The notes under the pieces: model-generated
Databases searched by the model: none
Seen by the model: only the letters and a program-made list of their open reading frames with translations
Told to the model about the DNA's origin: nothing
Assembly (NCBI RefSeq): GCF_024464595.1
Contig: NZ_JANHAW010000001.1
Location: 620,001-684,000 of the forward strand
DNA from: Halobellus litoreus
GTDB taxonomy: Archaea; Halobacteriota; Halobacteria; Halobacteriales; Haloferacaceae
Length of the DNA: 64,000 nt
Direction: 5' to 3'
Program-made: the position numbers and the translations under genes
Shown: positions 1-64,000 of the stretch, piece after piece
How positions within the stretch are numbered: the stretch's first letter is position 1
Layout: every line of letters begins with the position of its first letter

Positions 1-605
1 TTCGCGAGGTCCGACTCGGGGACGTCGACCGTCTCGACGTGCCGCACCCGGTCGTCGTCTTCGATACCGACTTCCACGGAGCGGACCGACGGGGAACCGC
101 TCGGCGCGGTCTCCGGGGTCCCCAGTGCCTCCGTGTTCAGCGTCACCACCGGCGGGCCGCCCTCGAAGCCGAGTTCGGCGTACGCCCGGCCGCCGTAGGC
201 CGGCCGCCCGGCGGTGAGTTCGCCGTCGCGGACCCGGAGGAGGCAGTCGGTGACGCACCCGCCGCGGAGGGCCCGCGACGTCGCCGCGGCGAGATCCGTC
301 CCGTCGGGCGTGTCCGGAAGGAGCACGACCCGCGGCTCGGAGACGGCCGCCGCGAGCGCGGTCGCGCGTGCTCGGACGCCCGCCGCGCCGGCGCGGAACG
401 CCTCCCCGTCCTCGCGGAGGACGTGGACGACCTCGTCCGGGGCTCCCGGCGACAGAGCCGCCGGTGCGGTGAGCCCGTCGAACGCGACGCCGACGACTCG
501 CGGGGAGGTCCCGTCCGCCCCGGACAGTTCGGCCGCGACGCGGTGGGCCTCCTCGAACAGCACCGTCTCCTCGGAGCCCGGGACAACGACGATCGACCCC
601 GTCAT
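1..605 (-). CDS. Electron transfer flavoprotein alpha-subunit-like protein (N-terminal part, cut by window edge)
   Basis: About 201 codons are visible and the frame is still open at base 1. The protein begins MTGSIVVVPGSE and has a mid-region reading RPAYGGRAYAELGF followed by PPVVTLNTEALG. This resembles the EtfA/FixB pattern, in which the N-terminal alpha/beta domain ends in a 'P.YGG.A.A' stretch before a 'P.V.T..P..' strand. The C-terminal FAD-binding domain would lie outside the window. EtfA forms a heterodimer with EtfB and carries electrons between flavoprotein dehydrogenases and the quinone pool. The start ATG overlaps the stop of the upstream oxidoreductase gene (ATGA), so the two are probably co-translated and the reductase may be its redox partner. 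The family call is moderately sure because only half the protein is visible. Confidence 0.6.
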   Translation of the reverse strand, partial: MTGSIVVVPGSEETVLFEEAHRVAAELSGADGTSPRVVGVAFDGLTAPAALSPGAPDEVVHVLREDGEAFRAGAAGVRARATALAAAVSEPRVVLLPDTPDGTDLAAATSRALRGGCVTDCLLRVRDGELTAGRPAYGGRAYAELGFEGGPPVVTLNTEALGTPETAPSGSPSVRSVEVGIEDDDRVRHVETVDVPESDLA

Positions 606-2542
606 GCCGAAAGCTCCCGTGCGAGCATCTCGCCGTCGTAGATCGCCTTGTCTATCAGCCTCGGAGCGACGCAGTCGCCGATCCGGTGGACCGCCCCGTC
701 GACGCCCCGCTCGCGGATCGCTTCGGCGAGCCCGTTACGGGCGCGCCGGCGCTCCGCGACCACGAGCGAGTCCGCGGGTCTCGTCGTCATCTCTTCGGAG
801 TAGACGTTGAGCAACTGCGCGGCGCCGTCCTCGAAACCGATGATCGTGGTGTGGGTCTCGATGTCGACGTCGTTCTCGTACAGCGTCTCCAGGAACGGCG
901 GGACGTTCGTGCCTTCGAGTTGATCGCCGGGGTGATACGAGGTCGTGACGAAGGTCACCTCGCAGTCCTGTTTGTCGAGGAGGTACTCCGCGACGCCGAC
1001 GCCCGCGGCGTGTTTGTTGTTGTCGAAGACGATCACCCTGTCGCCGACCGCCTCCCCGCGGAGCACGTCCCAGGAGCGGTGGACGTCGGGACCCGCGAGG
1101 TCTGGCGCTCGCTCGGTAGCCCCGATCGCGATCACGATGTCGTCCCACGACTCGCCGGCGAGGTCTCCGGCTTCGACTTCGGTGTCCGTCTCGACGGTCA
1201 CGTCGCGGTTGTCGAGTTGGTTGCGGAGGTTCCGGACGGCGTCGCCGAACTCCCGGCGGGAGTCGACCTGGGTCGCGATGTTCGACTGCCCGCCGAGTTC
1301 GGACTCCTTCTCGCGGATCGTCACGTCGTGCCCGAAGTCGGCCGCCGTGACCGCGAAGGAGAGTCCGGCGGGACCGCCCCCGACGACTAACACCTCTCTC
1401 GGGTCCGGGGCCGAATCGAGGTCCTCGATGTGGGGGATGGCCGTCTCGCGGCCCGACCGGGGCGTCTGAATGCAGCCGACGTGACCGTTCGTGTGGATCC
1501 CGCCGAGGCAGTTCTGGTTGCACGCGATGCAGTGGGTCACCTCTTCGTCCTCGCCGCGACGGACCTTGCGGACGGTGTCGGCGTCGCAGATGAGTTGCCG
1601 GCACATCCCGACGAAGTCCGCGTCGCCCGCCTCCAGCACGTCGTTGGCCTTCGTGAGGTCGTTGATACGGCCGGCCGCGATCACCGGTACGTCCAAGAGT
1701 TCCCGCGCCGCGCCGTAGTATTCGGCGGTGTATCCCAGGGGCGCGTGCATCGGGGCGTCCGTGATGTGGAGCTTCGAGATCGTGGCGATGTCGGAGTCCA
1801 GGAAGTCCAGGCTGGGGTGGAGGCGGCGGATCACCTCGACGGCGTAGTCGTAGTCGTAGCCGCCGTCTTCCATCTCGTCGAGTGTCAGGCGGATGCCGAC
1901 CGGGAAGTCCTCGCCCACGCGGTCGCGGATCGCCTCGACGACTTCGTTCACCAACCGGACCCGGTTGTCGATCGACCCGCCGTACCTGTCCGAGCGAGTG
2001 TTGTACTTCGGCGAGATGAACTGCCGGAGGATCCCGTCGTGACCGGCCTTGAGTTCGATCCCGTCGAGTCCGCCCTCCTGAACGTGTTCTGCGGTCTTCG
2101 CGAAGCCGAGGATGACCTCCTCGATGTCCGCCTGTTCCATCCGCTTGGGCATCTCGTACCCGTACTCGGAGGGGACCGCCGAGGGTGCCCACGTCTCGCG
2201 CATCGCGTGTTCGCCCGAGTCCTCGCCGCCGGTATGCTGCAGTTGCGCGAACACCTTCGTTCCGTGTTTATGACAGGCGGCGGATATCATTTTCAGGCGT
2301 GGAACGACGTCGGGATCGTACCCGGAGGCGTACATCGGATTGGAAGCGCTCGGATGGACCAGCATACTCGACGGTCCGATGATGAGGCCGACGCCCCCGC
2401 GGGCCCGGGCCTCGTAGTACGCCGCGTCGCGCTCCGTCGGCAGACCGTCCTCCGCGAACCCGGTCTCGTGGGCGAGAAAGACCGTCCGATTGGGAACGGT
2501 CACCGATCCGATTCGACGGGGGGTGAACAGCATTTCTGACAT
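602..2542 (-). CDS. NADH:flavin oxidoreductase / 2,4-dienoyl-CoA-reductase-like (OYE + 4Fe-4S + pyridine-nucleotide domain)
   Basis: 646 residues. Residues 1-330 form an Old Yellow Enzyme TIM barrel (QLQHTGG near 100, AGHDGILRQFISP near 166-178, with the substrate-pocket His at 168). A 4Fe-4S motif follows with Cys 338, 341, 345 and 357. A C-terminal FAD/NAD(P)-binding region has GGGPAG at 388-393. This architecture is shared by 2,4-dienoyl-CoA reductase FadH, trimethylamine dehydrogenase and the bile-acid enzymes BaiCD/BaiH, and the length is normal for the group. It probably passes electrons from a nicotinamide via FAD and the cluster to FMN and reduces an activated C=C bond. It overlaps the EtfA-like gene by 4 nt. 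The substrate cannot be read from the sequence. Confidence 0.85.
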   Translation of the reverse strand: MSEMLFTPRRIGSVTVPNRTVFLAHETGFAEDGLPTERDAAYYEARARGGVGLIIGPSSMLVHPSASNPMYASGYDPDVVPRLKMISAACHKHGTKVFAQLQHTGGEDSGEHAMRETWAPSAVPSEYGYEMPKRMEQADIEEVILGFAKTAEHVQEGGLDGIELKAGHDGILRQFISPKYNTRSDRYGGSIDNRVRLVNEVVEAIRDRVGEDFPVGIRLTLDEMEDGGYDYDYAVEVIRRLHPSLDFLDSDIATISKLHITDAPMHAPLGYTAEYYGAARELLDVPVIAAGRINDLTKANDVLEAGDADFVGMCRQLICDADTVRKVRRGEDEEVTHCIACNQNCLGGIHTNGHVGCIQTPRSGRETAIPHIEDLDSAPDPREVLVVGGGPAGLSFAVTAADFGHDVTIREKESELGGQSNIATQVDSRREFGDAVRNLRNQLDNRDVTVETDTEVEAGDLAGESWDDIVIAIGATERAPDLAGPDVHRSWDVLRGEAVGDRVIVFDNNKHAAGVGVAEYLLDKQDCEVTFVTTSYHPGDQLEGTNVPPFLETLYENDVDIETHTTIIGFEDGAAQLLNVYSEEMTTRPADSLVVAERRRARNGLAEAIRERGVDGAVHRIGDCVAPRLIDKAIYDGEMLARELSA

Positions 2543-2563
2543 AGTCTAACGATCGTCGGGATC

Positions 2564-2574
2564 TATCATATTCT
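2564..2574 (-). promoter_or_regulatory. Box A candidate for the OYE/EtfA transcript
   Basis: An AT-rich stretch (AGAATATGATA on the minus strand) lies about 26 nt upstream of the ATG at 2542. That is the normal distance for a leaderless haloarchaeal transcript. It is read by eye only. Confidence 0.4.
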
Positions 2575-2626
2575 ATCGGGAGCGAAGATAAATATGTGTC
2601 TCCCGTGACACGGCTGCCGGCGGTAC

Positions 2627-2636
2627 TTGTTTATGC
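2627..2636 (+). promoter_or_regulatory. Box A candidate for the vWA/AAA+ chelatase gene
   Basis: TTGTTTATGC lies about 31 nt before the ATG at 2663. The upstream TTG at 2627 falls inside this element, which argues for translation starting at 2663. Confidence 0.4.
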
Positions 2637-2662
2637 TCTCACATCTTGACTGTATTATTGGG

Positions 2663-4708
2663 ATGAATTCGGGGTACCCCTTTGCAGCGATCGTCGACCA
2701 GGCCGCGATGAAGCGCGCGCTCCTGGTCAACGTCGTGAACCCGACCGTCAGCGGTGTCCTGCTCCGCGGGGAACGCGGCACGGGGAAATCGACCGCCGTT
2801 CGCGCGCTCGCGGAGGTTCTCCCCGAGCGCGAGGTCGTGACCGACTGCCCCTACGGGTGTCCGCCGGACGACGTCGAACGGATGTGCGAGACGTGTCGCG
2901 AACGCGTCGAGCGGGGCGAGGAGTTGCCCACCGAACGACGCGAAATGCGCGTCGTGGACCTTCCGCTGAACGCCTCCGAAGACCGCGTCGTCGGCAGCAT
3001 CGACCTCCAGTCGGCCGTCAGCGAGGGGACCGCCCGCTTCGAGCCGGGGATCCTCGCGGAGGCGAACCGGAACGTCCTCTACGTCGACGAGGTGAACCTC
3101 CTCGACGACCACATCGTCGACGTCCTCTTAGACGCCGCGGCGATGGGCGAGAACGTCGTCGAACGCGAGGGCGTCTCCCTCCGCCACCCGGCGGACTTCG
3201 TGCTGGTCGGCACGATGAACCCCGAGGAGGGAGGACTCAGGCCGCAACTGCTGGATCGATTCGACATCGTGGTCGATCTCACGGCGGTCGACGATCCCGA
3301 CGAACGGATCGAAATCGCCGACCGTCGCGAACGGTTCGACGCCGATCCGGACGGCTTTCGCCGCGAATTTCGCGACGAACAACGCGAACTGCGGGCGCGG
3401 ATCCGGGAGGCCCGCGAGCGGGTCGAAGCCGTCGAGATCGACGAGGAATTGCTCCACGACGCCTCCTACGAGGCGCTTCGACAGCGCGCGCACGGGATGC
3501 GAGCCGACATCGCCGTCGAGCGCGTCGCTCGCGGAATCGCCGCTCTCGACGGCGCGGCGGCCGTCGACTCCGCCCACGTGGCGGAGGCGCAGTATTTCGC
3601 GTTCCCCCACCGCGTGGAGGGCGTCGGCGAGATGACGTTCGGCGATGGCGCGCTCGCCACCGGGAGCGACGAGGAGGACGCGGAGGGCGACGACGACGAG
3701 GACAGCGAAGCGGACGGCGACGAGGACGTCGACACCGAAGGCGGCGGGATCCCCATCGTCGAAGGGGAGGACTCCTACGGCGTGGATCCGACGGCGATCG
3801 ATCCGCCCAAAGACCGCACGATGCGGGACGACCTCGCTCGTCGGACGCCCTCTCGGGTCGACGTCAGGAGCGGTCGGTACGTTCGATCGCGGCAGCAAGA
3901 GGACGTCGACGACGTCGCCATCGACGCGACCGTCCGCGCGGCGGCACCGCATCAGAAACGACGGGCCGCGGGTCGAGCGGCCGACGAAGCGGGCACGGCC
4001 GACGAGGGGGACGCGAACGCGCGTCCCTCCGGGATCGAGATCGAACCACGGGACCTCAGACAGAAGCTCCGCGAACGCACCGCCAGGTCGCTCGTGGTGT
4101 TCGTCGTCGACGCCAGCGGAAGCGTGATGAGCGGCCGGCAGATGATGGAGACCAAACGGGGGCTGCTCTCGCTCGTCGAGGACGCCTACCGGGCCCGCGA
4201 CCGGGTGGCGGTCGTCGTCTTCCGCGGCGAGGACGCCTTCACGCTCGTCGAACCGACGCGGAACCACCGGATGGCCAGAGCCGCCGTTTCGGGGCTGACT
4301 GTCGGTGGAAACACGCCGCTGGCCCACGGGCTGGTCGAGGCCTATCAGCTGGTACAACGGGAGCGGCGGCGCGATCAGGACCTCTACCCGCTGGTCGTCC
4401 TGCTGTCGGACGGACAGTCGAACATCGCGTACCGCGAGGACGGGGACGCGAAAGCGGACGCGTTCCGCGCGGCAGCGCTGTTCGACGAACACGACATCCC
4501 GTCGGTCTTCGTGGACACCGGCTACGAACTCGATACCACGCCAGACGAGATCTGGACCGACCGGAAGGCCCGGCGGATGAAGCGCAAGCGGTTCGAACGG
4601 AACCAGACGTTCGCCGAGACGATGGGGGCCGACTACCTCCCGCTGGTCGAACTCCCCCGCGAGGCGACGCTTCCGACCGACCGCGACGAGGAGGGACAGA
4701 CGGCGTGA
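2663..4708 (+). CDS. Magnesium-chelatase-type ATPase with C-terminal vWA domain (ChlI-ChlD fusion)
   Basis: 681 residues from the ATG chosen at 2663 (MNSGYPFAAIVDQ), the usual N-terminus of this family. Walker A GERGTGKS is at 36-43 and Walker B VLYVDE at 138-143. A four-Cys insert (Cys 62, 66, 75, 78) probably binds zinc. An Asp/Glu-rich linker covers about 334-365. A vWA domain starts near 475 with the MIDAS motif DASGS at 483-487, followed by a Thr in GGNTPLAHG and an Asp in LLSDGQSN. The ChlI and ChlD halves of metal chelatases drive ATP-dependent Mg or Co insertion into tetrapyrroles together with a large CobN/ChlH subunit. None is encoded in the window, so the metal and partner are unknown. 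The N-terminal third is duplicated in the next gene. Confidence 0.85.
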   Translation: MNSGYPFAAIVDQAAMKRALLVNVVNPTVSGVLLRGERGTGKSTAVRALAEVLPEREVVTDCPYGCPPDDVERMCETCRERVERGEELPTERREMRVVDLPLNASEDRVVGSIDLQSAVSEGTARFEPGILAEANRNVLYVDEVNLLDDHIVDVLLDAAAMGENVVEREGVSLRHPADFVLVGTMNPEEGGLRPQLLDRFDIVVDLTAVDDPDERIEIADRRERFDADPDGFRREFRDEQRELRARIREARERVEAVEIDEELLHDASYEALRQRAHGMRADIAVERVARGIAALDGAAAVDSAHVAEAQYFAFPHRVEGVGEMTFGDGALATGSDEEDAEGDDDEDSEADGDEDVDTEGGGIPIVEGEDSYGVDPTAIDPPKDRTMRDDLARRTPSRVDVRSGRYVRSRQQEDVDDVAIDATVRAAAPHQKRRAAGRAADEAGTADEGDANARPSGIEIEPRDLRQKLRERTARSLVVFVVDASGSVMSGRQMMETKRGLLSLVEDAYRARDRVAVVVFRGEDAFTLVEPTRNHRMARAAVSGLTVGGNTPLAHGLVEAYQLVQRERRRDQDLYPLVVLLSDGQSNIAYREDGDAKADAFRAAALFDEHDIPSVFVDTGYELDTTPDEIWTDRKARRMKRKRFERNQTFAETMGADYLPLVELPREATLPTDRDEEGQTA

Positions 4709-4826
4709 CCCGGTCCCGGGGCGTCCGGTCGTCGGACGCGAGGCGATTCCCGTTCGGCGCACGGGGCCGGACCCGAAGAGCCGTGCCGAACCGGAGCGCG
4801 CAGCGAGTCACTGGAGGCCGTAACTG

Positions 4827-5924
4827 ATGACAAACAGAGAGACGAACGGACCCGAGACCGCGGAGATCGAGGCACAGTCGACGAACCGGACGTTCCCCTT
4901 CACGGCCATCGTCGATCAGGGGGAAATGAAGCGCGCGCTCCTCCTCAACGCCATCAACCCGGACATCGGCGGCGTGCTGATTCGCGGGGAGCGCGGGACG
5001 GCGAAGTCGACCGCCGTCCGAGCGCTCGCCGACGTCCTTCCGTCCCGGGAGGTGGTCGCCGACTGCCCCTACGGGTGTCCGCCCCACGACCACGACCGGA
5101 TGTGTGCAGAGTGTCGCGATCGGACCGAGCGCGGCGAGGAGTTGCCCACCGAGGAGCGCCGGATGCGCGTCGTGGACCTCCCGCTGAACGCCTCCGAGGA
5201 CCGCGTCGTCGGCAGCATCGACCTCGAACGCGCGGTCCAGGAGGGCGAGCGCGACTTCGAGCCGGGGATCCTCGCGGAGGCGAACCGGAACGTCCTCTAC
5301 GTCGACGAGGTGAACCTCCTCGACGACCACATCGTCGACGTCCTCTTAGACGCCGCGGCGATGGGCGAGAACATCGTCGAACGCGAGGGCGTGTCGTTCC
5401 GTCACCCCGCCGAGTTCATCCTGGTCGGCACGATGAACCCCGAGGAGGGCGACCTGCGCCCGCAGCTGCTGGATCGGTTCGGCCTCGTCGTCGACGTCGA
5501 GGGGGTGAGCGAGGTGGACGACCGCGTGGAGATCAGTCGCCGACGCGCCGCGTTCGACGCCGATCCCGAAGCCTTCCGCGAGGGCTACGAGGACCAACAG
5601 ACGGCACTCCGCGCGGACATCGTCGCGGCCGGCGAGCGGTTGGCGGACGTGACGCTCGGCGACGACGTCGCGAGGCTGATCGCGGGAGTGAACATCGAAC
5701 TCGACGTCGACGGCCATCGAGGCGACATCACGCTTCGGCGGGCGGCGCGAACCCTGGCCGCCCTCGAAGGCGACTCCACGGTGTCGCCTTCGACGGTCCG
5801 TCGCGTGGCGCGGCTGGCGCTACAGCACCGCCTGCAGCGGCTCCCCTTCGAAGAGGAGGAAACGGACGTGATGACCGCGTTCCACGACGTTCGGCGCGAA
5901 CTCGGTCTGGAAGACTGGGAGTGA
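4827..5924 (+). CDS. Magnesium-chelatase ChlI-type AAA+ ATPase
   Basis: 365 residues: a stand-alone version of the AAA+ module of the preceding gene. Walker A GERGTAKS lies at 54-61, the same four-Cys insert at Cys 80, 84, 93 and 96, and Walker B VLYVDE about 60 residues later. The first 20 residues are an extra hydrophilic extension. It ends after the AAA+ lid, with no vWA domain. It follows the vWA gene by 118 nt on the same strand and probably belongs to the same unit. ChlI proteins form hexameric rings that act on ChlD-type rings, so the pair could form a two-ring motor. A 118-bp block is identical between the genes (3037-3154 and 5255-5372), pointing to recent duplication or gene conversion. 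Confidence 0.85.
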
Positions 5925-6035
5925 TCGCCCGCAGTTCTAGTTGCAGTTACACATTCTCGTCCGTCCGGCCGCTCGGTCGTATTCGACCGCCGGGGCGTGG
6001 GTTTCATCGCCGCGGTAATGGTTAGCTATCCCACA

Positions 6036-6046
6036 TTCTTATAACA
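6036..6046 (+). promoter_or_regulatory. Box A candidate for the SDR array
   Basis: TTCTTATAAC lies in the otherwise empty 187-nt gap before the first SDR. The ATG at 6112 is about 70 nt downstream, so this transcript would have a short leader. A GGTGA ribosome-binding site sits at 6102-6106. Confidence 0.4.
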
Positions 6047-6111
6047 TCTGAAAATCATAATCTACTTTGGGGATAGATACGTCGCCAGACGATCAGTCCC
6101 CGGTGAAACCT

Positions 6112-6933
6112 ATGCCAGCATACGATTTCGAGGGCCAGGTCGCGTTCGTCACCGGCGGCGGACGGGGCCAGGGACGGTCGCACGCACAGCACTACGCCAG
6201 ACACGGTGCCGACGTCGTCGTCACCGACATCGCCCACAACGTCGAGACGAACCCGTACGACCTCAGCACAAGCGACGATCTCGCGGAGACGGCCAGCCTC
6301 GTCGAGGCGGAGGGACAGGAAGCCCTCACCGTCGAGATGGACGTACGCGAGGAAGCCGAGGTCGAGGCGGCCGTCGAGGAGGCGCTCGACGAGTTCGGTC
6401 GCATCGACATCCTTGCGAACAACGCCGGGATCTTCAACGCCGCCGATATGACGGAGATGCCCGAGCAGCAGTGGGACGAGATGATCGACACGAACCTCAA
6501 GGGCGTCTGGCTCTGTGCGAAACACGTCGGCAAGCACTTCATCGACCGCGGCGACGGCGGGAAAATCGTCTCCACGTCGTCGGCCGCCGGACTCGTCGGG
6601 ACTCCCTCGGCGGGCCACTACGTGGCGACGAAACACGGCGTGATCGGACTGACGAAGACGCTGGCGCTCGAACTCGCCGAGTACGACGTCAACGTCAACG
6701 CCGTCTGCCCGACCGGCGTCCACACCCAGATGATCGCGGGGTTCTCCGAGGCCTACGGCGAGGAGATGATGGAAGAGATGGGTGCGTTCAGCGGCCCGTG
6801 GAGCGTCTTCGAGGGCGTCGAGATGATCGACTCCGAAGACATCAGCGAGGCGTATATGTGGCTCTCCAGCGACGCCGCTCGCTACGTCACCGGCATAGCG
6901 CTTCCGGTCGACGCAGGAATGACCGCAAAGTGA
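6112..6933 (+). CDS. Short-chain dehydrogenase/reductase, array copy 1
   Basis: 273 residues from ATG 6112, the start that aligns with the other copies. The cofactor motif TGGGRGQG is at 14-21, NNAG at 103-106, the tetrad Asn at 128, and the catalytic Ser157-Tyr170-Lys174. An acidic residue (Asp39) at the end of beta-2 suggests NAD rather than NADP. The GQGRSHA signature and the long insert after beta-2 (about residues 40-70) resemble the mycofactocin-coupled SDR subfamily, which holds its NAD tightly. No mycofactocin biosynthesis genes are visible here. It likely oxidises a secondary alcohol or reduces a ketone in the cytoplasm. It is the first gene of a tight seven-gene array, with a 4-nt gap to copy 2. 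Confidence 0.88.
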   Translation: MPAYDFEGQVAFVTGGGRGQGRSHAQHYARHGADVVVTDIAHNVETNPYDLSTSDDLAETASLVEAEGQEALTVEMDVREEAEVEAAVEEALDEFGRIDILANNAGIFNAADMTEMPEQQWDEMIDTNLKGVWLCAKHVGKHFIDRGDGGKIVSTSSAAGLVGTPSAGHYVATKHGVIGLTKTLALELAEYDVNVNAVCPTGVHTQMIAGFSEAYGEEMMEEMGAFSGPWSVFEGVEMIDSEDISEAYMWLSSDAARYVTGIALPVDAGMTAK

Positions 6934-6937
6934 GACG

Positions 6938-7762
6938 ATGCCAGAATACGACTTCGACGGCAAGGTGGCGTTCGTCACCGGGGCCGCACACGGCCAGGGC
7001 GAATCGCACGCGGTCGAGTACGCACGGCACGGCGCAGACGTCGTGGCGCTCGACCTCGGAGAGAACAAGGAGACGGTCCCGTACGACCTCGGGACCGACG
7101 ACGAACTCGAGGCGACCGCCGAGGCGGTTCGTGAACACGGTCAGGAAGCGCTGACGGTCAAAGCCGACGTCTCCGAGGAGGCCGAGGTCGCGGCGGCCGT
7201 CGAGGCGGCAGTCGACGAGTTCGGGAAGATCGACATCCTCGCGAACAACGCCGGGATCGAGTCGTTCGCCGACGCGGTCGAACTCGACGAGCGGATGTGG
7301 GACGAACTCCTGGGGACCAACCTGAAGGGGATCTGGCTCTGCGCGAAACACGTCGGCAAGCACTTCATCGACCGCGGCGACGGCGGCAAGATCGTCAACA
7401 CCGCCTCAGTGTCGGGAATGACTGGGATCCCGCTCGGCAACGCCCACTACGTCTCCGCGAAGTGGGGCGTCCGCGGGTTGACGAAGACGCTGGCGCTCGA
7501 ACTCGCCGAGTACGACGTCAACGTCAACGCGGTCGCCCCGGGCGGGGTCGACACCCCGATGGTCACCGGGATAATGGAGGCCTACGGCGAGGAGATGCTC
7601 GCCGAGTCGCAGGCGCTCTCCGGCCCGTGGAACGTGTTCGACGAGGAGGGGATGCAGGACGCACAGTCGATCACGGACGCCTACATGTGGCTCTCCAGCG
7701 ACGCCGCCCGTTACGTCACCGGGATCACCCTCCCGGTCGATGCCGGGTTCACGGCGAAATGA
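6938..7762 (+). CDS. Short-chain dehydrogenase/reductase, array copy 2
   Basis: 274 residues. TGAAHGQG is at 14-21, NNAG at 103-106, Asn128, Ser157, and YVSAK (Tyr171, Lys175). The single extra residue lies between Ser and Tyr (IPLGNAHY). This copy differs most within the array. It has GESHAVEYA instead of GRSHAQHYA, A-L-D at the end of beta-2 (ADVVALDL), and a different end of the substrate lid (MQDAQSITDAY rather than the DISEAY found in the others). It starts 4 nt after copy 1, so the two are almost certainly translated from one message. It is expected to be an NAD-dependent alcohol/ketone oxidoreductase with its own substrate preference. Confidence 0.88.
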   Translation: MPEYDFDGKVAFVTGAAHGQGESHAVEYARHGADVVALDLGENKETVPYDLGTDDELEATAEAVREHGQEALTVKADVSEEAEVAAAVEAAVDEFGKIDILANNAGIESFADAVELDERMWDELLGTNLKGIWLCAKHVGKHFIDRGDGGKIVNTASVSGMTGIPLGNAHYVSAKWGVRGLTKTLALELAEYDVNVNAVAPGGVDTPMVTGIMEAYGEEMLAESQALSGPWNVFDEEGMQDAQSITDAYMWLSSDAARYVTGITLPVDAGFTAK

Positions 7763-7780
7763 AACGAACAACACAGAACG

Positions 7781-8602
7781 ATGCCAGAATACGACTTCAG
7801 CGGCAAGGTCGCGTTCGTCACCGGGGCCGCACACGGCCAGGGACGGTCGCACGCACAGCACTACGCGAAACACGGCGCCGACGTCGTCGTCACTGACGTC
7901 GGCCACAACCTCGATTCCGTTCCCTACGATATGGGGACGACCGAGGAACTGGAGGAAACGGCCGACATCGTCGAGGACGAGGGGCAGGAAGCGCTCGCCA
8001 TACAGCTGGACGTCCGCGAGGAAGACCAGGTCGAAGCCGCCGTCGAGGAGGCGCTCGACGAGTTCGGCCGCATCGACTTCCTCGCGAACAACGCCGGGAT
8101 TTGGCCGGCCGCGGATATGACGGAGATGGACGAGGCGATGTGGGACGTCGTCGTCGACACGATCCTGAAAGGGGTGTGGTTGTGTTCGAAGCACGTCGGG
8201 CAACATTTCATCGACCGCGGCGACGGCGGCAAGATCGTCTCGACCTCCTCGACGGCCGGCCTGGTCGGCGCGCCCGGCGCCGGTCACTACGTCGCCGGCA
8301 AGCACGGCGTGATCGGACTGACGAAGACGCTGGCGCTGGAACTCGCCGAGTACGACGTCAACGTCAACGCCGTCTGTCCGACGGCGCTCGATAGCCCGGG
8401 AATGCAGAACTACATCGAATCGTACGGCCCGGAGATGCTCGAAGAGATGGGCGAGTTGATCGGTCCGATGAACGTCTTCGAACCGGGCGAGATGATCGAC
8501 TCCGAAGACATCAGCGAGGCGTATATGTGGCTCTCCAGCGACGCCGCACGCTACGTCACCGGGATCGCATTACCCGTCGACGCCGGGGCGACCGCGAAGT
8601 AA
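7781..8602 (+). CDS. Short-chain dehydrogenase/reductase, array copy 3 (tetrad Asn replaced by Ile)
   Basis: 273 residues with TGAAHGQG at 14-21, NNAG at 103-106, Ser157, Tyr170 and Lys174. The Asn of the SDR catalytic tetrad (position 128 in copies 1, 2, 4, 5 and 6, in DTNLKG) is Ile here (DTILKG). This copy pairs with copy 7. Both have an aromatic W-P after NNAG, VCPTA-D-PG after the active site, and a PGEM loop near the C-terminus. Loss of the Asn may slow proton relay or mark a changed active site; Ser, Tyr and Lys are intact. It lies 18 nt after copy 2 and 31 nt before copy 4 on the same transcript. Confidence 0.87.
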   Translation: MPEYDFSGKVAFVTGAAHGQGRSHAQHYAKHGADVVVTDVGHNLDSVPYDMGTTEELEETADIVEDEGQEALAIQLDVREEDQVEAAVEEALDEFGRIDFLANNAGIWPAADMTEMDEAMWDVVVDTILKGVWLCSKHVGQHFIDRGDGGKIVSTSSTAGLVGAPGAGHYVAGKHGVIGLTKTLALELAEYDVNVNAVCPTALDSPGMQNYIESYGPEMLEEMGELIGPMNVFEPGEMIDSEDISEAYMWLSSDAARYVTGIALPVDAGATAK

Positions 8603-8633
8603 CGACAGGAAAACCGGAACGAGACACAGGAAA

Positions 8634-9455
8634 ATGGTAGAATACGACTTCAGCGGCAAGGTGGCGTTCGTCACCGGGGCCGCACACGGCCAGGGGCGGT
8701 CGCACGCACAGCACTACGCCAGACACGGCGCCGACGTCGTCGTCACCGATATCGGCCACAACGTCGACACCGTTCCCTACGACCTCGGAACCGCGGACGA
8801 ACTCAACGAGACCGCGGGACTCGTCGAATCAGAGGGTCAGGAGGCCCTCGCGATCGAGATGGACGTGCGCGAGGAAGCCGAGGTCGAAGCCGCCGTCGGG
8901 GAAGCCCTCGACGAGTTCGGCCGCATCGACTTCCTCGCGAACAACGCCGGGATCGGTTCGCTGTCGGACGCGACGGAGATGGACGAGGCGATGTGGGACG
9001 AGATGATCGACACGAACCTCAAGGGCGTCTGGCTCTGTGCGAAACACGTCGGTAAGCACTTCATCGATCGCGGCGACGGCGGCAAGATCGTCTCCACCTC
9101 CTCGACGGCCGGGGCGATCGGACTCCCCGGACAGGGCCATTACGTCTCCGCGAAGCACGGCGTGCTGGGCCTCACCAAGACGCTGGCGCTGGAACTCGCC
9201 GAGTACGACGTCAACGTCAACTGTATCGGGCCGACGGGGATCGACACCCCGATGATCTCGGGCTTCACCGAGGCCTACGGCGAGGAGACGCTGGGCGAGA
9301 TGGCCGAACTGACCGGGCCGTGGAACGTCTTCGGCGACGGCGGAATGATCGACGCATCGGACATCAGCGAGGCGTACATGTGGCTCTCCAGCGACGCCGC
9401 ACGCTACGTCACGGGAATCTATCTCCCGGTCGACGCCGGGTTCCTCGCGAAATGA
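8634..9455 (+). CDS. Short-chain dehydrogenase/reductase, array copy 4
   Basis: 273 residues with TGAAHGQG at 14-21, NNAG at 103-106, Asn128 (DTNLKG), Ser157, Tyr170 (YVSAK) and Lys174. The C-terminal lid carries FGDGGMIDASDISEAY, shared in form with copy 6. The first 60 residues are nearly identical to those of copy 7 (both have GHNVDTVPYDLGTADEL), which suggests shuffling or gene conversion between array members. The complete catalytic tetrad makes this a normal NAD-type dehydrogenase; the substrate is unknown. Confidence 0.88.
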   Translation: MVEYDFSGKVAFVTGAAHGQGRSHAQHYARHGADVVVTDIGHNVDTVPYDLGTADELNETAGLVESEGQEALAIEMDVREEAEVEAAVGEALDEFGRIDFLANNAGIGSLSDATEMDEAMWDEMIDTNLKGVWLCAKHVGKHFIDRGDGGKIVSTSSTAGAIGLPGQGHYVSAKHGVLGLTKTLALELAEYDVNVNCIGPTGIDTPMISGFTEAYGEETLGEMAELTGPWNVFGDGGMIDASDISEAYMWLSSDAARYVTGIYLPVDAGFLAK

Positions 9456-9474
9456 ACCGCCAACGGAGACACCA

Positions 9475-10293
9475 ATGGTAACATACGACTTCGGCGGCAA
9501 GGTGGCGTTCGTCACCGGCGCCGCACACGGCCAGGGCGAATCGCACGCGGTACACTACGCGAAGCACGGCGCTGACGTCGTCGTCACCGACATCTGCGGA
9601 GACATCGACTCGAACCCGTACAGTCTCGGGACTCGCGAGGAACTCGAAGGGACCGCCGAACAGGTCGAGGCGGAGGGGCAGAACGCGCTCGCGATCGACG
9701 TGGACGTTCGCGACGAGGCCCAGGTCGAGGCCGCCGTCGAGGAAGCGATCGACGAGTTCGGCCGCATCGACATCCTCGCGAACAACGCCGGGATCTGGAA
9801 CATGGCCGACCTGACCGAGATGGGCGAGCAGCAGTGGGACGAGCTCGTCGATACCAATCTCAAAGGCGTCTGGCTCTGCGCGAAGCACGTCGGCAAGCAC
9901 TTCATCGACCGCGGCGACGGCGGCAAGATCGTCAACACCGCCTCGACCGCCGGCTTCACCGGCATTCCGGGTGGCGGCCACTACGTCGCCGCCAAACACG
10001 GCGTGATCGGACTCACGAAGACCCTCGCACTCGAACTTGCGGAGTACGACGTCAACGTCAACAGCGTCGCACCCACGGGCGTCGACACCCCGCTCGTGAC
10101 GGGGATGCTGGAAGCCTACGGCGAGGAGACGATGGAGGAGATGGGCGCGATGACCGGCCCGTGGAACGTGATAGACGGTGAGATGATCGACGCATCGGAC
10201 ATCAGCGAGGCGTATATGTGGCTCTCCAGCGACGCCGCTCGCTACGTCACCGGAACGACACTCAAAGTGGACGCGGGATTCACCGCGAAATAA
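9475..10293 (+). CDS. Short-chain dehydrogenase/reductase, array copy 5
   Basis: 272 residues with TGAAHGQG at 14-21, the GESHAVHYA variant shared with copy 2, NNAG at 103-106, Asn128, Ser157, Tyr170 (YVAAK) and Lys174. It has one residue fewer than most copies, in the lid (NVIDGEMIDASDISEAY). It starts 19 nt after copy 4 with GGAG-type bases just upstream of the ATG, and is followed by a 12-nt gap to copy 6. It belongs to the same subfamily and operon as its neighbours; nothing shows what sets its substrate apart. Confidence 0.88.
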   Translation: MVTYDFGGKVAFVTGAAHGQGESHAVHYAKHGADVVVTDICGDIDSNPYSLGTREELEGTAEQVEAEGQNALAIDVDVRDEAQVEAAVEEAIDEFGRIDILANNAGIWNMADLTEMGEQQWDELVDTNLKGVWLCAKHVGKHFIDRGDGGKIVNTASTAGFTGIPGGGHYVAAKHGVIGLTKTLALELAEYDVNVNSVAPTGVDTPLVTGMLEAYGEETMEEMGAMTGPWNVIDGEMIDASDISEAYMWLSSDAARYVTGTTLKVDAGFTAK

Positions 10294-10305
10294 CGAGACA
10301 GGACG

Positions 10306-11127
10306 ATGGTAGAATACGACTTCAGCGGCAAGGTGGCGTTCGTCACCGGCGCCGCGCACGGGCAGGGACGATCGCACGCACAGCACTACGCGAAACACGG
10401 CGCGGACGTCGTCGTCACCGACATCGGCGAGAATATGGAAACGGTCCCGTACGACCTCGGCACGACGGCGGAACTCGACGAGACGGTCGGTCTGATCGAA
10501 GACGAGGGACAGGACGCGCTGGCCATCCAGATGGACGTGCGCGACGAGACCCAGGTCGAAGCCGCGGTCGACGAGGCGCTCGACGAGTTCGGCCGCATCG
10601 ACATCCTCGCGAACAACGCCGGGATCGCACACTTCTGTGACCTCGTCGAGATGGACGAGGCGATGTGGGACGAGATGCTCGATACGAACCTGAAGGGCGT
10701 GTGGCTCGCCTCGAAGCACGTCGGCAAGCACTTCATCGACCGCGGCGACGGCGGGAAAATCGTCTCCACCTCCTCGATCTACGGCAAGGTCGCCGGGCCC
10801 GGATCGGGCCACTACATCGCCGCGAAGCACGGCGTGCTCGGTCTCACGAAGACGCTGGCGCTGGAACTCGCCGAGTACGACGTCAACGTCAACGCCGTCT
10901 GCCCGACGGGGGTCGACACCCCGATGATCACGGGCGTGACGGAAGCCTACGGCTCGGAGGCCCTCGAAGCGGCCACGGATATGACCGGACCGTGGAACAT
11001 CTTCGGCGACGGCGGAATGATCGAATCGAGAGACATCAGCGAGGCGTACATGTGGCTCTCCAGCGACGCCGCACGCTACGTCACCGGGATCGGACTCCCG
11101 GTCGACGCCGGAATGCTCGCGAAGTAA
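10306..11127 (+). CDS. Short-chain dehydrogenase/reductase, array copy 6
   Basis: 273 residues with TGAAHGQG at 14-21, NNAG at 103-106, Asn128 (DTNLKG), Ser157, Tyr170 (YIAAK) and Lys174. The loop after the catalytic Ser reads SIYGKVAGPGSGHY, unlike the S-A-G-type loops of its neighbours. The lid has SEALEAATDMTGPW, so the substrate pocket is probably different. The gap to copy 5 is 12 nt and to copy 7 is 25 nt. Confidence 0.88.
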   Translation: MVEYDFSGKVAFVTGAAHGQGRSHAQHYAKHGADVVVTDIGENMETVPYDLGTTAELDETVGLIEDEGQDALAIQMDVRDETQVEAAVDEALDEFGRIDILANNAGIAHFCDLVEMDEAMWDEMLDTNLKGVWLASKHVGKHFIDRGDGGKIVSTSSIYGKVAGPGSGHYIAAKHGVLGLTKTLALELAEYDVNVNAVCPTGVDTPMITGVTEAYGSEALEAATDMTGPWNIFGDGGMIESRDISEAYMWLSSDAARYVTGIGLPVDAGMLAK

Positions 11128-11152
11128 CCAATCCACGCACGACCGAACAACG

Positions 11153-11974
11153 ATGCCAGAATACGACTTCAGCGGCAAGGTGGCCTTCGTCACCGGGGCC
11201 GCGCACGGACAGGGGCGCACGCACGCACAGCACTACGCGAAACACGGCGCGGACGTCGTCGTCACCGATATCGGCCACAACGTCGACACCGTTCCCTACG
11301 ACCTCGGAACCGCGGACGAACTCGACGAAACCGCGGGACTCGTCGAGGACGCGGGCCAAGAGTCGCTCGCGATCGAGATGGACGTCCGCGAGGAGGCCCA
11401 GGTCGAAGCCGCCGTCGAGGAAGCCCTCGACGAGTTCGGCCGCATCGACTTCCTCGCGAACAACGCCGGCTTCTGGCCGCCGTCGGACGCGGTGGAGATG
11501 GACGAGACGATGTGGGACGACGTGATCGACACGTTGCTGAAGGGCGTCTGGTTGCCCTCGAAACACGTCGGCAAGCACTTCATCGACCGCGGCGACGGCG
11601 GGAAAATCGTCTCCACCTCCTCGACGGCCGGTCTGGTCGGGATTCCCAGCTTCGGGCACTACGTGGCCGGAAAGCACGGCGTGCTCGGGCTGACCAAGAC
11701 GCTGGCGCTGGAACTCGCCGAGTACGACGTCAACGTCAACGCCGTCTGCCCGACGGCGGTCGACACGCCCGGGAACGTGGGGTTGGTCGAGGCCTACGGC
11801 GAGGAGGTCTTCGAGGAGATCGGGGCGCTCAGCGGCCCGTTGAACGTGCTCGACCCGGGCGAGATGCTCGAACCCGACGACATCAGCGAGGCGTATATGT
11901 GGCTCTCCAGCGACGCCGCCCGCTACGTCACCGGGATCGCGCTCCCGGTCGACGCCGGCGCGACGATAAAGTAG
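11153..11974 (+). CDS. Short-chain dehydrogenase/reductase, array copy 7 (tetrad Asn replaced by Leu)
   Basis: 273 residues with TGAAHGQG at 14-21, NNAG at 103-106, Ser157, Tyr170 (YVAGK) and Lys174. Position 128, Asn in most copies, is Leu (DTLLKG). It shares with copy 3 the W-P after NNAG, the VCPTA-D-PG segment and the PGEM lid, so the two form a distinct pair inside the array. It is the last gene of the run and is followed by two genes on the other strand. Confidence 0.87.
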   Translation: MPEYDFSGKVAFVTGAAHGQGRTHAQHYAKHGADVVVTDIGHNVDTVPYDLGTADELDETAGLVEDAGQESLAIEMDVREEAQVEAAVEEALDEFGRIDFLANNAGFWPPSDAVEMDETMWDDVIDTLLKGVWLPSKHVGKHFIDRGDGGKIVSTSSTAGLVGIPSFGHYVAGKHGVLGLTKTLALELAEYDVNVNAVCPTAVDTPGNVGLVEAYGEEVFEEIGALSGPLNVLDPGEMLEPDDISEAYMWLSSDAARYVTGIALPVDAGATIK

Positions 11975-11989
11975 CGACCGCGGTTCTTT

Positions 11990-12295
11990 TCACTCCCAGG
12001 GCAACGTCGGATCGCTCCGACTCCAGAACGACGCCAGGCCGACGGCCAGCCCCATCCCCGCGACGAACGCGACGGCGAGCGTGCTCGCGTCGATAGCGTC
12101 TCGAAACGCCCAGGCCAGTACGCCCGCGACGGCGGCGTTGGCACCGCCCCAGAGGACGTTGACGACGGCGCTCGACTGCGATCCGAACGGCGTCATATGG
12201 CGCTGGCCGGTGATCCCGCGGACGAAGTGCGGGATCGCGTTCACGGCGAAGAGCCCCACGAGCGCGAAGACGACGAGCGAGCCGAGCGTTGCCAT
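11990..12295 (-). CDS. Small haloarchaeal membrane protein of unknown function
   Basis: 101 residues from the ATG at 12295, chosen because a perfect GGAGG lies 6-10 nt upstream; an in-frame GTG at 12310 would add five residues. Three hydrophobic segments are visible, near residues 3-21, 45-66 and 72-91, with a loop holding GQRHMTPFG between the first two. The C-terminus is short and polar. No catalytic motif is evident. It starts 17 nt after the stop of the ABM-fold gene and is probably co-transcribed with it, between the SDR array and the eighth SDR. The function is unknown; a membrane accessory to the redox cluster is only a guess. Confidence 0.65.
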   Translation of the reverse strand: MATLGSLVVFALVGLFAVNAIPHFVRGITGQRHMTPFGSQSSAVVNVLWGGANAAVAGVLAWAFRDAIDASTLAVAFVAGMGLAVGLASFWSRSDPTLPWE

Positions 12296-12311
12296 CGTAC
12301 CCTCCTGCACC

Positions 12312-12617
12312 CTACAGTTCGACTTCGGCAGCGTCCGTGACCGCGAACCGCATCACTTCGGGCTCGCCGTGGAGGAGGTCCGGGAGCCGCTCCTCCAACC
12401 GCTGGAAGTGGGCTGTCTCGGTGTGGGACGCGAAGGCCGCATCGTCCTCGTAGCGTTCGATGAACCGGAGGACGTTCTCGTCTTCCAGGTCGACCGTGGC
12501 CCGGTACTCGACGACGCCGGGCTCCTCGTTCGACGCGTCGACGAGCATTTCGGCGAGTTCGATCGCTTCGTCGCGCTGCGCCGGATCGATCGGAAAGCTC
12601 GCGTGGACGACGATCAT
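12312..12617 (-). CDS. Putative quinol monooxygenase / ABM-domain protein
   Basis: 101 residues forming a single dimeric alpha/beta-barrel (ABM) domain. It begins MIVVHASFPIDP, with EEPGVVEYRATVDLED in the first half and the diagnostic ERYEDDAAFASHTET.HFQ segment near 65-85. Small cofactor-free proteins of this type (YgiN, ActVA-Orf6) oxidise quinols or polyketides, and some only bind or degrade aromatic products. A box A (TTTATTTTT, 12645-12653 on the minus strand) lies about 31 nt before the ATG, which supports the start. The position between SDRs suggests a role in the same pathway. Confidence 0.8.
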   Translation of the reverse strand: MIVVHASFPIDPAQRDEAIELAEMLVDASNEEPGVVEYRATVDLEDENVLRFIERYEDDAAFASHTETAHFQRLEERLPDLLHGEPEVMRFAVTDAAEVEL

Positions 12618-12644
12618 ATCACTGTCCTAATTTGTTGTGAGAAG

Positions 12645-12653
12645 AAAAATAAA
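12645..12653 (-). promoter_or_regulatory. Box A candidate for the ABM/membrane protein pair
   Basis: TTTATTTTT on the minus strand lies about 31 nt upstream of the ATG at 12617, a normal spacing for a leaderless haloarchaeal message. Confidence 0.45.
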
Positions 12654-12713
12654 TTTGGGTTGAAAGGACGCGCCTCGGCAGGTGATTAGTACCGGCGGGA
12701 CCTAACGGACGCT

Positions 12714-13532
12714 GTGGTCACCTACGACTTCGAGGGGAGCGTCGCGTTCGTCACCGGTGCCGGCCGGGGACAGGGGCGGTCCCACGCGGTCGCGTACGCC
12801 GAACACGGGGCCGACGTCGTCGTCACCGACATCGCCCGGGACGTGCGGACCACGCAGTACCCGCTGGCCACTGCGGCAGATCTCGACGAAACGGCCCGGC
12901 TGGTGGAGGAAGCTGGTCAAGCGTCGCTCGCGATCCAGATGGACGTCCGCGACGAGGCCCAAGTCGAGGCGGCCGTCGAGGAAGCCCTCGACGAGTTCGG
13001 CCGCATCGACTTCCTCGCGAACAACGCCGGAATCTGGAACGTCACGGACCTCGTGGAGATGGAGGCGCTCCAGTGGACGCAACTCGTCGACACGGATCTG
13101 AAGGGGATGTGGCTCTGCGCCAAACACGTCGGGAGGCATTTCGCCGACCGCGAGGGGAGCGGGCGGATCGTGAACACCGCCTCGACCGCGGGGGTGGTCG
13201 GCGCGAAGGGCTCGGGGCACTACGCCGCCGCGAAGCACGGCGTCGTGGGGCTGACGAAGGCCCTCACGCTCGAACTCGCCGAACACGACGTGACGGTCAA
13301 CTGCGTCGCTCCGACCGGCGTGAACACGCCGATGATCGACGGGATGCTGGAGACCGTCGGCCAATCGGCGCTCGACTCGGTGTCGGACGCCAGCGGCTCG
13401 ATGAACGTCATCGACGAGCAGCTAATCGATCCGCGAGACGTGAGCGAGGCGTATCTGTGGCTCTCCAGCGACGCCGCCCGCTACGTCACCGGCGCCGTCC
13501 TCTCGGTCGACGCGGGGATGCTCGCGAAGTGA
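12714..13532 (+). CDS. Short-chain dehydrogenase/reductase, eighth copy (detached)
   Basis: 272 residues with a GTG start at 12714, the start that aligns with the other copies (VTYDFEGSVAFVTGAGRGQG). The cofactor motif is at 14-21, NNAG at 103-106, followed by Ser and YAAAK. Position 128 is Asp (DTDLKG) instead of the tetrad Asn. It is the most diverged member. DRGDGGKIV is replaced by DREGSGRIV, and the lid reads SDASGSMNVIDEQLID. It stands apart from the seven-gene run by the two minus-strand genes, and its 3' end faces the second OYE-type reductase. It is probably a related dehydrogenase with a separate role. Confidence 0.86.
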   Translation: MVTYDFEGSVAFVTGAGRGQGRSHAVAYAEHGADVVVTDIARDVRTTQYPLATAADLDETARLVEEAGQASLAIQMDVRDEAQVEAAVEEALDEFGRIDFLANNAGIWNVTDLVEMEALQWTQLVDTDLKGMWLCAKHVGRHFADREGSGRIVNTASTAGVVGAKGSGHYAAAKHGVVGLTKALTLELAEHDVTVNCVAPTGVNTPMIDGMLETVGQSALDSVSDASGSMNVIDEQLIDPRDVSEAYLWLSSDAARYVTGAVLSVDAGMLAK

Positions 13533-13654
13533 GCGACCAACGGCTCGAGCGGCGGGGCGACCGGAGCCGGTCGACGGAACGGAGAAGGGGAGTCGTCGAG
13601 CGGTCGACGCACGGAGATCCGTCTGAGCGGGCAGTCGACGCACGACGCAGTCCG

Positions 13655-15619
13655 TCAGAGCCGTCGGGCGAGCGACTCCCCGTCGTAGTACGCGCGGTCG
13701 AGCTTTCGCGGCGACACGGCGTCGCCGATCCGGTACACGTCGTCGCGGCGGCGGTCCAGTTCGAGATACAGCTCCTCCGACGCCCGTCGACGGCCGACGA
13801 CGACGACGGTGTCGGGGCTTCTCGTCTCCGTCTCGCCGGTCAGCGTGTTGCGGAGCGTGACAGTCCCGTCCGCGGCTACTTCGTCGAGCGCGCGGTTACC
13901 GGTGAACGTCGCTCCCCGCCCCTGTAACGCCGCGACGAACCCCGGAAGGTTCGGCTGCTCGGTTCGGAACGCCGGATAGTGGTCCGTCGAGACCATCTCG
14001 ACGGACTCCGCGCGGTCCAGGAGAATCAGCCCGGCCTGCACCGTGATGACCCAGCGGTTGTCGTCGAACAGGAGGACGTCGTCGCCGATCTCGACGGCGT
14101 CGCCCTCGGAGCGCTCACCCCTGCCTTCGAGCCCCGCCCCACCGCTCGCCGCGAGGAGGTCGAAGGCGTTCACCACCGAGCCCTCGTACTCGTCGTCGGG
14201 GATCACCGGGGCGTCCGCACCGGTCGCAACGACGACCGCGTCCCACGACGGCTCCACGTCCGCGGCCGAGACCGGCGCGTCGAGTTCCACCTGGACACCG
14301 GCGGCTTCGACGGCGGCCCGTAGATCGGCGGCGGCCCACTCGAAGGGTTCGAGTGGCCCCTGCGCGGCGTCCGTGAGTTGCCCGCCGAGGCCGCTTCGAG
14401 CCTCTCGGAGCGTCACGTCGTGGCCGCGCTCGGCCGCGACGGCGGCGAACCGGGTTCCCGCCGGTCCGCCGCCGACGACGAGGATTCGCTGCGGGAGCGC
14501 CGCGGGGGAGAGTTCGGAGAGGGCCGGGAGCTCAGTCTCGCGACCGGTCCGCGGGTTGACCACGCACTCGACGTGCCCGCCGTGCGCGTGGCCGTAGACG
14601 CCCTCCAAGCACTTCTGGTTGCACTGGATACAGCGGTCGTAGCGTTCGCCCGCGGCGGCCTTCGAGAGGGTCTCCGCGTCCGCCAGCAGCTGCCGGGTGA
14701 AGCTCACGAACTCGACGCCCGCGTCGAACAGATCGGGGGCGTCGTCCACGGTCGTGTACGGGAGCCGCCCGACGACGGGAACGTCGACGCGGTCGACCGC
14801 CGTCGCGATAGGTTCGAGCATCTCGGGCGGAGAGACCGACACGCCGGCGTGCGTCTGATTGTACGTGGCGCGCGTCCCGACGGTACAAGAGAGGTAGTCG
14901 AACCCTTCGACTGCACCGAGGATGTCGGGGACATCGCCGAACTCGTACCCGCCGTACTCCAGTTCGGCCAGCGAGAGATGGAGACCGACGGGGCCGTCGG
15001 TGCGGTCCGCGACCGCGGCGAGCGCCTCGTTGACGAACCGCGCGCGACCGTCCCACTCGCCGCCGTACTCGTCGGTCCGAGCGTTGTACCGCGGCGAGAG
15101 GAACTGCCTGAGGACGGAGAACGGCCCCGCGGCCAGTTCGACCCCGTCGAAGCCGGCCGCCCCGAGGTTCTCCGCGGCGGTCGCGAAGCCGTCCAAGACA
15201 GATTCGACGTCCGCGGTCGTCATCGTCTTCGGCATCTCGTAGGCCGCGTCCGACGGCGACGCCGACGGTGCCAACTGGGCCTGCATCTCCCAGTCGCCGC
15301 GCGATTCCGCGCCTGTGTGCGTGAGCTGCCCGATGATACGCGAGCCGGATTCGTGAACGGCATCGACGACAGCGGACAGGCCAGGAATCGCGTCCGCGTC
15401 GTACGCGTCGATGAACGCCGCGCCGCTCGCGGACGGGTGGACCAGCATCTGTGCGGGGCCGACGACGAGCCCGGCACCACCGGCGGCGCGGGCTTCGAGG
15501 TGAGCGGCGAGTTCGTCGGTCGCGAGACCGTCGTCGACGAACCGAGTGCGCACGGGACGGAACACCCCCCGGTTCGGAACCGGGAGTTCCCCGATCTCTC
15601 CAGGGTCGAAGAGATTCAT
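13655..15619 (-). CDS. NADH:flavin oxidoreductase / 2,4-dienoyl-CoA-reductase-like (second OYE + 4Fe-4S protein)
   Basis: 654 residues with the same architecture as the gene at 602-2542: OYE barrel to about 325, 4Fe-4S ligands Cys330, 333, 337 and 352, and GGGPAG at 383-388. The two proteins are clearly different paralogues. The pocket His seen in the first (His168) is Pro166 here (AGPFSVLRQFLSP), so substrate protonation or binding should differ. The C-terminal half has an extra acidic insert near 500. It converges on the eighth SDR with a 122-nt gap that shows nothing else. As with BaiCD and BaiH in bile-acid bacteria, the two might act on different positions or stereoisomers; this is inference. 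Confidence 0.84.
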   Translation of the reverse strand: MNLFDPGEIGELPVPNRGVFRPVRTRFVDDGLATDELAAHLEARAAGGAGLVVGPAQMLVHPSASGAAFIDAYDADAIPGLSAVVDAVHESGSRIIGQLTHTGAESRGDWEMQAQLAPSASPSDAAYEMPKTMTTADVESVLDGFATAAENLGAAGFDGVELAAGPFSVLRQFLSPRYNARTDEYGGEWDGRARFVNEALAAVADRTDGPVGLHLSLAELEYGGYEFGDVPDILGAVEGFDYLSCTVGTRATYNQTHAGVSVSPPEMLEPIATAVDRVDVPVVGRLPYTTVDDAPDLFDAGVEFVSFTRQLLADAETLSKAAAGERYDRCIQCNQKCLEGVYGHAHGGHVECVVNPRTGRETELPALSELSPAALPQRILVVGGGPAGTRFAAVAAERGHDVTLREARSGLGGQLTDAAQGPLEPFEWAAADLRAAVEAAGVQVELDAPVSAADVEPSWDAVVVATGADAPVIPDDEYEGSVVNAFDLLAASGGAGLEGRGERSEGDAVEIGDDVLLFDDNRWVITVQAGLILLDRAESVEMVSTDHYPAFRTEQPNLPGFVAALQGRGATFTGNRALDEVAADGTVTLRNTLTGETETRSPDTVVVVGRRRASEELYLELDRRRDDVYRIGDAVSPRKLDRAYYDGESLARRL

Positions 15620-15752
15620 ATCAATCTATTATAATCAACCTCACTTGAAGATAGCGTCGGCGGGCGGACCGTCGCCAGCGGGTCGAACGCAGCGGTGCGT
15701 CCCGGGCCTGCAGATCCGTCCCGGGGGTGCGTCGGTGAAGCGCCGGCCCGTC

Positions 15753-16676
15753 TTACCCGGATTCGGTCTCCTCGTCGATCTTCCGCAGCGTGTCGCGATG
15801 AAGCGTCAGGATCAGGTCCGCGAGGACGCCGAACATCAGCAGTTGGACGCCGACGATGATCCCGAACCCGGAGACGACTGCGAGCACCTCGTGGGAGACG
15901 CTCACGGTGATCCACTCGACCGCGACGTAGACGGCGATGACGAGGCCGGTGATCGTCGACAGAACGCCCAGGCTGCCGAAGTAAAAGAGCGGGTTGTTGG
16001 TCTTCGCGCGGCGGTACAGTTCCAGGAAGATGATCCCGCCGTCGCGGATCGGCCGGAGGTTGGTGTCGGACCCGGAGGGCCGCGGGAGGTACGTGATCGG
16101 GACGACCGCCGTCCGGATCCCCCGCTTCGCGCACTCGACGGCCATCTCCGTCTCGATGCCGAACCCGTCGGAGGAGAGGGTCATCCGACCGAACGACTCG
16201 CGCGTGAACGCGCGGTAGCCCGAGAGGATGTCCCCGAATTCCTCGCCGTGGACGTACGCGAAGCCGCGGTTGATCAGCCGGTTGCCGACCCGGTTGAAGC
16301 GCGTCATCGCGCCCTCGCGCATATCCGCGAAGCGATCGCCGATGACGTGCTCGGCCTCCCCCTCGAAGAGCGGTTCGAGCATCGCCTCGGCGTCGTCGGC
16401 GCGGTACGTCGCGTCGCCGTCGAGCATCAGGACGTACTCGCGGTCGACATATTCGCGCACGCCCTCGCGGACGGCCTGCCCCTTCCCCGACCCGGTCTGG
16501 TAGACGACGCGCGCGCCGTGCTCGGCGGCGACGTCGTCGGTGCCGTCGGCGGAACCGCCGTCGACGACGAGGACGTCGTCGAACCCCGCCTCGCGGAAGT
16601 CGTCGACGACCTGGCCGATGGTCTCGGCCTCGTCGTAGGTGGGCACGAGGACGGTGACGTCGTCGAGCGAAGCCAT
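15753..16676 (-). CDS. aglJ: Family 2 glycosyltransferase, dolichyl-phosphate hexosyltransferase AglJ-like
   Basis: 307 residues. The GT-A domain begins TVLVPTYDEAETIG, with VVDGGSADGT near 42-51 and the metal-binding DGD in MLDGDATY near 92. Two hydrophobic segments at about 228-252 and 260-285 anchor the C-terminus in the membrane. This matches the AglJ/DPM1-like enzymes that put the first hexose on dolichol phosphate at the cytoplasmic face, the first step of haloarchaeal N-glycosylation. A box A (TTTTATG, 16699-16705 minus) lies 26 nt upstream. It marks the left end of the glycosylation locus; aglB marks the right end. The symbol is by resemblance, and the exact sugar is not proven. Confidence 0.75.
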   Translation of the reverse strand: MASLDDVTVLVPTYDEAETIGQVVDDFREAGFDDVLVVDGGSADGTDDVAAEHGARVVYQTGSGKGQAVREGVREYVDREYVLMLDGDATYRADDAEAMLEPLFEGEAEHVIGDRFADMREGAMTRFNRVGNRLINRGFAYVHGEEFGDILSGYRAFTRESFGRMTLSSDGFGIETEMAVECAKRGIRTAVVPITYLPRPSGSDTNLRPIRDGGIIFLELYRRAKTNNPLFYFGSLGVLSTITGLVIAVYVAVEWITVSVSHEVLAVVSGFGIIVGVQLLMFGVLADLILTLHRDTLRKIDEETESG

Positions 16677-16698
16677 TGCAGGGAGTGCGACGGGGGCG

Positions 16699-16705
16699 CA
16701 TAAAA
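16699..16705 (-). promoter_or_regulatory. Box A candidate for aglJ-like gene
   Basis: TTTTATG on the minus strand is centred about 26 nt upstream of the ATG at 16676, consistent with a leaderless transcript. Confidence 0.45.
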
Positions 16706-16780
16706 GTGGTACCGGAACGCGGCGACGACGGCAGTGGCGCGACCGCAGTTTCTATGACGCGTTGCCACGTCGGGGTGGGT

Positions 16781-17983
16781 ATGTACGGAGTCGTGCTCGC
16801 GGCCGGCCAGGGAACGCGGATGCGACCGCTCACGGATCGCCGACCCAAACCGCTGCTGCCTGCCGCCGGCCGCCCGCTCGTCGAACACGTCCTCGACGCC
16901 TGCATCGACGTCGTCGACGAGTTCGTCGTCGTGATCGGCTATCGCGGCACGGACGTGATCGAGCGCCTCGGCGACGCCTACCGGGGAACGCCGATCAGCT
17001 ACGTCGAGCAGGCCGACCCCGCGGGGACCGCGCACGCGATCGAGCAGGCCCGGGAAGTCGTCGACGACCGCTTCGTCGTCCTCAACGGGGACGTGCTGGT
17101 GGACCCGGCGTTGCCGGCGTCGCTCGCGGCGGCGGACGGGAACGCCATCGCGACGACGCGCGTCGAGGACCCCCGATCGTACGGGGTCGTCTCCGTCGAC
17201 GACGACGGCTCGATGGCGTCGATCGTTGAGAAGCCCGACGAGCCGCCGACGAACCTCGCGAACGTCGGCTGCTACGCCTTCGAGCCGGCGGTGTTCGAGT
17301 ACATCGATCGCACGGAGCAGAGCGAGCGCGGCGAGTACGAGATCACCGACACGCTCGACCTGTTGCTCTCCGACGGGCACGACGTCTCCGTGGTCGAGTA
17401 CGAGGGCCGGTGGCTCGACGTCGGCCGCCCCTGGGAGTTGCTGCGGGCGAACGAGTTGCTGCTGGAGGAAGTCGAGCGCGACGTCCGGGGCTCGGTCGCG
17501 GCGGGCACGCAGTTGGAGGGCGCGGTCGTGGTCGAAGAGGGCGCGACCGTCCGGGACGACGTGCATATCGAGGGACCGGTCGTGATTCTATCGGGCGCGG
17601 AAGTCGGACCGAACGCGTACATCCGGGGAGCGACGGTCGTCGGCCCCGACGCCCACGTCGGCCACGCGGTCGAGGTGAAGAACTCGATTCTGTTCTCCGA
17701 GGCGGCCGTGCCGCACCTCTCCTACGTCGGCGATTCGGTGCTGGGCCGGGACGTGAACCTGGGTGCCGGAACGAAGGTGGCGAACCTGCGACACGACGAC
17801 GCGTCGGTGCGGATGACCGTGAAAGGCGATCGCGTGGACACGGGCCGGCGGAAACTCGGTGTCGTGTTGGGTGACGGGGTGAAGACGGGCATCAACGTCA
17901 GCCTGAACGCGGGCGTGAAAGTCGAGACCGAAGCGGGGATTCGTCCGGGCGAGACCGTGATGCGGGACGTCGGTGGGGAGTAA
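16781..17983 (+). CDS. GlmU-like sugar-phosphate nucleotidyltransferase with left-handed beta-helix domain
   Basis: 400 residues from ATG 16781 (MYGVVLAAGQGTRMRP), the start that places the nucleotide-binding loop at the N-terminus. Residues 1-230 are a nucleotidyltransferase with GQGTRMRPLTDRRPKP and LNGDVLVD. Residues about 240-400 carry hexapeptide repeats of a left-handed beta-helix (for example GPVVILSGAEVGPNAYIRG). This matches archaeal bifunctional GlmU-type enzymes that acetylate GlcN-1-P and make UDP-GlcNAc, though glucose-1-P or other specificity is possible. Together with the second GlmU-like gene and glmS it would supply UDP-amino sugars to the glycan pathways of this locus. Confidence 0.8.
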   Translation: MYGVVLAAGQGTRMRPLTDRRPKPLLPAAGRPLVEHVLDACIDVVDEFVVVIGYRGTDVIERLGDAYRGTPISYVEQADPAGTAHAIEQAREVVDDRFVVLNGDVLVDPALPASLAAADGNAIATTRVEDPRSYGVVSVDDDGSMASIVEKPDEPPTNLANVGCYAFEPAVFEYIDRTEQSERGEYEITDTLDLLLSDGHDVSVVEYEGRWLDVGRPWELLRANELLLEEVERDVRGSVAAGTQLEGAVVVEEGATVRDDVHIEGPVVILSGAEVGPNAYIRGATVVGPDAHVGHAVEVKNSILFSEAAVPHLSYVGDSVLGRDVNLGAGTKVANLRHDDASVRMTVKGDRVDTGRRKLGVVLGDGVKTGINVSLNAGVKVETEAGIRPGETVMRDVGGE

Positions 17984-18009
17984 ACGCCCACGGCGCGGTG
18001 CCCGTGAGG

Positions 18010-19431
18010 TTACATCGGGCTGTTCTCTCGAACCGTCGACCGGAAGGTACCGGAAATCCCGAACAGAGTCATAAAGTACGCCGCGGCACCGACGCCGACG
18101 AGCAGGACGACAGTCGCGAAGTTGTGATTCAGATCAATTGCCGTCCGGAGGAGGGCTTCGACGGCGACGACGACGGCGGCCATCCCGGCGGCGGCCGCGA
18201 ACTGCCGGCCGATCTCGCCGATCGGAATCGCGAATTCGATCTCCGCCCGCAGCGTGTACAGCGCCAGCGTCACACCGAACCCCGCGGAGAGTAGCGTCGC
18301 GACGGCGGCACCGACGAGGCCGATCGTCGATATCAAAAAGACGTTCAGGACCACGTTCGCCGCGATGAAGACGGCGTTGATCCTGAACGTCGCTTTCGGG
18401 CGGTCGATCGCGTTCAGCGCGTTCAACAGCTGTTTCTGGTATCCGTACACCAGCGTGGCGGCGATCAGAATCCAGAGGACGGACGCTCCCCTGACGAACT
18501 CCGGTCCGTAGATACGGAGCAGCCGCTCCCCGAGCAGAATCCCGCCGAAGAGTCCCGGAATCAGGATGAGGCCGCCGAAGGTGAGCGAATCCTCGACGAG
18601 GTCCGCGACGGAGCCCCGACGACCCTCGGCGTCGGCGCGGCTCAGCTCCGGGAACAGCGTCGAACTCACCGCCGAATCGAACAGCGTGAGGAACTTCGCG
18701 ATGCTCCAGGCCGCGGAGTAGACGCCGACGAGCGACGATTGCAAGAAGACGCCCAGAAGCAGGATGTCGACGTCGTTGAACGACCGCGACTGGAGGCCGC
18801 CGAGCCACGAGAACTTCGCGTACTCGAAGAGCGCCTCGAAGTGCTCACGGTTCGGTCGGACGAGGCCGACGGACAGGAGCACGAGACCGCCGACGGCGAC
18901 GAGCAGGCTCCCGATTGCGTATCCGACGAGCATTCCGACAAGTTCGAGTCCGAGGACGACGAGCCCGATCTGAACGACGCTTCGGGCGGCGATTCCCATC
19001 GGCGTGAGCAGTCCCGCGAGGTGGACCTTCCGCTCGCCGCGCAGCGCTGCGTCGGTGACTGAACTGAATAGTCCGACAAAGACGAGGACGACGATTAGTG
19101 GCGCGATCGGTTCGCCCACGTACGCGTTCACAGCGTCACCGAAGAGTGAGACGAGTCCGCCGAGCACGAGAGCGAGTGTCGCGACCACGGCCGCGCCAGC
19201 AGTCGCGTACGCCGACGGCTCCTCGCCCTCGCTCATCCGCTTCGTCGTTGCCGAGGTGACGCCGAGGGTGCCCGCCAGCGAGAGCCACGCGACGACCGCG
19301 AGGACGAGCGCGTACTGGCCCAGTATCTCGGCACCGAGCACTCGGGCGAAGTACAGCGTGGCGATGAAACCGAGCGCTGAGCCGACGAGCTTCGAGGCGA
19401 AGACGGCGAAAGACGTCTGTCCGATTCTCAT
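18010..19431 (-). CDS. Wzx/AglR-like lipid-linked oligosaccharide flippase (MOP superfamily)
   Basis: 473 residues and almost entirely hydrophobic, with about 12-14 membrane segments. The N-terminus MRIGQTSFAVFASKLVGSAL followed by GFIATLYFARVLGAE is the usual start of the polysaccharide-biosynthesis MATE-like flippases. Such proteins move lipid-linked glycans across the membrane; in haloarchaea AglR has this role for dolichol-phosphate mannose. It converges on the GlmU-like gene with a 26-nt gap. A second, unrelated flippase candidate (ABC type) lies 3.4 kb away. Confidence 0.8.
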   Translation of the reverse strand: MRIGQTSFAVFASKLVGSALGFIATLYFARVLGAEILGQYALVLAVVAWLSLAGTLGVTSATTKRMSEGEEPSAYATAGAAVVATLALVLGGLVSLFGDAVNAYVGEPIAPLIVVLVFVGLFSSVTDAALRGERKVHLAGLLTPMGIAARSVVQIGLVVLGLELVGMLVGYAIGSLLVAVGGLVLLSVGLVRPNREHFEALFEYAKFSWLGGLQSRSFNDVDILLLGVFLQSSLVGVYSAAWSIAKFLTLFDSAVSSTLFPELSRADAEGRRGSVADLVEDSLTFGGLILIPGLFGGILLGERLLRIYGPEFVRGASVLWILIAATLVYGYQKQLLNALNAIDRPKATFRINAVFIAANVVLNVFLISTIGLVGAAVATLLSAGFGVTLALYTLRAEIEFAIPIGEIGRQFAAAAGMAAVVVAVEALLRTAIDLNHNFATVVLLVGVGAAAYFMTLFGISGTFRSTVRENSPM

Positions 19432-19582
19432 TGGTGGGTCGTGGTCCGTAGCCGCCGTCGACGGTTCACAGCGGTGCTACGGTCGTCGAGACGGATAAGC
19501 CGTCCTTATCGAACTTTTGGACACTGGGTGATCACCACCCTGCCGACGCAGACACACGAGGAAGTCAACAAACGATGAACAC

Positions 19583-19591
19583 AAAATATTG
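19583..19591 (+). promoter_or_regulatory. Box A candidate for the second GlmU-like gene and glmS
   Basis: AAAATATTG is centred about 31 nt before the ATG at 19619. It overlaps the TTG at 19589, which makes that upstream start unlikely. Confidence 0.4.
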
Positions 19592-19618
19592 AACACGACT
19601 CGTCTCGACGGTCTCCGT

Positions 19619-20776
19619 ATGCAAGCAGTAATCCTCGCCGCGGGAGAGGGAACGCGGCTTCGGCCCCTGACGCGAACGCGGCCGAAACCGATGCTCCCGA
19701 TCGGAAACCGGCCGCTTCTGGAACACGTGTTAGAGGCCGGGAAAGCGGCCGGAATTGACGAATTCGTGTTCGTCGTCGGCTACAAGCGCGAGCGAATCCA
19801 GAGTCACTTCGGCGACGGCGATGACTGGGACGTCGACATCGAGTACGCCGTGCAGGAGACGCAGCTCGGGACCGGACACGCACTGTTGCAGGCGGAGCCT
19901 CACGTCAACGGAAACTTCCTCGCACTGAACGGCGACCGTATCGTCGAGCCCAGCGCGATTTCCGCGGTGATCGACGAGCGGCGGGAGACCGGCCGGCCGG
20001 TGATGGCGGTGACCCGGCACCGTAACCCGGAGAACTACGGCGTCGTCGAGCTCGACGGCCAGACGGTGCAGTCGATCGAGGAGAAGCCACCCGCCTACAC
20101 CGTCAAGACGGACTACATCAACGCCGGCGTCTACGGACTTGGCGAGTCGGTGTTCGACGACCTCCGTGCGACCGAGAGCGACGGCGAGTTGGAGATCACG
20201 TCTGTCCTCCGGGACTACCGCGACGCCCTGCGGGCGATCCGGTTCGACGGCCTCTGGCTCGACGTCTCCTACCACTGGGACATCCTCTCGGTCAACAGCC
20301 GAATGCTGGATCGAATGGGGTCGAAACCCGCGGAGAGAGCGGCGATCCACGACCACGCGACCGTCGTCGAAGGAACTGCGCTCGGCTCGGACGTACGTGT
20401 CCGTCCGGGTGCGACCGTGCTGCCGGGGACGTCGCTCGGAGACAACGTCGAGGTCGGCTCGAACGCCGTCCTCTCCAATTCGGTCGTGCTGCCCGACGCG
20501 ACTATCGGTGACGGCGCGGTCGTCCGCGACTGCGTCGTCGGCGAGAACGCGAGCGTCGGAGCGAACGTAACCGTCGAGGGGGGCGAGACAGACGTCGTGG
20601 TCGACGCGACTGTCCACGGGGACGTACGCTTGGGTGGCGTCGTCGGAGACAACGCGGCCCTGAGCGGCGGCGTGACAGTTGCACCGGGGACAGTGCTCGG
20701 AAACAAGGCGCGCGCGGAATCGGGAGCCACCGTGAGCGGTTGGATCGAGAACGACGCGATCGTGAGGAGAGGATAA
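19619..20776 (+). CDS. GlmU-like nucleotidyltransferase / acetyltransferase, second copy
   Basis: 385 residues from ATG 19619. The N-terminal nucleotidyltransferase has ILAAGEGTRLRPLTRTRPKP, LNGDRIVEP near 103 and the sugar-binding EEKPPAYTVKTDYINAGVYG. From about 230 on there are hexapeptide repeats of a left-handed beta-helix. It is of the same type as the gene at 16781 but well diverged, so the two may use different sugars. It ends one base before the ATG of glmS, a strong sign of a shared amino-sugar operon (GlmS makes GlcN-6-P, GlmU-type enzymes finish UDP-GlcNAc). Confidence 0.82.
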   Translation: MQAVILAAGEGTRLRPLTRTRPKPMLPIGNRPLLEHVLEAGKAAGIDEFVFVVGYKRERIQSHFGDGDDWDVDIEYAVQETQLGTGHALLQAEPHVNGNFLALNGDRIVEPSAISAVIDERRETGRPVMAVTRHRNPENYGVVELDGQTVQSIEEKPPAYTVKTDYINAGVYGLGESVFDDLRATESDGELEITSVLRDYRDALRAIRFDGLWLDVSYHWDILSVNSRMLDRMGSKPAERAAIHDHATVVEGTALGSDVRVRPGATVLPGTSLGDNVEVGSNAVLSNSVVLPDATIGDGAVVRDCVVGENASVGANVTVEGGETDVVVDATVHGDVRLGGVVGDNAALSGGVTVAPGTVLGNKARAESGATVSGWIENDAIVRRG

Positions 20777-20777
20777 G

Positions 20778-22595
20778 ATGTGCGGGATCATCGGCTACGT
20801 CGGCGTCGAAGACGCGCTTCCGATTCTCCGGGACGGTCTGTCGAACCTCGAGTACCGGGGATACGACTCCGCTGGAATCGCTCTCGGTGGCGGTTCGGTC
20901 GACGTGTACAAGCGGAAGGGCGAACTGTCGGCGCTCAAGGAGATTCTGCCGCAGAAATCGACCACGACGACCGGAATCGGCCACACACGGTGGTCGACTC
21001 ACGGCGAGCCCACGGACGCGAACGCCCACCCGCACACGGACGAGTCGGGCGATGTCGCCGTCGTCCACAACGGGATCATCGAGAACTACGACGAGCTGAA
21101 AACGGAGCTCGAAGAGCGGGGTCATACGTTCACGAGCGAAACCGACACCGAGGTCGTCCCGCACCTAATCGAGGAAGAACTGGCCACGGGACGCGACCTG
21201 GTCGATGCGGTATCTGCCGTCGTCGAGCGGTTGTCCGGAAACTTCGCCCTATGTGTCGTCGCCGCGGGTCACGAGGGGATCGTCGCGACCCGACAAGGCA
21301 ATCCGCTCGTGATGGGCCACACCGACGATGGGACGTTTCTCGCGAGCGACGTTCCCGCGTTCGTCGAACACACGCGACGAGTGAGCTACCCCGAAGCGGG
21401 GGACGTGATCCACGTCACCGACGGGGAGGCGACGGTGTACGCCGACGGCGAGAGGGTTTCACGAGACGTCGTCGAGGTCGACTGGGACGCCGAAGCCGCC
21501 GAAAAGGGCGGCTACGAGCACTATATGCTCAAGGAGATCCACGAGCAGCCCACGGCGCTCCGGCAGACGATCTCCGGGCGTATCGACGAGATGAACGGCG
21601 AGGCCGACCTGGAGCTCGACCTTCCCACCGAGTATCTGAACTCCCTGGAAGAAGTTCAGTTCGTCGCCTGCGGGACGTCGTATCACGCCGGGCTCTACGC
21701 CGCGAAACTGTTCGAAGAGTACGCCGACGTTCGGGCCTCCGCCGAGATCGCCTCGGAGTACGAGTTCGACGGCGGTCGGGATCCCTGGCGGACGCTCGTC
21801 GTCGCCGTGACCCAGAGCGGGGAGACCGCGGACACGCTGTCGGCGCTGCAGCGGGCGAAGCGCGCGGGGGCCAAGACGCTCGCCGTAACGAATACGCTGG
21901 GGAGTACGGTGACGCGAGAGGTCGAAGATACCGTGTTCATTCGCGCCGGCCCCGAGATCGGCGTCGCCGCGACGAAGACGTTCTGCTCGCAGGTGGCGAC
22001 GCTGGCGTTGTTGACTGTGTACGTGGGTCGGCAGCGTGGGACGGTTTCGTCGAGTGAAGCGCGGGAGTTGCTGTCGGATCTCCGCGGGCTGCCGGGGGCG
22101 GTACAGCAGGTACTGGACCGAGAAGAACAGGTGCGTGTGGCGGCAGAAGAGTACGTCGACGGCGACGCGTTCTTCTTCATCGGGCGACGGCTGGGTGCGC
22201 CTGTCGCGCTCGAGGGGGCGCTGAAGTTGAAGGAGATCTCGTACGATCACGCCGAAGGGTTCCCGTCTGGAGAGTTGAAGCACGGCCCGCTGGCGTTGGT
22301 GACACCGGAAACTCCCGTGCTGGCCGTGCTGACGGAGGGCACGAACGCCGAAGAGACGCTCAACAACGTGAAAGAGGTCGAGTCCCGCGGAGCCCCCGTT
22401 ATCGGGTGTGTCTCCGAGGGGATGGACGACGCCGGTAAGTTCGTCGACGAAGTTTTCGAGGTGCCGGAGTTAGGAGAGTTAGAACCCCTCGTGGCGAACG
22501 TGTACTTCCAACTGTTCAGTTACCACGTGGCGAATCTCAAGGGCCGATCGATCGACAAACCGCGGAACCTGGCGAAGAGCGTGACGGTGGAGTAG
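20778..22595 (+). CDS. glmS: Glutamine--fructose-6-phosphate aminotransferase (isomerizing)
   Basis: 605 residues, the normal GlmS length. The protein begins MCGIIGYVG, so Cys2 becomes the N-terminal nucleophile of the glutaminase domain. HTRWSTHGEP and HNGIIENY are typical glutaminase motifs. Two SIS domains follow from about 285, with CGTSYHAGLYA, TQSGETADT and the EGALKLKEISY segment. It ends LAKSVTVE, the family's usual terminus. It converts fructose-6-P and glutamine to glucosamine-6-P, the entry point for UDP-GlcNAc and, from it, the acetamido sugars made by the other genes here. It starts one base after the preceding gene. Confidence 0.95.
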   Translation: MCGIIGYVGVEDALPILRDGLSNLEYRGYDSAGIALGGGSVDVYKRKGELSALKEILPQKSTTTTGIGHTRWSTHGEPTDANAHPHTDESGDVAVVHNGIIENYDELKTELEERGHTFTSETDTEVVPHLIEEELATGRDLVDAVSAVVERLSGNFALCVVAAGHEGIVATRQGNPLVMGHTDDGTFLASDVPAFVEHTRRVSYPEAGDVIHVTDGEATVYADGERVSRDVVEVDWDAEAAEKGGYEHYMLKEIHEQPTALRQTISGRIDEMNGEADLELDLPTEYLNSLEEVQFVACGTSYHAGLYAAKLFEEYADVRASAEIASEYEFDGGRDPWRTLVVAVTQSGETADTLSALQRAKRAGAKTLAVTNTLGSTVTREVEDTVFIRAGPEIGVAATKTFCSQVATLALLTVYVGRQRGTVSSSEARELLSDLRGLPGAVQQVLDREEQVRVAAEEYVDGDAFFFIGRRLGAPVALEGALKLKEISYDHAEGFPSGELKHGPLALVTPETPVLAVLTEGTNAEETLNNVKEVESRGAPVIGCVSEGMDDAGKFVDEVFEVPELGELEPLVANVYFQLFSYHVANLKGRSIDKPRNLAKSVTVE

Positions 22596-22794
22596 CGGAA
22601 TCGAGCGCTTGGGGGATATGATGGGGCCCAATACCGCAGCATTCTCGAACGATACCGGAGTTCAAACAGCGGCGCAATTGTTGATCAGTAACGCCAACAG
22701 TGCGAATCTAACGACATAACCGGTCGCAATCAGTCGACGCTGTCGCAGAACACTACGTTTTTTGCACTCGGACAGAAATTCGCTGACGGTTCGA
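22596..22794. other. Intergenic gap without recognisable gene
   Basis: About 200 bases between glmS and the ABC flippase gene. No ORF, tRNA or repeat could be supported here. A run of T at 22758-22763 may belong to a promoter or a termination signal. Confidence 0.4.
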
Positions 22795-24588
22795 ATGGCC
22801 GAGAATGGAGACCTCAGCACACGCCAGAAGGGCGAAGCTCTGCTTCGCGTCGCGAAATACCGTCCGACGTTCACGTTCGGACTGATCCTACTTGGCGGCT
22901 TCGTCGCCCTGCTTGAGGGAGCCGGCCTCGGATTCATTTATCCGATTCTGGAGGTCGCTCAGTCCGACGGGGCGGTCTCGGGCGGCGGGCCCGTTATGCA
23001 GGTGTTTATTTCCGCCTATCAGTTCTTGGGCATTCCGTTCGACCTCGGCTATCTCATCCTCGGGCTGGCGAGCGTGATGACCGTCCGGTACACCTCGTCG
23101 TTCGTCGTCGCGTGGCTGAAGGCCATCCTGGCGAAAAACTACGAGAAGCAACTCCGGACACGGGCGTTCAGAGGAGCCTTAGACGCCGAGGTCGGATACT
23201 TCGACGAGGAGGGCTCCGACAACGTCCTCAACGCGATCATCACCGAGACGCGGTACTCGGGGCGAGCGATCGAGCAGGGCGTGCGAACGATGGAGGTCGT
23301 GTTTCTGGTGCTCGTCTACCTCGGGGTGATGTTCTACATCACGCCGACGATGACGGTCTTCGCGATCGTGGTGTTGGGCGGGATCACGGTCCTGCTCCGC
23401 GCCGTGATCGAACCCGCGGTGACGGTCGGAACGCGGGTCGCCGAGTCAAACGAACGCGTCCAGCAGTCCGTGCAAGCCGGGACGCAGGGAATCCGGGACG
23501 TGAAGCTCTTCGGGCTCGCCGAGGAGGTGTTCTCAGAGTTCCGCGACTCGATCGAGCAGTACGCCGACGCCTCGATCGGGCTCTCTCGAAACGAGGCGGC
23601 GATCAAAAATATGTACGAATTATCGGCCGCCCTCACGCTGTTTACACTCATCTACATCGGCTTCGTCTTCACGGGACTGTCGCTCGGCGAACTGGGGATC
23701 TTCCTGATCGCGATGTTCCAGCTCGCGCCGCGCGTGAGTATGCTCAACAGCAAGGTCTACAAACTCGAAGGCAACCTCTCGCATCTCGTCCGCACGCAGG
23801 GGTTCCTCGACGAGATCGACTCGCGACGCGAGTACGACGGCGACCGCTCGATAGACGAGATCGAGGCCGTCGAATTCGACGACGTGCACTTCTCCTACAC
23901 CGACGAGGAGAAAGTCCTCGACGGCGTCTCCTTCGACGTCGGGAAGGCCGAGTTCGTCGCGTTCGTCGGGCAATCCGGAGCGGGGAAGTCGACGATCGTC
24001 TCGCTCTTGGCGCGGATGTACGACGCCGATCGCGGCGAGATCCGGGCTAACGGCGTTCCGATCGAGGAGTACGACATCGACGAGTGGCGCGAGCGCGTCG
24101 CCGTGGTCCGCCAGCAGCCGTTCATTTTCAACGACACCCTAGAGAACAACGTGACGATCGGCAACCGCGGGGCGACCCGCACCGACGTCGAACGGGTCTG
24201 TGAGATCGCGAAGGTCGACGAGTTCCTTGAGGAACTGCCGAACGGCTACGAGTCGGAGTTGGGCGACGACGGGGTTCGACTGTCCGGCGGGCAGCGCCAA
24301 CGGGTCGCGCTCGCGCGGGCGCTCCTGAAGGACGCGGACGTGCTGGTACTGGACGAAGCGACGAGCGATCTGGATTCGAGTTTAGAAAAGGAAGTGCAGG
24401 CCGCCATCGAATCGATGGAGCGCGACTACGGGATGATCGCGATCGCGCATCGGCTCTCGACGGTGCAGAACGCCGATCGGATCTATACGGTTGATAGTGG
24501 TCAGATCGTCGAGTCGGGGACGCACGGGGAGTTGCTCGGTGACGACGGGGAGTACGCGGAGTTGTACGCGATTCAGTCGAAGGGGTAA
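22795..24588 (+). CDS. ABC exporter (fused permease-ATPase), candidate lipid-linked glycan flippase
   Basis: 597 residues from ATG 22795. Residues 1-325 form an MsbA/PglK-type membrane domain with about six segments. Residues 345-597 are the ATPase, with Walker A GQSGAGKST, a Q-loop in VRQQPFIFND, signature LSGGQRQR, Walker B VLVLDEAT and a switch His in IAHRLST. It is a half-transporter that should dimerise. PglK-type ABC exporters flip undecaprenyl-linked oligosaccharides in Campylobacter N-glycosylation, and this gene lies in a glycosylation locus, so a glycan flippase is the best guess. A drug or lipid exporter cannot be excluded. Confidence 0.78.
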   Translation: MAENGDLSTRQKGEALLRVAKYRPTFTFGLILLGGFVALLEGAGLGFIYPILEVAQSDGAVSGGGPVMQVFISAYQFLGIPFDLGYLILGLASVMTVRYTSSFVVAWLKAILAKNYEKQLRTRAFRGALDAEVGYFDEEGSDNVLNAIITETRYSGRAIEQGVRTMEVVFLVLVYLGVMFYITPTMTVFAIVVLGGITVLLRAVIEPAVTVGTRVAESNERVQQSVQAGTQGIRDVKLFGLAEEVFSEFRDSIEQYADASIGLSRNEAAIKNMYELSAALTLFTLIYIGFVFTGLSLGELGIFLIAMFQLAPRVSMLNSKVYKLEGNLSHLVRTQGFLDEIDSRREYDGDRSIDEIEAVEFDDVHFSYTDEEKVLDGVSFDVGKAEFVAFVGQSGAGKSTIVSLLARMYDADRGEIRANGVPIEEYDIDEWRERVAVVRQQPFIFNDTLENNVTIGNRGATRTDVERVCEIAKVDEFLEELPNGYESELGDDGVRLSGGQRQRVALARALLKDADVLVLDEATSDLDSSLEKEVQAAIESMERDYGMIAIAHRLSTVQNADRIYTVDSGQIVESGTHGELLGDDGEYAELYAIQSKG

Positions 24589-24737
24589 CCGAGAATCGTT
24601 AGATTCTGCGTGTCAAAATTCTTTAGCAGACGCTCAGCGGCTGCTCTGCGCTAATCAGGTGAGAACGCGAATCGAATAGTTCTACACTGAACGTTCCGAT
24701 ACGATAATCAACAGAGAGAATTAATGGGAGATTACCA

Positions 24738-25724
24738 ATGTCAGATCGAATTCTAGTAACTGGGGCGGCAGGGTTTATCGGTCAGCATCTAGTCGAGCGG
24801 CTCGCCGAAGACGGACACGAAATCACAGCGGTCGATATCGACCAACAGGTGCCCGATTCATACTCTCATCATATTGGAGACAATGTGGATTACATCCGCG
24901 GCAGTATTATTCACAAAAACTTCGTGGATAGTGTCCTATTTCCATATCCTAACGCGTACGAGAGAGTATTTCACCTAGCTGCTATCGTTGGGGTTGATCG
25001 ATACATCGACGTTAATGACCCGCTCTACGTGACGAACGTCAATATCACTGGGACGCGATACCTTCTCGAAAAGATACAAAATACAGACACTCATTTCATA
25101 TATCCGAGTACGAGTGAGGTATACGGTAAAAATCCGGAGGTACCATGGTCAGAGGGAGACGATCGGGTCCTTGGTCCACCAGAGACGAGTCGTTGGAGTT
25201 ATAGTGCGATGAAAGCGGTCTGTGAGCATATGATTCATATGCTGGGTGAGACTGATCGGTCAATAACGACGACCGTCGTGCGGCCGTTCAACGTATATGG
25301 GCCGTATCAGCGCCCCAAATTCGTCATTCCGAAGTTCATCGAGATGGTTCTCAACGGAGAGCCGCCAACCGTATACGGAGACGGAACACAAAAACGGTGC
25401 TTCACCTACATGGGTGATTTTGTGGAAGGTCTCATCGCAGCTTCTGAAAGGGATCCCGGAACACCGAGGGCGTACAATCTCGGCGGAACGACAGAGACGA
25501 AAATCAGCGACTTGGCCGAGATGATAATCGAAATCGCAGACGTTGATATGTCCCCCGAGTATGTTAATCCGGAGGACGTATACGACGACGAGTACGACCA
25601 GCCGACGAAACGGATTCCTGATGTTTCCCGTGCCCGAGATATACTTGGGTGGGAGGCTGATACGAGTCTCGAAGAGGGGATCCGTAGGACATACGAACAG
25701 GCCAAAAAAGAACGAGAATCATAG
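24738..25724 (+). CDS. NAD-dependent sugar epimerase/dehydratase (extended SDR)
   Basis: 328 residues with a Rossmann motif TGAAGFIGQHL near 8-18, PSTSEVYG, the catalytic YSAMK near 157-161 and the sugar-binding VYGPYQRP and GDGTQKRCFTY segments. The family includes UDP-glucose 4-epimerases, UDP-glucuronate decarboxylases and nucleotide-sugar 4,6-dehydratases. It does not look like classical PseB (which is shorter at the N-terminus and reads GGTGSFG). It starts the pse-type gene run, one base before the pseC-like gene, so it may supply the keto sugar. A GGGAG ribosome-binding site lies 8-12 nt upstream. The AT-rich island begins here. Confidence 0.8.
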   Translation: MSDRILVTGAAGFIGQHLVERLAEDGHEITAVDIDQQVPDSYSHHIGDNVDYIRGSIIHKNFVDSVLFPYPNAYERVFHLAAIVGVDRYIDVNDPLYVTNVNITGTRYLLEKIQNTDTHFIYPSTSEVYGKNPEVPWSEGDDRVLGPPETSRWSYSAMKAVCEHMIHMLGETDRSITTTVVRPFNVYGPYQRPKFVIPKFIEMVLNGEPPTVYGDGTQKRCFTYMGDFVEGLIAASERDPGTPRAYNLGGTTETKISDLAEMIIEIADVDMSPEYVNPEDVYDDEYDQPTKRIPDVSRARDILGWEADTSLEEGIRRTYEQAKKERES

Positions 25725-25725
25725 T

Positions 25726-26913
25726 ATGTCGGGGACGCCAAGTATCGACGGCGGGCATCCAATTCGGGACGAGGTTCTCGGATACGGGGGACAGGACATT
25801 ACGGAACGAGAAAAGGAAGCGGTCGTCGAAGCGCTTGATGGGGACTACATCACCCGCGGCCCGACCGTTGAAGCGTTCGAGGAGGAAGTCGCCGCGTACG
25901 TCGGTGCAGACCACGCCATCGCGGTGACCTCCGGAACGGCGGCACTCCATCTATTGGGCGAGGCGCTTTTCGAAGACGGAGATGAGGTGATAACGACGCC
26001 GCTCACCTTCGTGTCGACGGCAAACGCGGCGTGTTATGCGGGGGCAAAGCCGGTCTTCGCCGACGTGAAGCGGGATACCCGAAACCTCGATCCAGATAAC
26101 GTTCGCGAGAAGGTCACAGAAGATACAGCGGGGATCATTCCCGTACACTACGCGGGTCAGCCCTGTGACATTAGCGAGATACTGGCGATCGCAGACGAAC
26201 ACGACCTGCGTGTTATCTGGGATGCGTGCCACGCGATCGGCTCCGAGTGGAACAAAGAGAAGGTGGGCGGCCAGAAAGATGCCGCGATATTCAGTTTCCA
26301 TCCGGTCAAGACCGTAACGACGGGGGAAGGTGGAATGGTGGTAACAAACGACGACGACCTCGCCGAGAAAGTGAGAAGTCTCCGTTCCTTCCGTATGGAC
26401 TACTCGCCGGAAGGATACGACAACGAGCCGTGGTATCAGGTCACCGAAGGCGTCGGATACAATTACAACTTCTCCGATATCTTGGCGTCAATCGGTCGCG
26501 TACAACTCGACCGCATCGGCGAATTCAAACGGCGACGCAGCGAGATTTTCGATCGGTATCAAGATACGTTCGCAGACGTCGAGGGACTAATCACTCCCTT
26601 TGTGAAAGATACTGTTGATCCGGTGTGGCACCTTTACGCGATTGAAATTGACGAAGAAAAATTCGGATGTTCTCGGAAGGAGTTCGTGAACTCGATGCAC
26701 GCCGAGAACATCGGGGTTCAGGTGCACTACGTTCCGCTGAACCATCATCCGTATTTCCAAGAGGAATTCGGGTACGATGAAGGTGATTTCCCGATCGTGG
26801 AGGAGATCTACGAAGGGATCGTCTCGCTTCCGCTGTTTCCCGCGATGTCAGAAGACGACGTCGAAGACGTGATACAGGCGGTAAAACGCCTCCACGAACA
26901 CAAGAGGGATTAG
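25726..26913 (+). CDS. pseC: PLP-dependent sugar aminotransferase, PseC-like (DegT/DnrJ/EryC1 family)
   Basis: 395 residues from ATG 25726, one base after the previous stop. PLP-binding Lys195 lies in FSFHPVKTVTTGEGG, with Asp166 in WDACHAIGSEW and SGTAALHL near 69-76. The HPVKTVTTGEGG form is characteristic of PseC/WecE-type enzymes that aminate UDP-4-keto-6-deoxy-hexoses with glutamate. In the pseudaminic acid pathway PseC makes UDP-4-amino-4,6-dideoxy-AltNAc. The adjacent pseI-like gene and the nearby pseH, pseG and pseF relatives support this role; a legionaminic-type variant remains possible. Confidence 0.82.
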   Translation: MSGTPSIDGGHPIRDEVLGYGGQDITEREKEAVVEALDGDYITRGPTVEAFEEEVAAYVGADHAIAVTSGTAALHLLGEALFEDGDEVITTPLTFVSTANAACYAGAKPVFADVKRDTRNLDPDNVREKVTEDTAGIIPVHYAGQPCDISEILAIADEHDLRVIWDACHAIGSEWNKEKVGGQKDAAIFSFHPVKTVTTGEGGMVVTNDDDLAEKVRSLRSFRMDYSPEGYDNEPWYQVTEGVGYNYNFSDILASIGRVQLDRIGEFKRRRSEIFDRYQDTFADVEGLITPFVKDTVDPVWHLYAIEIDEEKFGCSRKEFVNSMHAENIGVQVHYVPLNHHPYFQEEFGYDEGDFPIVEEIYEGIVSLPLFPAMSEDDVEDVIQAVKRLHEHKRD

Positions 26914-26935
26914 GATTGACGTGAGAGTTCGCGAT

Positions 26936-27970
26936 ATGAAGATCGCAGGAAAAGATCTCTCGGAAGAAACGTTTGTGATAGCCGAGGCCGGCTCGAATCA
27001 CAACGGAAGCCTCGAAACCGCGAAGGAACTCATCGACGCCGCGTCGGACGCCGGAGCGGACGCAGTGAAGTTCCAGACGTTCCGCGCCGAAAATTTGTAC
27101 GTCGAAGAGACGGGTGAGAAAGAGACGTACTTCGATAACGGGCAATCGCTCTACGAGACGATGGAGTCGATGGAGATGCCGTACGATTGGATCCCGGAGT
27201 TACACCAGTACTGCGAGGACTCGGGGATCGTCTTTCTATCTACTCCGTTCGATGAACGGTCTGCTGACGAACTTGACGACTTCGTGCCCGCGTACAAGAT
27301 CGCATCGTACACGCTGTCCCATCATCCGTTCCTGAGACACGTTGCGGAGAAGGACAAGCCAATAATTATGTCAACAGGTGCGCACGAACTTGACGAGGTA
27401 CGTGAGGCCGTCGAAGTACTCCGCGAGGCGGATGCAGAGGATGTGGTTTTGTTACACTGCGTTGCGTCGTATCCGACGCCGATTGAGTCCGCTAATGTCC
27501 GTGCTGTCAAGACATTACAAGACGAGTTCGGTGTTCCAACAGGGCTATCTGATCATACTCTCGATCCTACGGTAGCTCCAAGCGCTGCGGTCGCTCTCGG
27601 TGCGAGCGTCGTCGAGAAGCACTTCACCCTCGACAAATCGATGGAAGGCCCCGATCACGAATTTGCGCTTGAACCCGACGAGCTGGACGAGATGGTGAGT
27701 ACGATCCGCAAAACCGAGAAAGCACTTGGGAGCGGTATAGTCGAGGTACTTGATGCCGAGGAAGAGCTACACGAGATTGCACGTCGGCGGATCCACGCAG
27801 TACGAGGTATCAAGGAGGGCCAGACCATCTCTGAAGAAGACATCGCTGTTCTTCGATCAGGGCAAAGAAGTCGAGGGGCGAAGCCGAAATTCTATGAAGA
27901 TCTAATTGGTACAAGAGCAAAGAGATCGATAAATCAAGGAGATGGAGTCTCTCTAAAAGATATCTATTGA
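26936..27970 (+). CDS. pseI: Nonulosonic acid synthase, PseI/NeuB family with C-terminal SAF domain
   Basis: 344 residues from ATG 26936 (MKIAGKDLSEETFVIAEAG); a GTG at 26921 is an alternative. The NeuB TIM barrel shows EAGSNHNG at 17-24, KFQTF at 45-49, and SDHT plus a conserved EKHFTLDK segment. The antifreeze-like SAF domain occupies about residues 285-344. These enzymes condense phosphoenolpyruvate with a six-carbon 2,4-diacetamido (or ManNAc-type) sugar to give a nine-carbon sialic-acid-like sugar. Neighbouring PseC, PseG and PseH relatives favour pseudaminic acid. The gene lies 22 nt after pseC. Confidence 0.88.
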   Translation: MKIAGKDLSEETFVIAEAGSNHNGSLETAKELIDAASDAGADAVKFQTFRAENLYVEETGEKETYFDNGQSLYETMESMEMPYDWIPELHQYCEDSGIVFLSTPFDERSADELDDFVPAYKIASYTLSHHPFLRHVAEKDKPIIMSTGAHELDEVREAVEVLREADAEDVVLLHCVASYPTPIESANVRAVKTLQDEFGVPTGLSDHTLDPTVAPSAAVALGASVVEKHFTLDKSMEGPDHEFALEPDELDEMVSTIRKTEKALGSGIVEVLDAEEELHEIARRRIHAVRGIKEGQTISEEDIAVLRSGQRSRGAKPKFYEDLIGTRAKRSINQGDGVSLKDIY

Positions 27971-28358
27971 TATCACATTACGTCCGGTCCGCTTAGGTGA
28001 TCTCGAATTAATGCTCGCGTGGCGTTCTGATCCTGAGATATACAGGCACTTCCGTGAACAAGATGGTCCGTTGGAGTGGAAAAATCACGTTGAGTGGTTC
28101 GTGAATCGATCCCCCGATAGACAAGATCACATCATCGAATACAACGGGAGACATGTGGGCAGCGTAAACATCGACGAGGAGGATCACGTCGGAGTCTATA
28201 TTGGAGAAAAAAGTTTATGCGGAGAAGGGATAGCTACGAGAGCCGTTCAAGAGCTTTGTGGAAAACTAGATAGCGATGAGTTCTATGCTGAGATCCATAC
28301 TGATAACGAAAGCTCCCAACGACTGTTTGAAAAGTGTGGCTTCAAACTGCTCTGTTGA
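27966..28358 (+). pseudogene. pseH: GNAT acetyltransferase, PseH-like, 3' end displaced by a transposon
   Basis: The frame gives DITLRPVRLGDLELMLAWR, the classic N-terminus of a GNAT sugar acetyltransferase, then GEGIATRAVQEL (acetyl-CoA loop) and FEKCGFK. The first in-frame ATG (28011) is 15 codons inside this conserved start, so initiation may use the ATT at 27966 or another non-standard codon. An IS begins at 28348, so the frame now ends LLC-stop. The displaced tail is recognisable at 32412-32452 (QIRESNE, stop, LKYKR). PseH acetylates the 4-amino group before PseI acts. Only the last residues are lost, so residual activity is possible. Confidence 0.75.
28340..28347. repeat. 8-bp target-site duplication, left copy
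   Basis: CTTCAAAC directly abuts the left inverted repeat of the IS. The identical octamer abuts the right end of the element at 32404-32411. Eight base pairs is the duplication length known for the ISH1 group of the IS5 family. Confidence 0.85.
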
Positions 28359-28492
28359 AGAGCGATCAATTCAGTCGATATCACTGGTTTAGAAGGATGA
28401 ATCCGAGGGATCCGACTCTGTCCTATGGAGATCTCACTCCTCGACTTCGTCCAAGAGTGTCGGCACCTAGTTAAACAAGCGTTGGGGAAGAG

Positions 28493-28527
28493 AGCGGGCG
28501 AACCCGCCGCTGGCGGGCTCGCCCGCT
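28493..28527. repeat. 16-bp-stem hairpin in the transposase 5' region
   Basis: AGCGGGCGAACCCGCC and GGCGGGCTCGCCCGCT are inverted repeats with one mismatch around a 3-nt loop (GCT). It overlaps codons 23-35 of the transposase. It could mask the message or the DNA strand; no function is shown. Confidence 0.6.
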
Positions 28528-29142
28528 GGAAGCACGTTGTTCTCCACTGCACCCGTATTGAGGACGACTACAGCTAGCGCGAACTCGTTGATCGGGTTGG
28601 CTTGATGGAAGCGGTTTGTGACGAGTTGGGTCTTGATCCCGACGACTTGCCAAAACCGTCCACATTGTGCAAGTCCTTTGACCGGTTTGAGATGTGGGTG
28701 TGGCGGCAGTTGCTGCGCGTTTCGGCGCAGCAACTGCCTACCTCAGGTCACGCCGCGATCGACGGGACATACTTCGAACGGACACAGCCATCCTTCCACT
28801 ACCGCCGTTGGTCAGGACACGAGATACAGACGTTGAAAGCGACGGTCTTGGTAGACTCGCTTACCAAGACCGTCCTTGACATACAGCCTTCTGCGAAATG
28901 GCGGCACGATACTGTTGTTGGGCCGCAGGTCGCTCGACGGAACGCGGGTGACCTGCGGAGCCTTTCTGCTGACAAAGGTTACGATAAGAATGCGTTCCGT
29001 GACTGGCTCAGAGATAATGACGTGAGACCACTGGTACGTCACTGTCTGTACACGTGGTGCGATTACGCCCACAACGCGCGGTTAGACGACTCTCTGTACA
29101 ACAAACGGTAGATGACAGAGACATACTTTTCAGTGGTCAAGC

Positions 29143-29167
29143 GCTCGCACGGCGCGACCGTGCGAGC
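29143..29167. repeat. Perfect 10-bp-stem hairpin near the IS right end
   Basis: GCTCGCACGG and CCGTGCGAGC flank a 5-nt loop. The same hairpin is kept without change in the right-hand IS remnant at 32265-32289. Confidence 0.65.
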
Positions 29168-29305
29168 GCAGACCTGGTACCGCGAGTTCAGAGAATGCGT
29201 TCTCAAATTCGCCATCTTGTAACATCGAACGCGCTTGCTCAGCACTCTAATCCCGATGCCGTCTCTCTATTCAACAGAGCAGTGTATGCAACTTGGCTTG
29301 GTAAC

Positions 29306-29313
29306 CTTTATTC
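29306..29313 (+). promoter_or_regulatory. Box A candidate for the cargo epimerase gene
   Basis: CTTTATTC lies about 28 nt before the ATG at 29337 and just outside the IS end, so the cargo gene seems to have its own promoter. Confidence 0.4.
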
Positions 29314-29336
29314 CAGCCAATTGCAAATAATATCTA

Positions 29337-30368
29337 ATGCCGCTTGATAACGATGATGACAGTAATACCGTTCTCATAATTGGGGGTACCCGGTTCATCG
29401 GCCGGCATCTCGTAGACGAACTAGCCAGAAATAAATACGATATTTCGATATTCACACGTGGGAACAGGGAGTTGTTTAGTGGTGATAAGCAGATCGAGCA
29501 CTTAGAAGGAGATAGGACAAATACAAACGCGCTTAAACGCGCCAAGAGAACTGTTAGCCCCGATATTGTTTTTGATATGGTAGCCTACAAGCCGGAACAC
29601 GTTCGCACTGCTACCTCTATTTTCTCGAACGTTGACTCCTACGTCTATGTTTCGTCTGGATACGCTTATAACCAGGTTCCGCCAGTAGCAAGAACTTCGA
29701 CTCATGATGTCCCGCTCCGCGAAGGAGTCACGAAACTACATTCGTATCCCGAAGATACTGCTGAGATTTCAAATGCGAGCTATGGTGAAAAAAAGGCCGA
29801 GGGTGATCGGATTGTGTTCAACGCTGCTAAAAACAATGTTCACGCAATGTCGGTACGGCCGATGGTAGTATATGGGCCGTATGATCACACAGAGCGCTTC
29901 GCTTATTGGGTGAACCGGGTTAATAATTATGACCGGGTTCTTGTACCCGGAGGCGGTGAATCACTTCAACACTTAGCGTACGTAAAAGATGTCGCTCGCG
30001 CACTACGAATCGTTGCTGAACAAGGAGAGCCTGGCGAAGCATATAATGTGGCTGACGAAAACACTTTTTCGCTGGCACAAGGGCTAGCGATAATCTCGGA
30101 CAATTTAAATACGGATATTGAACTTGTGGCGGCAAGCGAGCGAGAACTGTCCGTACATAAGCTTAGTGCGTCGGACTTTCCATTGTATGTGCCCGCGCCA
30201 ACGATGGTATCGTTACAAAAACTGAAGAGTTTGGGGTGGACCTCAACAAATCGCACAAAAGCAGTTAGCAAAACCATTGACGCTCATCTTGAGACAGAAC
30301 GAACTGGAGAGAATATCGGGCCATCGCGTGAGGCTGAGAGTGCCGCAATTCAAGACATTATAAAGTAA
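29337..30368 (+). CDS. NAD-dependent epimerase/dehydratase (transposon cargo)
   Basis: 343 residues. A Rossmann motif IIGGTRFIGRHLVDELA lies near 15-31. YVSSGYAYNQV stands at the usual catalytic Ser region, with a Y-x-x-x-K form in SYGEKKAEGD. RPMVVYGPYD follows. The IGGTRFIGR form resembles the atypical SDRs that include isoflavone-reductase-like and UDP-glucose-epimerase-like proteins of haloarchaea (for example those acting near RNA-binding CSP41 relatives). Its substrate is unknown; a sugar nucleotide is likely from context. It starts 55 nt after the left IS and is AT-rich compared with the flanking chromosome. Confidence 0.72.
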   Translation: MPLDNDDDSNTVLIIGGTRFIGRHLVDELARNKYDISIFTRGNRELFSGDKQIEHLEGDRTNTNALKRAKRTVSPDIVFDMVAYKPEHVRTATSIFSNVDSYVYVSSGYAYNQVPPVARTSTHDVPLREGVTKLHSYPEDTAEISNASYGEKKAEGDRIVFNAAKNNVHAMSVRPMVVYGPYDHTERFAYWVNRVNNYDRVLVPGGGESLQHLAYVKDVARALRIVAEQGEPGEAYNVADENTFSLAQGLAIISDNLNTDIELVAASERELSVHKLSASDFPLYVPAPTMVSLQKLKSLGWTSTNRTKAVSKTIDAHLETERTGENIGPSREAESAAIQDIIK

Positions 30369-30471
30369 AATAGCACCGTCGGTTTATGATACTATTACAG
30401 GGGACGACCTATGAGTGCCTCCGAACGGAGTTCATATTTCGATTGGTTCTCAGGAAATATGTCACCGACAG

Positions 30472-31131
30472 CTAGCTACCATCAAAATATGTTGTTGCAT
30501 CCGAGGGAATCTGTGATTGCAATATTTTCTCAGTGACAACTTTTCTTGGATAGTCGAATCGATTCAATTCAACGGCACCGGACTCTGTATCATAAAGTAT
30601 GTATGACCCTCTCAGGTCCCCATCACGAGGCTGTCCGACACTACCCGGATTCAGCACAAGACATCCGTCAATTGAAACAATAATAGGATAATGTGTATGA
30701 CCATACACCAATATATCTTCATCAACAACAAGGTCTGACGAAATGTCGTCGGGATACACGTACTCATCAGGATCCTGTGGCGACCCATGAACGAGTTGTA
30801 CCGATGTTTGATCGATCTCAATTGATTTTTCCAGCGGTAACTGTTCAAGATATTTCCTATTCGAGTCCGTGAGTTGATCTCGCGTCCAATAGACAATCTC
30901 TGTCGGAATCTCTGGAAAATCGAAGTTACTGGAGAGTACAGCTCGGTCGTGGTTTCCAGTTATTGAAATAACATTCAGTTCTTTGAATCGTTCGACTACA
31001 TCGTTTGGATACGGACCATACCCGAGAATATCCCCACTATGTATAATGAGATCATAAGATGGGACATTAGCAAGAACTGCATTTAATGCTGGACGGTTGG
31101 CATGAACATCACTGATTATGAGAACTTTCAT
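30472..31131 (-). CDS. Metallophosphoesterase, YfcE/MJ0936-like (transposon cargo)
   Basis: 219 residues with all motifs of the calcineurin-like fold in order: ISDVHAN near 6-12, GDILGYGP near 33-40, GNHD near 59-62, the His of LVHGSPQD and GHTH near 143-146. Two metal ions and phosphodiester or phosphomonoester hydrolysis are expected. It lies between the epimerase and ATP-grasp genes, on the opposite strand, inside the mobile element. The natural substrate cannot be told; members act on cyclic nucleotides, on sugar phosphates or on model substrates only. Confidence 0.82.
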   Translation of the reverse strand: MKVLIISDVHANRPALNAVLANVPSYDLIIHSGDILGYGPYPNDVVERFKELNVISITGNHDRAVLSSNFDFPEIPTEIVYWTRDQLTDSNRKYLEQLPLEKSIEIDQTSVQLVHGSPQDPDEYVYPDDISSDLVVDEDILVYGHTHYPIIVSIDGCLVLNPGSVGQPRDGDLRGSYILYDTESGAVELNRFDYPRKVVTEKILQSQIPSDATTYFDGS

Positions 31132-31198
31132 AAATTGTGTTCAGTACGTTTGTAACTCGGTTAGTTTTCAGGCATATTGGTTGCTCGGCTCTCAATAC

Positions 31199-31210
31199 AA
31201 ATAATTAAAC
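31199..31210 (+). promoter_or_regulatory. Box A candidate for the ATP-grasp gene
   Basis: AAATAATTAAAC lies about 28 nt before the ATG at 31233 in the 101-nt divergent gap. Confidence 0.4.
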
Positions 31211-31232
31211 TCTACAGTTACTATCATTTGAT

Positions 31233-32219
31233 ATGGCTCGGGTACTCACGACAGCAGCCGGGAGCGATATCGGTGTTGGTGCCATCCAATCTCTAGAGCA
31301 AGCAGGTCATAACGTTGTCGCGGTTGATATGGATTCATACAGTGCTGGTCTGTATATTGCCGACGATGCGGCCACAGTCCCGCCAGCGACACACGACGAC
31401 TGGCCCAATGCGATGTCGGCTATTGTCCAGCAGTACGATGTGGATGTCGTTATTCCGCTTATTGACCCTGAACTAAGCGAACTCTCACGGCTTCGAGAAG
31501 CCTTATGCGACACTGTACCTATTCTTACACCGCGCATACAACTCGTCTCCAGCCTCCAAGATAAGTTTGAAGCATGCAAACTGCTCTCCAAAAAAGGATT
31601 GCCGGTCCCCGAGACGTGTCTTGCTTCCGATGCCGCACATTTATCGCCCTCAGATTTCCCGCGATTCGTGAAACCGAGAGTCGCACACGGGAGTCGTGGT
31701 ACATATTTGGCACACTCTATGACGGATGTAGAAGATTTCGTGGAAGAGAGCCAGTATCCGATGGATGATATGCTGATTCAACAATATATCGAGGGAACTG
31801 AATACACTTCGAACGTGACAGTCACCCAAGAGAATGAATTGTTATCTATTGTCACAAAAGAGGTGCCAATCAAGAGAGGTAATACCATTTGGGGAGTCAC
31901 TCGCAACAGCCCCCCAATCAAGAATTTATGTGAAGATGTCTATGAATCTCTCGATCCATCGGGGCCACTGAATGTCCAACAGATACTGGCTGAAGATGGC
32001 ACACCGTATATTCTCGAAATCAACCCACGGTTTTCAGGTTCGTCTTGCCTCACGGTTGAAGCAGGTGTCAACGAGTTTGATCTCCTTGTTCGAGCTGCAC
32101 TTGGCGAAGAAGTTAATCGCTCGCAGACATTCAAAGAGGGAATTGGAATTCTCAGATACACCGATCAAATATACATTCGTGAAGATTCAGTGCTTACCGA
32201 GTGGGAGCCAGATCACTAA
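31233..32219 (+). CDS. ATP-grasp carboxylate-amine ligase-like protein (transposon cargo)
   Basis: 328 residues of the CarB/PylC-like ATP-grasp fold. The N-terminal pre-ATP-grasp domain begins LTTAAGSDIGVGAIQSL. A DKFEACKLLSKKGLPVPET segment precedes the grasp domain. FVKPRVAHGSRGT supplies the phosphate-binding loop, QQYIEGTEYT the hinge, and EINPRFSGSS near 270 the Mg-binding Glu/Asn. Members ligate an acid to an amine through an acyl phosphate; relatives in surface-sugar loci modify sugars with amino acids or act in lipopolysaccharide assembly. It ends 16 nt before the right IS remnant. A sugar-linked amide is plausible but not shown. Confidence 0.78.
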   Translation: MARVLTTAAGSDIGVGAIQSLEQAGHNVVAVDMDSYSAGLYIADDAATVPPATHDDWPNAMSAIVQQYDVDVVIPLIDPELSELSRLREALCDTVPILTPRIQLVSSLQDKFEACKLLSKKGLPVPETCLASDAAHLSPSDFPRFVKPRVAHGSRGTYLAHSMTDVEDFVEESQYPMDDMLIQQYIEGTEYTSNVTVTQENELLSIVTKEVPIKRGNTIWGVTRNSPPIKNLCEDVYESLDPSGPLNVQQILAEDGTPYILEINPRFSGSSCLTVEAGVNEFDLLVRAALGEEVNRSQTFKEGIGILRYTDQIYIREDSVLTEWEPDH

Positions 32220-32235
32220 CTTCGACGGGTTCCAT

Positions 32236-32403
32236 ATGGAGATCTCAATCAATATCCTCCAAGGGCTCGCACGGCGCGACCGTGCGAGCGCAGACCTGGT
32301 ACCGCGAGTTCAGAGAATGCGTTCTCAAATTCGCCATCTTACAACATCGAACGCGCTTGCTCAGCACTCTAATCCCGATGCCGTCTCTCTACTCAACAGA
32401 GCA
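32236..32403 (+). mobile_element. Right IS remnant (internally deleted copy of the same IS)
   Basis: 32236-32247 repeats the first 12 bases of the transposase gene (ATGGAGATCTCA). 32265-32403 matches the last 139 bp of the left copy with three substitutions, including one that removes the transposase stop. The left terminal repeat and about 700 bp of the gene are missing. The right terminal repeat is intact and abuts the target duplication. Confidence 0.8.
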
Positions 32404-32411
32404 CTTCAAAC
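32404..32411. repeat. 8-bp target-site duplication, right copy
   Basis: CTTCAAAC, identical to 28340-28347, directly follows the right end of the element. Confidence 0.85.
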
Positions 32412-32452
32412 AGATTAGAGAGTCTAACGAATAGCTGAAATACAAACGCTAA
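32412..32452 (+). pseudogene. Displaced 3' end of the pseH-like acetyltransferase gene
   Basis: Joined to base 28347, this piece continues the acetyltransferase frame as GFK-QIRESNE, a TAG, then LKYKR and TAA at 32450-32452. GNAT proteins commonly end in a '..E-W-L-x-Y..' strand, so the TAG at 32432-32434 looks like a former TGG (Trp) that decayed after the gene was split. The reconstructed protein would be about 140 residues. Its TAA overlaps the stop of the convergent pseG-like gene. Confidence 0.7.
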
Positions 32453-33423
32453 CCCGTCAGCATCGAGTATATTCTCTGGATTCCCCTGGCATCTACTAAT
32501 TCTTCGCCGCTCTCTTTCATAGTTCGTCTCAGATCGCTGTCGGTGACGAGCCTCAATACAGACTCTCGCAGTTCATCTCTTTCACACTGCAGTATACTGT
32601 CCGACAGCGAATTCGCCACAGGACGCTGGTTATCCGATTGAGGGATTCCAATTATCGGAGTTCCTGTCGCGAGAAGCTCATAGACGGTGCTCCCCGTCGC
32701 ACTCACCGCGAAATCGGCTTTGAACATACGTTGTGAGAGGTCATCCGGATTCTGTAGAAGATTCAATTCGGCGTTTGTTGACTCCGCTGCGTCTTTTATC
32801 TGATCTTGGTTTTCAAATCCGGGTCCGATTATCACATCAATCTCGATATCAAAGCCATCAAACGCGCGAATCGCATCAGGCGTTACGTCGTTCACATCAC
32901 TACCACCAAAGGTGATAAGCGCACGCTCAGGGGGATCACGCCAAGGAGGAGTTTTAGTAGCGAGATGCTGGAATTCTTCACGCATTAGTAGATAGTCCGG
33001 TCCCAAGAGCATTTGCGGCTTTTCGCCGATCCAGTCATAATTAAGCTCTGGTGCATAGACGTTACCATTTACGTTCACATCGCAACAAAGCTTGAACCGG
33101 GTATCGTCGGTTATTGTTACTAGTGTCGATGGAGACTTGGAGATCTGTTTCTGAGATTTGGTATCAACCTCGTATGAATCTGTGAGAACTATCGTTGGCT
33201 CGTGTTTCTTGATCCATAGTAGAGTCTCTTCAATACCTTCGGATTTTAATCGGAATGTTTCAACTTCATCTGGACAAATATTGCTGACTGCAGATGGTGT
33301 CTGAGTCAGATATGTGACTTGATAACCGTTTTGTAGAAACTTCTGTGCTAATACACTCGATCGAACAAGATGCCCATATCCGATTTCAGAATCACCATCT
33401 GCACGAATAGCGAGGTAGTTCAT
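32449..33423 (-). CDS. pseG: UDP-sugar hydrolase, PseG/SpsG-like
   Basis: 324 residues of the GT-B fold. It begins MNYLAIRADGDSEIGYGHLVR, the PseG signature (R-x-D-x-x-x-x-G-x-G-H-x-x-R), in which the Asp and His near 9 and 17 are catalytic. The C-terminal half has ALITFGGSD near 169-177, and further on ATGSTVYELLATGTP and PQSDNQRPVA for UDP binding. PseG removes UDP from UDP-2,4-diacetamido-2,4,6-trideoxy-altrose to give the free sugar used by PseI. It overlaps the pseF-like gene by ATGA and converges on the interrupted pseH. PseG rather than a hydrolysing 2-epimerase favours pseudaminic acid as the product. Confidence 0.85.
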   Translation of the reverse strand: MNYLAIRADGDSEIGYGHLVRSSVLAQKFLQNGYQVTYLTQTPSAVSNICPDEVETFRLKSEGIEETLLWIKKHEPTIVLTDSYEVDTKSQKQISKSPSTLVTITDDTRFKLCCDVNVNGNVYAPELNYDWIGEKPQMLLGPDYLLMREEFQHLATKTPPWRDPPERALITFGGSDVNDVTPDAIRAFDGFDIEIDVIIGPGFENQDQIKDAAESTNAELNLLQNPDDLSQRMFKADFAVSATGSTVYELLATGTPIIGIPQSDNQRPVANSLSDSILQCERDELRESVLRLVTDSDLRRTMKESGEELVDARGIQRIYSMLTG

Positions 33424-34160
33424 ATTTTCTTTTGCTCTACGTGCTGGTTTATTTCACTTAGATCATTTTTGTCAATATAGCGTACTGCATCAAGTAAATC
33501 TATGATTCGATCATAATCTACTTCGTCGTATATTCGGCGGAGAAGTTCGTAATCATTCGATTCATCAAGTGTAAGACGTAAATCCGTTCTATTCTGCAGG
33601 TTTTCATAATCGAACACCTCATCGGATAGAATATCGTACAGATTGAATTTGTCTGGGTTCTCGTAGTAGTACGGGGTTACATGTTCTCGATGTCGAGATT
33701 CGGTGGATTCCTCTTTAACAGTTCGAAATGAATCGAAAGTAAATGCACCTACTCTCAATCCGTGGGGAAATGTTTGCTCAGATCGTGCTGAGACATACTC
33801 ATAGCCGTCGGACAATTTGTCGACCGCTGTATCGATAAATCTTGGAGAAACAAGTGGACAATCGGCTGTAACTCGAACTACAATATCTGCGCTACTCTCA
33901 TTGGCAGCGTCAAACATCCTTTCGAGGACATTTTCTTCACTTCCGCGAAAGACAGTCGCGCCTGAACGATCTGCGTAGAGGTTAATGATATCGTCGCGCT
34001 TCTTATCTGAGGTGGCAACGACAATTTCATCGATACTATCTGATGAAGCAACTCTTCGGATAACGTGTTCTATCACGTGGTTACCATCAAGTGGCAACAT
34101 TACCTTTCCAGGCAAACGTGATGAGCCCATACGCGCTTGTATGCAAGCTACCGTTTTCAT
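33420..34160 (-). CDS. pseF: Nonulosonic acid cytidylyltransferase-like, PseF/SpsF family
   Basis: 246 residues from the ATG at 34160 (MKTVACIQARMGSSRLPGK); an in-frame TTG at 34169 is less likely. The N-terminal ACIQARMGSSRLPGK loop binds CTP, followed by VTADCPLVSP with the metal-binding Asp. Classical CMP-sugar synthetases read 'I..R.GSK'; this one has the SpsF/glycosyltransferase-type QARM-S-RLPGK form that occurs with SpsE and SpsG in nonulosonic acid loci. It would activate the nine-carbon sugar with CTP. Start and stop overlap pseG by four bases. Confidence 0.8.
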   Translation of the reverse strand: MKTVACIQARMGSSRLPGKVMLPLDGNHVIEHVIRRVASSDSIDEIVVATSDKKRDDIINLYADRSGATVFRGSEENVLERMFDAANESSADIVVRVTADCPLVSPRFIDTAVDKLSDGYEYVSARSEQTFPHGLRVGAFTFDSFRTVKEESTESRHREHVTPYYYENPDKFNLYDILSDEVFDYENLQNRTDLRLTLDESNDYELLRRIYDEVDYDRIIDLLDAVRYIDKNDLSEINQHVEQKKI

Positions 34161-34278
34161 ATGATTCAAATGGATTCCTCTCTACAGTGCTAAATCTTTC
34201 TCTTGCTCTTCTATATTGATATCTGGTCGTTTCAAAGATAGCAGTAGACTTTTTATCGTCCCCAAAGGTCCACAGACT

Positions 34279-35694
34279 ATGGGAAAAAACAACTCTATGC
34301 GGCCTTCAAACGGTGTCTGGCTGATACTTGATTCTCTCTCATACAATTCGACTCCTTTTGCAAGTGATGGGCCGGATTCTATGCCAAGATTTCAAACACT
34401 TGCAGAAGACGAGGGTGTGATTTTTTCTGAGGCATACGCACCAGGTCCATTTAGTCCCTCTTCACATGCTTCATTCTTTACTGGAGAGCTACCCTCTACG
34501 ACTGGGATGTACGAAGCATATCCGTTTTTTAATTCTGATATTCCAACTATAGCTGACTTTTTAAGCGAAACACACAGAACGAGCCTTATTTCTGTAAATC
34601 ACTTTTTATTCCAAGGCTTAGAAAGGGGATTCGATTACGTGAATGATATTGGTCGGACTTATATGCATTTCCAAAATGCGAGTGATCCAAAGGATTACTC
34701 AAAAAAATACAACAGTGATCCGAGACTGAAACGGTTTGTTGATTTCCTCCGCGACGACGGGAAGCCTTTTAAATCAGTTGTGAATGGGCTAAAATATAGA
34801 TTCGGAGAAAAAAACATCAAGCCCAAAGAGTGGGGAGATGAGAGAGATTTCCAGTATGCCGATACTATGGGTGAGATGATTTTAGATCAGCTCTCCTCGC
34901 ATAAAGACGATTCATTTGTTGTAGCGAACTTTATGGATCTTCATGGCCCCTTTGATGTAAGCGATGAAGCCCTCAATAAGTTCTTCTCAGATACAGATCG
35001 GTCCGAAATTCCGTTGGGAGTTGTCCCTCGTCGAGATAAATTACGTGGTGAGAAATCCTATGACCCGGCCAAGATGTACAATCTATACAAAGCAGCTATC
35101 TGGGATCTTGACCGCAAATTCACCTCTTTAGTGAAGGATCTAATAGACAATGACATCTTCGTTGCTGTATGTGCAGACCACGGATGGTACGATACCAATT
35201 CTGCGTACTCCGATGAAAGGCTGCATATTCCGGTCGTTCTATTTTCCCCTGAAGAAGAAAATCGAAGAATCAGTCATACAGTAAGTCTCCGACAACTTCC
35301 TAGAACCACTGCTGAAGTTTTGCTTGGAGATGGGGGAGAGTTCAATGGACCATCACTTCTCAAAACGGAATCAGATCAAGTAGCCGTTTCTGAAGTCGTG
35401 CATAAGCCAAACGAGATCTATGAAAAGACCAAGCGGGTATACGTTAATAGGCCTTCACAAGGAGCAGAACCAAATGAAATCCAACGTGACTTGGTCTTAT
35501 TTAAGGGGGATGCCAAAGTTCAATTCGTAGATGGAAGTTGTGATGTTATTAGAGGAGATTCTACGATCGCTGATGAATTGATTGAGCAGGGACAAAATAT
35601 CCTAGATTCACCAATTAATTACCCAGACGGGGATCAGATTATGTATGATGAGCGAACGGAAGATAGGCTCAAACACTTGGGCTATTTGTCATAG
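34279..35694 (+). CDS. Sulfatase / alkaline-phosphatase-superfamily protein
   Basis: 471 residues from ATG 34279; ATG 34300 is also possible. GVWLILDSLSYNSTPF near 12-27 gives the first metal-binding Asp. PFSPSSHASFFTGELPST holds a Ser/Thr nucleophile in place of the sulfatase Cys/Ser-x-Pro-x-Arg. VCADHGWYD near 297 gives the paired Asp-His metal ligands. Members hydrolyse sulfate or phosphate esters or transfer phospho-groups such as phosphoglycerol. There is no signal peptide, so it should act in the cytoplasm, perhaps on lipid-linked glycans or by decorating them. The gene is AT-rich and its 3' end overlaps the convergent aminopeptidase-like gene by 13 nt. Confidence 0.75.
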   Translation: MGKNNSMRPSNGVWLILDSLSYNSTPFASDGPDSMPRFQTLAEDEGVIFSEAYAPGPFSPSSHASFFTGELPSTTGMYEAYPFFNSDIPTIADFLSETHRTSLISVNHFLFQGLERGFDYVNDIGRTYMHFQNASDPKDYSKKYNSDPRLKRFVDFLRDDGKPFKSVVNGLKYRFGEKNIKPKEWGDERDFQYADTMGEMILDQLSSHKDDSFVVANFMDLHGPFDVSDEALNKFFSDTDRSEIPLGVVPRRDKLRGEKSYDPAKMYNLYKAAIWDLDRKFTSLVKDLIDNDIFVAVCADHGWYDTNSAYSDERLHIPVVLFSPEEENRRISHTVSLRQLPRTTAEVLLGDGGEFNGPSLLKTESDQVAVSEVVHKPNEIYEKTKRVYVNRPSQGAEPNEIQRDLVLFKGDAKVQFVDGSCDVIRGDSTIADELIEQGQNILDSPINYPDGDQIMYDERTEDRLKHLGYLS

Positions 35695-37022
35695 CTCGTC
35701 AATACCCTTTGTAGTAGGTTGTGGTCTAAAAGGGTCTCAACGACGGGTATCATCTCATCCATAGGACAGCCGTAATCATCCGCGATCTCTACCATAGCGT
35801 GTTCTCCGTCGCTATAGTTGAGAACAGTCAGAATCCGATTTAAGAATTCTTGTTCATTCACCACTGAATTCGCCCTTTCCCATTGTTGGGGACTATTTAT
35901 ATTTGGATAGAGATCACGTTTCCCAAGCATAGGCTCTCCGTATGGCTTTTGATTCTCATAATAGCCAGCGTATTCAAAAGATTGTAGTAGATTTTCAATT
36001 AGATCAACACTCTGAATAAGAGAATCAATTCCCATAAATTCTTTATCATCGTTTGAATTGTGGTAACCGTCATATTGACCGTAAACCGTTCTTGCTATCT
36101 GCCCCACAGGGAGGTTAAATCCGGGCGAGCAGTACTGCCTTTCGTCGGATCCACCTGTTGGTGTAAATTGACGAATTTTGAATCCTTTGTCACTTTGTTC
36201 TTTTAAATTTTGAACTGTTTTGTCAATAAGAGCATTTTCTCGACGACTAGTCTTGTAACTAAGGCTCTCACTAGGTCCACCAAGACAGGTCAGAACAAGA
36301 CCGCCGACGAGTGCGTCTTTTAGATGATCGCCGTATTCAGACAAATAAGCGATGCTACCAATCGTTTCGGGACAAAGAACGAAACGATACGTGAACTGTC
36401 TATTCTCCCACTCGGAGAGACGATGGTATAGTGCTGCAAGAACTAATGGCCCACTTAGTTCGTTATTCGCAAGTGATGGGTGACAGAGATAGGAACTGAG
36501 TAGTACTTCTTCGTCTGATTCACCCGGCAAAACGGTATGTCCAAAATTTAATTCTCCATCCACGAATTCGCTATCAATGTGGGCATAGTATTCACCTTCA
36601 GGTAACTCTTCGTAGACTTGGTGTGGAAGACAAAATCCCCACGTTCGTTCATAGTAACTGGTGACATAGGGTGTTGCATCAGGTACACTCGGGTCAGTAT
36701 ACAGGTGCGGTTTTAATTCGTCAAGTGAAAAAGACCCATTAACTGCTTTAGAATAATTTACTACAGCAAGGTTCGTTTCATCAAAATCAGCGTAGATATT
36801 TCGGTCTGGGCCGGTAAGACGTCCCTCATAGATGTGCCATTCAGGGGGTATTTCCCAATCGAAAACGTCTGTACCCGATGGTACCCCTTCAATTTCGAGC
36901 GGTATTTCCTCTCGAAAGATCTTGAGGCTCTTTCGTAGGCCCGGGCCAGTTATACTTCTCGTCACTGGCCAGAGATCATCAAAAAGTCTACTCAGCCACT
37001 CTGACTCATTCTCGATATACAT
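35682..37022 (-). CDS. M28-aminopeptidase-like protein with C-terminal winged helix (DUF4910/DUF2172 type)
   Basis: 446 residues. The N-terminal signature FDDLWPVTRSITGPGLR and the later EIPPEWHIYEG are typical of this family, found in bacterial surface-sugar loci. A metallopeptidase-like core shows LNFGHTVLPG, SSYLCHPSLANNELSGP near 160-180 and GGSDERQYCSPG near 290. The last 70 residues look like a winged helix-turn-helix (EQEFLNRILTVLNY). The presumed activity is hydrolysis of an amide or peptide bond, or a modified version used in sugar chemistry; neither the substrate nor the activity is established. It lies 1 nt after the stop-side neighbour 37024-38475, so these two form an operon on the minus strand. 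Confidence 0.78.
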   Translation of the reverse strand: MYIENESEWLSRLFDDLWPVTRSITGPGLRKSLKIFREEIPLEIEGVPSGTDVFDWEIPPEWHIYEGRLTGPDRNIYADFDETNLAVVNYSKAVNGSFSLDELKPHLYTDPSVPDATPYVTSYYERTWGFCLPHQVYEELPEGEYYAHIDSEFVDGELNFGHTVLPGESDEEVLLSSYLCHPSLANNELSGPLVLAALYHRLSEWENRQFTYRFVLCPETIGSIAYLSEYGDHLKDALVGGLVLTCLGGPSESLSYKTSRRENALIDKTVQNLKEQSDKGFKIRQFTPTGGSDERQYCSPGFNLPVGQIARTVYGQYDGYHNSNDDKEFMGIDSLIQSVDLIENLLQSFEYAGYYENQKPYGEPMLGKRDLYPNINSPQQWERANSVVNEQEFLNRILTVLNYSDGEHAMVEIADDYGCPMDEMIPVVETLLDHNLLQRVLTSYDK

Positions 37023-37023
37023 A

Positions 37024-38475
37024 TTAGTTTATATTATTTTCTTGTTTGATTACATCCTCAAGTGCCGCTTCAATATTTTGGACGGCATTCGGGTTGAAAA
37101 AGTAATCTGTATCAATAGTACCTTTAGCATTCATAGTGTGTTGTGATACTTTTTGACTTAATTCATCAATAGACGAAATGGTTGACACAGAGCTATTATC
37201 AATTAATTCTTTCATTCGCATACTAGCCGTTCCATCTGAATCAAGTAAATACGTCTCTAAGTCAAAAATTAATCCTTCGTAGATAACTGTTGAATTACAT
37301 CCTACCTGTATTGCTGACTCAGCTAAATGTTTGTAGAGGGGCGTAGAATCGTCGTCGATCACTGTCACCGGTGCTTCTATTAGCCAAGGATATTCTCTCT
37401 TCCAAATATTGTTTTCCTTGGGATGGAGTTTATAGACGATATTATACTCCGGATTTCTCTCTCCGATTTTAGATGCAAGTTTCGAAAGTTTGCTTCCGAC
37501 CGGTGGCTGAGAGATGAAGATTACTTGCTTCTTTTTATCGAGATTAGAATATTTTTCGTATTCCTCCTCTAGATAGGGAAAACCCACAGTATACACGTCC
37601 TCATCATCTAAGTGATAATCAACGGTGTCTTTCCAAAACTTGCCGAAGAGGAAATGATAGTCAGGCTGCACATCCAGACTGACATCTTCTGGGAAGACAT
37701 ATTTGGGGTTCCTGTGGTGGGAACCACCGTGTTGAAGTTCAACTACTGGGATATCTAACTCCTTGCAAGCTTCAACAAAGACGGTATTATAGGACGCAGC
37801 AACAACAATAGAAATTTTGGGATTGATCTGCTTAAGTAATCGAATATACATCGGCCTCGAAACCTGCCTCCGATCTAAATATCCTTTTATAATATTGCTA
37901 AGATCTATTTGTATCTCTAATTTCGAACTGAATTTATCTGTTATTTGTTGTATTTTATCGCACTCTATAGGAGATAAAGATACTCCAGAGCTAATTTTAG
38001 AACTAATTATTCCGATATCCCTAATCAGATCTAGATATTTAATATTATTCGTTCGAGTAGGTGTTCTATGTACCCCTTGATACGGCTTCTCGAAATAAAT
38101 ATAATCTCTTTCAAGATCTTCAATGATCGGATCCGAATAGATGTCCCACCAGTAGTTGTCTTCTCTTTTCTTTCGTCTTGAGTGACCAAAAAAGCAGAGT
38201 TCATAAGAAGATGTGGTTAGATATGGATTTTTAATAAGCAAATCAGATACAAACTCATATAAAAACCTAGCATATTTATATGATGTTTTATATTCAGACA
38301 GGAAAAAAGTTTGTGATCGTGTATCTTCAATTATTCCTTTCTCTCTCAGAAATTCTTTATATACTATAATTCTTATCCGCTCCCATATATATACATCGTT
38401 TATATTTACTGAAAATAAGTCTAATTCGTCTTCTAACTGTAGAAATTCACCGTGAATCTCTTCATAATCCATCAT
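37024..38475 (-). CDS. Candidate GT-B glycosyltransferase of a capsule/polysialyltransferase-like type
   Basis: 483 residues, very AT-rich (many Ile, Lys, Tyr and Asn codons, unlike the haloarchaeal average). I do not recognise the N-terminal half. The C-terminal half has the hallmarks of capsule and CDP-sugar-dependent GT-B transferases: VVELQHGGSHHRNP near 242-255, YKLHPKE near 348, and GCNSTVIYEGLIFD near 394-407. HG, HP and ST motifs at these spacings occur in polysialyltransferases and teichoic-acid polymerases that use CMP- or CDP-donors. Next to the pse genes, a CMP-nonulosonic acid transferase is a reasonable guess. It is co-transcribed with the aminopeptidase-like gene. Confidence 0.55.
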   Translation of the reverse strand: MMDYEEIHGEFLQLEDELDLFSVNINDVYIWERIRIIVYKEFLREKGIIEDTRSQTFFLSEYKTSYKYARFLYEFVSDLLIKNPYLTTSSYELCFFGHSRRKKREDNYWWDIYSDPIIEDLERDYIYFEKPYQGVHRTPTRTNNIKYLDLIRDIGIISSKISSGVSLSPIECDKIQQITDKFSSKLEIQIDLSNIIKGYLDRRQVSRPMYIRLLKQINPKISIVVAASYNTVFVEACKELDIPVVELQHGGSHHRNPKYVFPEDVSLDVQPDYHFLFGKFWKDTVDYHLDDEDVYTVGFPYLEEEYEKYSNLDKKKQVIFISQPPVGSKLSKLASKIGERNPEYNIVYKLHPKENNIWKREYPWLIEAPVTVIDDDSTPLYKHLAESAIQVGCNSTVIYEGLIFDLETYLLDSDGTASMRMKELIDNSSVSTISSIDELSQKVSQHTMNAKGTIDTDYFFNPNAVQNIEAALEDVIKQENNIN

Positions 38476-38720
38476 AAATATCTCTTTTCAAAAGTAGCCT
38501 TAGTTGTCTTACTATATGGGTCTAATTCAAAGTTGCTATCTGATAGTAGACTGTGGTCTCAATAGCGGGCGTAAGTAGGTAAACAATCACAGAGAAAGGA
38601 AATTAACCCAATCTTTCTGTACTCACAAGTTGACAAAATCTATTTTTGAACCACCGGATAAGTCAAATCCTGAAGACACTCCGAAGAGCGTATTAACTAT
38701 CCAATTGACCAAGAACACAA
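38476..38720. other. Divergent intergenic region in the AT-rich island
   Basis: 245 bases between two divergently read genes. It should hold promoters for both, but the whole stretch is AT-rich and no single box A stands out. No ORF or RNA gene was recognised. Confidence 0.35.
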
Positions 38721-39917
38721 ATGCATATTGGGATGATTCTTCGATCAACGTTTCCGCCGGATATCCGTGTCCGTCGGGAGGCAAAATTTCTCGTCAACCA
38801 CGGGCATAAACTAACCCTTTTTTGTACTGACGAGCCAAATAGAACTAGCACAGAGACGATTGACGGGATCAACGTAATTCGGGTTCCGACTCCTCAAAGC
38901 CCCCTCGCCGAGATCGGTGAGCTCACGTATCACGCGAGTTTCGTTGCACCACACTGGTGTCAATTAGTGCGTAAATACATTTCAGAGTTTGACGTGCTTC
39001 ACATCCATGACCTGCCGATGACGCGGACGGGTCTCCTCACTGCACGAAATATAGATGTCCCAGTGGTGGTTGATTTCCACGAGATTTATCCAGATTCAGT
39101 AGCAGCCTGGAGGCAGTCGGATACGTGGTTGCAACGAATTCGGCCCTATCGACTATTTAAGCCGGTTTGGCGACTGCACCGATACGAACGCCGCTGTGTT
39201 GAAAATGTCGATGCACTTCTGCACGAGTCCCCCGAACAACAATCATACTATCGTGAGCACAATCGTATAAGCGATATCGATACCTCTGTAGTCCGCAATG
39301 TCCCGGATCTCGATCGGCTTAACGATATTGTAATCGATGAACGTACCAGAGATGAATTCGTCGTGAGTTATGTCGGCGGATTCAGTCCTCAGCGTGGCCT
39401 AATGACGGTTGTTGAGGCGTTCTCGGAGCTTTTGGAGATTGTAACTGATGCGGCGTTATTGATGGTCGGTGATGGGAGTGACACGTACGTCTCACAACTG
39501 AAAAACCGCTGTGCTGACCTCGGAATCAGTGATAATGTGGAGTTCACCGGATGGGTCGAATTTGATCAAGTATTTTCTTATTTAAATGAAAGTGATGTCT
39601 CGCTCTGTCCGTGGATCGGTGATAATATTGATTCGGAGTGTACGCTTCCGAATAAACTCTTCCAGAGTATGTATATGGGGGTTCCTGTTATCGTTAGTGA
39701 TCTTAAATCAATGAGAACAGTTGTTGAAGAGACCGAGAGTGGCGTGGTTGTTGACTCAGAGAGTGTTTCTGAGCTTGCCAATGCACTCGTCGAATTGTAT
39801 CGGGATCCTGAACGGTGCCGAGAATTGGGGGAAAATGGACGACAAGCAGTAGAAGACAAATATAATTTCCAGCACGAAGGAGAACAGTTAGTTTCTCTCT
39901 ATGAACGAATCCAATGA
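38721..39917 (+). CDS. Family 4 glycosyltransferase (GT-B)
   Basis: 398 residues. It starts MHIGMILRSTFPPDIRVRREAKFL, typical of GT4 enzymes, with DVLHIHDLPM near 92. The C-terminal nucleotide-binding half has VGGFSPQRGL near 214 and the E-x7-E-like region PNKLFQSMYMGVPVIVSD near 314-331. Retaining transfer of a nucleotide-activated sugar to a lipid-linked acceptor on the cytoplasmic face is expected. It is followed after 67 nt by another GT4 on the same strand. Donor and acceptor are unknown. Confidence 0.83.
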   Translation: MHIGMILRSTFPPDIRVRREAKFLVNHGHKLTLFCTDEPNRTSTETIDGINVIRVPTPQSPLAEIGELTYHASFVAPHWCQLVRKYISEFDVLHIHDLPMTRTGLLTARNIDVPVVVDFHEIYPDSVAAWRQSDTWLQRIRPYRLFKPVWRLHRYERRCVENVDALLHESPEQQSYYREHNRISDIDTSVVRNVPDLDRLNDIVIDERTRDEFVVSYVGGFSPQRGLMTVVEAFSELLEIVTDAALLMVGDGSDTYVSQLKNRCADLGISDNVEFTGWVEFDQVFSYLNESDVSLCPWIGDNIDSECTLPNKLFQSMYMGVPVIVSDLKSMRTVVEETESGVVVDSESVSELANALVELYRDPERCRELGENGRQAVEDKYNFQHEGEQLVSLYERIQ

Positions 39918-39984
39918 CAGGATCCAGTCTTAGTCAGTTACTCGGGGGTTATCAATTCAAGGGACCGTCAATCAATAAACGAGT

Positions 39985-41094
39985 ATGACTCAAGTAGCGA
40001 TTCTAACGTCTTCACACTCTACATTCGACACCAGAATATTCCACAAACAAGCACGGAGTCTCATAGATGGGGGCTATGATGTTACTCTCATTACTCCTCA
40101 TAGTTCAGATCAGGAGCGGTCTGGTGTAACCATTAAAGCTGTCGACGAAAGCGACGTCAACAGCGCCGATGTTAAGCACATTTTGAAAATATATGCTGAA
40201 GCAAAACGGACGGACGCAGATATCTATCATCTCCACGATCCGGGACTCCTCCCGGCGGGGCTACTGCTCTCACTAGAGGACAAAAAAGTGATATATGATT
40301 GCCACGAGGATTACGGACGTGCATTCAAATATTACGACTCTGTACCATTTAATCCAGTAATCAGCAGAGTTTATCCCCCTATTCAGTCCACAATAGCAAA
40401 ACGACTAGATGGCGTTATAGCTGCGACTGACTGGATCGCAGACGACTTTCGAGCGCGAGGCCACGAGAACGTAGCACTCGTGAGAAACTTCCCACGGGTC
40501 TCGATGGTGGGTGATGAAACCGCCACAATCGACCACGATCACGAGTATTCGATGGTGTACGTCGGCGGACTCTCTACAGAGAGAGGACTAGAGGATATGC
40601 TATATCTAACTGCAGAACTTCGGCGGAGGAACATCGATGTCGACTTGTGGCTTCTCGGAAGAATAGACATAAAAGCCCGCGAAGAAATCGAGCGAATCAC
40701 GACAGAAAAGAGAATCAAAGACCACGTGAAAACGTTTGGGTACGTTGATCCGGATGAGATATTCCGGTATCTCAGAGCTGCTGATCTCGGTCTCTGCTTG
40801 CTTTACAGTGGGCGTGCAGAATACATCATCCCAACGAAAATGTTTGAATATATGCTCGCAGAGATTCCCGTTTTGGCTACAAGGACAACTGGGACCCAAA
40901 AGTATCTGCCAGATGATTGTGGGCGAACAGTGGCCAATGATCGAGACGATCAGGCCGACGCCGCTGAAGAAATCCTCACTAACCCGGAACTTCAAAACAA
41001 GATGGGTAAACGGGGGGCACAAAAAGTGAGAAATGAGTACTGTTGGGAAGTCGAAGCGGAACAGCTCTTGGAGTTGTATAGGGATCTCACTTGA
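39985..41094 (+). CDS. Family 4 glycosyltransferase (GT-B), second in the pair
   Basis: 369 residues. The N-terminal half begins AILTSSHSTFDTRIFHKQARSL, with YHLHDPGLLPAG near 75. The C-terminal half holds VYVGGLSTERGLEDML near 190-205 and PTKMFEYMLAEIPVLAT near 286-302, the donor-binding Glu region of GT4 enzymes. The HSTFDTRIFHK form is common in enzymes that transfer amino sugars. It sits next to the diacetamido-uronic acid genes, which might supply its donor. Base composition rises back towards haloarchaeal values just downstream. Confidence 0.83.
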   Translation: MTQVAILTSSHSTFDTRIFHKQARSLIDGGYDVTLITPHSSDQERSGVTIKAVDESDVNSADVKHILKIYAEAKRTDADIYHLHDPGLLPAGLLLSLEDKKVIYDCHEDYGRAFKYYDSVPFNPVISRVYPPIQSTIAKRLDGVIAATDWIADDFRARGHENVALVRNFPRVSMVGDETATIDHDHEYSMVYVGGLSTERGLEDMLYLTAELRRRNIDVDLWLLGRIDIKAREEIERITTEKRIKDHVKTFGYVDPDEIFRYLRAADLGLCLLYSGRAEYIIPTKMFEYMLAEIPVLATRTTGTQKYLPDDCGRTVANDRDDQADAAEEILTNPELQNKMGKRGAQKVRNEYCWEVEAEQLLELYRDLT

Positions 41095-41224
41095 TTTGAT
41101 TAGAGAGTCTAAGTGATTCCAAATAGGATACTTGGGTATTACTGTGTTCTCCTCCCGCTGAGGGAGATAAGCTGCCTGTCGTTCCATCGCAATCTACTTA
41201 CACAGAGGATCAGAAGCCGAGCAT

Positions 41225-42322
41225 ATGGTAGAGGAGGTCCCGTTCACGGACATCTATATGGACGACGAGATGATCCAAGAGGTCGAAGCCGTCTTGGAAA
41301 GCGGACGATACGTCAAAGGCCCGGTAGTCGAATCGTTTGAGACGTCGTTCGCCGAACAGTGCGGAACCGACTATGCCGTCGGTGTCAACAGCGGGACGTC
41401 TGCGATTCTGCTCGGTCTACAGTCACTCGGGATCGGCGAGGGCGACGACGTCTTCGTCCCCGGACACACCTACTTCGCGTCGGTTAGCCCGGTGCTGGAA
41501 CTGGGCGCGAATCCCATCTTCGTCGATGTTCTCCGGGATACGTACACGATGGATACAGACGATCTCGAAGCGAAGGTAGACACCGCCGAGAATCCGACAG
41601 CGGTGATTCCGGTCCATCTCTACGGGCAGATGGTCGAGATGGATCGCGTGACCGAAATCGCCGACGAGTACGACCTGGGTATCGTCGCGGACGCGTGTCA
41701 GGCTCACTTCGCGGAACGGAACGGACGGTCTGCGGGAAGTATCGCCGATGTCGGGGCGTTCAGCTTCTACCCCTCGAAGAATATGACCGTCGCGGGGGAC
41801 GGCGGGATGCTCGTGACTGACGACGCCGAGCTCGCCGAGCGCGCTCGGGCGTTACGTAATCACGGGCGCGACGACGACGGTGTACACCGGCATCTCGGCC
41901 TGAACCATCGTATGAGTGAGATGCTCGCAGCAGTAGGGAAAGAACAGTTACAGCACATCGAAGAGTGGAACGAGGGACGGCGTCGTGCGGCACGACACTA
42001 CGACGAGCGGCTCGGAAATATCGATACAGTGAGGACTCCGGAAGTCGATGACGAAAACAGCCACGTCTATCACCTCTACGTCGTGCAGGTCCCTGACCGA
42101 GACGGTTTTCGGGAGTACCTCGCCGACAACGACGTAGACACTGGGATTCATTATCCAACGCCAGCGCACGAGCACCCCGCAGTGGTCGATCGCGTGGGGG
42201 AGACGACAGTGGAACGTGCTGAGGAACTCTGTGATAGTATCGTTTCGCTTCCGATGCACCCGCGTCTGTCCGAAGAAGAGGTCGAGTACGTGTGTGACCT
42301 GATCGCGGAGTACTACGAATGA
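41225..42322 (+). CDS. PLP-dependent sugar aminotransferase, WbpE-like (DegT/DnrJ/EryC1 family)
   Basis: 365 residues with PLP Lys185 in FSFYPSKNMTVAGDGG, Asp156 in VADACQAH and NSGTSAILLGL near 55-65. The FYPSKN.T..GDGG form is typical of WbpE/Per-type enzymes, which aminate 3-keto or 4-keto UDP-sugars with glutamate. It overlaps the following oxidoreductase gene by ATGA. WbpB-type dehydrogenase plus WbpE-type transaminase is the usual pair for making UDP-2-acetamido-3-amino-2,3-dideoxy-glucuronate, and a WbpD-like acetyltransferase follows on the other strand. Confidence 0.8.
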   Translation: MVEEVPFTDIYMDDEMIQEVEAVLESGRYVKGPVVESFETSFAEQCGTDYAVGVNSGTSAILLGLQSLGIGEGDDVFVPGHTYFASVSPVLELGANPIFVDVLRDTYTMDTDDLEAKVDTAENPTAVIPVHLYGQMVEMDRVTEIADEYDLGIVADACQAHFAERNGRSAGSIADVGAFSFYPSKNMTVAGDGGMLVTDDAELAERARALRNHGRDDDGVHRHLGLNHRMSEMLAAVGKEQLQHIEEWNEGRRRAARHYDERLGNIDTVRTPEVDDENSHVYHLYVVQVPDRDGFREYLADNDVDTGIHYPTPAHEHPAVVDRVGETTVERAEELCDSIVSLPMHPRLSEEEVEYVCDLIAEYYE

Positions 42323-43305
42323 AGTACGGTGTCATCGGAACAGGATACTGGGGATCGAATCACGCTCGCGTCGCGGCCGAACTCGCCGAGGAAGACAAAA
42401 TAAACGACGTCGTTCTCTGTGACGTGGACCGAGACCGCGTAGAGGAACTCGCCGCTTCGTACGATGTCGAGTACACGACGGATTACACCGATCTCCCTTC
42501 GCTCGGCGTCGACGCGACCACGGTCGCGACTCCGTCTCCGACCCACCACGAGATCTCGACTTATCTTCTCGAACACGGCGTCAACTGCCTCGTGGAGAAG
42601 CCCTTGACACTCGACAGCAACGATGCCTGGGATATGGTCGAAACAGCGGACAAGACCGGTCAGGTACTAGGAGTCGGACACATCTTCAGATATCACCCCG
42701 CGTTGAGTGACCTGAAACGACGGATCGAACGGGGCGAACTCGGTAGGATAAAATATCTCAACACGAACCGCTTCTCGTTCCGCGTCCCGCGTGCGACTGC
42801 AGGCGCGCTGTACTCGCTTGGGGTCCACGATGTCGATATCTCAAACTATCTCTTAGAGGAGACTCCCCAATCGCTGTACTGCAATCTCGATAGTTTCGTT
42901 CGCGATGACGTCGACGAAACAGCGACAATCGTTTTGGAATACGGCAACGCGACGAGCGTAATCAACGAGTCCTGGCAGATTCCTGTCCACGGCAAGCGAC
43001 GGGACCTCACTGTCGTCGGCTCCGAAAAGACGGCGTATATCGATTATCTCGAGGATACCGTCGTCGAACTGTACGATAGCCGAATAAGACGAGAAGGCGG
43101 AAATCTGCGAGCGACGAGTGAAGGTCATCAAGTCTATGAAACAAATAACAGAGAGCCGTTAAAAGTGGAAGTTTCTGAGTTTATCGAAGCGTGCCGGACT
43201 GAAGATCAGCTTCGAGCACCCGGGGAAGTGGGTGCAGAGACGGTAGAACTTCTCGAATATTGTGAAGCGTCTTCAGCAGACGATCGAGTGGTTTCACTGG
43301 ATTAA
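42319..43305 (+). CDS. Gfo/Idh/MocA-family sugar oxidoreductase, WbpB-like
   Basis: 328 residues. The N-terminal Rossmann domain reads VIGTGYWGSNHARVAAEL, with the conserved VEKPLTLD near 95 supplying the catalytic Lys. The C-terminal alpha/beta domain has a GVHDVDIS segment with the active-site Asp/His. These enzymes oxidise a sugar hydroxyl with NAD. Coupled to the overlapping WbpE-like transaminase, C3 oxidation of UDP-GlcNAc-uronic acid is the most likely reaction. It ends base-to-base with the convergent acetyltransferase gene. Confidence 0.8.
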   Translation: MKYGVIGTGYWGSNHARVAAELAEEDKINDVVLCDVDRDRVEELAASYDVEYTTDYTDLPSLGVDATTVATPSPTHHEISTYLLEHGVNCLVEKPLTLDSNDAWDMVETADKTGQVLGVGHIFRYHPALSDLKRRIERGELGRIKYLNTNRFSFRVPRATAGALYSLGVHDVDISNYLLEETPQSLYCNLDSFVRDDVDETATIVLEYGNATSVINESWQIPVHGKRRDLTVVGSEKTAYIDYLEDTVVELYDSRIRREGGNLRATSEGHQVYETNNREPLKVEVSEFIEACRTEDQLRAPGEVGAETVELLEYCEASSADDRVVSLD

Positions 43306-43806
43306 CTACTCTTCGTCGACGTAGCCGACAATCTCGGCTGGATTGCCCGCGACAATAGCATTCTCTGGCACATCTTCGGTCACTACTGCGCCTGCTCCGA
43401 CAAGGGCGTTCTCTCCGATCTCTACGGGGAGAATAGTCGCGTTAGTTCCGATAGCTGCACCGTTTTGAACTCTCGTTTCTTCCCACTCATCCTTGTTCCC
43501 ACTCGGGGGGTAGAGGTCGTTAACGAATTTTGCCCCGTGACTCACAAACACGTCATCTGCTAATGTCACAAATGAGCATACGAAGGAATGTGATTGGACC
43601 CGACAACGATCTCCAATTTGCACGTCTTCCTGTATCTCGACTAATGATCCAATCATACAGTCATCCCCTATACTGACGCCATAGAGGTTGTCAAACCGCC
43701 ATATCCTGCAGTTCTCACCGATCACAGAGTCGTGAATAACTGTAAAGTGGCCTATTTCAGTACCGCTTCCCACCGCCGTATTTTCGACGATTGTAAAATC
43801 TGACAC
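43306..43806 (-). CDS. Left-handed beta-helix N-acetyltransferase, WbpD-like
   Basis: 166 residues from the GTG at 43806, which begins VSDFTIVENTAVGSG, the usual WbpD-type start, and lies 25 nt after the stop of the upstream gene. The open frame continues to 43923 but would overlap the glycosyltransferase gene. Hexapeptide repeats run from about 8 to 150, with the catalytic-loop His in VFVSHGAKFVNDLYPP and a terminal NAIVAGNPAEIVG. WbpD acetylates the 3-amino group of UDP-GlcNAc3NA to give UDP-2,3-diacetamido-glucuronic acid. With the WbpE- and WbpB-like genes next door the role is well supported. Confidence 0.78.
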   Translation of the reverse strand: MSDFTIVENTAVGSGTEIGHFTVIHDSVIGENCRIWRFDNLYGVSIGDDCMIGSLVEIQEDVQIGDRCRVQSHSFVCSFVTLADDVFVSHGAKFVNDLYPPSGNKDEWEETRVQNGAAIGTNATILPVEIGENALVGAGAVVTEDVPENAIVAGNPAEIVGYVDEE

Positions 43807-43831
43807 GGAGACAAGATGACCACAGCCGTAA

Positions 43832-44857
43832 TTAATGTTCTGTTGCTTTGACGATCTGTTCGTAGTACTGCTCAGCCACTGCTTTCCAACTGTGTTCTTT
43901 CGCTTTTTGTTGAAGATTCTCACCGTACATACTGGCTAGTTTATTGTCTGATGAAAGCCTCCGAAGCACATCGGAAATTTCCGCTGGATCTGCATCCACG
44001 AAAACGAGTTCATCATCGGAGAAGTTCTTTCGAAGTTTGCCATTGTATCCAAGCGTCGGAAGCCCTGCAGCACCGTACTCCATAATTTTGAGCGGTTGTT
44101 CCCTGTCTGCTAAGCATAACCCAGCGGAACCGTGATACAGAAACCCAGGGATGAGGTCATACTCGAAGGACCCAAGAAAGTGTGCGTTTTCGCGCTCAGA
44201 GACAATTTCTTGGATTCCTGCACCTCGGTCTTTACCGATAAAGACGAATTCCCACCCCGGGGTTCGCTCAGCAGCATCACCGATCTCGGAAAGATAATAA
44301 TGGGGAACCATACTCCCAATATAGATCGCGATCGGGTTGTCGAGAGCGACACCTCCTTCCTTGAGGGCTTTGTGTGCCTGGTCTTTCGATTTCGAGGACG
44401 GGTAGCGGAATCGGTCGTAATCCACAGCGTTCCTCGCAAGAATCGGATGGAGTCCTCGATCTTTGGCGGTTTCGTACGAGTCCGCCTCGACGAAGAAACA
44501 CGTCTGAGATCGTGCCAAGACCCACCACTCAAACGCTCGAATACTCCCGTAGACTGGGGCTGGGAGATGATTCAAATCCTCGATAGAGTCGCTCACATCA
44601 CCTATTAGAGGTTTTCGTAGGGCGATGGAGAGGGCATATCCGAGATAGAGACCAATACGCACATTCCCAATAATAACATCATACTCAGTCGATAACACTT
44701 CGGAAATCGCCCCAAAAGCGTCCAATCCACTCGTATCGCATATTGTAACCTGAACGTTTTTCTTTTCGAGATGTTCGGCGATACGTTCACGCCGAACACT
44801 CACATTCTCGCCGGTAGACGGCCGAAGCCAGAGTACTGTTATTTCTTTATCACTCAT
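43832..44857 (-). CDS. GT-B glycosyltransferase (family 4-like)
   Basis: 341 residues. It begins ITVLWLRPSTGENVSVRRERIAEHL with a basic cluster typical of GT-B acceptor domains. The donor half has NPIAIYIGSMVPHYYLSE near 173-190, GSFEYDLIPGFLYHG near 227 and QPLKIMEYGAAGLPTLGY near 254-271 with the donor-contacting Glu. It is upstream of the WbpD-like gene by 25 nt on the same strand, so both are probably one transcript. It may transfer the diacetamido-uronic acid made by its neighbours, but the donor is not shown. Confidence 0.78.
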   Translation of the reverse strand: MSDKEITVLWLRPSTGENVSVRRERIAEHLEKKNVQVTICDTSGLDAFGAISEVLSTEYDVIIGNVRIGLYLGYALSIALRKPLIGDVSDSIEDLNHLPAPVYGSIRAFEWWVLARSQTCFFVEADSYETAKDRGLHPILARNAVDYDRFRYPSSKSKDQAHKALKEGGVALDNPIAIYIGSMVPHYYLSEIGDAAERTPGWEFVFIGKDRGAGIQEIVSERENAHFLGSFEYDLIPGFLYHGSAGLCLADREQPLKIMEYGAAGLPTLGYNGKLRKNFSDDELVFVDADPAEISDVLRRLSSDNKLASMYGENLQQKAKEHSWKAVAEQYYEQIVKATEH

Positions 44858-45065
44858 AGATCGTCTCCGTTCGGTGTTGTGTTATCCACCCAGTCATCGT
44901 CTCATATAAGTGTAAAGTGGATTGAATGAGGAAATGATTATCGCACCAGAATTGATCACTGCGTGGATAAGCATATTTGTCCTATTTTCGCCGGGCTGAA
45001 TTCTCTTTCGTTACCACTCAGAAGCTATCAAAATGTATTTATCAAATATGGCTGAACGGAGACGT
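44858..45065. other. Divergent intergenic region
   Basis: About 208 bases between the glycosyltransferase (minus) and carbamoyltransferase (plus) genes. A GGAG ribosome-binding site at 45058-45061 precedes the ATG at 45066. No further gene was seen. Confidence 0.4.
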
Positions 45066-46814
45066 ATGTCTGAGTACCTCCTCTCCTTCAAGCCGACCAC
45101 TCGCGGGTTTGGGGAGCACGATCCCAGTGCTGTACTCTTCAAAGACGGTAAGCTGGTCTTTGGAATCGAAGAAGAGCGTCTCTCCCGGAACAAACATGCC
45201 GTCAACGAGTTTCCGCTACGCGCTATCCGGGAATGCCTTTCGTATGCGAATATCACGCTTTCCGACATTGACCAAGTCCGCCTTCCGTATCGACCCGAAC
45301 TTGTGACGAAACTTCTCTACAACAACGTTTCCGAAATCCTCCGGAATCCTGCTTTACTCGGCGAATCCCAAGGAGATGATCCTGAAAGCGAAAGCGGACC
45401 ATATCTGCTTGCGAAGAACCTCAATACGTATCGACTCGCGAAACGAGGAGCACTAAATGAAATCGTTCGGCACCGACTAGAACGAGAATTCGATGACGAA
45501 TGCCCCCCAATCGAAACCGTCGAACACCACCGATGCCACGCCGCGAGTGCGTTCCATCCGGCTGATTTCACAGAAGCGCTCGTACTGACGATTGACGGGC
45601 GCGGCGAGTACGACTCGACCGTCGTCTGGCGGGGCGACAAATCCGGGCTCGAACGGATCAAAACCTACGCACATCCGAACAGTCTCGGTCACTTCTATGG
45701 GATCGTCACCGAATATCTCGGGTATCGAGCGTTCAACGGTGAGGGGAAAATTATGGGACTTGCCCCCTATGGAAGCAATAACGAAGAGATCGAATCAAAG
45801 CTCCGAGATGTGATCGAGGTAACGTCCGAGTACGACGTGACCGATTTAACAACAGGTGGTATCGAAGCCGGTGTCCAGCGCCTCGAACGCCTGTTCAACA
45901 GACCTCGGAACGAGACGAAGGGGTCCTTCGACCAGTGGCAGAAGGACCTAGCGTTCATTACACAGAAGCTACTCGAGGAGATCGTCGTCGGAATCGTCCG
46001 TCGATACGCCTCGATCGGCTCCGGAAACGTCGGGCTCTCTGGCGGCGTCGCTCTGAACTGCAAGATGAACAAGCGGGTAATGGAACTGGACTCCGTTGAG
46101 GAACTTTTCATCCAGCCTGTCGCCCACGACGGCGGACTCGCAGTTGGTGCCGGAATGATCGGTCAGCAGCCCGACGATGTCGAAGCGATGTCGGACGTCT
46201 ACTGGGGATCGTCTTTCGAGATGGACGAGATAACGCGTGTCCTCGAAAAGAACAAGATCGATTATGAGGTGCCCGAAAACCTCGAAGCAACCATCGCGGA
46301 GGACATTGCAGACGGCCAGCTCATCGGCTGGTACCAAGGCCGGATGGAGATGGGACCGCGGGCACTTGGGAATCGAAGCATCCTCGCTGATCCCCGGACC
46401 GAAGCCTCTCGCGACCGGGTGAACCGGTACGTAAAGCACCGCGAGGAGTGGCGGCCCTTCGCCCCATCGATGCTCGAAGAGGCAGCCGAGGAATACCTCC
46501 ATAACGGTGAGCCGTCCCCGTTTATGATCAAGACCTTCGAGGTACGATCCGAAAGGACCGACGAGATCACGGCCGTGCTCCACCCCGGAGACGACACGAC
46601 CCGTCCGCAAACGGTCAACGAGGATCAAAACCCGCGATACTACCGTCTCATCGAGGAGTTCGAACAACGTACCGGCGTCCCAGTGGTACTGAACACCTCG
46701 TTCAACGATCACGGCGAGCCGGTCGTTCGAACGCCGACTGAAGCGATCAAAGATTTCTACGGGATGGGTCTGGACGTATTGGTACTGAACGACGCTGTCG
46801 TGCGGAAGCACTGA
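45066..46814 (+). CDS. Carbamoyltransferase, NodU/CmcH family
   Basis: 582 residues from ATG 45066 (MSEYLLSFKPTTRGFGEHD), chosen because of the GGAG just upstream. The Kae1/TsaD-like domain shows VEHHRCHAASAF with metal-binding His residues near 155-166, LTIDGRGEYDST and LSGGVALNCKMN. The carbamoyl-phosphate part has WYQGRMEMGPRALGNRS and LNTSFNDHGEPVV towards the C-terminus. Family members carbamoylate hydroxyls of sugars and antibiotics using carbamoyl phosphate and ATP. Here the acceptor is probably a sugar of the surface glycan. It is single-copy in the window, between the uronic-acid genes and a nucleotide-sugar dehydrogenase. Confidence 0.85.
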   Translation: MSEYLLSFKPTTRGFGEHDPSAVLFKDGKLVFGIEEERLSRNKHAVNEFPLRAIRECLSYANITLSDIDQVRLPYRPELVTKLLYNNVSEILRNPALLGESQGDDPESESGPYLLAKNLNTYRLAKRGALNEIVRHRLEREFDDECPPIETVEHHRCHAASAFHPADFTEALVLTIDGRGEYDSTVVWRGDKSGLERIKTYAHPNSLGHFYGIVTEYLGYRAFNGEGKIMGLAPYGSNNEEIESKLRDVIEVTSEYDVTDLTTGGIEAGVQRLERLFNRPRNETKGSFDQWQKDLAFITQKLLEEIVVGIVRRYASIGSGNVGLSGGVALNCKMNKRVMELDSVEELFIQPVAHDGGLAVGAGMIGQQPDDVEAMSDVYWGSSFEMDEITRVLEKNKIDYEVPENLEATIAEDIADGQLIGWYQGRMEMGPRALGNRSILADPRTEASRDRVNRYVKHREEWRPFAPSMLEEAAEEYLHNGEPSPFMIKTFEVRSERTDEITAVLHPGDDTTRPQTVNEDQNPRYYRLIEEFEQRTGVPVVLNTSFNDHGEPVVRTPTEAIKDFYGMGLDVLVLNDAVVRKH

Positions 46815-46870
46815 AGCGATCGCCGTTCAGTTTCCAGCCGACGCAGGTGTGTATGAATTCGACGTGGCAG

Positions 46871-48148
46871 TTACAACTGGACGACTGACCCGAAGTCAAA
46901 CCTCGAAGTCGCGTTCCGTGTATCGAACACCAGCGACGACTGCTCAACCACTCGCTCGAAGTCAATTGCCGAGTGGTCGGTCAGCACCAATACACAGTCG
47001 GCCGCCTGCAACCGCTCCTCGCTCAGTTCAATAGACTCGTACGCGTGCCCCTCCACTTCGAACTCGGGGACGTGCGGGTCGTGATACTCGATATCGGCAC
47101 CGCGGTCCTCCAAGAGTCCGATCACGTCGTAGGCGGGCGACTCGCGGACGTCGGAGACGTTCGGCTTGTACGCGACGCCGACGATCAGGACCGACGACCG
47201 CGACACGGCGAGTCCCTCCTCGTTCAGCAGTTCCATCACGCGCTGGACCACGTGTTTGGGCATCTCGCGGTTCACCTGGTCCGCGAGGTCGATAAAGCGC
47301 GTCTGAATGTCCTGTTGGCCCGCCTTCCAAGAGAGATACAGGGGGTCGACGGGGATGCAGTGTCCGCCCAGCCCCGGGCCGGGGTAGAAGGGCATAAATC
47401 CGAACGGCTTCGTCGCCGCGGCGTCGACGACGTCCCAGACGTTCACGTCGAGTTCGTAGGCGATCTGTGCGATTTCATTTATCAGCCCGATGTTGACCGC
47501 CCGGAAGGTGTTCTCGAGCAGTTTCACGAGTTCGGCCTCCGTCGCCGACTCGACGCGGACGACATCCTCGAAGACTGGTTCGTACAACGCGGCCGCGCGA
47601 TCGCCGCAGGCCGGAGTAACCCCGCCGAGAACCTTTGGAATCGCTGTGATGGGATAGTCCTCCCGGCCGGGGTCGATCCGTTCGGGTGAGAACGCGACGA
47701 AGACGTCCTCGCCGACGCTCCGGCCGTTCTCCGAGAGCGTCGGTGCGACGAGTTCCTCGGTCGCCCCGGGGTAGACGGTGCTCTCGAGGACGACCGTACA
47801 GCCGTCTGGGATCACCCCGGCCAGTGACTCTGTCGCCTCAGCGACGAACGAGAGGTTCGGCTGGCCGGTCTTCCGGAGGGGCGTTGGCACACAGACCGAT
47901 ACACCGGTAACGTCGTCAAGCGCCTCGTAGGACGTTGTCGGACGGAAGCCTCCTTCGAGGGCCTCCTGTACCTCGGCGTCGCTCACGTCCGTCACGTAGG
48001 ATTTCCCCTCAGCTAACGCATCGACGCGCTCGTCGTCGACGTCGACGCCGACGACATCGTAGCCGGAGCGCGCGAACGCGAGCGCCAGCGGCAGCCCGAC
48101 GTATCCCAGTCCGACGACGCCGACTGTCTCGGCAGTGTGCGTACTCAT
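46871..48148 (-). CDS. Nucleotide-sugar 6-dehydrogenase (UDP-GlcNAc/UDP-ManNAc dehydrogenase, WbpA-like)
   Basis: 425 residues. The N-terminal NAD motif is GVVGLGYVGLPLALAFA near 9-25, and the nucleophile Cys lies in GPGLGGHCIPVDPLYL near 258-273. Two Rossmann domains are joined by a long helix. The GYVGLPLA and GGHCIPVDP forms are those of the WecC/WbpA branch that oxidise the 6-OH of N-acetylhexosamines; UDP-glucose (AglM-type) is also possible. It would feed UDP-GlcNAcA to the WbpB-, WbpE- and WbpD-like enzymes 3-5 kb away. High GC shows that it belongs to the host chromosome type. Confidence 0.85.
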   Translation of the reverse strand: MSTHTAETVGVVGLGYVGLPLALAFARSGYDVVGVDVDDERVDALAEGKSYVTDVSDAEVQEALEGGFRPTTSYEALDDVTGVSVCVPTPLRKTGQPNLSFVAEATESLAGVIPDGCTVVLESTVYPGATEELVAPTLSENGRSVGEDVFVAFSPERIDPGREDYPITAIPKVLGGVTPACGDRAAALYEPVFEDVVRVESATEAELVKLLENTFRAVNIGLINEIAQIAYELDVNVWDVVDAAATKPFGFMPFYPGPGLGGHCIPVDPLYLSWKAGQQDIQTRFIDLADQVNREMPKHVVQRVMELLNEEGLAVSRSSVLIVGVAYKPNVSDVRESPAYDVIGLLEDRGADIEYHDPHVPEFEVEGHAYESIELSEERLQAADCVLVLTDHSAIDFERVVEQSSLVFDTRNATSRFDFGSVVQL

Positions 48149-48214
48149 TGTGGCTCCCTGCGCTACCGCGGTTTGTTAGGCTTGTTATTCCGAGCGGAAA
48201 GCCCCCGGACCGCC

Positions 48215-49135
48215 TTACCGCCACTTGGTGATTCCGTACAGGTAGCCGAAGCCGACGAGCCCGGTCAGGAGCAGGAGCCAGACGAGTTGGCTCGCGCGCG
48301 CCCCGGAGGGGTTTCGCAACAACCCCCGAAGTCGATCCGGCACGGATTCGAGCAGCAGAAATTTGAGAAATTCAGATTCCTCACCGCCTTCGGCGTCGGG
48401 GATCAGCGTTTCGAGCGCGCGTTTCGAGTACCCCTGCCAGAAGGCGCGCTTCGCCAGCCACCACGGGTCGGTCCGGTAGTCGAACACCTTGTGTGCGACC
48501 TTGGCGTCGGGGTTGTAGATGACGCCCCGACCGAACTCGCGTCGCAACCGCGTACCGAGTTCGGACTCGTGCGCCTGGATCTCCGCGTCGCCCTTCCTGC
48601 CGACGTGCGGGTCAAACCCGCCGAGTTCCTCGATCACCTCGCGCCGAAACGAGATGTTCGATCCGAAGGTGTTGCGGACTTCCTCGCCGGGATCGGCGAA
48701 TCCGCGATGCGTGACGCCGATCAGCCAGTAAAACTCTTCGGGGAGAAACGAGGGCTTCCCGGCGACCCACGCGGCTGTCATCTTCCCGCCCACAGCGACG
48801 GCATCGGTCTCTTCGTACACACCAACGAGTTCTTCGACCCACTCGGGATCGGCGATCGCATCGTCGTCGATTTGCGCGACGACGTCACCGGATGCGTGCT
48901 CGATTCCGTGATTGCGCGCCGCCGAGATGCCGACGTTCTCGTCTGTCATCGTCACGACCACGTCATCGCGGTCTCCGTAGTCCTCGCGTAGACGCTCGTA
49001 GACCGCCTCGTTGCCGTCGGAGACCAACACGAGTTCGACATCGTCGTACGTCTGATTCAACACGCTCTCGACGGCCTCCTCGAAGTGTTCGTAGCTGTCG
49101 AGCGTGTACGAACAGATGACGACGGAGACTTTCAT
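48215..49135 (-). CDS. aglG: Family 2 glycosyltransferase, AglG/AglI/AglE-like
   Basis: 306 residues from the ATG at 49135. The GT-A domain reads VSVVICSYTLDSYEHFEEAV, with VLVSDGNEAVYERLREDYGDR near 33-53 and the metal-binding DDD in QIDDDAIAD near 90. A hydrophobic segment (ASQLVWLLLLTGLVGFGYLYG) near the C-terminus anchors it. The SYTLDSYEHF...GNEAV pattern matches the haloarchaeal dolichyl-phosphate glucuronosyltransferase group (AglG, AglI, AglE), which adds the second and later sugars to the lipid-linked N-glycan. The exact member cannot be assigned from the sequence alone. Confidence 0.75.
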   Translation of the reverse strand: MKVSVVICSYTLDSYEHFEEAVESVLNQTYDDVELVLVSDGNEAVYERLREDYGDRDDVVVTMTDENVGISAARNHGIEHASGDVVAQIDDDAIADPEWVEELVGVYEETDAVAVGGKMTAAWVAGKPSFLPEEFYWLIGVTHRGFADPGEEVRNTFGSNISFRREVIEELGGFDPHVGRKGDAEIQAHESELGTRLRREFGRGVIYNPDAKVAHKVFDYRTDPWWLAKRAFWQGYSKRALETLIPDAEGGEESEFLKFLLLESVPDRLRGLLRNPSGARASQLVWLLLLTGLVGFGYLYGITKWR

Positions 49136-49465
49136 CGGCTGAGTGATTCCGACACGGTACCGTAAGGGTTGTGTATACGATCGATTCGGCTGTGGACGAT
49201 GTCGTGTGAGGATATTAGAATAATGATTAAATTGGATTTTTATGCACGTTTCCGTTCGGATACGGACTCGACGTGAGCCGGCAGACATCGTCGACGTGGG
49301 GTTGTCCGTTCCGGGAATACCCCGCTTGGGAACACGTCGGAGCGGGAGTGGTTCCGCGCCCCGGCCGGTGGGGACCGCGGAGAGTACGAAATCCAGATCG
49401 CACAAGTCCGACGCAAAACGTACAGAACGGAAAGACATTTCTCGGAGAGCCATCTCGGTGATCGT
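49136..49465. other. Divergent intergenic region between aglG-like and aglF-like genes
   Basis: 330 bases with no supported gene. Near aglG, TATACA (minus strand, about 49176-49182) is a possible box A. In the middle there is an AT-rich stretch (about 49216-49243). The sequence between the AT-rich stretch and aglF is GC-rich and contains short spurious frames only. Confidence 0.45.
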
Positions 49466-50218
49466 ATGAAAGCTGTCGTTCTCGCGGCGGGACAGGGAAC
49501 GCGACTCCGGCCGCTCACCGAGGACAAGCCGAAAGCCCTCGTCGAGGTCGACGGCCGGCCCATTCTCAGTCACTGCTTCGATCGGCTCCTGGAACTCGAT
49601 GTCGACGAACTGCTCGTCGTCGTCGGCTACAAGAAAGAGAAGCTCATCGAGTACTACGGCGACACCTACGACGGCGTCCCGATCACATACGCCCACCAGC
49701 GTGAGCCAAACGGACTGGCGCACGCGCTTCTGACTGTCGAAGACCACGTCGACGACGATTTCGTCCTGATGCTCGGCGACAACATCTTCGATGCGAACCT
49801 CGCAGACGTCGTCAACCGACAGCGAGAGGACCGCGCCGACGCCGCCTTCCTCGTCGAGGAAGTGCCATACGAGGAGGCCTCTCGATACGGCGTCTGTGAC
49901 ACCAACGACTACGGGGAAATCGTCGAAGTAATCGAGAAACCCGACGAGCCGCCGACGAACCTCGTGATGACCGGGTTCTACACGTTCACGCCGGCGATCT
50001 TCCACGCCTGTCACCTCGTCCAGCCCTCCGATCGCGAGGAGTACGAACTCTCGGAGGCGATCGATCTGCTCATCCAGTCCGGTCGGACGATCGACGCGAT
50101 CCGGATGGACGGCTGGCGCATCGACGTCGGCTACCCCGAGGATCGCGACGAGGCCGAAGAGAGATTAGAAGACGGGTTCGAGGTCGAATCCGAGGACCCG
50201 ACCGCAACTGCCGAGTAA
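49466..50218 (+). CDS. aglF: Sugar-phosphate nucleotidyltransferase, AglF-like
   Basis: 250 residues and a single nucleotidyltransferase domain, without a beta-helix. VVLAAGQGTRLRPLTEDKPKA is at 4-24, MLGDNIFD near 108 gives the metal-binding Asp, and EKPDEPPTNLVMTGFYTF near 152-169 is the sugar-binding part. This length and form match AglF-type glucose-1-phosphate uridylyltransferases of haloarchaea and RmlA-like enzymes. It would supply UDP-glucose or a similar donor to the N-glycosylation pathway. It precedes aglB by 105 nt on the same strand. Confidence 0.75.
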   Translation: MKAVVLAAGQGTRLRPLTEDKPKALVEVDGRPILSHCFDRLLELDVDELLVVVGYKKEKLIEYYGDTYDGVPITYAHQREPNGLAHALLTVEDHVDDDFVLMLGDNIFDANLADVVNRQREDRADAAFLVEEVPYEEASRYGVCDTNDYGEIVEVIEKPDEPPTNLVMTGFYTFTPAIFHACHLVQPSDREEYELSEAIDLLIQSGRTIDAIRMDGWRIDVGYPEDRDEAEERLEDGFEVESEDPTATAE

Positions 50219-50323
50219 CCCGCTCGACGGTGGCGCTGTTCCGGAGAAAACGACCGATTCTGCCGCCGCTCTCGTCCGCTTAACAAAAGGCTTATTCGCG
50301 CTTTCCGAAACAATCTCTCCATA

Positions 50324-53300
50324 ATGGGTTCGCGTAGTGAAGCTGACGACGGAGGAGGCAAGTCGGTCCTCGGCATCGTAGAGGACTGGTATCAGGTCCC
50401 CGCGCTCCTCCTCGTGGTAGTTGCAATGTTCGCGATACGGATACAATCGTATTCAAACTTCATCCGAGACGGCGAGGTATTCTTCTCCGGCAACGACGGG
50501 TGGTATCATTATCGGGAAGTGATGTACACAGTGCAGAACTGGCCGTCCACGATGCCGTTCGATCCCTGGACGGGCTTCCCCTACGGCGCGTTCGCCGGGC
50601 AGTTCGGCACGCTGTACGATCAGATCGTTGCCACGATCGCGCTGGTGGTCGGTCTCGGCTCACCGAGCCCCGAACTCGTCGCGAAGGCCCTCCTCCTCGC
50701 GCCAGCGGTCGCCGGCGCGCTCGCGGCGATTCCGGTCTACGTTATCGGCAAGCGTCTCGCCGGCCGGCTCGCCGGTCTCTTCGGTGCGGCCGTCCTGCTG
50801 CTTCTGCCCGGCTCCTTCCTCAGCCGGACGCTCGTCGGCACGGCCGACCACAACGCGGTCGAACCGCTCGCGATGGGCCTCGCTGTCGCGGGCCTCGTGA
50901 TCGCCCTGCAAAAGGCCGCGTCCACCATGCCGGTCTGGGAGGTCGTTCGCGAGGAGGTCGTCGAACGCCGTGAGATCGACACGATCGAGGAGCCACTGAA
51001 GTGGAGCCTCCTGGCGGGCTTCCTCACTGGGGTCTACATCTGGACGTGGCCGCCGGGCGTCGTCCTCGTGGGCATCGTCGGCGTCTTCACGCTGGTCAAG
51101 ATCACGAGCGACGTCGTCAACGAGCAGACCCCGGAACCGACCGCGTTCGTCGTCGCGACGAGTATGCTCGTCGTGGCCGTGATGGCGCTTCTCGACCTCG
51201 AACTGCTGTCGTTCTCGACGAACGATCCATCGCTGCTCCAGCCGCTGGCCGCGGCGAGCGTCGCCGCCGCCGCCGTCGTCCTCGCGTGGCTCGCCCGCAC
51301 GTGGGAATCGGCCGACCTCGACACGAGTCTCTATCCGGCCGCGGTCGCCGGCCTCGCAGTTGTCGGGATCGGCGTCCTCGCCGTGCTCCCGATCGGCGTC
51401 ATCGACCTCGTCGTGAACAACCTCCTCCGCATCGTGGGCTTCTCTGCGGGCGCGACAGCTCGAACCATCGGCGAGGCTCAGCCCTTCATCGCGCCGTCGT
51501 CCCTCCAGCGGTACGGCGTCGAGGCCGCCGGTCGGATCTCGATCGAGTACGGCCTGACGTTCTTCACGGGGCTGGCGGCCGCGGTTTGGCTGTATACGCG
51601 CCCGCTCGTCAAGAAAGGGTCCAACCGAGCGTACGGGTACGTCGCCGGCGCGCTGGCGATCATCGCGCTCATCTTCCTCGTCCCGGCCGTTCTCGGAGGC
51701 GTCGAGAGCGTTACTGGCATCGACGAACAGGTCGCCGGACTGCTGATCGTCTCGGCGCTCATCGTCGGTGCAACATATCTCACAGAATACGACGCCGACA
51801 AACTGTTCATCGTCGTCTGGGCCGTGTTCATCACGTCGATGGCGTTCACGCAGGTCCGCTTCAACTACTATCTCGCGCTCGTCGTCGCCGTGTTCAACGC
51901 CTACCTCTTCGGGCAGGTCCTCGGGTGGGTCAACCTCGACGTGTCCGCACGCGAGGCCGTCGACGACATCCACGGCTATCAGGTACTGGCGATCGTCGCC
52001 TCGCTCCTCCTGATCCTCGGGCCCGCGCTCGCCGTCCCGATCACCGTCGGCAACACGCAGACGTCGCCCGCGTGGCAGTCCGCGCAGAACCACAATCCCG
52101 GCGCGGTCACCGTCTGGGACGAGTCGCTCTCGTGGATGCAAGGAAACACCCCCGAAGAGGGTAATCTCGGCGGCGCGGGTAACGCCGATCAGATGGAGTA
52201 CTACGGCACCTACGAACGGACCGACGACTTCGAGTACCCGAAGGGGGCCTACGGGGTGATGTCCTGGTGGGACTACGGCCACTGGATCACCGTCGAGGGC
52301 GAGCGCGTCCCGAACGCGAACCCGTTCCAGCAGGGCGCGACGAGCGCCGCGAACTTCCTGCTCGCGCCGAACGAGACCCAATCGGAAGCGGTCCTCACCT
52401 CGCAGAGCACCGAGGGCGATCAGACCCGCTACGTGATGGTCGACTGGCAGATGGCGACCCCGGGCTCGAAGTTCAGCGCGCCGACCGTGTTCTACAACGC
52501 GGAGGAGAACGTCTCCCGCGAAGACTTCCTCCAGCCCCTGTACCGCTTCGACGACGAGAACGAGGGGCAGTTCGTCGGGACCACCACGGTTCGGACGGAC
52601 CGCTTCTACGACAGCACGATGACGCGGCTGTACTACTACCACGGGAGCGCCCAACAGCCCTCGCCGGTCGTCGTCGACTGGGATCCCCGCCAGGTACAGG
52701 CCGCCGGCGGCGACTCGGTGACGGTGCCGGCGAACCCGCAGGGCGAACAGACCTTCGTTCGGACCTTCGAGAACATAAGCGCCGCCGAGGCGTACGTCGA
52801 AGAGGACGGCACCGCCCAGATCGGCGGGATCGGGCAGTACCCGTCCGAACGCGTCGAGGCGCTGGAGCACTACCGTCTCGCGCACGTCAGCAACACCTCC
52901 GCGTCGAACTCGATCCTCCGGACCACCGGCCGCAATTCGCAGATCCTCGGCGTCAGCCCGCAGGCGGCCGTCCCGAGTAACCCCGCGTGGGTCAAGACCT
53001 TCGAGCGCGTCCCCGGTGCGACGGTCGAGGGCAGCGGTGCGCCCGCGAACACCAACGTGACGGCGCAGACCGAGCTCCGGATCCCGAACACGAACTCGAC
53101 GTTCACCTACACGCAGCGCGCGGAGACGGACGAGAACGGTAACTTCGAGATGACGCTGCCGTACTCGACGACCGGCTACGACGAGTACGGCCCGGAGAAC
53201 GGCTACACGAACGTCAGCGTGCGCTCGACGGGCCCGTACACGATCTCCTCGCCCGCGTCGTTCCAGAACGGGTCGATCGTCAACTACCAGGCGAACCTCT

Positions 53301-53545
53301 CGGTCGCTGAAGGCGACGTCAACGGCGACGAGGACGGGGCCGTGAGCGTGGAACTCGAACGCAACGAGCAGCAGTTACAGATCGGCGGCGGCTCCGACGG
53401 CGACTCGGCGTCCGCCTCGACGTCGACCGATGGTACGACCGACGGCTCCGGAAGCACCGACGGCACGTCCGGTGACTCCTCGTCCGACACCCAATCGAGC
53501 CTGCACGCGCCGACAGTCGAGACCGGCGTCGCGCGGGCGAGCTAA
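50324..53545 (+). CDS. aglB: Oligosaccharyltransferase AglB (STT3 family)
   Basis: 1,073 residues. About 13 membrane segments fill the first 570 residues; the first external loop carries FSGNDGWYHYRE with the metal-binding Asp. The signature WWDYG is at 648-652 and starts the soluble domain, followed by a long beta-rich part. The last 60 residues are a Ser/Thr/Gly/Asp-rich tail (about 1020-1060). AglB transfers the completed glycan from dolichol phosphate to Asn in N-x-S/T on the outer face of the membrane. It is longer than bacterial PglB and typical of haloarchaeal AglB. It closes the glycosylation locus on the right. Confidence 0.95.
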   Translation: MGSRSEADDGGGKSVLGIVEDWYQVPALLLVVVAMFAIRIQSYSNFIRDGEVFFSGNDGWYHYREVMYTVQNWPSTMPFDPWTGFPYGAFAGQFGTLYDQIVATIALVVGLGSPSPELVAKALLLAPAVAGALAAIPVYVIGKRLAGRLAGLFGAAVLLLLPGSFLSRTLVGTADHNAVEPLAMGLAVAGLVIALQKAASTMPVWEVVREEVVERREIDTIEEPLKWSLLAGFLTGVYIWTWPPGVVLVGIVGVFTLVKITSDVVNEQTPEPTAFVVATSMLVVAVMALLDLELLSFSTNDPSLLQPLAAASVAAAAVVLAWLARTWESADLDTSLYPAAVAGLAVVGIGVLAVLPIGVIDLVVNNLLRIVGFSAGATARTIGEAQPFIAPSSLQRYGVEAAGRISIEYGLTFFTGLAAAVWLYTRPLVKKGSNRAYGYVAGALAIIALIFLVPAVLGGVESVTGIDEQVAGLLIVSALIVGATYLTEYDADKLFIVVWAVFITSMAFTQVRFNYYLALVVAVFNAYLFGQVLGWVNLDVSAREAVDDIHGYQVLAIVASLLLILGPALAVPITVGNTQTSPAWQSAQNHNPGAVTVWDESLSWMQGNTPEEGNLGGAGNADQMEYYGTYERTDDFEYPKGAYGVMSWWDYGHWITVEGERVPNANPFQQGATSAANFLLAPNETQSEAVLTSQSTEGDQTRYVMVDWQMATPGSKFSAPTVFYNAEENVSREDFLQPLYRFDDENEGQFVGTTTVRTDRFYDSTMTRLYYYHGSAQQPSPVVVDWDPRQVQAAGGDSVTVPANPQGEQTFVRTFENISAAEAYVEEDGTAQIGGIGQYPSERVEALEHYRLAHVSNTSASNSILRTTGRNSQILGVSPQAAVPSNPAWVKTFERVPGATVEGSGAPANTNVTAQTELRIPNTNSTFTYTQRAETDENGNFEMTLPYSTTGYDEYGPENGYTNVSVRSTGPYTISSPASFQNGSIVNYQANLSVAEGDVNGDEDGAVSVELERNEQQLQIGGGSDGDSASASTSTDGTTDGSGSTDGTSGDSSSDTQSSLHAPTVETGVARAS

Positions 53546-53655
53546 CGCCGCTCGGACGCGTTTTCGTAGTCTTCACGCGTAGAGAGCGCCGGAAGCGAGT
53601 CGTCAGCGCCGTCAGTAGCGACCGTCGAATCCTCGCAGAAAGCCGAAGTCGATGT

Positions 53656-54774
53656 TTACTCGATCGTCATCGAAACCTCGCCTGACTCCAGAAACGCCGT
53701 CTCGTAGCCGTCGTGGCGGGCGATCTGCGGCGGGGTCGTGATCGAGATCTGCAGCTCGTCGCCCGCGCGGATTGCAGTGGCGTCGCCGTCGGCGGCGCCG
53801 TAGTGGTAGCCGAGATCGGGGTCCAGCGTCGACGCCAGCCGGGCCTCCGAGACCGTCTCACCGTCCTGGGTCACCGCCGCTTCGAGACCCATCATCGGGA
53901 GGACGATCTCGTTGTGCCGCGTCCGCGCGGAGACGTACAGGTACGGGTCGGCGTCGAACCGGCCGTCCAGGTCCCCTCCTTCGACCGCGAAGGCCTCGAA
54001 GACGACGTCGCCGACGCTCCCGCGTCCGAGGTGTCGTCCGGGGAGAGAGTCGGCGTCGGGCGCGCGACCGACGGGCACGCCGTCCATCTTCATCGGGGCG
54101 ATCGCGCCGCGCTCGCCGCCGTTCTCGGGTTCGGAGATCGAGATCTCCGAGAGCTGATTCGGATCGAACTCGAAGTCGATCGTCGCCGTCTCCGTCGACT
54201 CGAACGCCCCTTCGAAACCGCCCGTGCGGCGGGGTGAAACGCCGCCGATCCGTATCCGCGCCTCGTAGGCACCCGCGCCGTCGAGCGGGTAGTTGTCGCC
54301 GTAGTGCATCCCCATCTGCTGGGAGAGCATCGGATAGGCCACCTCCTGGGAGACGAGGCCGTCCTCGTTTCGGATCTCGACCGCCAGCCCCGAATCGATC
54401 GGAAGCGCCATCCCGGTCTCGGTGTCCCACAGCGACGCCATCAGGTGGAGATCGTCGTCGGCCTCGACGACCGTCTTCGATTTCTCCGCGCCCGTGAGCG
54501 TCCAGAAGCGGTGCGGATAGGAGTAGGTGAGCGCGACGCCGTACCGGCCGGCGGTCGCGCGCCCGTACATCCCCATCCCCTCGGTGACCGCCGGGACGTA
54601 GACGGCGTCGGGTCGGTCGGGGGCCAGAGGCGGGTCGCGCCAGGCGGACTGCCGCTGGAAGCCGAGCGTCTGGAGACAGCCGGCGGTCCCGAGCAGGCCG
54701 CCGGCCGCGACGCTCCCGAGGAACGCGCGCCGGGTCCTGCTCGACTGCGAGCGTGTCGGGGGTGAAGGTGCCAT
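53656..54774 (-). CDS. Tat-exported lipoprotein of the Tp34/iron-transport type
   Basis: 372 residues. The N-terminus SSRTRRAFLGSVAAGGLLGTAGC has a twin-Arg motif, a hydrophobic stretch and a lipobox (GTAGC), so the protein should be exported by Tat and lipid-anchored. The mature part begins a Tp34-like domain with VTEGMGMYGRA, YSYPHRFWTL and QQMGMHYGDNYP, rich in Met and His that could bind a metal such as iron or copper. A second repeat of this fold covers about 195-370 (LPMMGLEAAV, DLGYHYGAADG). The metal is unknown; periplasmic iron or copper capture is likely from the family. Confidence 0.78.
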   Translation of the reverse strand: MAPSPPTRSQSSRTRRAFLGSVAAGGLLGTAGCLQTLGFQRQSAWRDPPLAPDRPDAVYVPAVTEGMGMYGRATAGRYGVALTYSYPHRFWTLTGAEKSKTVVEADDDLHLMASLWDTETGMALPIDSGLAVEIRNEDGLVSQEVAYPMLSQQMGMHYGDNYPLDGAGAYEARIRIGGVSPRRTGGFEGAFESTETATIDFEFDPNQLSEISISEPENGGERGAIAPMKMDGVPVGRAPDADSLPGRHLGRGSVGDVVFEAFAVEGGDLDGRFDADPYLYVSARTRHNEIVLPMMGLEAAVTQDGETVSEARLASTLDPDLGYHYGAADGDATAIRAGDELQISITTPPQIARHDGYETAFLESGEVSMTIE

Positions 54775-54850
54775 CGTCTCTCTCGAACTTGCGACTCGAC
54801 GGTGATGACGGTTCCGAAGGCCGAGCGAGCGGGCGGTCGCGTCGAGCCCC

Positions 54851-55288
54851 TCACCGAACGTCTTCGCGCGTGAGCCACTCGTACTCCGCGTCGGCGTGCT
54901 TTCGTTCCGCTTCGCGGATGCCGGTGTAGTTGGCGATCAGATCAGTCGTCGAGACGACGCCGACGACGTCGATGCCGTCGACGACGACGAGGCGGTGGAC
55001 GTCGTTCTCGCGCATCTGTCGGGCCGCTCGCCGAATAGAGGCCGACGGTCCGATCGTGACGAGCGGCGCGCTGGCCGCGCGCCTGACGTCGATCGCCGAC
55101 AGCGGTTCGTCCGTTCGGCGGGTCGCTTCGAGGACGTCGCGCTCGGTGACGATGGCTCCCGGCGCGCCGTCGTCGGTGACGACCGCGCTCCCGACGTCGG
55201 CGTCGAGCATTCGACCGACAGCCTCGGCGAGTGAGGCGTCGACGTCGACCGTGACGACCGACGACGACAGAATGTCGCTGACGCGCAT
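54851..55288 (-). CDS. CBS-domain pair protein
   Basis: 145 residues consisting of two tandem CBS motifs: MRVSDILSSSVVTVDVDAS at the start and VRRAASAPLVTIGPSASIRRA near 68-90, each followed by a hydrophobic strand pair (GSAVVTDDG and HRLVVVDG). CBS pairs bind adenosyl groups such as AMP, ATP or SAM and sense energy state. The last 25 residues are charged (RKHADAEYEWLTREDV). It is a stand-alone regulator; no target is evident. It lies between the lipoprotein gene and sucD. Confidence 0.85.
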   Translation of the reverse strand: MRVSDILSSSVVTVDVDASLAEAVGRMLDADVGSAVVTDDGAPGAIVTERDVLEATRRTDEPLSAIDVRRAASAPLVTIGPSASIRRAARQMRENDVHRLVVVDGIDVVGVVSTTDLIANYTGIREAERKHADAEYEWLTREDVR

Positions 55289-55378
55289 AGTGGCCGAAGA
55301 CGCCCGGAATACAAAAAGACCGCACTGGTCGCGGCGGGAGGAGAGCGGTTCCGACCGGCTCCGACGCCCCGCTCGCGC

Positions 55379-56248
55379 TTACAGGAAGTCCTCGACGTAC
55401 TCGGCGACCTCGTTGGGCGTGTCGCCGACGGGAACGCCCGCGTCGTTGAGCGCGTCGATCTTCGACTGGGCGGTTCCGGTCCCCGATCCCGACACGATCG
55501 CGCCGGCGTGACCCATCCGCTTGCCCGGCGGCGCGGTGCGGCCGGCGATGAAGCCCGCGACGGGCGTGTCCATATTCTGTGCGATGAACTGCGCGGCCTG
55601 CTCCTCGTCCTCGCCCCCGATCTCGCCGCACATCACGACCGCTTTCGTCTCCGTATCGGCCTCGAAGGCCTCCAGTGCGTCGACGAACGACGTGCCGATG
55701 ATCGGGTCGCCGCCGATGCCGATGGCGGTGGTCTGGCCGAGCCCCCGTTCAGTGAGATTCGAGACGACCTGGTAGGTCAGCGTCCCCGAGCGGGAGACCA
55801 GACCGACGTCGCCGGACTCGAAGATGTTGCCGGGGAGGATTCCCAACTTCGCCTCGCCGGGCGTGATGATCCCGGGGCAGTTCGGGCCGATGAGGCGGGT
55901 GTCCGTTTCTGAAAGGCGCTTGTTCACTTTGGCCATATCCTGCGTCGGGATGCCCTCCGTGATCGCGACCACGAGGTCGAGATCCGTATCCAGGGCCTCG
56001 AAGACGGCGTCGCCGGCGAAGGCCGGCGGGACGAACACGACGGACGCGTCGGCGTCCTCGGCCTCGACCGCCCCATCGACGGTGTCGTAGACCGGCACGC
56101 CGGCGACCTTCTGGCCGCCCTTGCCGGGGACCGCGCCGGCGACGACGTTCGTGCCGTACTCGATCATCTGCTCGGTGTGGAACTTCCCCTCCCCACCGGT
56201 GATTCCCTGTACCACGACTCGGGTGTCGTCGTCGACGAAGATGCTCAT
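55379..56248 (-). CDS. sucD: Succinate--CoA ligase, alpha subunit
   Basis: 289 residues, normal length. The N-terminal CoA-binding domain reads [19 protein letters not shown], with [12 protein letters not shown] near 46. [17 protein letters not shown] near 123-139 is conserved, and the phosphohistidine lies in [13 protein letters not shown] near 243-255. With SucC it converts succinyl-CoA to succinate in the TCA cycle while making ATP or GTP. The start ATG overlaps the stop of sucC (ATGA), so both subunits are made in step. Confidence 0.95.
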
Positions 56249-57390
56249 TGGGATGCCTCCTGTGCGTTCTGGACCGCTCGCTGTACCGCGTCCTCAAGCG
56301 TCGCCTCGACGTCGACGAGGTCGGTGTTGAGGATCTCCATTCCCTCCTCGGCGTTCGTCCCGGCCAGTCGGACGACGACCTTCTTCGGGATCTCGTCGAA
56401 AGATTCGAGCGCCTCGTTGATCCCCTTGGCGACCTCGTCGCCGCGGGTGATACCGCCGAAGATGTTGAACACCACGGCGTCGACGTTCTCGTCGGAGAAG
56501 ACCATATCCAGGGCGTTCGCGACGCGCTCGGCCTTCGCGCCGCCGCCGATGTCGAGGAAGTTCGCGGGCTGACCGCCGAAGTGATCGACGAGGTCGAGCG
56601 TCGTCATCACGAGGCCCGCGCCGTTGCCGATGATTCCCACGTTTCCTGCGAGGCGGACGTAGTCGAAGCCGTACTCGTTGGCCTTCGCTTCGAGGTCGTC
56701 TTCCGCGGCCTCCTCTTCCATCTCCGCGAGGTCCGGTTGTCGAAAGAGCGCGTCCTCGTCGATGTTCATCACGGCGTCGGCCGCGACGACCTCGCGATCG
56801 GCCGTGATCATCACGGGGTTGATCTCGATCTCGGAGGCGTCCTTCGACTCGTAGAGCTCGTAGAGCGTCGAGAGGATCGACGCGACGTCGCCGGCGACGT
56901 CCTTCGGAATGCCGGCGTCGTAGACGGCCTTCCGGGCCTGGTAGGGGTGCAGTCCGAACGCGGGGTCGATGTGCTCGCGGGCGATCGCCTCGGGCGTCTC
57001 CTCGGCGACCGATTCGATGTCGACGCCGCCCTCCGTCGAGACCATCGCGACGGGCTCGCCCTCGCCGCGGTCCATCGTGATTCCAACATATAATTCGTTC
57101 TCGAAGTCGACGCCCGCCTCGACGAGGACCTTCTCGACCGTGTACCCCTTCAGGTCCATTCCGAGGATCTCGTCGGCGTACTGCCGGGCCTCCTCCTCGC
57201 TGGTCGCGATCTTGATGCCGCCGGCTTTCCCGCGCCCGCCGACGTGTACCTGTGCCTTGATCGCCGCCGGGTAGCCGATCTCCGAGACGGCCTCGACGAC
57301 CTCCTCGACGGTCGTCGCGAGGTGCGACTCGGGGATCGGAACCCCGGCATCGGCGAAGACGTTCTTCGCCTGGTATTCGTGTAAGCGCAT
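56245..57390 (-). CDS. sucC: Succinate--CoA ligase (ADP/GDP-forming), beta subunit
   Basis: 381 residues. It begins [21 protein letters not shown], the family start. An ATP-grasp domain follows ([15 protein letters not shown] near 46-60 and EINPVMIT near 193-200). The C-terminal CoA-ligase domain has [16 protein letters not shown] near 315-330. The nucleotide specificity (ADP or GDP) cannot be told by eye. It is the first gene of the sucCD operon, with a four-base overlap to sucD. Confidence 0.95.
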
Positions 57391-57471
57391 CGTCCGAGAG
57401 AGGGACGCGCGCCCGCATAAAGCCCGTCGATATCCGTCTCGGTACCGGGATCGAACGACGGTCCGAGGACG

Positions 57472-57651
57472 CTATTCCGACGCCGCGTACAGGCGAACGA
57501 GGCTGCACTCTGGGCAGACGTCCACCTGCGCGACCCGACCGGACCGCCCGAAGAGCCGACCGCGACCGCTCACGTCGACGCGGAGTTCGGTCGCGTCGCT
57601 GGAGGTCTCGTGGGTCGCTTCTGTCATCTCGACGTCGCCGTCCGGACACAC
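57472..57651 (-). CDS. Small CPxCG-type zinc-finger protein
   Basis: 59 residues from the GTG at 57651, which gives a protein starting with M-CPDGDVEMTEATHE and ending VDVCPECSLVRLYAASE. One Cys lies near each end, with CPEC as a clear knuckle and CPDG as a weaker one, similar to the many small haloarchaeal zinc-finger proteins. A TTG at 57693 gives a longer alternative, but a box A-like TTGATAAA sits there. Function unknown; regulation or RNA/protein binding is usual for the class. It is divergent from the quinone oxidoreductase gene. Confidence 0.6.
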   Translation of the reverse strand: MCPDGDVEMTEATHETSSDATELRVDVSGRGRLFGRSGRVAQVDVCPECSLVRLYAASE

Positions 57652-57685
57652 TCGGGTCGACGTACCCTCGCCCTGTGAGGCGTGG

Positions 57686-57691
57686 TTTATC
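57686..57691 (+). promoter_or_regulatory. Box A candidate for the quinone oxidoreductase gene
   Basis: TTTATC is centred about 29 nt before the ATG at 57717, so the transcript is probably leaderless. Confidence 0.4.
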
Positions 57692-57716
57692 AAGGTCCGC
57701 GACGAACGACCGCCCG

Positions 57717-58673
57717 ATGCGCGCAGTCAGATTCCACGAGCACGGCGGTCCCGAGGTACTGACGGTCGACGAGGTCGACGATCCCGTCCCCGATCACGGA
57801 CAAGTACTCGTCGACGTCGAAGCCGCCGCGGTGAACCCGGTAGACACCTACTTCCGCGAGGGCGAGTATTCCGTCCCGCACCTGCCCTTCATCGGCGGAT
57901 CGGACGTGGCGGGCACCGTCGCCGCCGTCGGCGACGGCGTCGAGGCCTTCGCCGTCGGCGACCGCGTGTTCGGCACGGGGCTGGGCAACGGGATGCCCGG
58001 ATCGTACGCCGAGCGGGTCGCCGCGCCCGCAGACGTCCTCGCACACCTTCCCGAGGAGGTCGCCTTCGACGACGCCGCGGCGCTCGCGCTCGTCGGGACG
58101 ACGGCCTGGCAGGGGCTCGTCCACCACGCCGGCACCGAACCCGCCGAGACGGTGCTCGTCCACGGGGGCAGCGGCGGCGTCGGCCACGTCGCGATCCAAC
58201 TCGCGGAGACGATGGGCGCGCGCGTCCTCGCGACGGCCTCGCCCGAGCACGCCGACGAACTCGACGCCCTCGGCGCGAGCGAGGTCCTCGACTACGCCCG
58301 GGACGACCTCGCCGAGGCCGTCGCGGACGCCGGGGGCGCGGACGTGATCGTCGACCTGCACATGGATCGGTACCTGCAGTTCAACGCGGACGTCGCGAAC
58401 GTCGGCGCGCGCGTGATCGGCATCGGTAACGACACCTCGAGCGGCGGCTTCGACGACATCGGCGTCACGAAGGGCAAAGAGATCCGGTACCAGTTCATGT
58501 CGATGTACAACGCCGACGACATCGGCGCGGTGCTGACGCGGCTGGCCGACCTCTGTGCCCGCGACGAGGTGTCGCCCGTGATCCACGAGACGTACGATCT
58601 CGAAGCGACCGGCGAGGCCCAGCGCGCGGTGCTGGAAGACAGCTTCGTCGGAAAGCTCGTGTTGACGCCGTAG
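57717..58673 (+). CDS. NADPH:quinone oxidoreductase-like (medium-chain dehydrogenase family, zinc-free)
   Basis: 318 residues from ATG 57717. MRAVRFHEHGGPEVLTVDEV is the usual quinone-oxidoreductase start, and AAAVNPVDTYFREG near 38-51 matches the family. The nucleotide-binding motif VHGGSGGVGHVAIQLAETMG is near 143-162. No structural zinc Cys cluster is present, in line with the QOR branch. It probably reduces quinones or enones with NADPH. It stands alone on its strand, convergent with the membrane protein gene. Confidence 0.88.
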   Translation: MRAVRFHEHGGPEVLTVDEVDDPVPDHGQVLVDVEAAAVNPVDTYFREGEYSVPHLPFIGGSDVAGTVAAVGDGVEAFAVGDRVFGTGLGNGMPGSYAERVAAPADVLAHLPEEVAFDDAAALALVGTTAWQGLVHHAGTEPAETVLVHGGSGGVGHVAIQLAETMGARVLATASPEHADELDALGASEVLDYARDDLAEAVADAGGADVIVDLHMDRYLQFNADVANVGARVIGIGNDTSSGGFDDIGVTKGKEIRYQFMSMYNADDIGAVLTRLADLCARDEVSPVIHETYDLEATGEAQRAVLEDSFVGKLVLTP

Positions 58674-58699
58674 GGAGCGCCAGATCCGCGTGCTGAGCG

Positions 58700-60103
58700 T
58701 CAGATCCGGGAGAGCGCCGCCCACAGCAACGCCACCACGGGCACGAGGAGAAACGGGCCGAAGGCGACGGCGATCCCGGTCGCCGTCGCGTCGCCGACCC
58801 GGGGCGTGAGGAACAGCCCGACCGGGACCGCCAGGAAGAACAGCGCGAGGACGCCGGCCGCGACGATGACCGCCGGATTACGGGCCGGCCGCTCGGTGCG
58901 TCCCACCGGCAGGTCGAGCGCTTCGACCGCCCGGTCGACGTCGCTCACGGGCCCCAGTTGCACGTCGCGATCGACTGACTCGACGCCCGTTATCGTGAGC
59001 GTTCCCGTGTCGAGCAGTCGGTCGGCGACCGCGTTTCGCACCGCGAACTCGGTCGTCGGGTCGACGGCGACGATCCACTGCGGGGCGTCGAGCGCCGTGT
59101 CGTAGGCGACGAGCCGATCGCCGCGGCGCTGGTACTCGACGGTTCCGTACCGGAGGTAGTAGCTGGACACGCGCGCGGCGACGATCGCGAGCGCGAGGAG
59201 GAGCGCGACGGCGAACCACACCCATCGGCCGGCGGCGAGCGAGAGCCCCAAGAGGGCGAGCGTCGCGAGACCGACCCGACTCGCGAACCCGTAGGCGATG
59301 GCCCAGAGGCCCCCGAGCAGGACCGGCTTCGCATCGACCGTGACCCGCGCCCGGACGTCGGCGTCGGGAAGCTCCAGTTCCGGGGGCGGTTCGCTGTCGT
59401 CGCCGTCGAGGAATCGCTCGGACAGTCGGAGGATCGGCGTCCCGACGTGTTCGACGTAGAACCGGTACGCCGACAGCGCCGTCTTCGCGAGCACGACGGC
59501 CAGGAGGACGAGGATCCCGCTGGCTCGACCAGCGTCGGCCGTGAAGAGCCCGAGCGAGAGGACGAGCGCGGACAACTGCGCGGGCGTCCGGACGATCTGC
59601 TGGGCCGAGACCGTCTCGTACTCCCGCTCGCCGATGTACTCGAAGGCGAAGTCGGCGGCCTGGGCCACGAACAGCGCCCCGATCGCGAGCACCAGGTGAA
59701 GCGAGAGTCGAACGTCGGGGGCGACCGAGAGCCAGTAGAACGCGCTGAGCGGGATCACTGTCACGGCCCAGACGCCGAGGATCGAGAGCGCGAACGGGAC
59801 GTTCCGGGGGTAGACCGGCGGCCACGAATCGTGGAACCGCCACCCGCCTCGCTTCTCGCGGAGTTCGTGGAGCGGTTCGATCCCCCCGGGCACGCCCGGC
59901 GAGCCGCGCTCGGCGAACAGCGTCTTCGCCGCGGCCAACAGGACCGTGCTGAGCGCCTCCATCCAGTAGACGCCCAGCAGCGACCAGAGCGTCCACTCCC
60001 AGGCGACGACGCCGACGAGCGGGAGGAGATTGGCACCGACGACGGCGAGGAAGCCGGCGACGAGCGCCGTCGTCGCGAACGGGCGGTCGGTCGGGCCGCT
60101 CAT
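58700..60103 (-). CDS. Polytopic membrane protein, DUF6498-like
   Basis: 467 residues with about ten hydrophobic segments in two groups. The first half has WEWTLWSLLGVYWMEALSTVLL near 31-52, the second half has a charged region before its last segments. Both ends are short and cytoplasmic or external loops are acidic. I recall similar haloarchaeal proteins named for a domain of unknown function (DUF6498); no catalytic motif is seen. It starts at the ATG at 60103, upstream of which lies the divergent transporter gene. Function unknown. Confidence 0.6.
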   Translation of the reverse strand: MSGPTDRPFATTALVAGFLAVVGANLLPLVGVVAWEWTLWSLLGVYWMEALSTVLLAAAKTLFAERGSPGVPGGIEPLHELREKRGGWRFHDSWPPVYPRNVPFALSILGVWAVTVIPLSAFYWLSVAPDVRLSLHLVLAIGALFVAQAADFAFEYIGEREYETVSAQQIVRTPAQLSALVLSLGLFTADAGRASGILVLLAVVLAKTALSAYRFYVEHVGTPILRLSERFLDGDDSEPPPELELPDADVRARVTVDAKPVLLGGLWAIAYGFASRVGLATLALLGLSLAAGRWVWFAVALLLALAIVAARVSSYYLRYGTVEYQRRGDRLVAYDTALDAPQWIVAVDPTTEFAVRNAVADRLLDTGTLTITGVESVDRDVQLGPVSDVDRAVEALDLPVGRTERPARNPAVIVAAGVLALFFLAVPVGLFLTPRVGDATATGIAVAFGPFLLVPVVALLWAALSRI

Positions 60104-60281
60104 CGTTCGAGAAAGCTGCCGGTCGCTGCTGATGTAGCTACTGGTTCGGCCTCACATCGCGAGCCGAGTGGGTTCGGTGCTCGCGAACTAGCCCAATCGG
60201 TTCCCGACGACTGTACAAAAATGTCACTCCTGACCCAGTCGTGTACATTTCTCTCGCGATATTCGACCGATAATCGCGTCT

Positions 60282-60288
60282 CTTATCA
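60282..60288 (+). promoter_or_regulatory. Box A candidate for the first NSS transporter gene
   Basis: CTTATCA is centred about 31 nt before the ATG at 60316. Confidence 0.4.
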
Positions 60289-60315
60289 CGCGCCCGTCGA
60301 CTACGCCGACGTAGT

Positions 60316-61689
60316 ATGAGTCAACGAGAGACGTGGGCGACGCGGGCGGGGTTCATCCTCGCCGCCGTCGGCTCGGCAGTGGGGCTGGGAAACATCTGGC
60401 AGTTCCCCTTCAAGACCTCCGAGTACGGCGGGGCGACGTTCCTGGTCGTCTACCTGGTCGCTGCGGTCGGCATCGGACTCCCGGCGATGCTCGCGGAGTT
60501 CGTCATCGGGCGGAAGAGCAATCTGAACGCCATCGGCGCCTTCGAGAAGCTGAACCACCGCAACTGGAAGTGGGTCGGCATCCTCGGCGTCGGCACCGGC
60601 TTCTGGATCCTGTCGTACTACAGCGTCGTCGGCGGGTGGGTGCTCCGCTACATCGGCGGCAGCGTCACCGGCGCGTACTTCGCCGACCCGGCCGCCTACT
60701 TCGGCCAAGTGTCGGCCGGTCTCGACGCGCTCGCGCTCCACGCGCTGTTCATGATCTTCGTCGTCGCCATCGTCGCGAGCGGCGTCGAGGACGGCATCGA
60801 GAAGGCGACGAAGCTGATGGTCCCGAGCATCGTCGTCATCCTGGGCGCCCTCGCCGTCTGGGTGTTCACCCTCCCCGGCGCGGCCCCGGGGTACAGCTAC
60901 TTCCTCTCGCCGGACCTCTCACAGCTGAGCCTGAGCGTTTCATTCGATCCGCTGCCGTCCTTTAGCGGGCCGCTCACGGAGATCATCCCCTTCGCCGTGA
61001 GCCAGGCGTTCTTCTCGCTGTCCCTTGGGATGGGCGCGATGATCACCTACGCCTCCTACGTCGGCGAGGATCAGAGCCTCTTCGGCGACAGCGTCACCGT
61101 CGTCGTGCTCAACAGCGCAGTCGGCATCCTCGCGGGACTCGTCGTCATCCCGCTGCTGTTCGTGCAGGGGATCGAACCCGGCAGCGGCGGCGCGGGCGCG
61201 CTGTTCGTCAGCCTCGCGACGGCGTTCGCCGAACTCCCGGCCGGCCGCGTCGTCGGCGCGGTCTTCTTCGCCGTCGTCCTCATCGCGGCGCTCTCCTCGG
61301 CGATCAGCCTCCTCGAGGTGGTCGTCTCCTACGCCGTCGACAACTACGGCGCGCGACGGCCCCAGGTCGCCGCCGCACTCGGCGGCCTCATCTTCCTGCT
61401 CGGCATCCCCTCCGCGTGGGACACCGCCTGGCTCACCTGGTTCGACAACCTCGCGTACCAACTGCTGCTCCCGCTGTCGGTCCTCGGCGTGCTCCTCTTC
61501 ATCGGCTGGGTGTACGGCCGACCCGCGGTCGACGAACTCCTCAACGGCTCCTCGCTGGGCGGTGGCGTCGGCGCGACCTGGCTGTGGCTCGTCCGGACCG
61601 TCGTCGTCCTCGGCGTGCTGCTCACGCTCGCGCTCGGCGTGCAGACGCTGTTCTTCGCCGAGAGTCCGGCGATCGTGCCGCCGCTGTAG
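60316..61689 (+). CDS. Sodium-dependent symporter of the NSS (SNF) family
   Basis: 457 residues with about 11 or 12 membrane segments. The first segment has AAVGSAVGLGNIWQFPF near 16-32, the sodium- and substrate-binding unwound helix of LeuT-like proteins. SLSLGMGAMITYASY near 235-249 is the sixth-segment counterpart. NSS proteins move amino acids, amines or similar solutes with sodium. The segment-1 sequence reads IWQFP, versus IWRFP in the second copy at 62687. The gene is single and divergent from the DUF6498-like gene. Confidence 0.9.
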   Translation: MSQRETWATRAGFILAAVGSAVGLGNIWQFPFKTSEYGGATFLVVYLVAAVGIGLPAMLAEFVIGRKSNLNAIGAFEKLNHRNWKWVGILGVGTGFWILSYYSVVGGWVLRYIGGSVTGAYFADPAAYFGQVSAGLDALALHALFMIFVVAIVASGVEDGIEKATKLMVPSIVVILGALAVWVFTLPGAAPGYSYFLSPDLSQLSLSVSFDPLPSFSGPLTEIIPFAVSQAFFSLSLGMGAMITYASYVGEDQSLFGDSVTVVVLNSAVGILAGLVVIPLLFVQGIEPGSGGAGALFVSLATAFAELPAGRVVGAVFFAVVLIAALSSAISLLEVVVSYAVDNYGARRPQVAAALGGLIFLLGIPSAWDTAWLTWFDNLAYQLLLPLSVLGVLLFIGWVYGRPAVDELLNGSSLGGGVGATWLWLVRTVVVLGVLLTLALGVQTLFFAESPAIVPPL

Positions 61690-61773
61690 GGGTCGGCGAC
61701 TTCCGGAAACCGGCGACGGATCCGGTTACCCGTCACCGACGACGACCCAAAAGCGCACGCCGGAGCCGCAGTC

Positions 61774-62427
61774 TCACGACTCGTCTCGGCCCCGACACTG
61801 CGCGATGACCTCGCCGACCACGTCGCGGTCGGCGGCGATCAGGTAGCGACGCCCCTCGATCAGTTTCGTCGAGTGTTGCACGGCGACGTGGCCGCCGGAC
61901 TCGGCGATGACCACGGATCCCTCCGGGAGCGCGTCCGACACCACTGCCCCGGCCGCCGGCGCGCCGTAGTCGATCCGGACGTCGAGGACTTCGAGTTCGC
62001 CGGTGACCTCCTCGATCGTTCGGACGTCGCTCCCGGAGAGCGCGTTGACCGCCGCGCGGACGCTGGCGCGCTCGGGGAAGTACACCTCGTCGACGTACTC
62101 CTCGTACTCGTCGCCCGCGCGGTCCTCGATGCGAGCGACGGTCCGGAGCCCCGTGGCGTACCGCTTCGCGGCCATACAGACGACCAGGTTCGTGTCCTCC
62201 TTGTCGGTGAGCGCGCCGACGACGCCCGTCGCGTCGGTGATCGCCGCTTCCAACACCGAGGGTTTCGTCGCGTCTCCCTGAACGACTTCGACCTCGTCGC
62301 CCTCGAACGCCTCGCTCGGATCGGGGTCGACGACGGTGACCGAGCGACCGCGGTCGGCGAAGTGCTGTGCCACGCGGTGTCCGACTCGTCCGCTCCCCGC
62401 GATCACGACGTGCTCCGTATCAGTCAT
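61774..62427 (-). CDS. TrkA-N / RCK domain NAD-binding protein
   Basis: 217 residues. The Rossmann motif VVIAGSGRVGHRVAQHFA is near 7-24, followed by VVDPDPSEAF and GDATKPSVLEAA near 51-62. The C-terminal TrkA-C like part begins near 140 (RIDYGAPAAGAVVSDAL). Such proteins gate potassium uptake systems by NAD(H) or other ligands. No Trk/Ktr membrane gene is next to it; it lies between two NSS transporters, whose regulation it might serve, although this is only inference. A box A (CTTATTTG, minus strand, 62449-62456) lies 25-29 nt upstream. Confidence 0.85.
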   Translation of the reverse strand: MTDTEHVVIAGSGRVGHRVAQHFADRGRSVTVVDPDPSEAFEGDEVEVVQGDATKPSVLEAAITDATGVVGALTDKEDTNLVVCMAAKRYATGLRTVARIEDRAGDEYEEYVDEVYFPERASVRAAVNALSGSDVRTIEEVTGELEVLDVRIDYGAPAAGAVVSDALPEGSVVIAESGGHVAVQHSTKLIEGRRYLIAADRDVVGEVIAQCRGRDES

Positions 62428-62448
62428 ATTCGTTCATTATAGTCGTAT

Positions 62449-62456
62449 CAAATAAG
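62449..62456 (-). promoter_or_regulatory. Box A candidate for the TrkA-like gene
   Basis: CTTATTTG on the minus strand is centred about 26 nt upstream of the ATG at 62427. Confidence 0.45.
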
Positions 62457-62686
62457 CGTCACCCCGGGTCACTCGTGGTCTTCAAAAGGGCGGCTTTCGC
62501 GGGTCGCGTAACGGAGCCCCGACCGCCGCAGATTCGACTGCGAGGACGGGGCCCATCGGCCGCCGGCGACCGCCTCGGTCGCTGCCGTGGTGACGGCCGA
62601 ATTCCTCACGAACGTCCGTTGTATCGGCCAATTGAGAGAGATCCGGTCCGAAAGCCACTTACTCGCGAGCGGTGGACTGAGAGCCA

Positions 62687-64000
62687 ATGACACGTGAGAC
62701 GTGGGCGACGCGCGCGGGGTTCATTCTCGCCGCCGCGGGCTCGGCGGTCGGTCTCGGGAACATCTGGCGCTTCCCGTGGGTGACGGCGGACAACGGCGGA
62801 AGCGCCTTTTTGTTAGTGTATCTCGGCATCGTTCTGCTCGTCGGCGTCCCCGGCCTGCTCGGCGAGTTCGTGATCGGGCGAGGCGGAAAGAAGAGTCCCG
62901 TGGGCGCGCTTCGCGATCTCTCGGGATCGAGCGCGTGGGGACTGTGGGGCGTGTTCTACGTCGTCACCGCGATCGCGCTGATCTCCTTTTATAGCGTCGT
63001 CGGCGGGTGGATCCTCCGGTACTTCGGCGAGAGCGCGCTCGGACTCGCGGGCGCGCGGCCGGCGTACTTCGCCGCACCGGGGCAGTACTTCGGAGGAGCC
63101 GCCGCCGGCCTCGACGCGCTCGGCTTTCACCTCCTCTTTCTCGGCCTGACCGCGCTGGTCGTCTACGCGGGCGTCCGCCGCGGCATCGAACTGGGGACGA
63201 AGGTGATGATGCCCGCGGTGCTGGCGCTGCTCGTTGGCCTCGCGGTCTGGGCCGGCACGCGCCCCGGTGCGGCCGAGGCGTACGCCTTCTATCTCAGCTT
63301 CGATCTCGAGACGGTTCGCGCGAACTTCTTCGACGTGCTCGCGCCCGCGGCGGGACAGGCGCTTTTCACCCTCTCGCTCGGGGCGGGGACGATGATCACC
63401 TACGCCTCCTACATCGACGAGGACCGCTCGCTCCCGTTCGACGGGACGGTCATCGCGGTCCTGAACACGCTGGTGGGCGTGCTCGCCGGCCTCGTCGTCT
63501 TTCCGCTCCTGTTCTCGCTCGGCGTCGATCCCTCCCAGACCGCGCCGGGGCCCGGCGCGCTGTTCGTCGGCCTCGCGGGCGCGTTCTCCCAGTTGCCGGC
63601 GGGCGCGCTCGTCGCGACGGCGTTCTTCGGCGTCGTCGTCCTCGCGGCGCTCTCGTCCTCGATCAGTATGCTCGAAATCCCGGTCTCCTTCCTCGTCGAC
63701 GAGTACGGGCTCTCCCGACGGCGCGCGGTGGCGCTCGTCACGGGCGCGGTCGTCGTGACGGGCGGCGTCTGCGCCATCAACCCGACGATCGCCGGGACCG
63801 CCGTGTTCGGCTTCGTCGCGGGCCCGCTCGTCGATACCCTGCTGACGGCCGGGCTGACCGCCGTCCTGATCTTCGTCGGCTGGGTGATGGGCCGCGACGC
63901 CGTCGCGGAGTTCCGCTCGGGGGCCGGTGGCTTCTCGGCCGCGCTCGCGACGCCGTGGCTCTTGGCGACCGGGGTCGCGCTCCCGATCTTCCTCCTCTTC
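62687..64000 (+). CDS. Sodium-dependent symporter of the NSS family (C-terminus beyond window)
   Basis: 438 codons are visible from ATG 62687 and the frame is open at the window edge. It begins MTRETWATRAGFILAAAGSAV and continues with GLGNIWRFPWVTADNGG, the NSS first segment. SLSLGAGTMITYASY near 229-243 matches the sixth segment. The two NSS proteins here are paralogues of about the same length that keep the same N-terminal ETWATRAGFILAA start. Probably another amino-acid or amine symporter with a different substrate. Confidence 0.9.
   Translation, partial: MTRETWATRAGFILAAAGSAVGLGNIWRFPWVTADNGGSAFLLVYLGIVLLVGVPGLLGEFVIGRGGKKSPVGALRDLSGSSAWGLWGVFYVVTAIALISFYSVVGGWILRYFGESALGLAGARPAYFAAPGQYFGGAAAGLDALGFHLLFLGLTALVVYAGVRRGIELGTKVMMPAVLALLVGLAVWAGTRPGAAEAYAFYLSFDLETVRANFFDVLAPAAGQALFTLSLGAGTMITYASYIDEDRSLPFDGTVIAVLNTLVGVLAGLVVFPLLFSLGVDPSQTAPGPGALFVGLAGAFSQLPAGALVATAFFGVVVLAALSSSISMLEIPVSFLVDEYGLSRRRAVALVTGAVVVTGGVCAINPTIAGTAVFGFVAGPLVDTLLTAGLTAVLIFVGWVMGRDAVAEFRSGAGGFSAALATPWLLATGVALPIFLLF

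Follow-up and report, generated by a model that had tools for sequence, protein, structure and literature searches.

The window analysed here is a stretch of 64,000 nucleotides from Halobellus litoreus (C1:620001-684000 of the genome, G000), and the SDR genes are given in window coordinates. The eight SDR genes are part of a mycofactocin locus that begins to the left of the window and spans about 23 kb. Between mftF and the SDR array, the minus strand carries genes for ETF-beta, an ordinary SDR, a small ferredoxin with a weak FixX match, a FixC-like flavoprotein, ETF-alpha and an OYE protein, and these are followed on the plus strand, before the array, by a chelatase-like AAA+/VWA fusion and an AAA+ ATPase. 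The part of the locus that lies in the window has the following features.

1-605 (gene C1:619457-620605), minus strand: 5' part of ETF-alpha; best match NF038209 mft_etfA, 125 bits, below the cut-off of 240; Pfam ETF_alpha
602-2542, minus strand: FadH/OYE-family flavoprotein 1; best match TIGR03997 mycofact_OYE_2, 627 bits, below the cut-off of 793
2657-4708, plus strand: chelatase-like AAA+/VWA fusion; TIGR02442, 631 bits, below the cut-off of 779; in 10 of 10 array loci
4827-5924, plus strand: ChlI-like AAA+ ATPase; orthologues 81-85% identical in 10 of 10 array loci, in 0 of 3 small loci
6112-6933, plus strand: SDR1, 273 aa; TIGR03971, 335.5 bits
6938-7762, plus strand: SDR2, 274 aa; TIGR03971 best family, 296.8 bits, cut-off 300
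7781-8602, plus strand: SDR3, 273 aa; TIGR03971, 315.3 bits; Ile at the catalytic-Asn position
8634-9455, plus strand: SDR4, 273 aa; TIGR03971, 318.9 bits
9475-10293, plus strand: SDR5, 272 aa; TIGR03971, 334.3 bits
10306-11127, plus strand: SDR6, 273 aa; TIGR03971, 322.5 bits
11153-11974, plus strand: SDR7, 273 aa; TIGR03971, 309.9 bits; GQGRTHA loop; Leu at the catalytic-Asn position
11990-12310, minus strand: small protein conserved in six mft loci (cluster c14); no Pfam or NCBIfam match
12312-12617, minus strand: ABM-domain protein, putative quinol monooxygenase-like; Pfam PF03992, 61.6 bits; cluster c21, three mft loci
12714-13532, plus strand: SDR8, 272 aa, GTG start; TIGR03971, 322.5 bits; separate clade; Asp at the catalytic-Asn position
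13655-15619, minus strand: FadH/OYE-family flavoprotein 2; best match TIGR03997, 410 bits, below the cut-off of 793; right edge of the conserved locus

A neighbour gene in Haloterrigena turkmenica is, like the ABM-domain protein, named quinol monooxygenase-like.

The intergenic gaps from SDR1 to SDR8 are, in order, 4, 18, 31, 19, 12, 25 and 739 nt, which confirms a preliminary description, made from the DNA letters, of seven tightly packed genes 4-31 nt apart and an eighth further on. The pairwise identity among the eight proteins is 56-81%. In a profile search with NCBIfam, TIGR03971 was the top family for all of them, seven scoring above 300 bits (309.9-335.5) and SDR2 falling short of the cut-off by 3.2 bits. 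The alignment showed that Asp39 and the catalytic Ser, Tyr and Lys are invariant in the eight proteins, and that all eight have the claimed long insert after beta-2, at the NAD site, which is not found in the ordinary SDR of the same locus. The GQG.SHA loop had been attributed to every one of them; it is present in seven, and SDR7 departs from it. The closest solved structures for the array SDRs are mycobacterial carveol dehydrogenases and their relatives, the top match of SDR4 being the carveol dehydrogenase 3OEC (E 1.6e-59). An AlphaFold model from the eight window proteins had a mean pLDDT of 66, too weak for fold search or pocket mapping, and was therefore left out of the argument.

In the phylogeny, the array SDRs and the bacterial mycofactocin-coupled SDRs group together against other haloarchaeal SDRs with a support of 100/99, and the mycofactocin-coupled type proposed in the preliminary description survives this check. 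An AU test, in which all TIGR03971 rows except G374 (an outlying SDR from an mft-less source) were constrained as a clade, gave a p of 0.056, a value of little weight since the constraint demanded a clade excluding G374. The eight SDRs are members of the mycofactocin-coupled family TIGR03971, and a ninth member is found in the genome at C3:240065-240865.

Mycofactocin genes beside the window

The genes mftA, mftB2, mftC and mftF are located at C1:612246-616052, about 4-8 kb to the left of the window start, and for that reason they were missed at first; the statement that no mycofactocin genes are in the window was literally true, with the four genes just outside it. In a profile search of the genome mftC (C1:612674-613510) scored about 308-309 bits against a cut-off of 265, and mftB2 130.2 bits against the 62 required by the MftB2 model. 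The mftA reading frame ends EEIRIDGICGVY and scored 34.2 bits (cut-off 25), and its C-terminus, IDGICGVY, is the same in 13 of 13 mftC-positive haloarchaea. A narrow pass was seen for mftF, 281.5 bits as compared to 280, and this gene reads on into an FkbM-type methyltransferase domain according to Pfam. The reading frames of mftABCF and of the SDRs are intact.

The preliminary description had proposed a search of the genome for mftA to mftF. This gave the four adjoining genes, no mftD, and for mftE only distant, unlinked homologues, the MftE-like proteins elsewhere in the genome being 28-36% identical to a locus-linked MftE. The absences come from profile and protein searches of assemblies that are 97-100% complete: MftD has no match at 1e-10 in the Halobellus genome and is over its cut-off in 0 of 13 mftC-positive genomes, no MftE is linked to the Halobellus locus, and MftG is over its cut-off in 0 of 13 mftC-positive haloarchaea, the best score being 248 bits as compared to 387, from an unlinked gene. 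A search of 20 genomes for the Zn-dependent partner family TIGR03989 gave nothing over cut-off.

Distribution and age of the array

Among 391 haloarchaeal genomes, 13 have an mftC over the cut-off, and they represent seven genera in four families. A TIGR03971 SDR over cut-off is present in all 13, as compared to six of the 378 mftC-less genomes (Fisher p = 4e-20, a value that overstates the co-occurrence, since related genomes are not independent). The TIGR03971 scores of the candidate SDRs are bimodal, either at least 274 bits or at most 228, and as the family search scored six candidates per genome, the SDR counts per genome are to be read as "at least". In mft-positive genomes the nearest TIGR03971 SDRs lie about 2-15 kb from mftC. 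The TIGR03971 SDRs of the six mftC-less haloarchaea form, together with one mft-less plasmid protein, a clade of their own, and SDRs of the array type, which occur in several genera, were seen in mft loci alone. The existence of these six genomes means that family membership or name alone is no proof of mycofactocin use, and the automatic product name "mycofactocin-coupled" can mislead. Several of the mftC-less TIGR03971 SDRs adjoin glycosyltransferase genes.

The number of SDRs in an mft locus varies from two to nine. Ten loci have, with small variations, the same gene order: mftE, mftABCF, the ETF-FixC-OYE module, the AAA+ pair, the SDR array, the last SDR and OYE; SDR8 orthologues are also present in ten loci. 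From the loci of G000 and G095, which belong to the same genus, mftE is missing; most of the 13 carriers have it. Three small loci (G001, G007 and G371) have two SDRs each, and the AAA+/VWA pair, present in 10 of 10 array loci, is absent from all three. The "large local expansion" of the preliminary description has to be qualified: the set is common to ten haloarchaeal loci, and its amplification did not take place in this genome.

A tree of 99 SDRs places the members of the array in orthologous groups that extend across genera. The nearest gene elsewhere is 83-91% identical (78% for SDR8), and the nearest sister in the array at most 67-81%. Between paralogues of the same genome the mean identity is highest, 86%, at residues 127-147 and 169-189, which from the SDR fold we take to be the main oligomer-interface helices, and lowest at residues 211-231 (47%) and 106-126 (56%), which presumably border the substrate pocket. 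At the catalytic-Asn position, a clade of eight genes, SDR3 and SDR7 among them, has Ile, Leu or Val, and Asp is found there in SDR8 and in most SDR8 orthologues. The cross-genus groups, the variation in the pocket segments and the clade-specific replacement of Asn favour specialised enzymes, and the best reading is that the array would be an old set of specialised paralogues, shared across loci and travelling with the cofactor genes. The old groups and the variable presumed pocket segments also fit the earlier suggestion of selection for many related substrates.

Proposed role of the array

It is very probable that the array SDRs are nicotinoprotein alcohol dehydrogenases, each with its own substrates, which share one mycofactocin redox pool, and that the old array has travelled with the cofactor genes. 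Judged from the sequences, each SDR would oxidise its own substrate, probably a hydrophobic secondary alcohol, a substrate class guessed from bacterial relatives, carveol dehydrogenase among them. The array genes may be placed on a common transcript. In mycobacterial TIGR03971 structures the insert buries the NAD, and no exchange was seen by NMR (PMC5264612); by homology, the electrons would here remain on an NAD that the enzyme keeps buried. Mycofactocin has been proposed as the electron acceptor (PMC3023750), and MftB2, MftC and MftF would make this small cofactor from the peptide MftA, after which it would take the electrons off the buried NAD. The neighbourhood suggests that ETF-alpha/beta, the FixC-like flavoprotein and the ferredoxin probably pass the electrons to the membrane quinone pool, and the two OYE proteins may be a second outlet; the mycofactocin ETF models give only scores below cut-off here. 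This module would then take the place of MftG, which couples mycofactocin to respiration in mycobacteria and is present in 75% of carriers, a 2025 study leaving open what replaces it in the remaining quarter of the mftC carriers (PMC11778925).

The arrangement of the genes could also be read in other ways. Head-to-tail order and short gaps are what a recent tandem amplification for dosage would leave, with paralogues of the same function, and identical runs of at least 45 bases occur about four times as often when paralogues of one genome are compared as when the comparison is between genomes. This excess is a hint of short-tract gene conversion, and codon usage may explain part of it; codon identity at shared residues was only slightly higher within genomes (0.657) than between them (0.631). 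Recent tandem amplification was rejected from the tree, with its cross-genus orthologues, and from the identity table; with paralogues that differ by 19-44% and a catalytic-Asn replacement that follows clades, the dosage explanation is extremely unlikely. The expansion may also have served combinatorial assembly of the paralogues into mixed oligomers, which the conserved presumed interface helices would permit and the co-expression favoured by tight gene packing would help; the same conservation is also expected from a shared fold and cofactor function, however, and we regard this as very unlikely.

Two further explanations were weighed. The enzymes could be SDRs of the ordinary, NAD(P)-exchanging kind that share the TIGR03971 family by sequence alone, with incidental mft neighbours, and the mftC-less genomes do show that the link between family and mycofactocin is not a strict one. 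Since the members in those genomes form a separate clade and the array type keeps to mft loci across several genera, such a coincidence is very improbable. It is likewise unlikely that this strain has a decayed or incomplete pathway and that the SDRs use another acceptor. A linked mftE and MftD were not found and MftG is not over its cut-off, but MftD and MftG are missing in all 13 carriers, most of which keep mftE, the mftABCF and SDR frames are undamaged, and MftD and MftE are not universal in mycofactocin systems (Haft 2011, PMC3023750).

A haloarchaeal variant of the mycofactocin pathway is conceivable, and we put it forward only tentatively. Completion of the cofactor would then not involve MftD, but either a different deaminating enzyme or another redox group, the ETF-FixC-ferredoxin module would re-oxidise it instead of MftG, and the AAA+/VWA pair would act for the array SDRs, for instance as a chaperone that activates them. 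In bacteria, MoxR/VWA proteins were found near TIGR03971 SDRs in one of eight plasmid neighbourhoods, four of the eight being too short to judge, and a link between the two is there only a lead. The absence of MftD raises the question of how the redox group is formed in haloarchaea, and the conserved module is a concrete candidate for the MftG replacement. The haloarchaeal loci also represent a non-bacterial mycofactocin system with a compact and conserved partner set, in which partner specificity could be addressed in one locus.

Comparison with known systems

Haloarchaeal arrays are already known in outline; that of H. turkmenica was first reported in 2011, and RefSeq names such arrays. Less expected are the lack of MftD and MftG over cut-off in the 13 carriers, the missing MftE in this locus, and the recurrence of the ETF-FixC-ferredoxin-OYE module and the AAA+/VWA pair. 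Our literature search found no paper on mycofactocin together with haloarchaea, MoxR or electron transfer flavoprotein.

The actinobacterial TIGR03971 SDRs, such as carveol dehydrogenases and LimC, are similar to the array members in the insert after beta-2, the cofactor loop and the Ser/Tyr/Lys residues, and belong to the same clade. They are 40-47% identical to the array (tblastn), the bacterial members form a separate branch, and their genes are mostly scattered singles in catabolic neighbourhoods. The Halobellus locus shares mftA, an mftB-type gene, mftC and mftF with the mycobacterial mftABCDEFG pathway. It differs in that the MftB is of the MftB2 type and MftF is fused to FkbM, and in the haloarchaeal carriers MftD and MftG are not over cut-off; Thermomicrobium roseum, in contrast, has an annotated mftD beside its cluster.

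Among the closest known systems are two loci of other haloarchaea. Plasmid pHTUR01 of H. turkmenica has the same overall order: mftE, mftA, mftB2, mftC, mftF, ETF/FAD-oxidoreductase/ferredoxin, OYE, VWA protein, AAA ATPase, SDR array, last SDR and OYE. Five TIGR03971 SDRs were counted in that species (Haft 2011, PMC3023750), and its locus includes mftE, with three SDRs in tandem and two more; the Halobellus locus has seven in tandem and one more, and lacks a linked mftE. The order is also the same on plasmid pCBA1230-01 of Halolamina sp. CBA1230, with five tandem SDRs and one separate, under the RefSeq name "mycofactocin-coupled SDR family oxidoreductase". The Halolamina locus differs in having a linked creatininase-family gene and a shorter glycosyltransferase without the long C-terminal part, and in its location on a 254-kb plasmid. 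The Halolamina and Haloterrigena loci are both plasmid-borne, and RefSeq annotates both as mycofactocin genes.

AAA+/VWA pair and loss of array members

Two genes stand together in the window, and a further SDR copy lies in Halorubrum sp. 48-1-W:
2657-5924 (window), chelatase-like AAA+/VWA fusion gene and AAA+ gene
G108 C51:32876-33697 (contig of Halorubrum sp. 48-1-W, in L049), extra SDR copy, its reading frame interrupted by a stop codon or broken

The pair is kept in all ten array-bearing mft loci, the AAA+ gene being 81-85% conserved across them, and is missing from all three mft loci with two SDRs. A second copy, 55% identical, sits elsewhere in the same genome at C1:951717-952652. The extra Halorubrum SDR is broken: arrays also lose members.

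Sugar genes and SDRs without mftC

The stretch at window 24000-46800 has a GC content of 41-61%, as compared to about 64-71% elsewhere, and some of its genes belong to a sugar pathway of the nonulosonic-acid type:
NeuB/PseI-like synthase gene
PseG gene, score over the cut-off
PseC-like aminotransferase gene
It looks like an acquired surface-glycan cluster.

The TIGR03971 SDRs from haloarchaea without mftC (L063:9661-10473, L081:7001-7813 and L064-L068, stretches around these loci) form one clade, and several have glycosyltransferase genes close by. "Mycofactocin-coupled" may be the wrong name for them.

MftF fusion and bacterial parallel

L016:5626-8052 (mft locus), MftF with a fused FkbM-type methyltransferase domain

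The glycosyltransferase ORFs of several other haloarchaeal mft loci are likewise long, whereas that of Halolamina CBA1230 is short. On Rhodococcus ruber pmega_1 (L085:12165-16439) mycofactocin-coupled SDR genes have one VWA protein gene and one MoxR ATPase gene between them, the only such arrangement among the eight bacterial neighbourhoods examined, four of which were too short to judge.

Follow-up and report, generated by a model that had tools for sequence, protein, structure and literature searches.

How does a haloarchaeon that assembles a nonulosonic acid (NulO) attach it to a glycan, and which NulO does it attach? The question is raised by an open reading frame (37024..38475, minus strand; 483 aa, ATG start) in the 64,000-nucleotide stretch of the Halobellus litoreus genome analysed here, hereafter the window. 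An earlier note had described this frame as an AT-rich orphan lying next to pse genes, and had proposed it as a candidate pseudaminic acid (Pse) transferase. With a probability of roughly three in four, its product is a soluble GT-B glycosyltransferase that passes a CMP-linked NulO of the Pse or legionaminic acid (Leg) type, supplied by the adjoining cassette, to a lipid-linked N-glycan precursor before the AglB step. The enzyme class, CMP-NulO transferase, is probable on the grounds of fold, motif and near-exclusive linkage to the NulO synthase NeuB.

The frame itself and the three motifs that the note had picked out are real and are conserved beyond what chance would give. ELQHGG (residues 246-251; 37723..37740, minus strand) is the proposed region of the catalytic base, YKLHP (residues 348-352; 37420..37434, minus strand) is an instance of the (K/R)xHP motif for which CMP binding is proposed, and GCNSTVIYEG (residues 392-401; 37273..37302, minus strand) may supply nucleotide contacts. 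For conservation, 112 sequences were reduced to 97 distinct members (438-541 aa) by dropping 15 identical ones, one further locus (L071), whose frame ends at 73 aa, having been left out beforehand. Thirteen positions are invariant in all 97, namely E15, W31, E246, Q248, G278, W281, G298, S322, H351, L365, G392, S395 and E400, and 96 retain [KR]xHP, which reads K349-L-H351-P352 in the window protein. The AT-richness was likewise borne out: at a GC content of 0.355 and a GC3 of 0.329, the frame is the lowest among the 22 genes measured (compare AglB at 0.664/0.885 and GlmS at 0.642/0.818). It forms the extreme of an AT-rich glycan island, spanning approximately 24-47 kb of the window within a GC-rich chromosome, in which the PseG, cytidylyltransferase and DUF4910 genes are also low in GC (0.42-0.47). 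A phage or plasmid origin was considered and rejected, as tblastn returned no match in phage or plasmid collections and none was confirmed in viral contigs.

The gene is no orphan, and on this point the earlier note was mistaken. A protein search found homologues in 33 of 392 haloarchaeal-order genomes, and a scan of GTDB contigs confirmed 198 stretches, from which 80 loci were kept; an earlier search of 99 relatives had returned 12 with a homologue, three of them (G002, G016 and G055) outside the 392. By record title, the 80 loci comprise 24 haloarchaeal, 23 Asgard, 22 Methanobacteriales, three unnamed archaeal and eight bacterial entries, so that Methanobrevibacter, Asgard archaea and some bacteria carry relatives as well. 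A profile search of the 392 genomes, scoring at most four candidates per genome, recovered the same 33 together with weak hits in G304, G365 and G020, among which only G304 has NeuB. In G304, the hit is a divergent 472-aa frame (L142, 11962-13377; profile E 4e-16) that is 24% identical to the window protein, bears the motifs IQHG, CKLHP and TSTAL and lies approximately 6 kb from NeuB in a cassette of the Leg type. The protein search thus understates the extent of the family. No homologue was found genome-wide in the same-genus genomes G006 and G012, which possess similar cassettes, and none in the 20 kb read there.

The structure prediction proposed in the earlier note, for which a fold unlike GT-B would have counted against a transferase, was run, and the predicted fold is GT-B. 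The AlphaFold2 model, built from a 33-member alignment, has a pLDDT of 90.4 and a pTM of 0.90, and its residues 89-481 superpose on GT-B proteins (Foldseek, VIA-align); in the structural alignment, 864 of 1000 chains reached a Z of at least 8, with GT-B proteins in the top rows. The N-terminal half, which the note had called unrecognised, is indeed so by sequence, but not by fold, since residues from approximately 89 onward correspond to the GT-B N-terminal domain; residues ~1-88 are modelled as a helical extension ahead of it. A typical membrane-helix stretch was sought and not seen in the protein (19-residue Kyte-Doolittle maximum, 1.07).

Searches with family models assign the protein to no family, and we regard its relatives as a sequence family that is unassigned but belongs to a known kind of enzyme. 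No Pfam family passes its cut-off for the window protein, the nearest being DUF7329 (35 residues, 21.6 bits; cut-off 27), and the best NCBIfam match is NF046086, the BFO_1060 family glycosyltransferase (E 2.4e-8; residues 329-445), for which the score of 33.5 bits falls below the cut-off of 200. NF046086 is also matched by 11 of the 33 aligned haloarchaeal members at E <=1; it is the best curated family for the window protein, yet at most a distant relative. We guess BFO_1060 to be the orthologue of Tannerella GtfS; a literature search for the name BFO_1060 found no paper. Six of the 33 members weakly match DUF6716, a putative glycosyltransferase family (best E 7.5e-5), and one matches the alpha-2,8-polysialyltransferase model (PF07388, E 0.25). 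Among proteins of solved structure, a sequence search returned only two chains named SV2A, a human-protein name (E 0.28 and 0.29), and a profile search returned none. The D/E-D/E-G motif of bacterial sialyltransferases occurs nowhere in the window protein; the nearest candidate is E105-D106-N107, a place at which 36 of the 97 members carry the motif.

The gene is near-exclusively linked to NulO-making genomes across the 392-genome order set. NeuB (PF03102) is present in 73 of these genomes, including all 33 with the homologue and 40 of the 359 without it (Fisher p ~6e-28); by genus, the figures are 24 of 24 and 16 of 71 (p ~3e-12), both p-values being optimistic because the genomes are related and independence is overstated. 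The count of 33 refers to the 392-genome set, the homologue-bearing G016 and G055 standing outside the NeuB search. Homologue and NeuB share a contig in 30 of the 33, separated by 0-13.9 kb (median 5.0 kb), the largest gap belonging to Halorubrum aquaticum (G052, locus L104), in which NeuB falls beyond the 10-kb flank. NeuB lies on a different contig in the remaining three (G124, G330 and G029), although the G029 homologue is split by a contig end, with its second part on the contig that carries NeuB. In G242, only short adjoining matches are found (contig C128, 40428-40764; E 1.3e-9 for the homologue in the profile search and 1.1e-4 for NeuB), which suggests joint decay of the two genes.

The GTDB loci extend this picture. 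NeuB lies within the contig stretch covered at 61 of the 80 loci and less than 500 bases from the homologue at 25, 17 of which are from Methanobacteriales; the usual Methanobrevibacter gene order is cytidylyltransferase, PseG-like gene, NeuB and homologue. The presence of Pse in M. smithii has been reported (Lewis et al. 2009, as cited in PMC6137143). Of the 19 loci without NeuB, 16 are truncated on one or both sides by a contig that stops inside the 10-kb flank; of the other three, one is L104 and two are Heimdallarchaeota loci (L067 and L088), at which no NeuB was detected within 10 kb on either side by tblastn at E 1e-8. The 40 NeuB genomes that lack a homologue by protein search led to rejection of the idea that one gene serves all haloarchaeal NulOs: this family is not the sole solution.

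The cassette beside the gene holds candidate NulO-pathway genes that fit the Pse models unevenly. The proposed CMP-NulO synthetase is a cytidylyltransferase (CTP_transf_3; 33420..34169, minus strand), and it is accompanied by a PseG-type UDP-sugar hydrolase (32449..33423, minus strand; TIGR03590, 172.4 bits, cut-off 153.55). On the plus strand lie an extended SDR of the nucleotide-sugar dehydratase/decarboxylase type (24738..25724), a PseC-like aminotransferase (25726..26913, in an ORF called from 25543; 393.1 bits, cut-off 423.5), a NeuB-family NulO synthase (26921..27970) and a weakly PseH-like GNAT acetyltransferase (28011..28358; 31.9 bits, cut-off 93.1). The synthase scores 330 bits on the PseI model against a cut-off of 340.25, and the PseF model reaches only 27.1 against 205.7; the near misses of PseC and PseI may reflect divergence of the archaeal proteins. 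PseB, the inverting 4,6-dehydratase, was not found genome-wide (best 38.3 bits, cut-off 407.75). Of the earlier note's "pse genes", PseG passes its model, PseC, PseI, PseF and PseH fall below their cut-offs and PseB is absent. Among solved structures, the nearest relative of the synthase is SpsE of B. subtilis (1vli; 287 bits, compared with 234 for pseudaminic acid synthase).

Several further neighbours were noted. The DUF4910/DUF2172/HTH_47 gene (35682..37022, minus strand) starts one base past the stop codon of the transferase gene, and the two probably share one transcript, given this gap and the common strand. DUF4910 occurs in eight of the 392 order genomes, all eight of which have NeuB, within 8.4 kb in seven; the transferase homologue is missing from seven of these eight genomes, so DUF4910 is a NulO-linked gene in haloarchaea in its own right. 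A remnant of an IS5-family transposase (28602-29111; 169 aa, 98.1 bits, cut-off 140) lies inside the cassette. An ATP-grasp ligase (31233-32219) and a calcineurin-like phosphoesterase (30472-31131) have counterparts, 52% and 47% identical, in the G012 cassette (L143, 12169-13185 and 13208-13885), with no match in L144; as a guess, the ligase might acylate a NulO amino group. Further along are a NeuD/PglB-type hexapeptide acyltransferase (43306-43923; 74.5 bits, cut-off 160.8) and a NodU-like carbamoyltransferase (45033-46814), which could possibly modify the same glycan. The earlier note saw no other candidate for using CMP-Pse, and a Pfam scan of 19 other cluster proteins, a part of the cluster genes, found no sialyltransferase-like match (E <=1 in one scan, <=1e-6 in the other); one of the 19, 43832-44857, is weakly TuaH-like and lacks any Pfam match.

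Comparison with other loci was used to ask whether the donor could be read from context. The cassettes of G006 and G012 contain counterparts of the PseC-like enzyme, NeuB, PseG and the cytidylyltransferase (43-67% identical, by best match), as well as two SDRs absent from the window, one PseB/Pen-like (286-293 bits) and the other Pal-like by context. In these sister cassettes (L143 and L144), the two SDRs occupy the place taken in the window by one low-identity SDR (24738..25724), which is 28-30% identical to their second SDR and, at just 25%, is the best window match to the PseB/Pen-like one. Loci were then typed in 33 genomes, comprising G002, G055 and all homologue-bearing genomes of the order set except G029 and G242 (31 of 33). 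PseG is matched in 14 of them, passing the cut-off in six, a hydrolysing 2-epimerase is present in 15 and four show neither; the Pse-type and Leg/Neu-type labels record gene presence, not chemistry. In one clade, homologues from the two kinds of locus (L002 and L025 against L029 and L056) are 72-77% identical, and the two types are intermingled among the haloarchaeal branches of the tree. Assigning the donor by phylogeny was consequently abandoned, as the tree fails to split the types (18 changes among four labels, minimum 3). The labels are clustered all the same (30.5 changes on average after shuffling, with all 200 shuffles above 18), largely through near-copies in Methanobrevibacter, and the count comes from a quick tree with long branches at L010, L011 and L125 and leaves out the 32 of 97 rows that are untyped.

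Several bacterial systems resemble the window family. In Tannerella forsythia, GtfS (Tanf_01245) and TFUB4_00887 are reported as transferases of Pse5Am7Gra and of a Leg derivative, respectively; the two share 81% identity despite serving different donors, Pse and Leg (PMC6388019, PMC6120980), and cross-complementation is reported to have failed, pointing to stringency of each for its own donor (PMC6388019). The haloarchaeal pairs from Pse- and Leg-type loci, at up to 77% identity, are comparable. GtfS is described as being, like the window protein, of GT-B type with an HP motif and a gene beside a NulO cassette (PMC6388019, PMC6120980), a likeness drawn from description and not from an alignment with GtfS; the Tannerella enzymes differ in serving a bacterial O-glycan and in carrying D/E-D/E-G. 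Conservation of the (K/R)xHP motif is reported both for sialyltransferases (taken here as GT29, GT38, GT42, GT52 and GT80) and for retaining Kdo transferases; in KrkA its His is described as essential and in contact with CMP (PMC12887879). The CMP-using enzymes of GT99 (WbbB), GT107 (KpsC) and GT140 (KrkA) share this motif with the family, and a KpsC homologue has been reported as an Acinetobacter Pse transferase (PMC12887879). Retaining Kdo transferases use a nucleophilic Asp; at what seems by eye to be the equivalent position to that of KrkA (after FISQ), 95 of the 97 members carry Gly. The bacterial sialyl- and polysialyltransferases of GT38, GT52 and GT80 share the HP motif and the proposed donor class of CMP-linked sugar acids; the window protein differs from them in having no Pfam match at cut-off and no D/E-D/E-G.

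Fold alone cannot separate a transferase from an epimerase, since both occur within GT-B, and the strongest structural matches are in fact UDP-GlcNAc 2-epimerases (Z 19.5, rmsd 3.6 over 315 residues, 13% identity), a group (WecB/NeuC) that would place the protein within NulO synthesis itself, as a sugar-nucleotide epimerase or hydrolase. That identity, prompted by the fold search, was rejected because separate epimerases or PseG co-occur with the gene: the window already has PseG, a separate 2-epimerase lies beside NeuB or the homologue in 15 of the 33 typed genomes, as read from coordinates, and Epimerase_2 is matched by just one of 33 aligned members (E 0.25), so that an epimerase is highly improbable. 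Other structural matches include MurG (Z 18.4) and the CDP-ribitol enzyme TarL (Z 16.8), and the latter raises a different alternative, a transferase that only happens to reside in the same glycan islands and uses another activated residue, for example CDP-glycerol or CDP-ribitol phosphate, or Kdo. One of the 33 members weakly matches the CDP-glycerol glycerophosphotransferase model (PF04464, E 0.0028), for which the window protein gives no match at E <=1. A precedent is B. subtilis SpsB, described as a putative transferase with a TagB-type domain, HP motifs and also a DEG motif, encoded beside the Leg genes of a NulO cassette (PMC7439481). Its deletion is reported to have kept Leg, making it dispensable for Leg transfer by that account (PMC7439481), and although SpsB is likened here by description and not by sequence, it warns that neighbourhood and HP motif can mislead. 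Transfer of another residue would nevertheless give no reason for confinement to NeuB-bearing genomes (33 of 33), nor for the proximity of NeuB in Methanobacteriales, and it is regarded as unlikely. The CMP-NulO transferase reading, well supported by fold, motif and NeuB linkage, has points against it in turn: the top structural matches are not CMP users, with no sialyl- or Kdo-transferase structure (GT99, GT107 and GT140 included) among the best 50, D/E-D/E-G is absent, 40 NeuB genomes lack a homologue by protein search, and the SpsB precedent applies to this reading as well.

For a CMP-NulO transferase, the donor class is NulO, and the Pse-specific reading of the earlier note is over-specified: the transferase part of that proposal stands, whereas a Pse donor is not established. 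Pse is nonetheless a tentative choice, favoured by the PseG that passes TIGR03590, by the G006 and G012 counterpart cassettes with their PseB/Pen-like and Pal-like SDRs, by the nearest transferase (L024, Halorubrum persicum), whose genome has PseG and a PseB/Pen-like SDR, and by the PseG-like genes adjoining most Methanobrevibacter relatives. Pen and Pal are reported to open the Pse route of B. thuringiensis (PMC7439481), yet the present genome lacks a PseB/Pen-like gene (best 38 bits), and its SDR has the low identity to the sister enzymes noted above; the PseC, PseI, PseF and PseH shortfalls and the interleaving of locus types in the tree weigh on the same side. So does the nearness of the synthase to SpsE, as the B. 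subtilis sps route, which includes SpsG and UDP-linked precursors, is reported to lead to Leg (PMC7439481). A Leg derivative made by an sps-like route is a possibility to be taken seriously, if a somewhat doubtful one; the missing PseB/Pen and the SpsE-like synthase fit it, the SDR reaches 131 bits with the LegB model (cut-off 475), and N-formyl-Leg is the NulO reported on a haloarchaeal N-glycan (PMC6137143). It is harder to square with a PseG over its cut-off, with an SDR that scores slightly higher on a dTDP-glucose dehydratase model than on LegB, and with the lack of a LegG-type hydrolysing epimerase beside the window genes, the only Epimerase_2 match of the genome lying on another contig.

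Whichever NulO is used, the C-terminal domain would bind CMP through K349-x-H351-P352 together with S395, and E246 of ELQHG would be the likeliest general base. Inversion of the anomeric configuration is probable, as in sialyltransferases, an inverting mechanism being proposed because no obvious nucleophilic Asp is present. The NulO would be added to a lipid-linked N-glycan precursor, after which AglB would transfer the glycan to protein. We infer this acceptor and cellular site from the position of the AglB oligosaccharyltransferase gene of the N-glycosylation locus (50324..53545, plus strand), which lies 12 kb from the transferase gene in the same island, the link being one of distance. Genes for haloarchaeal N-glycans are reported to be commonly grouped around aglB, and N-formyl-legionaminic acid has been described on an N-glycan of Halorubrum (PMC6137143). 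Capping of the lipid-linked N-glycan precursor is, by inference, the likeliest role.

NulO transferases have been reported from bacteria, as in Tannerella (PMC6388019). Among the open-access matches listed, none describes an archaeal NulO transferase in its title or the opening of its abstract, a search to which bioRxiv and most subscription papers were outside scope. The family addresses a gap that has been stated in print. A broader proposal, to which we give equal weight for and against, is that an unclassified family of inverting CMP-NulO transferases, spread across haloarchaea, Asgard archaea and gut methanogens, caps archaeal surface glycans, with the acceptor side held constant while the adjoining cassette switches the donor between the Pse type and the Leg/Neu type. 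The conserved motifs, the NeuB linkage in Methanobrevibacter and the Asgard members make the question directly testable, and the family offers candidate enzymes for making Pse and Leg glycosides.
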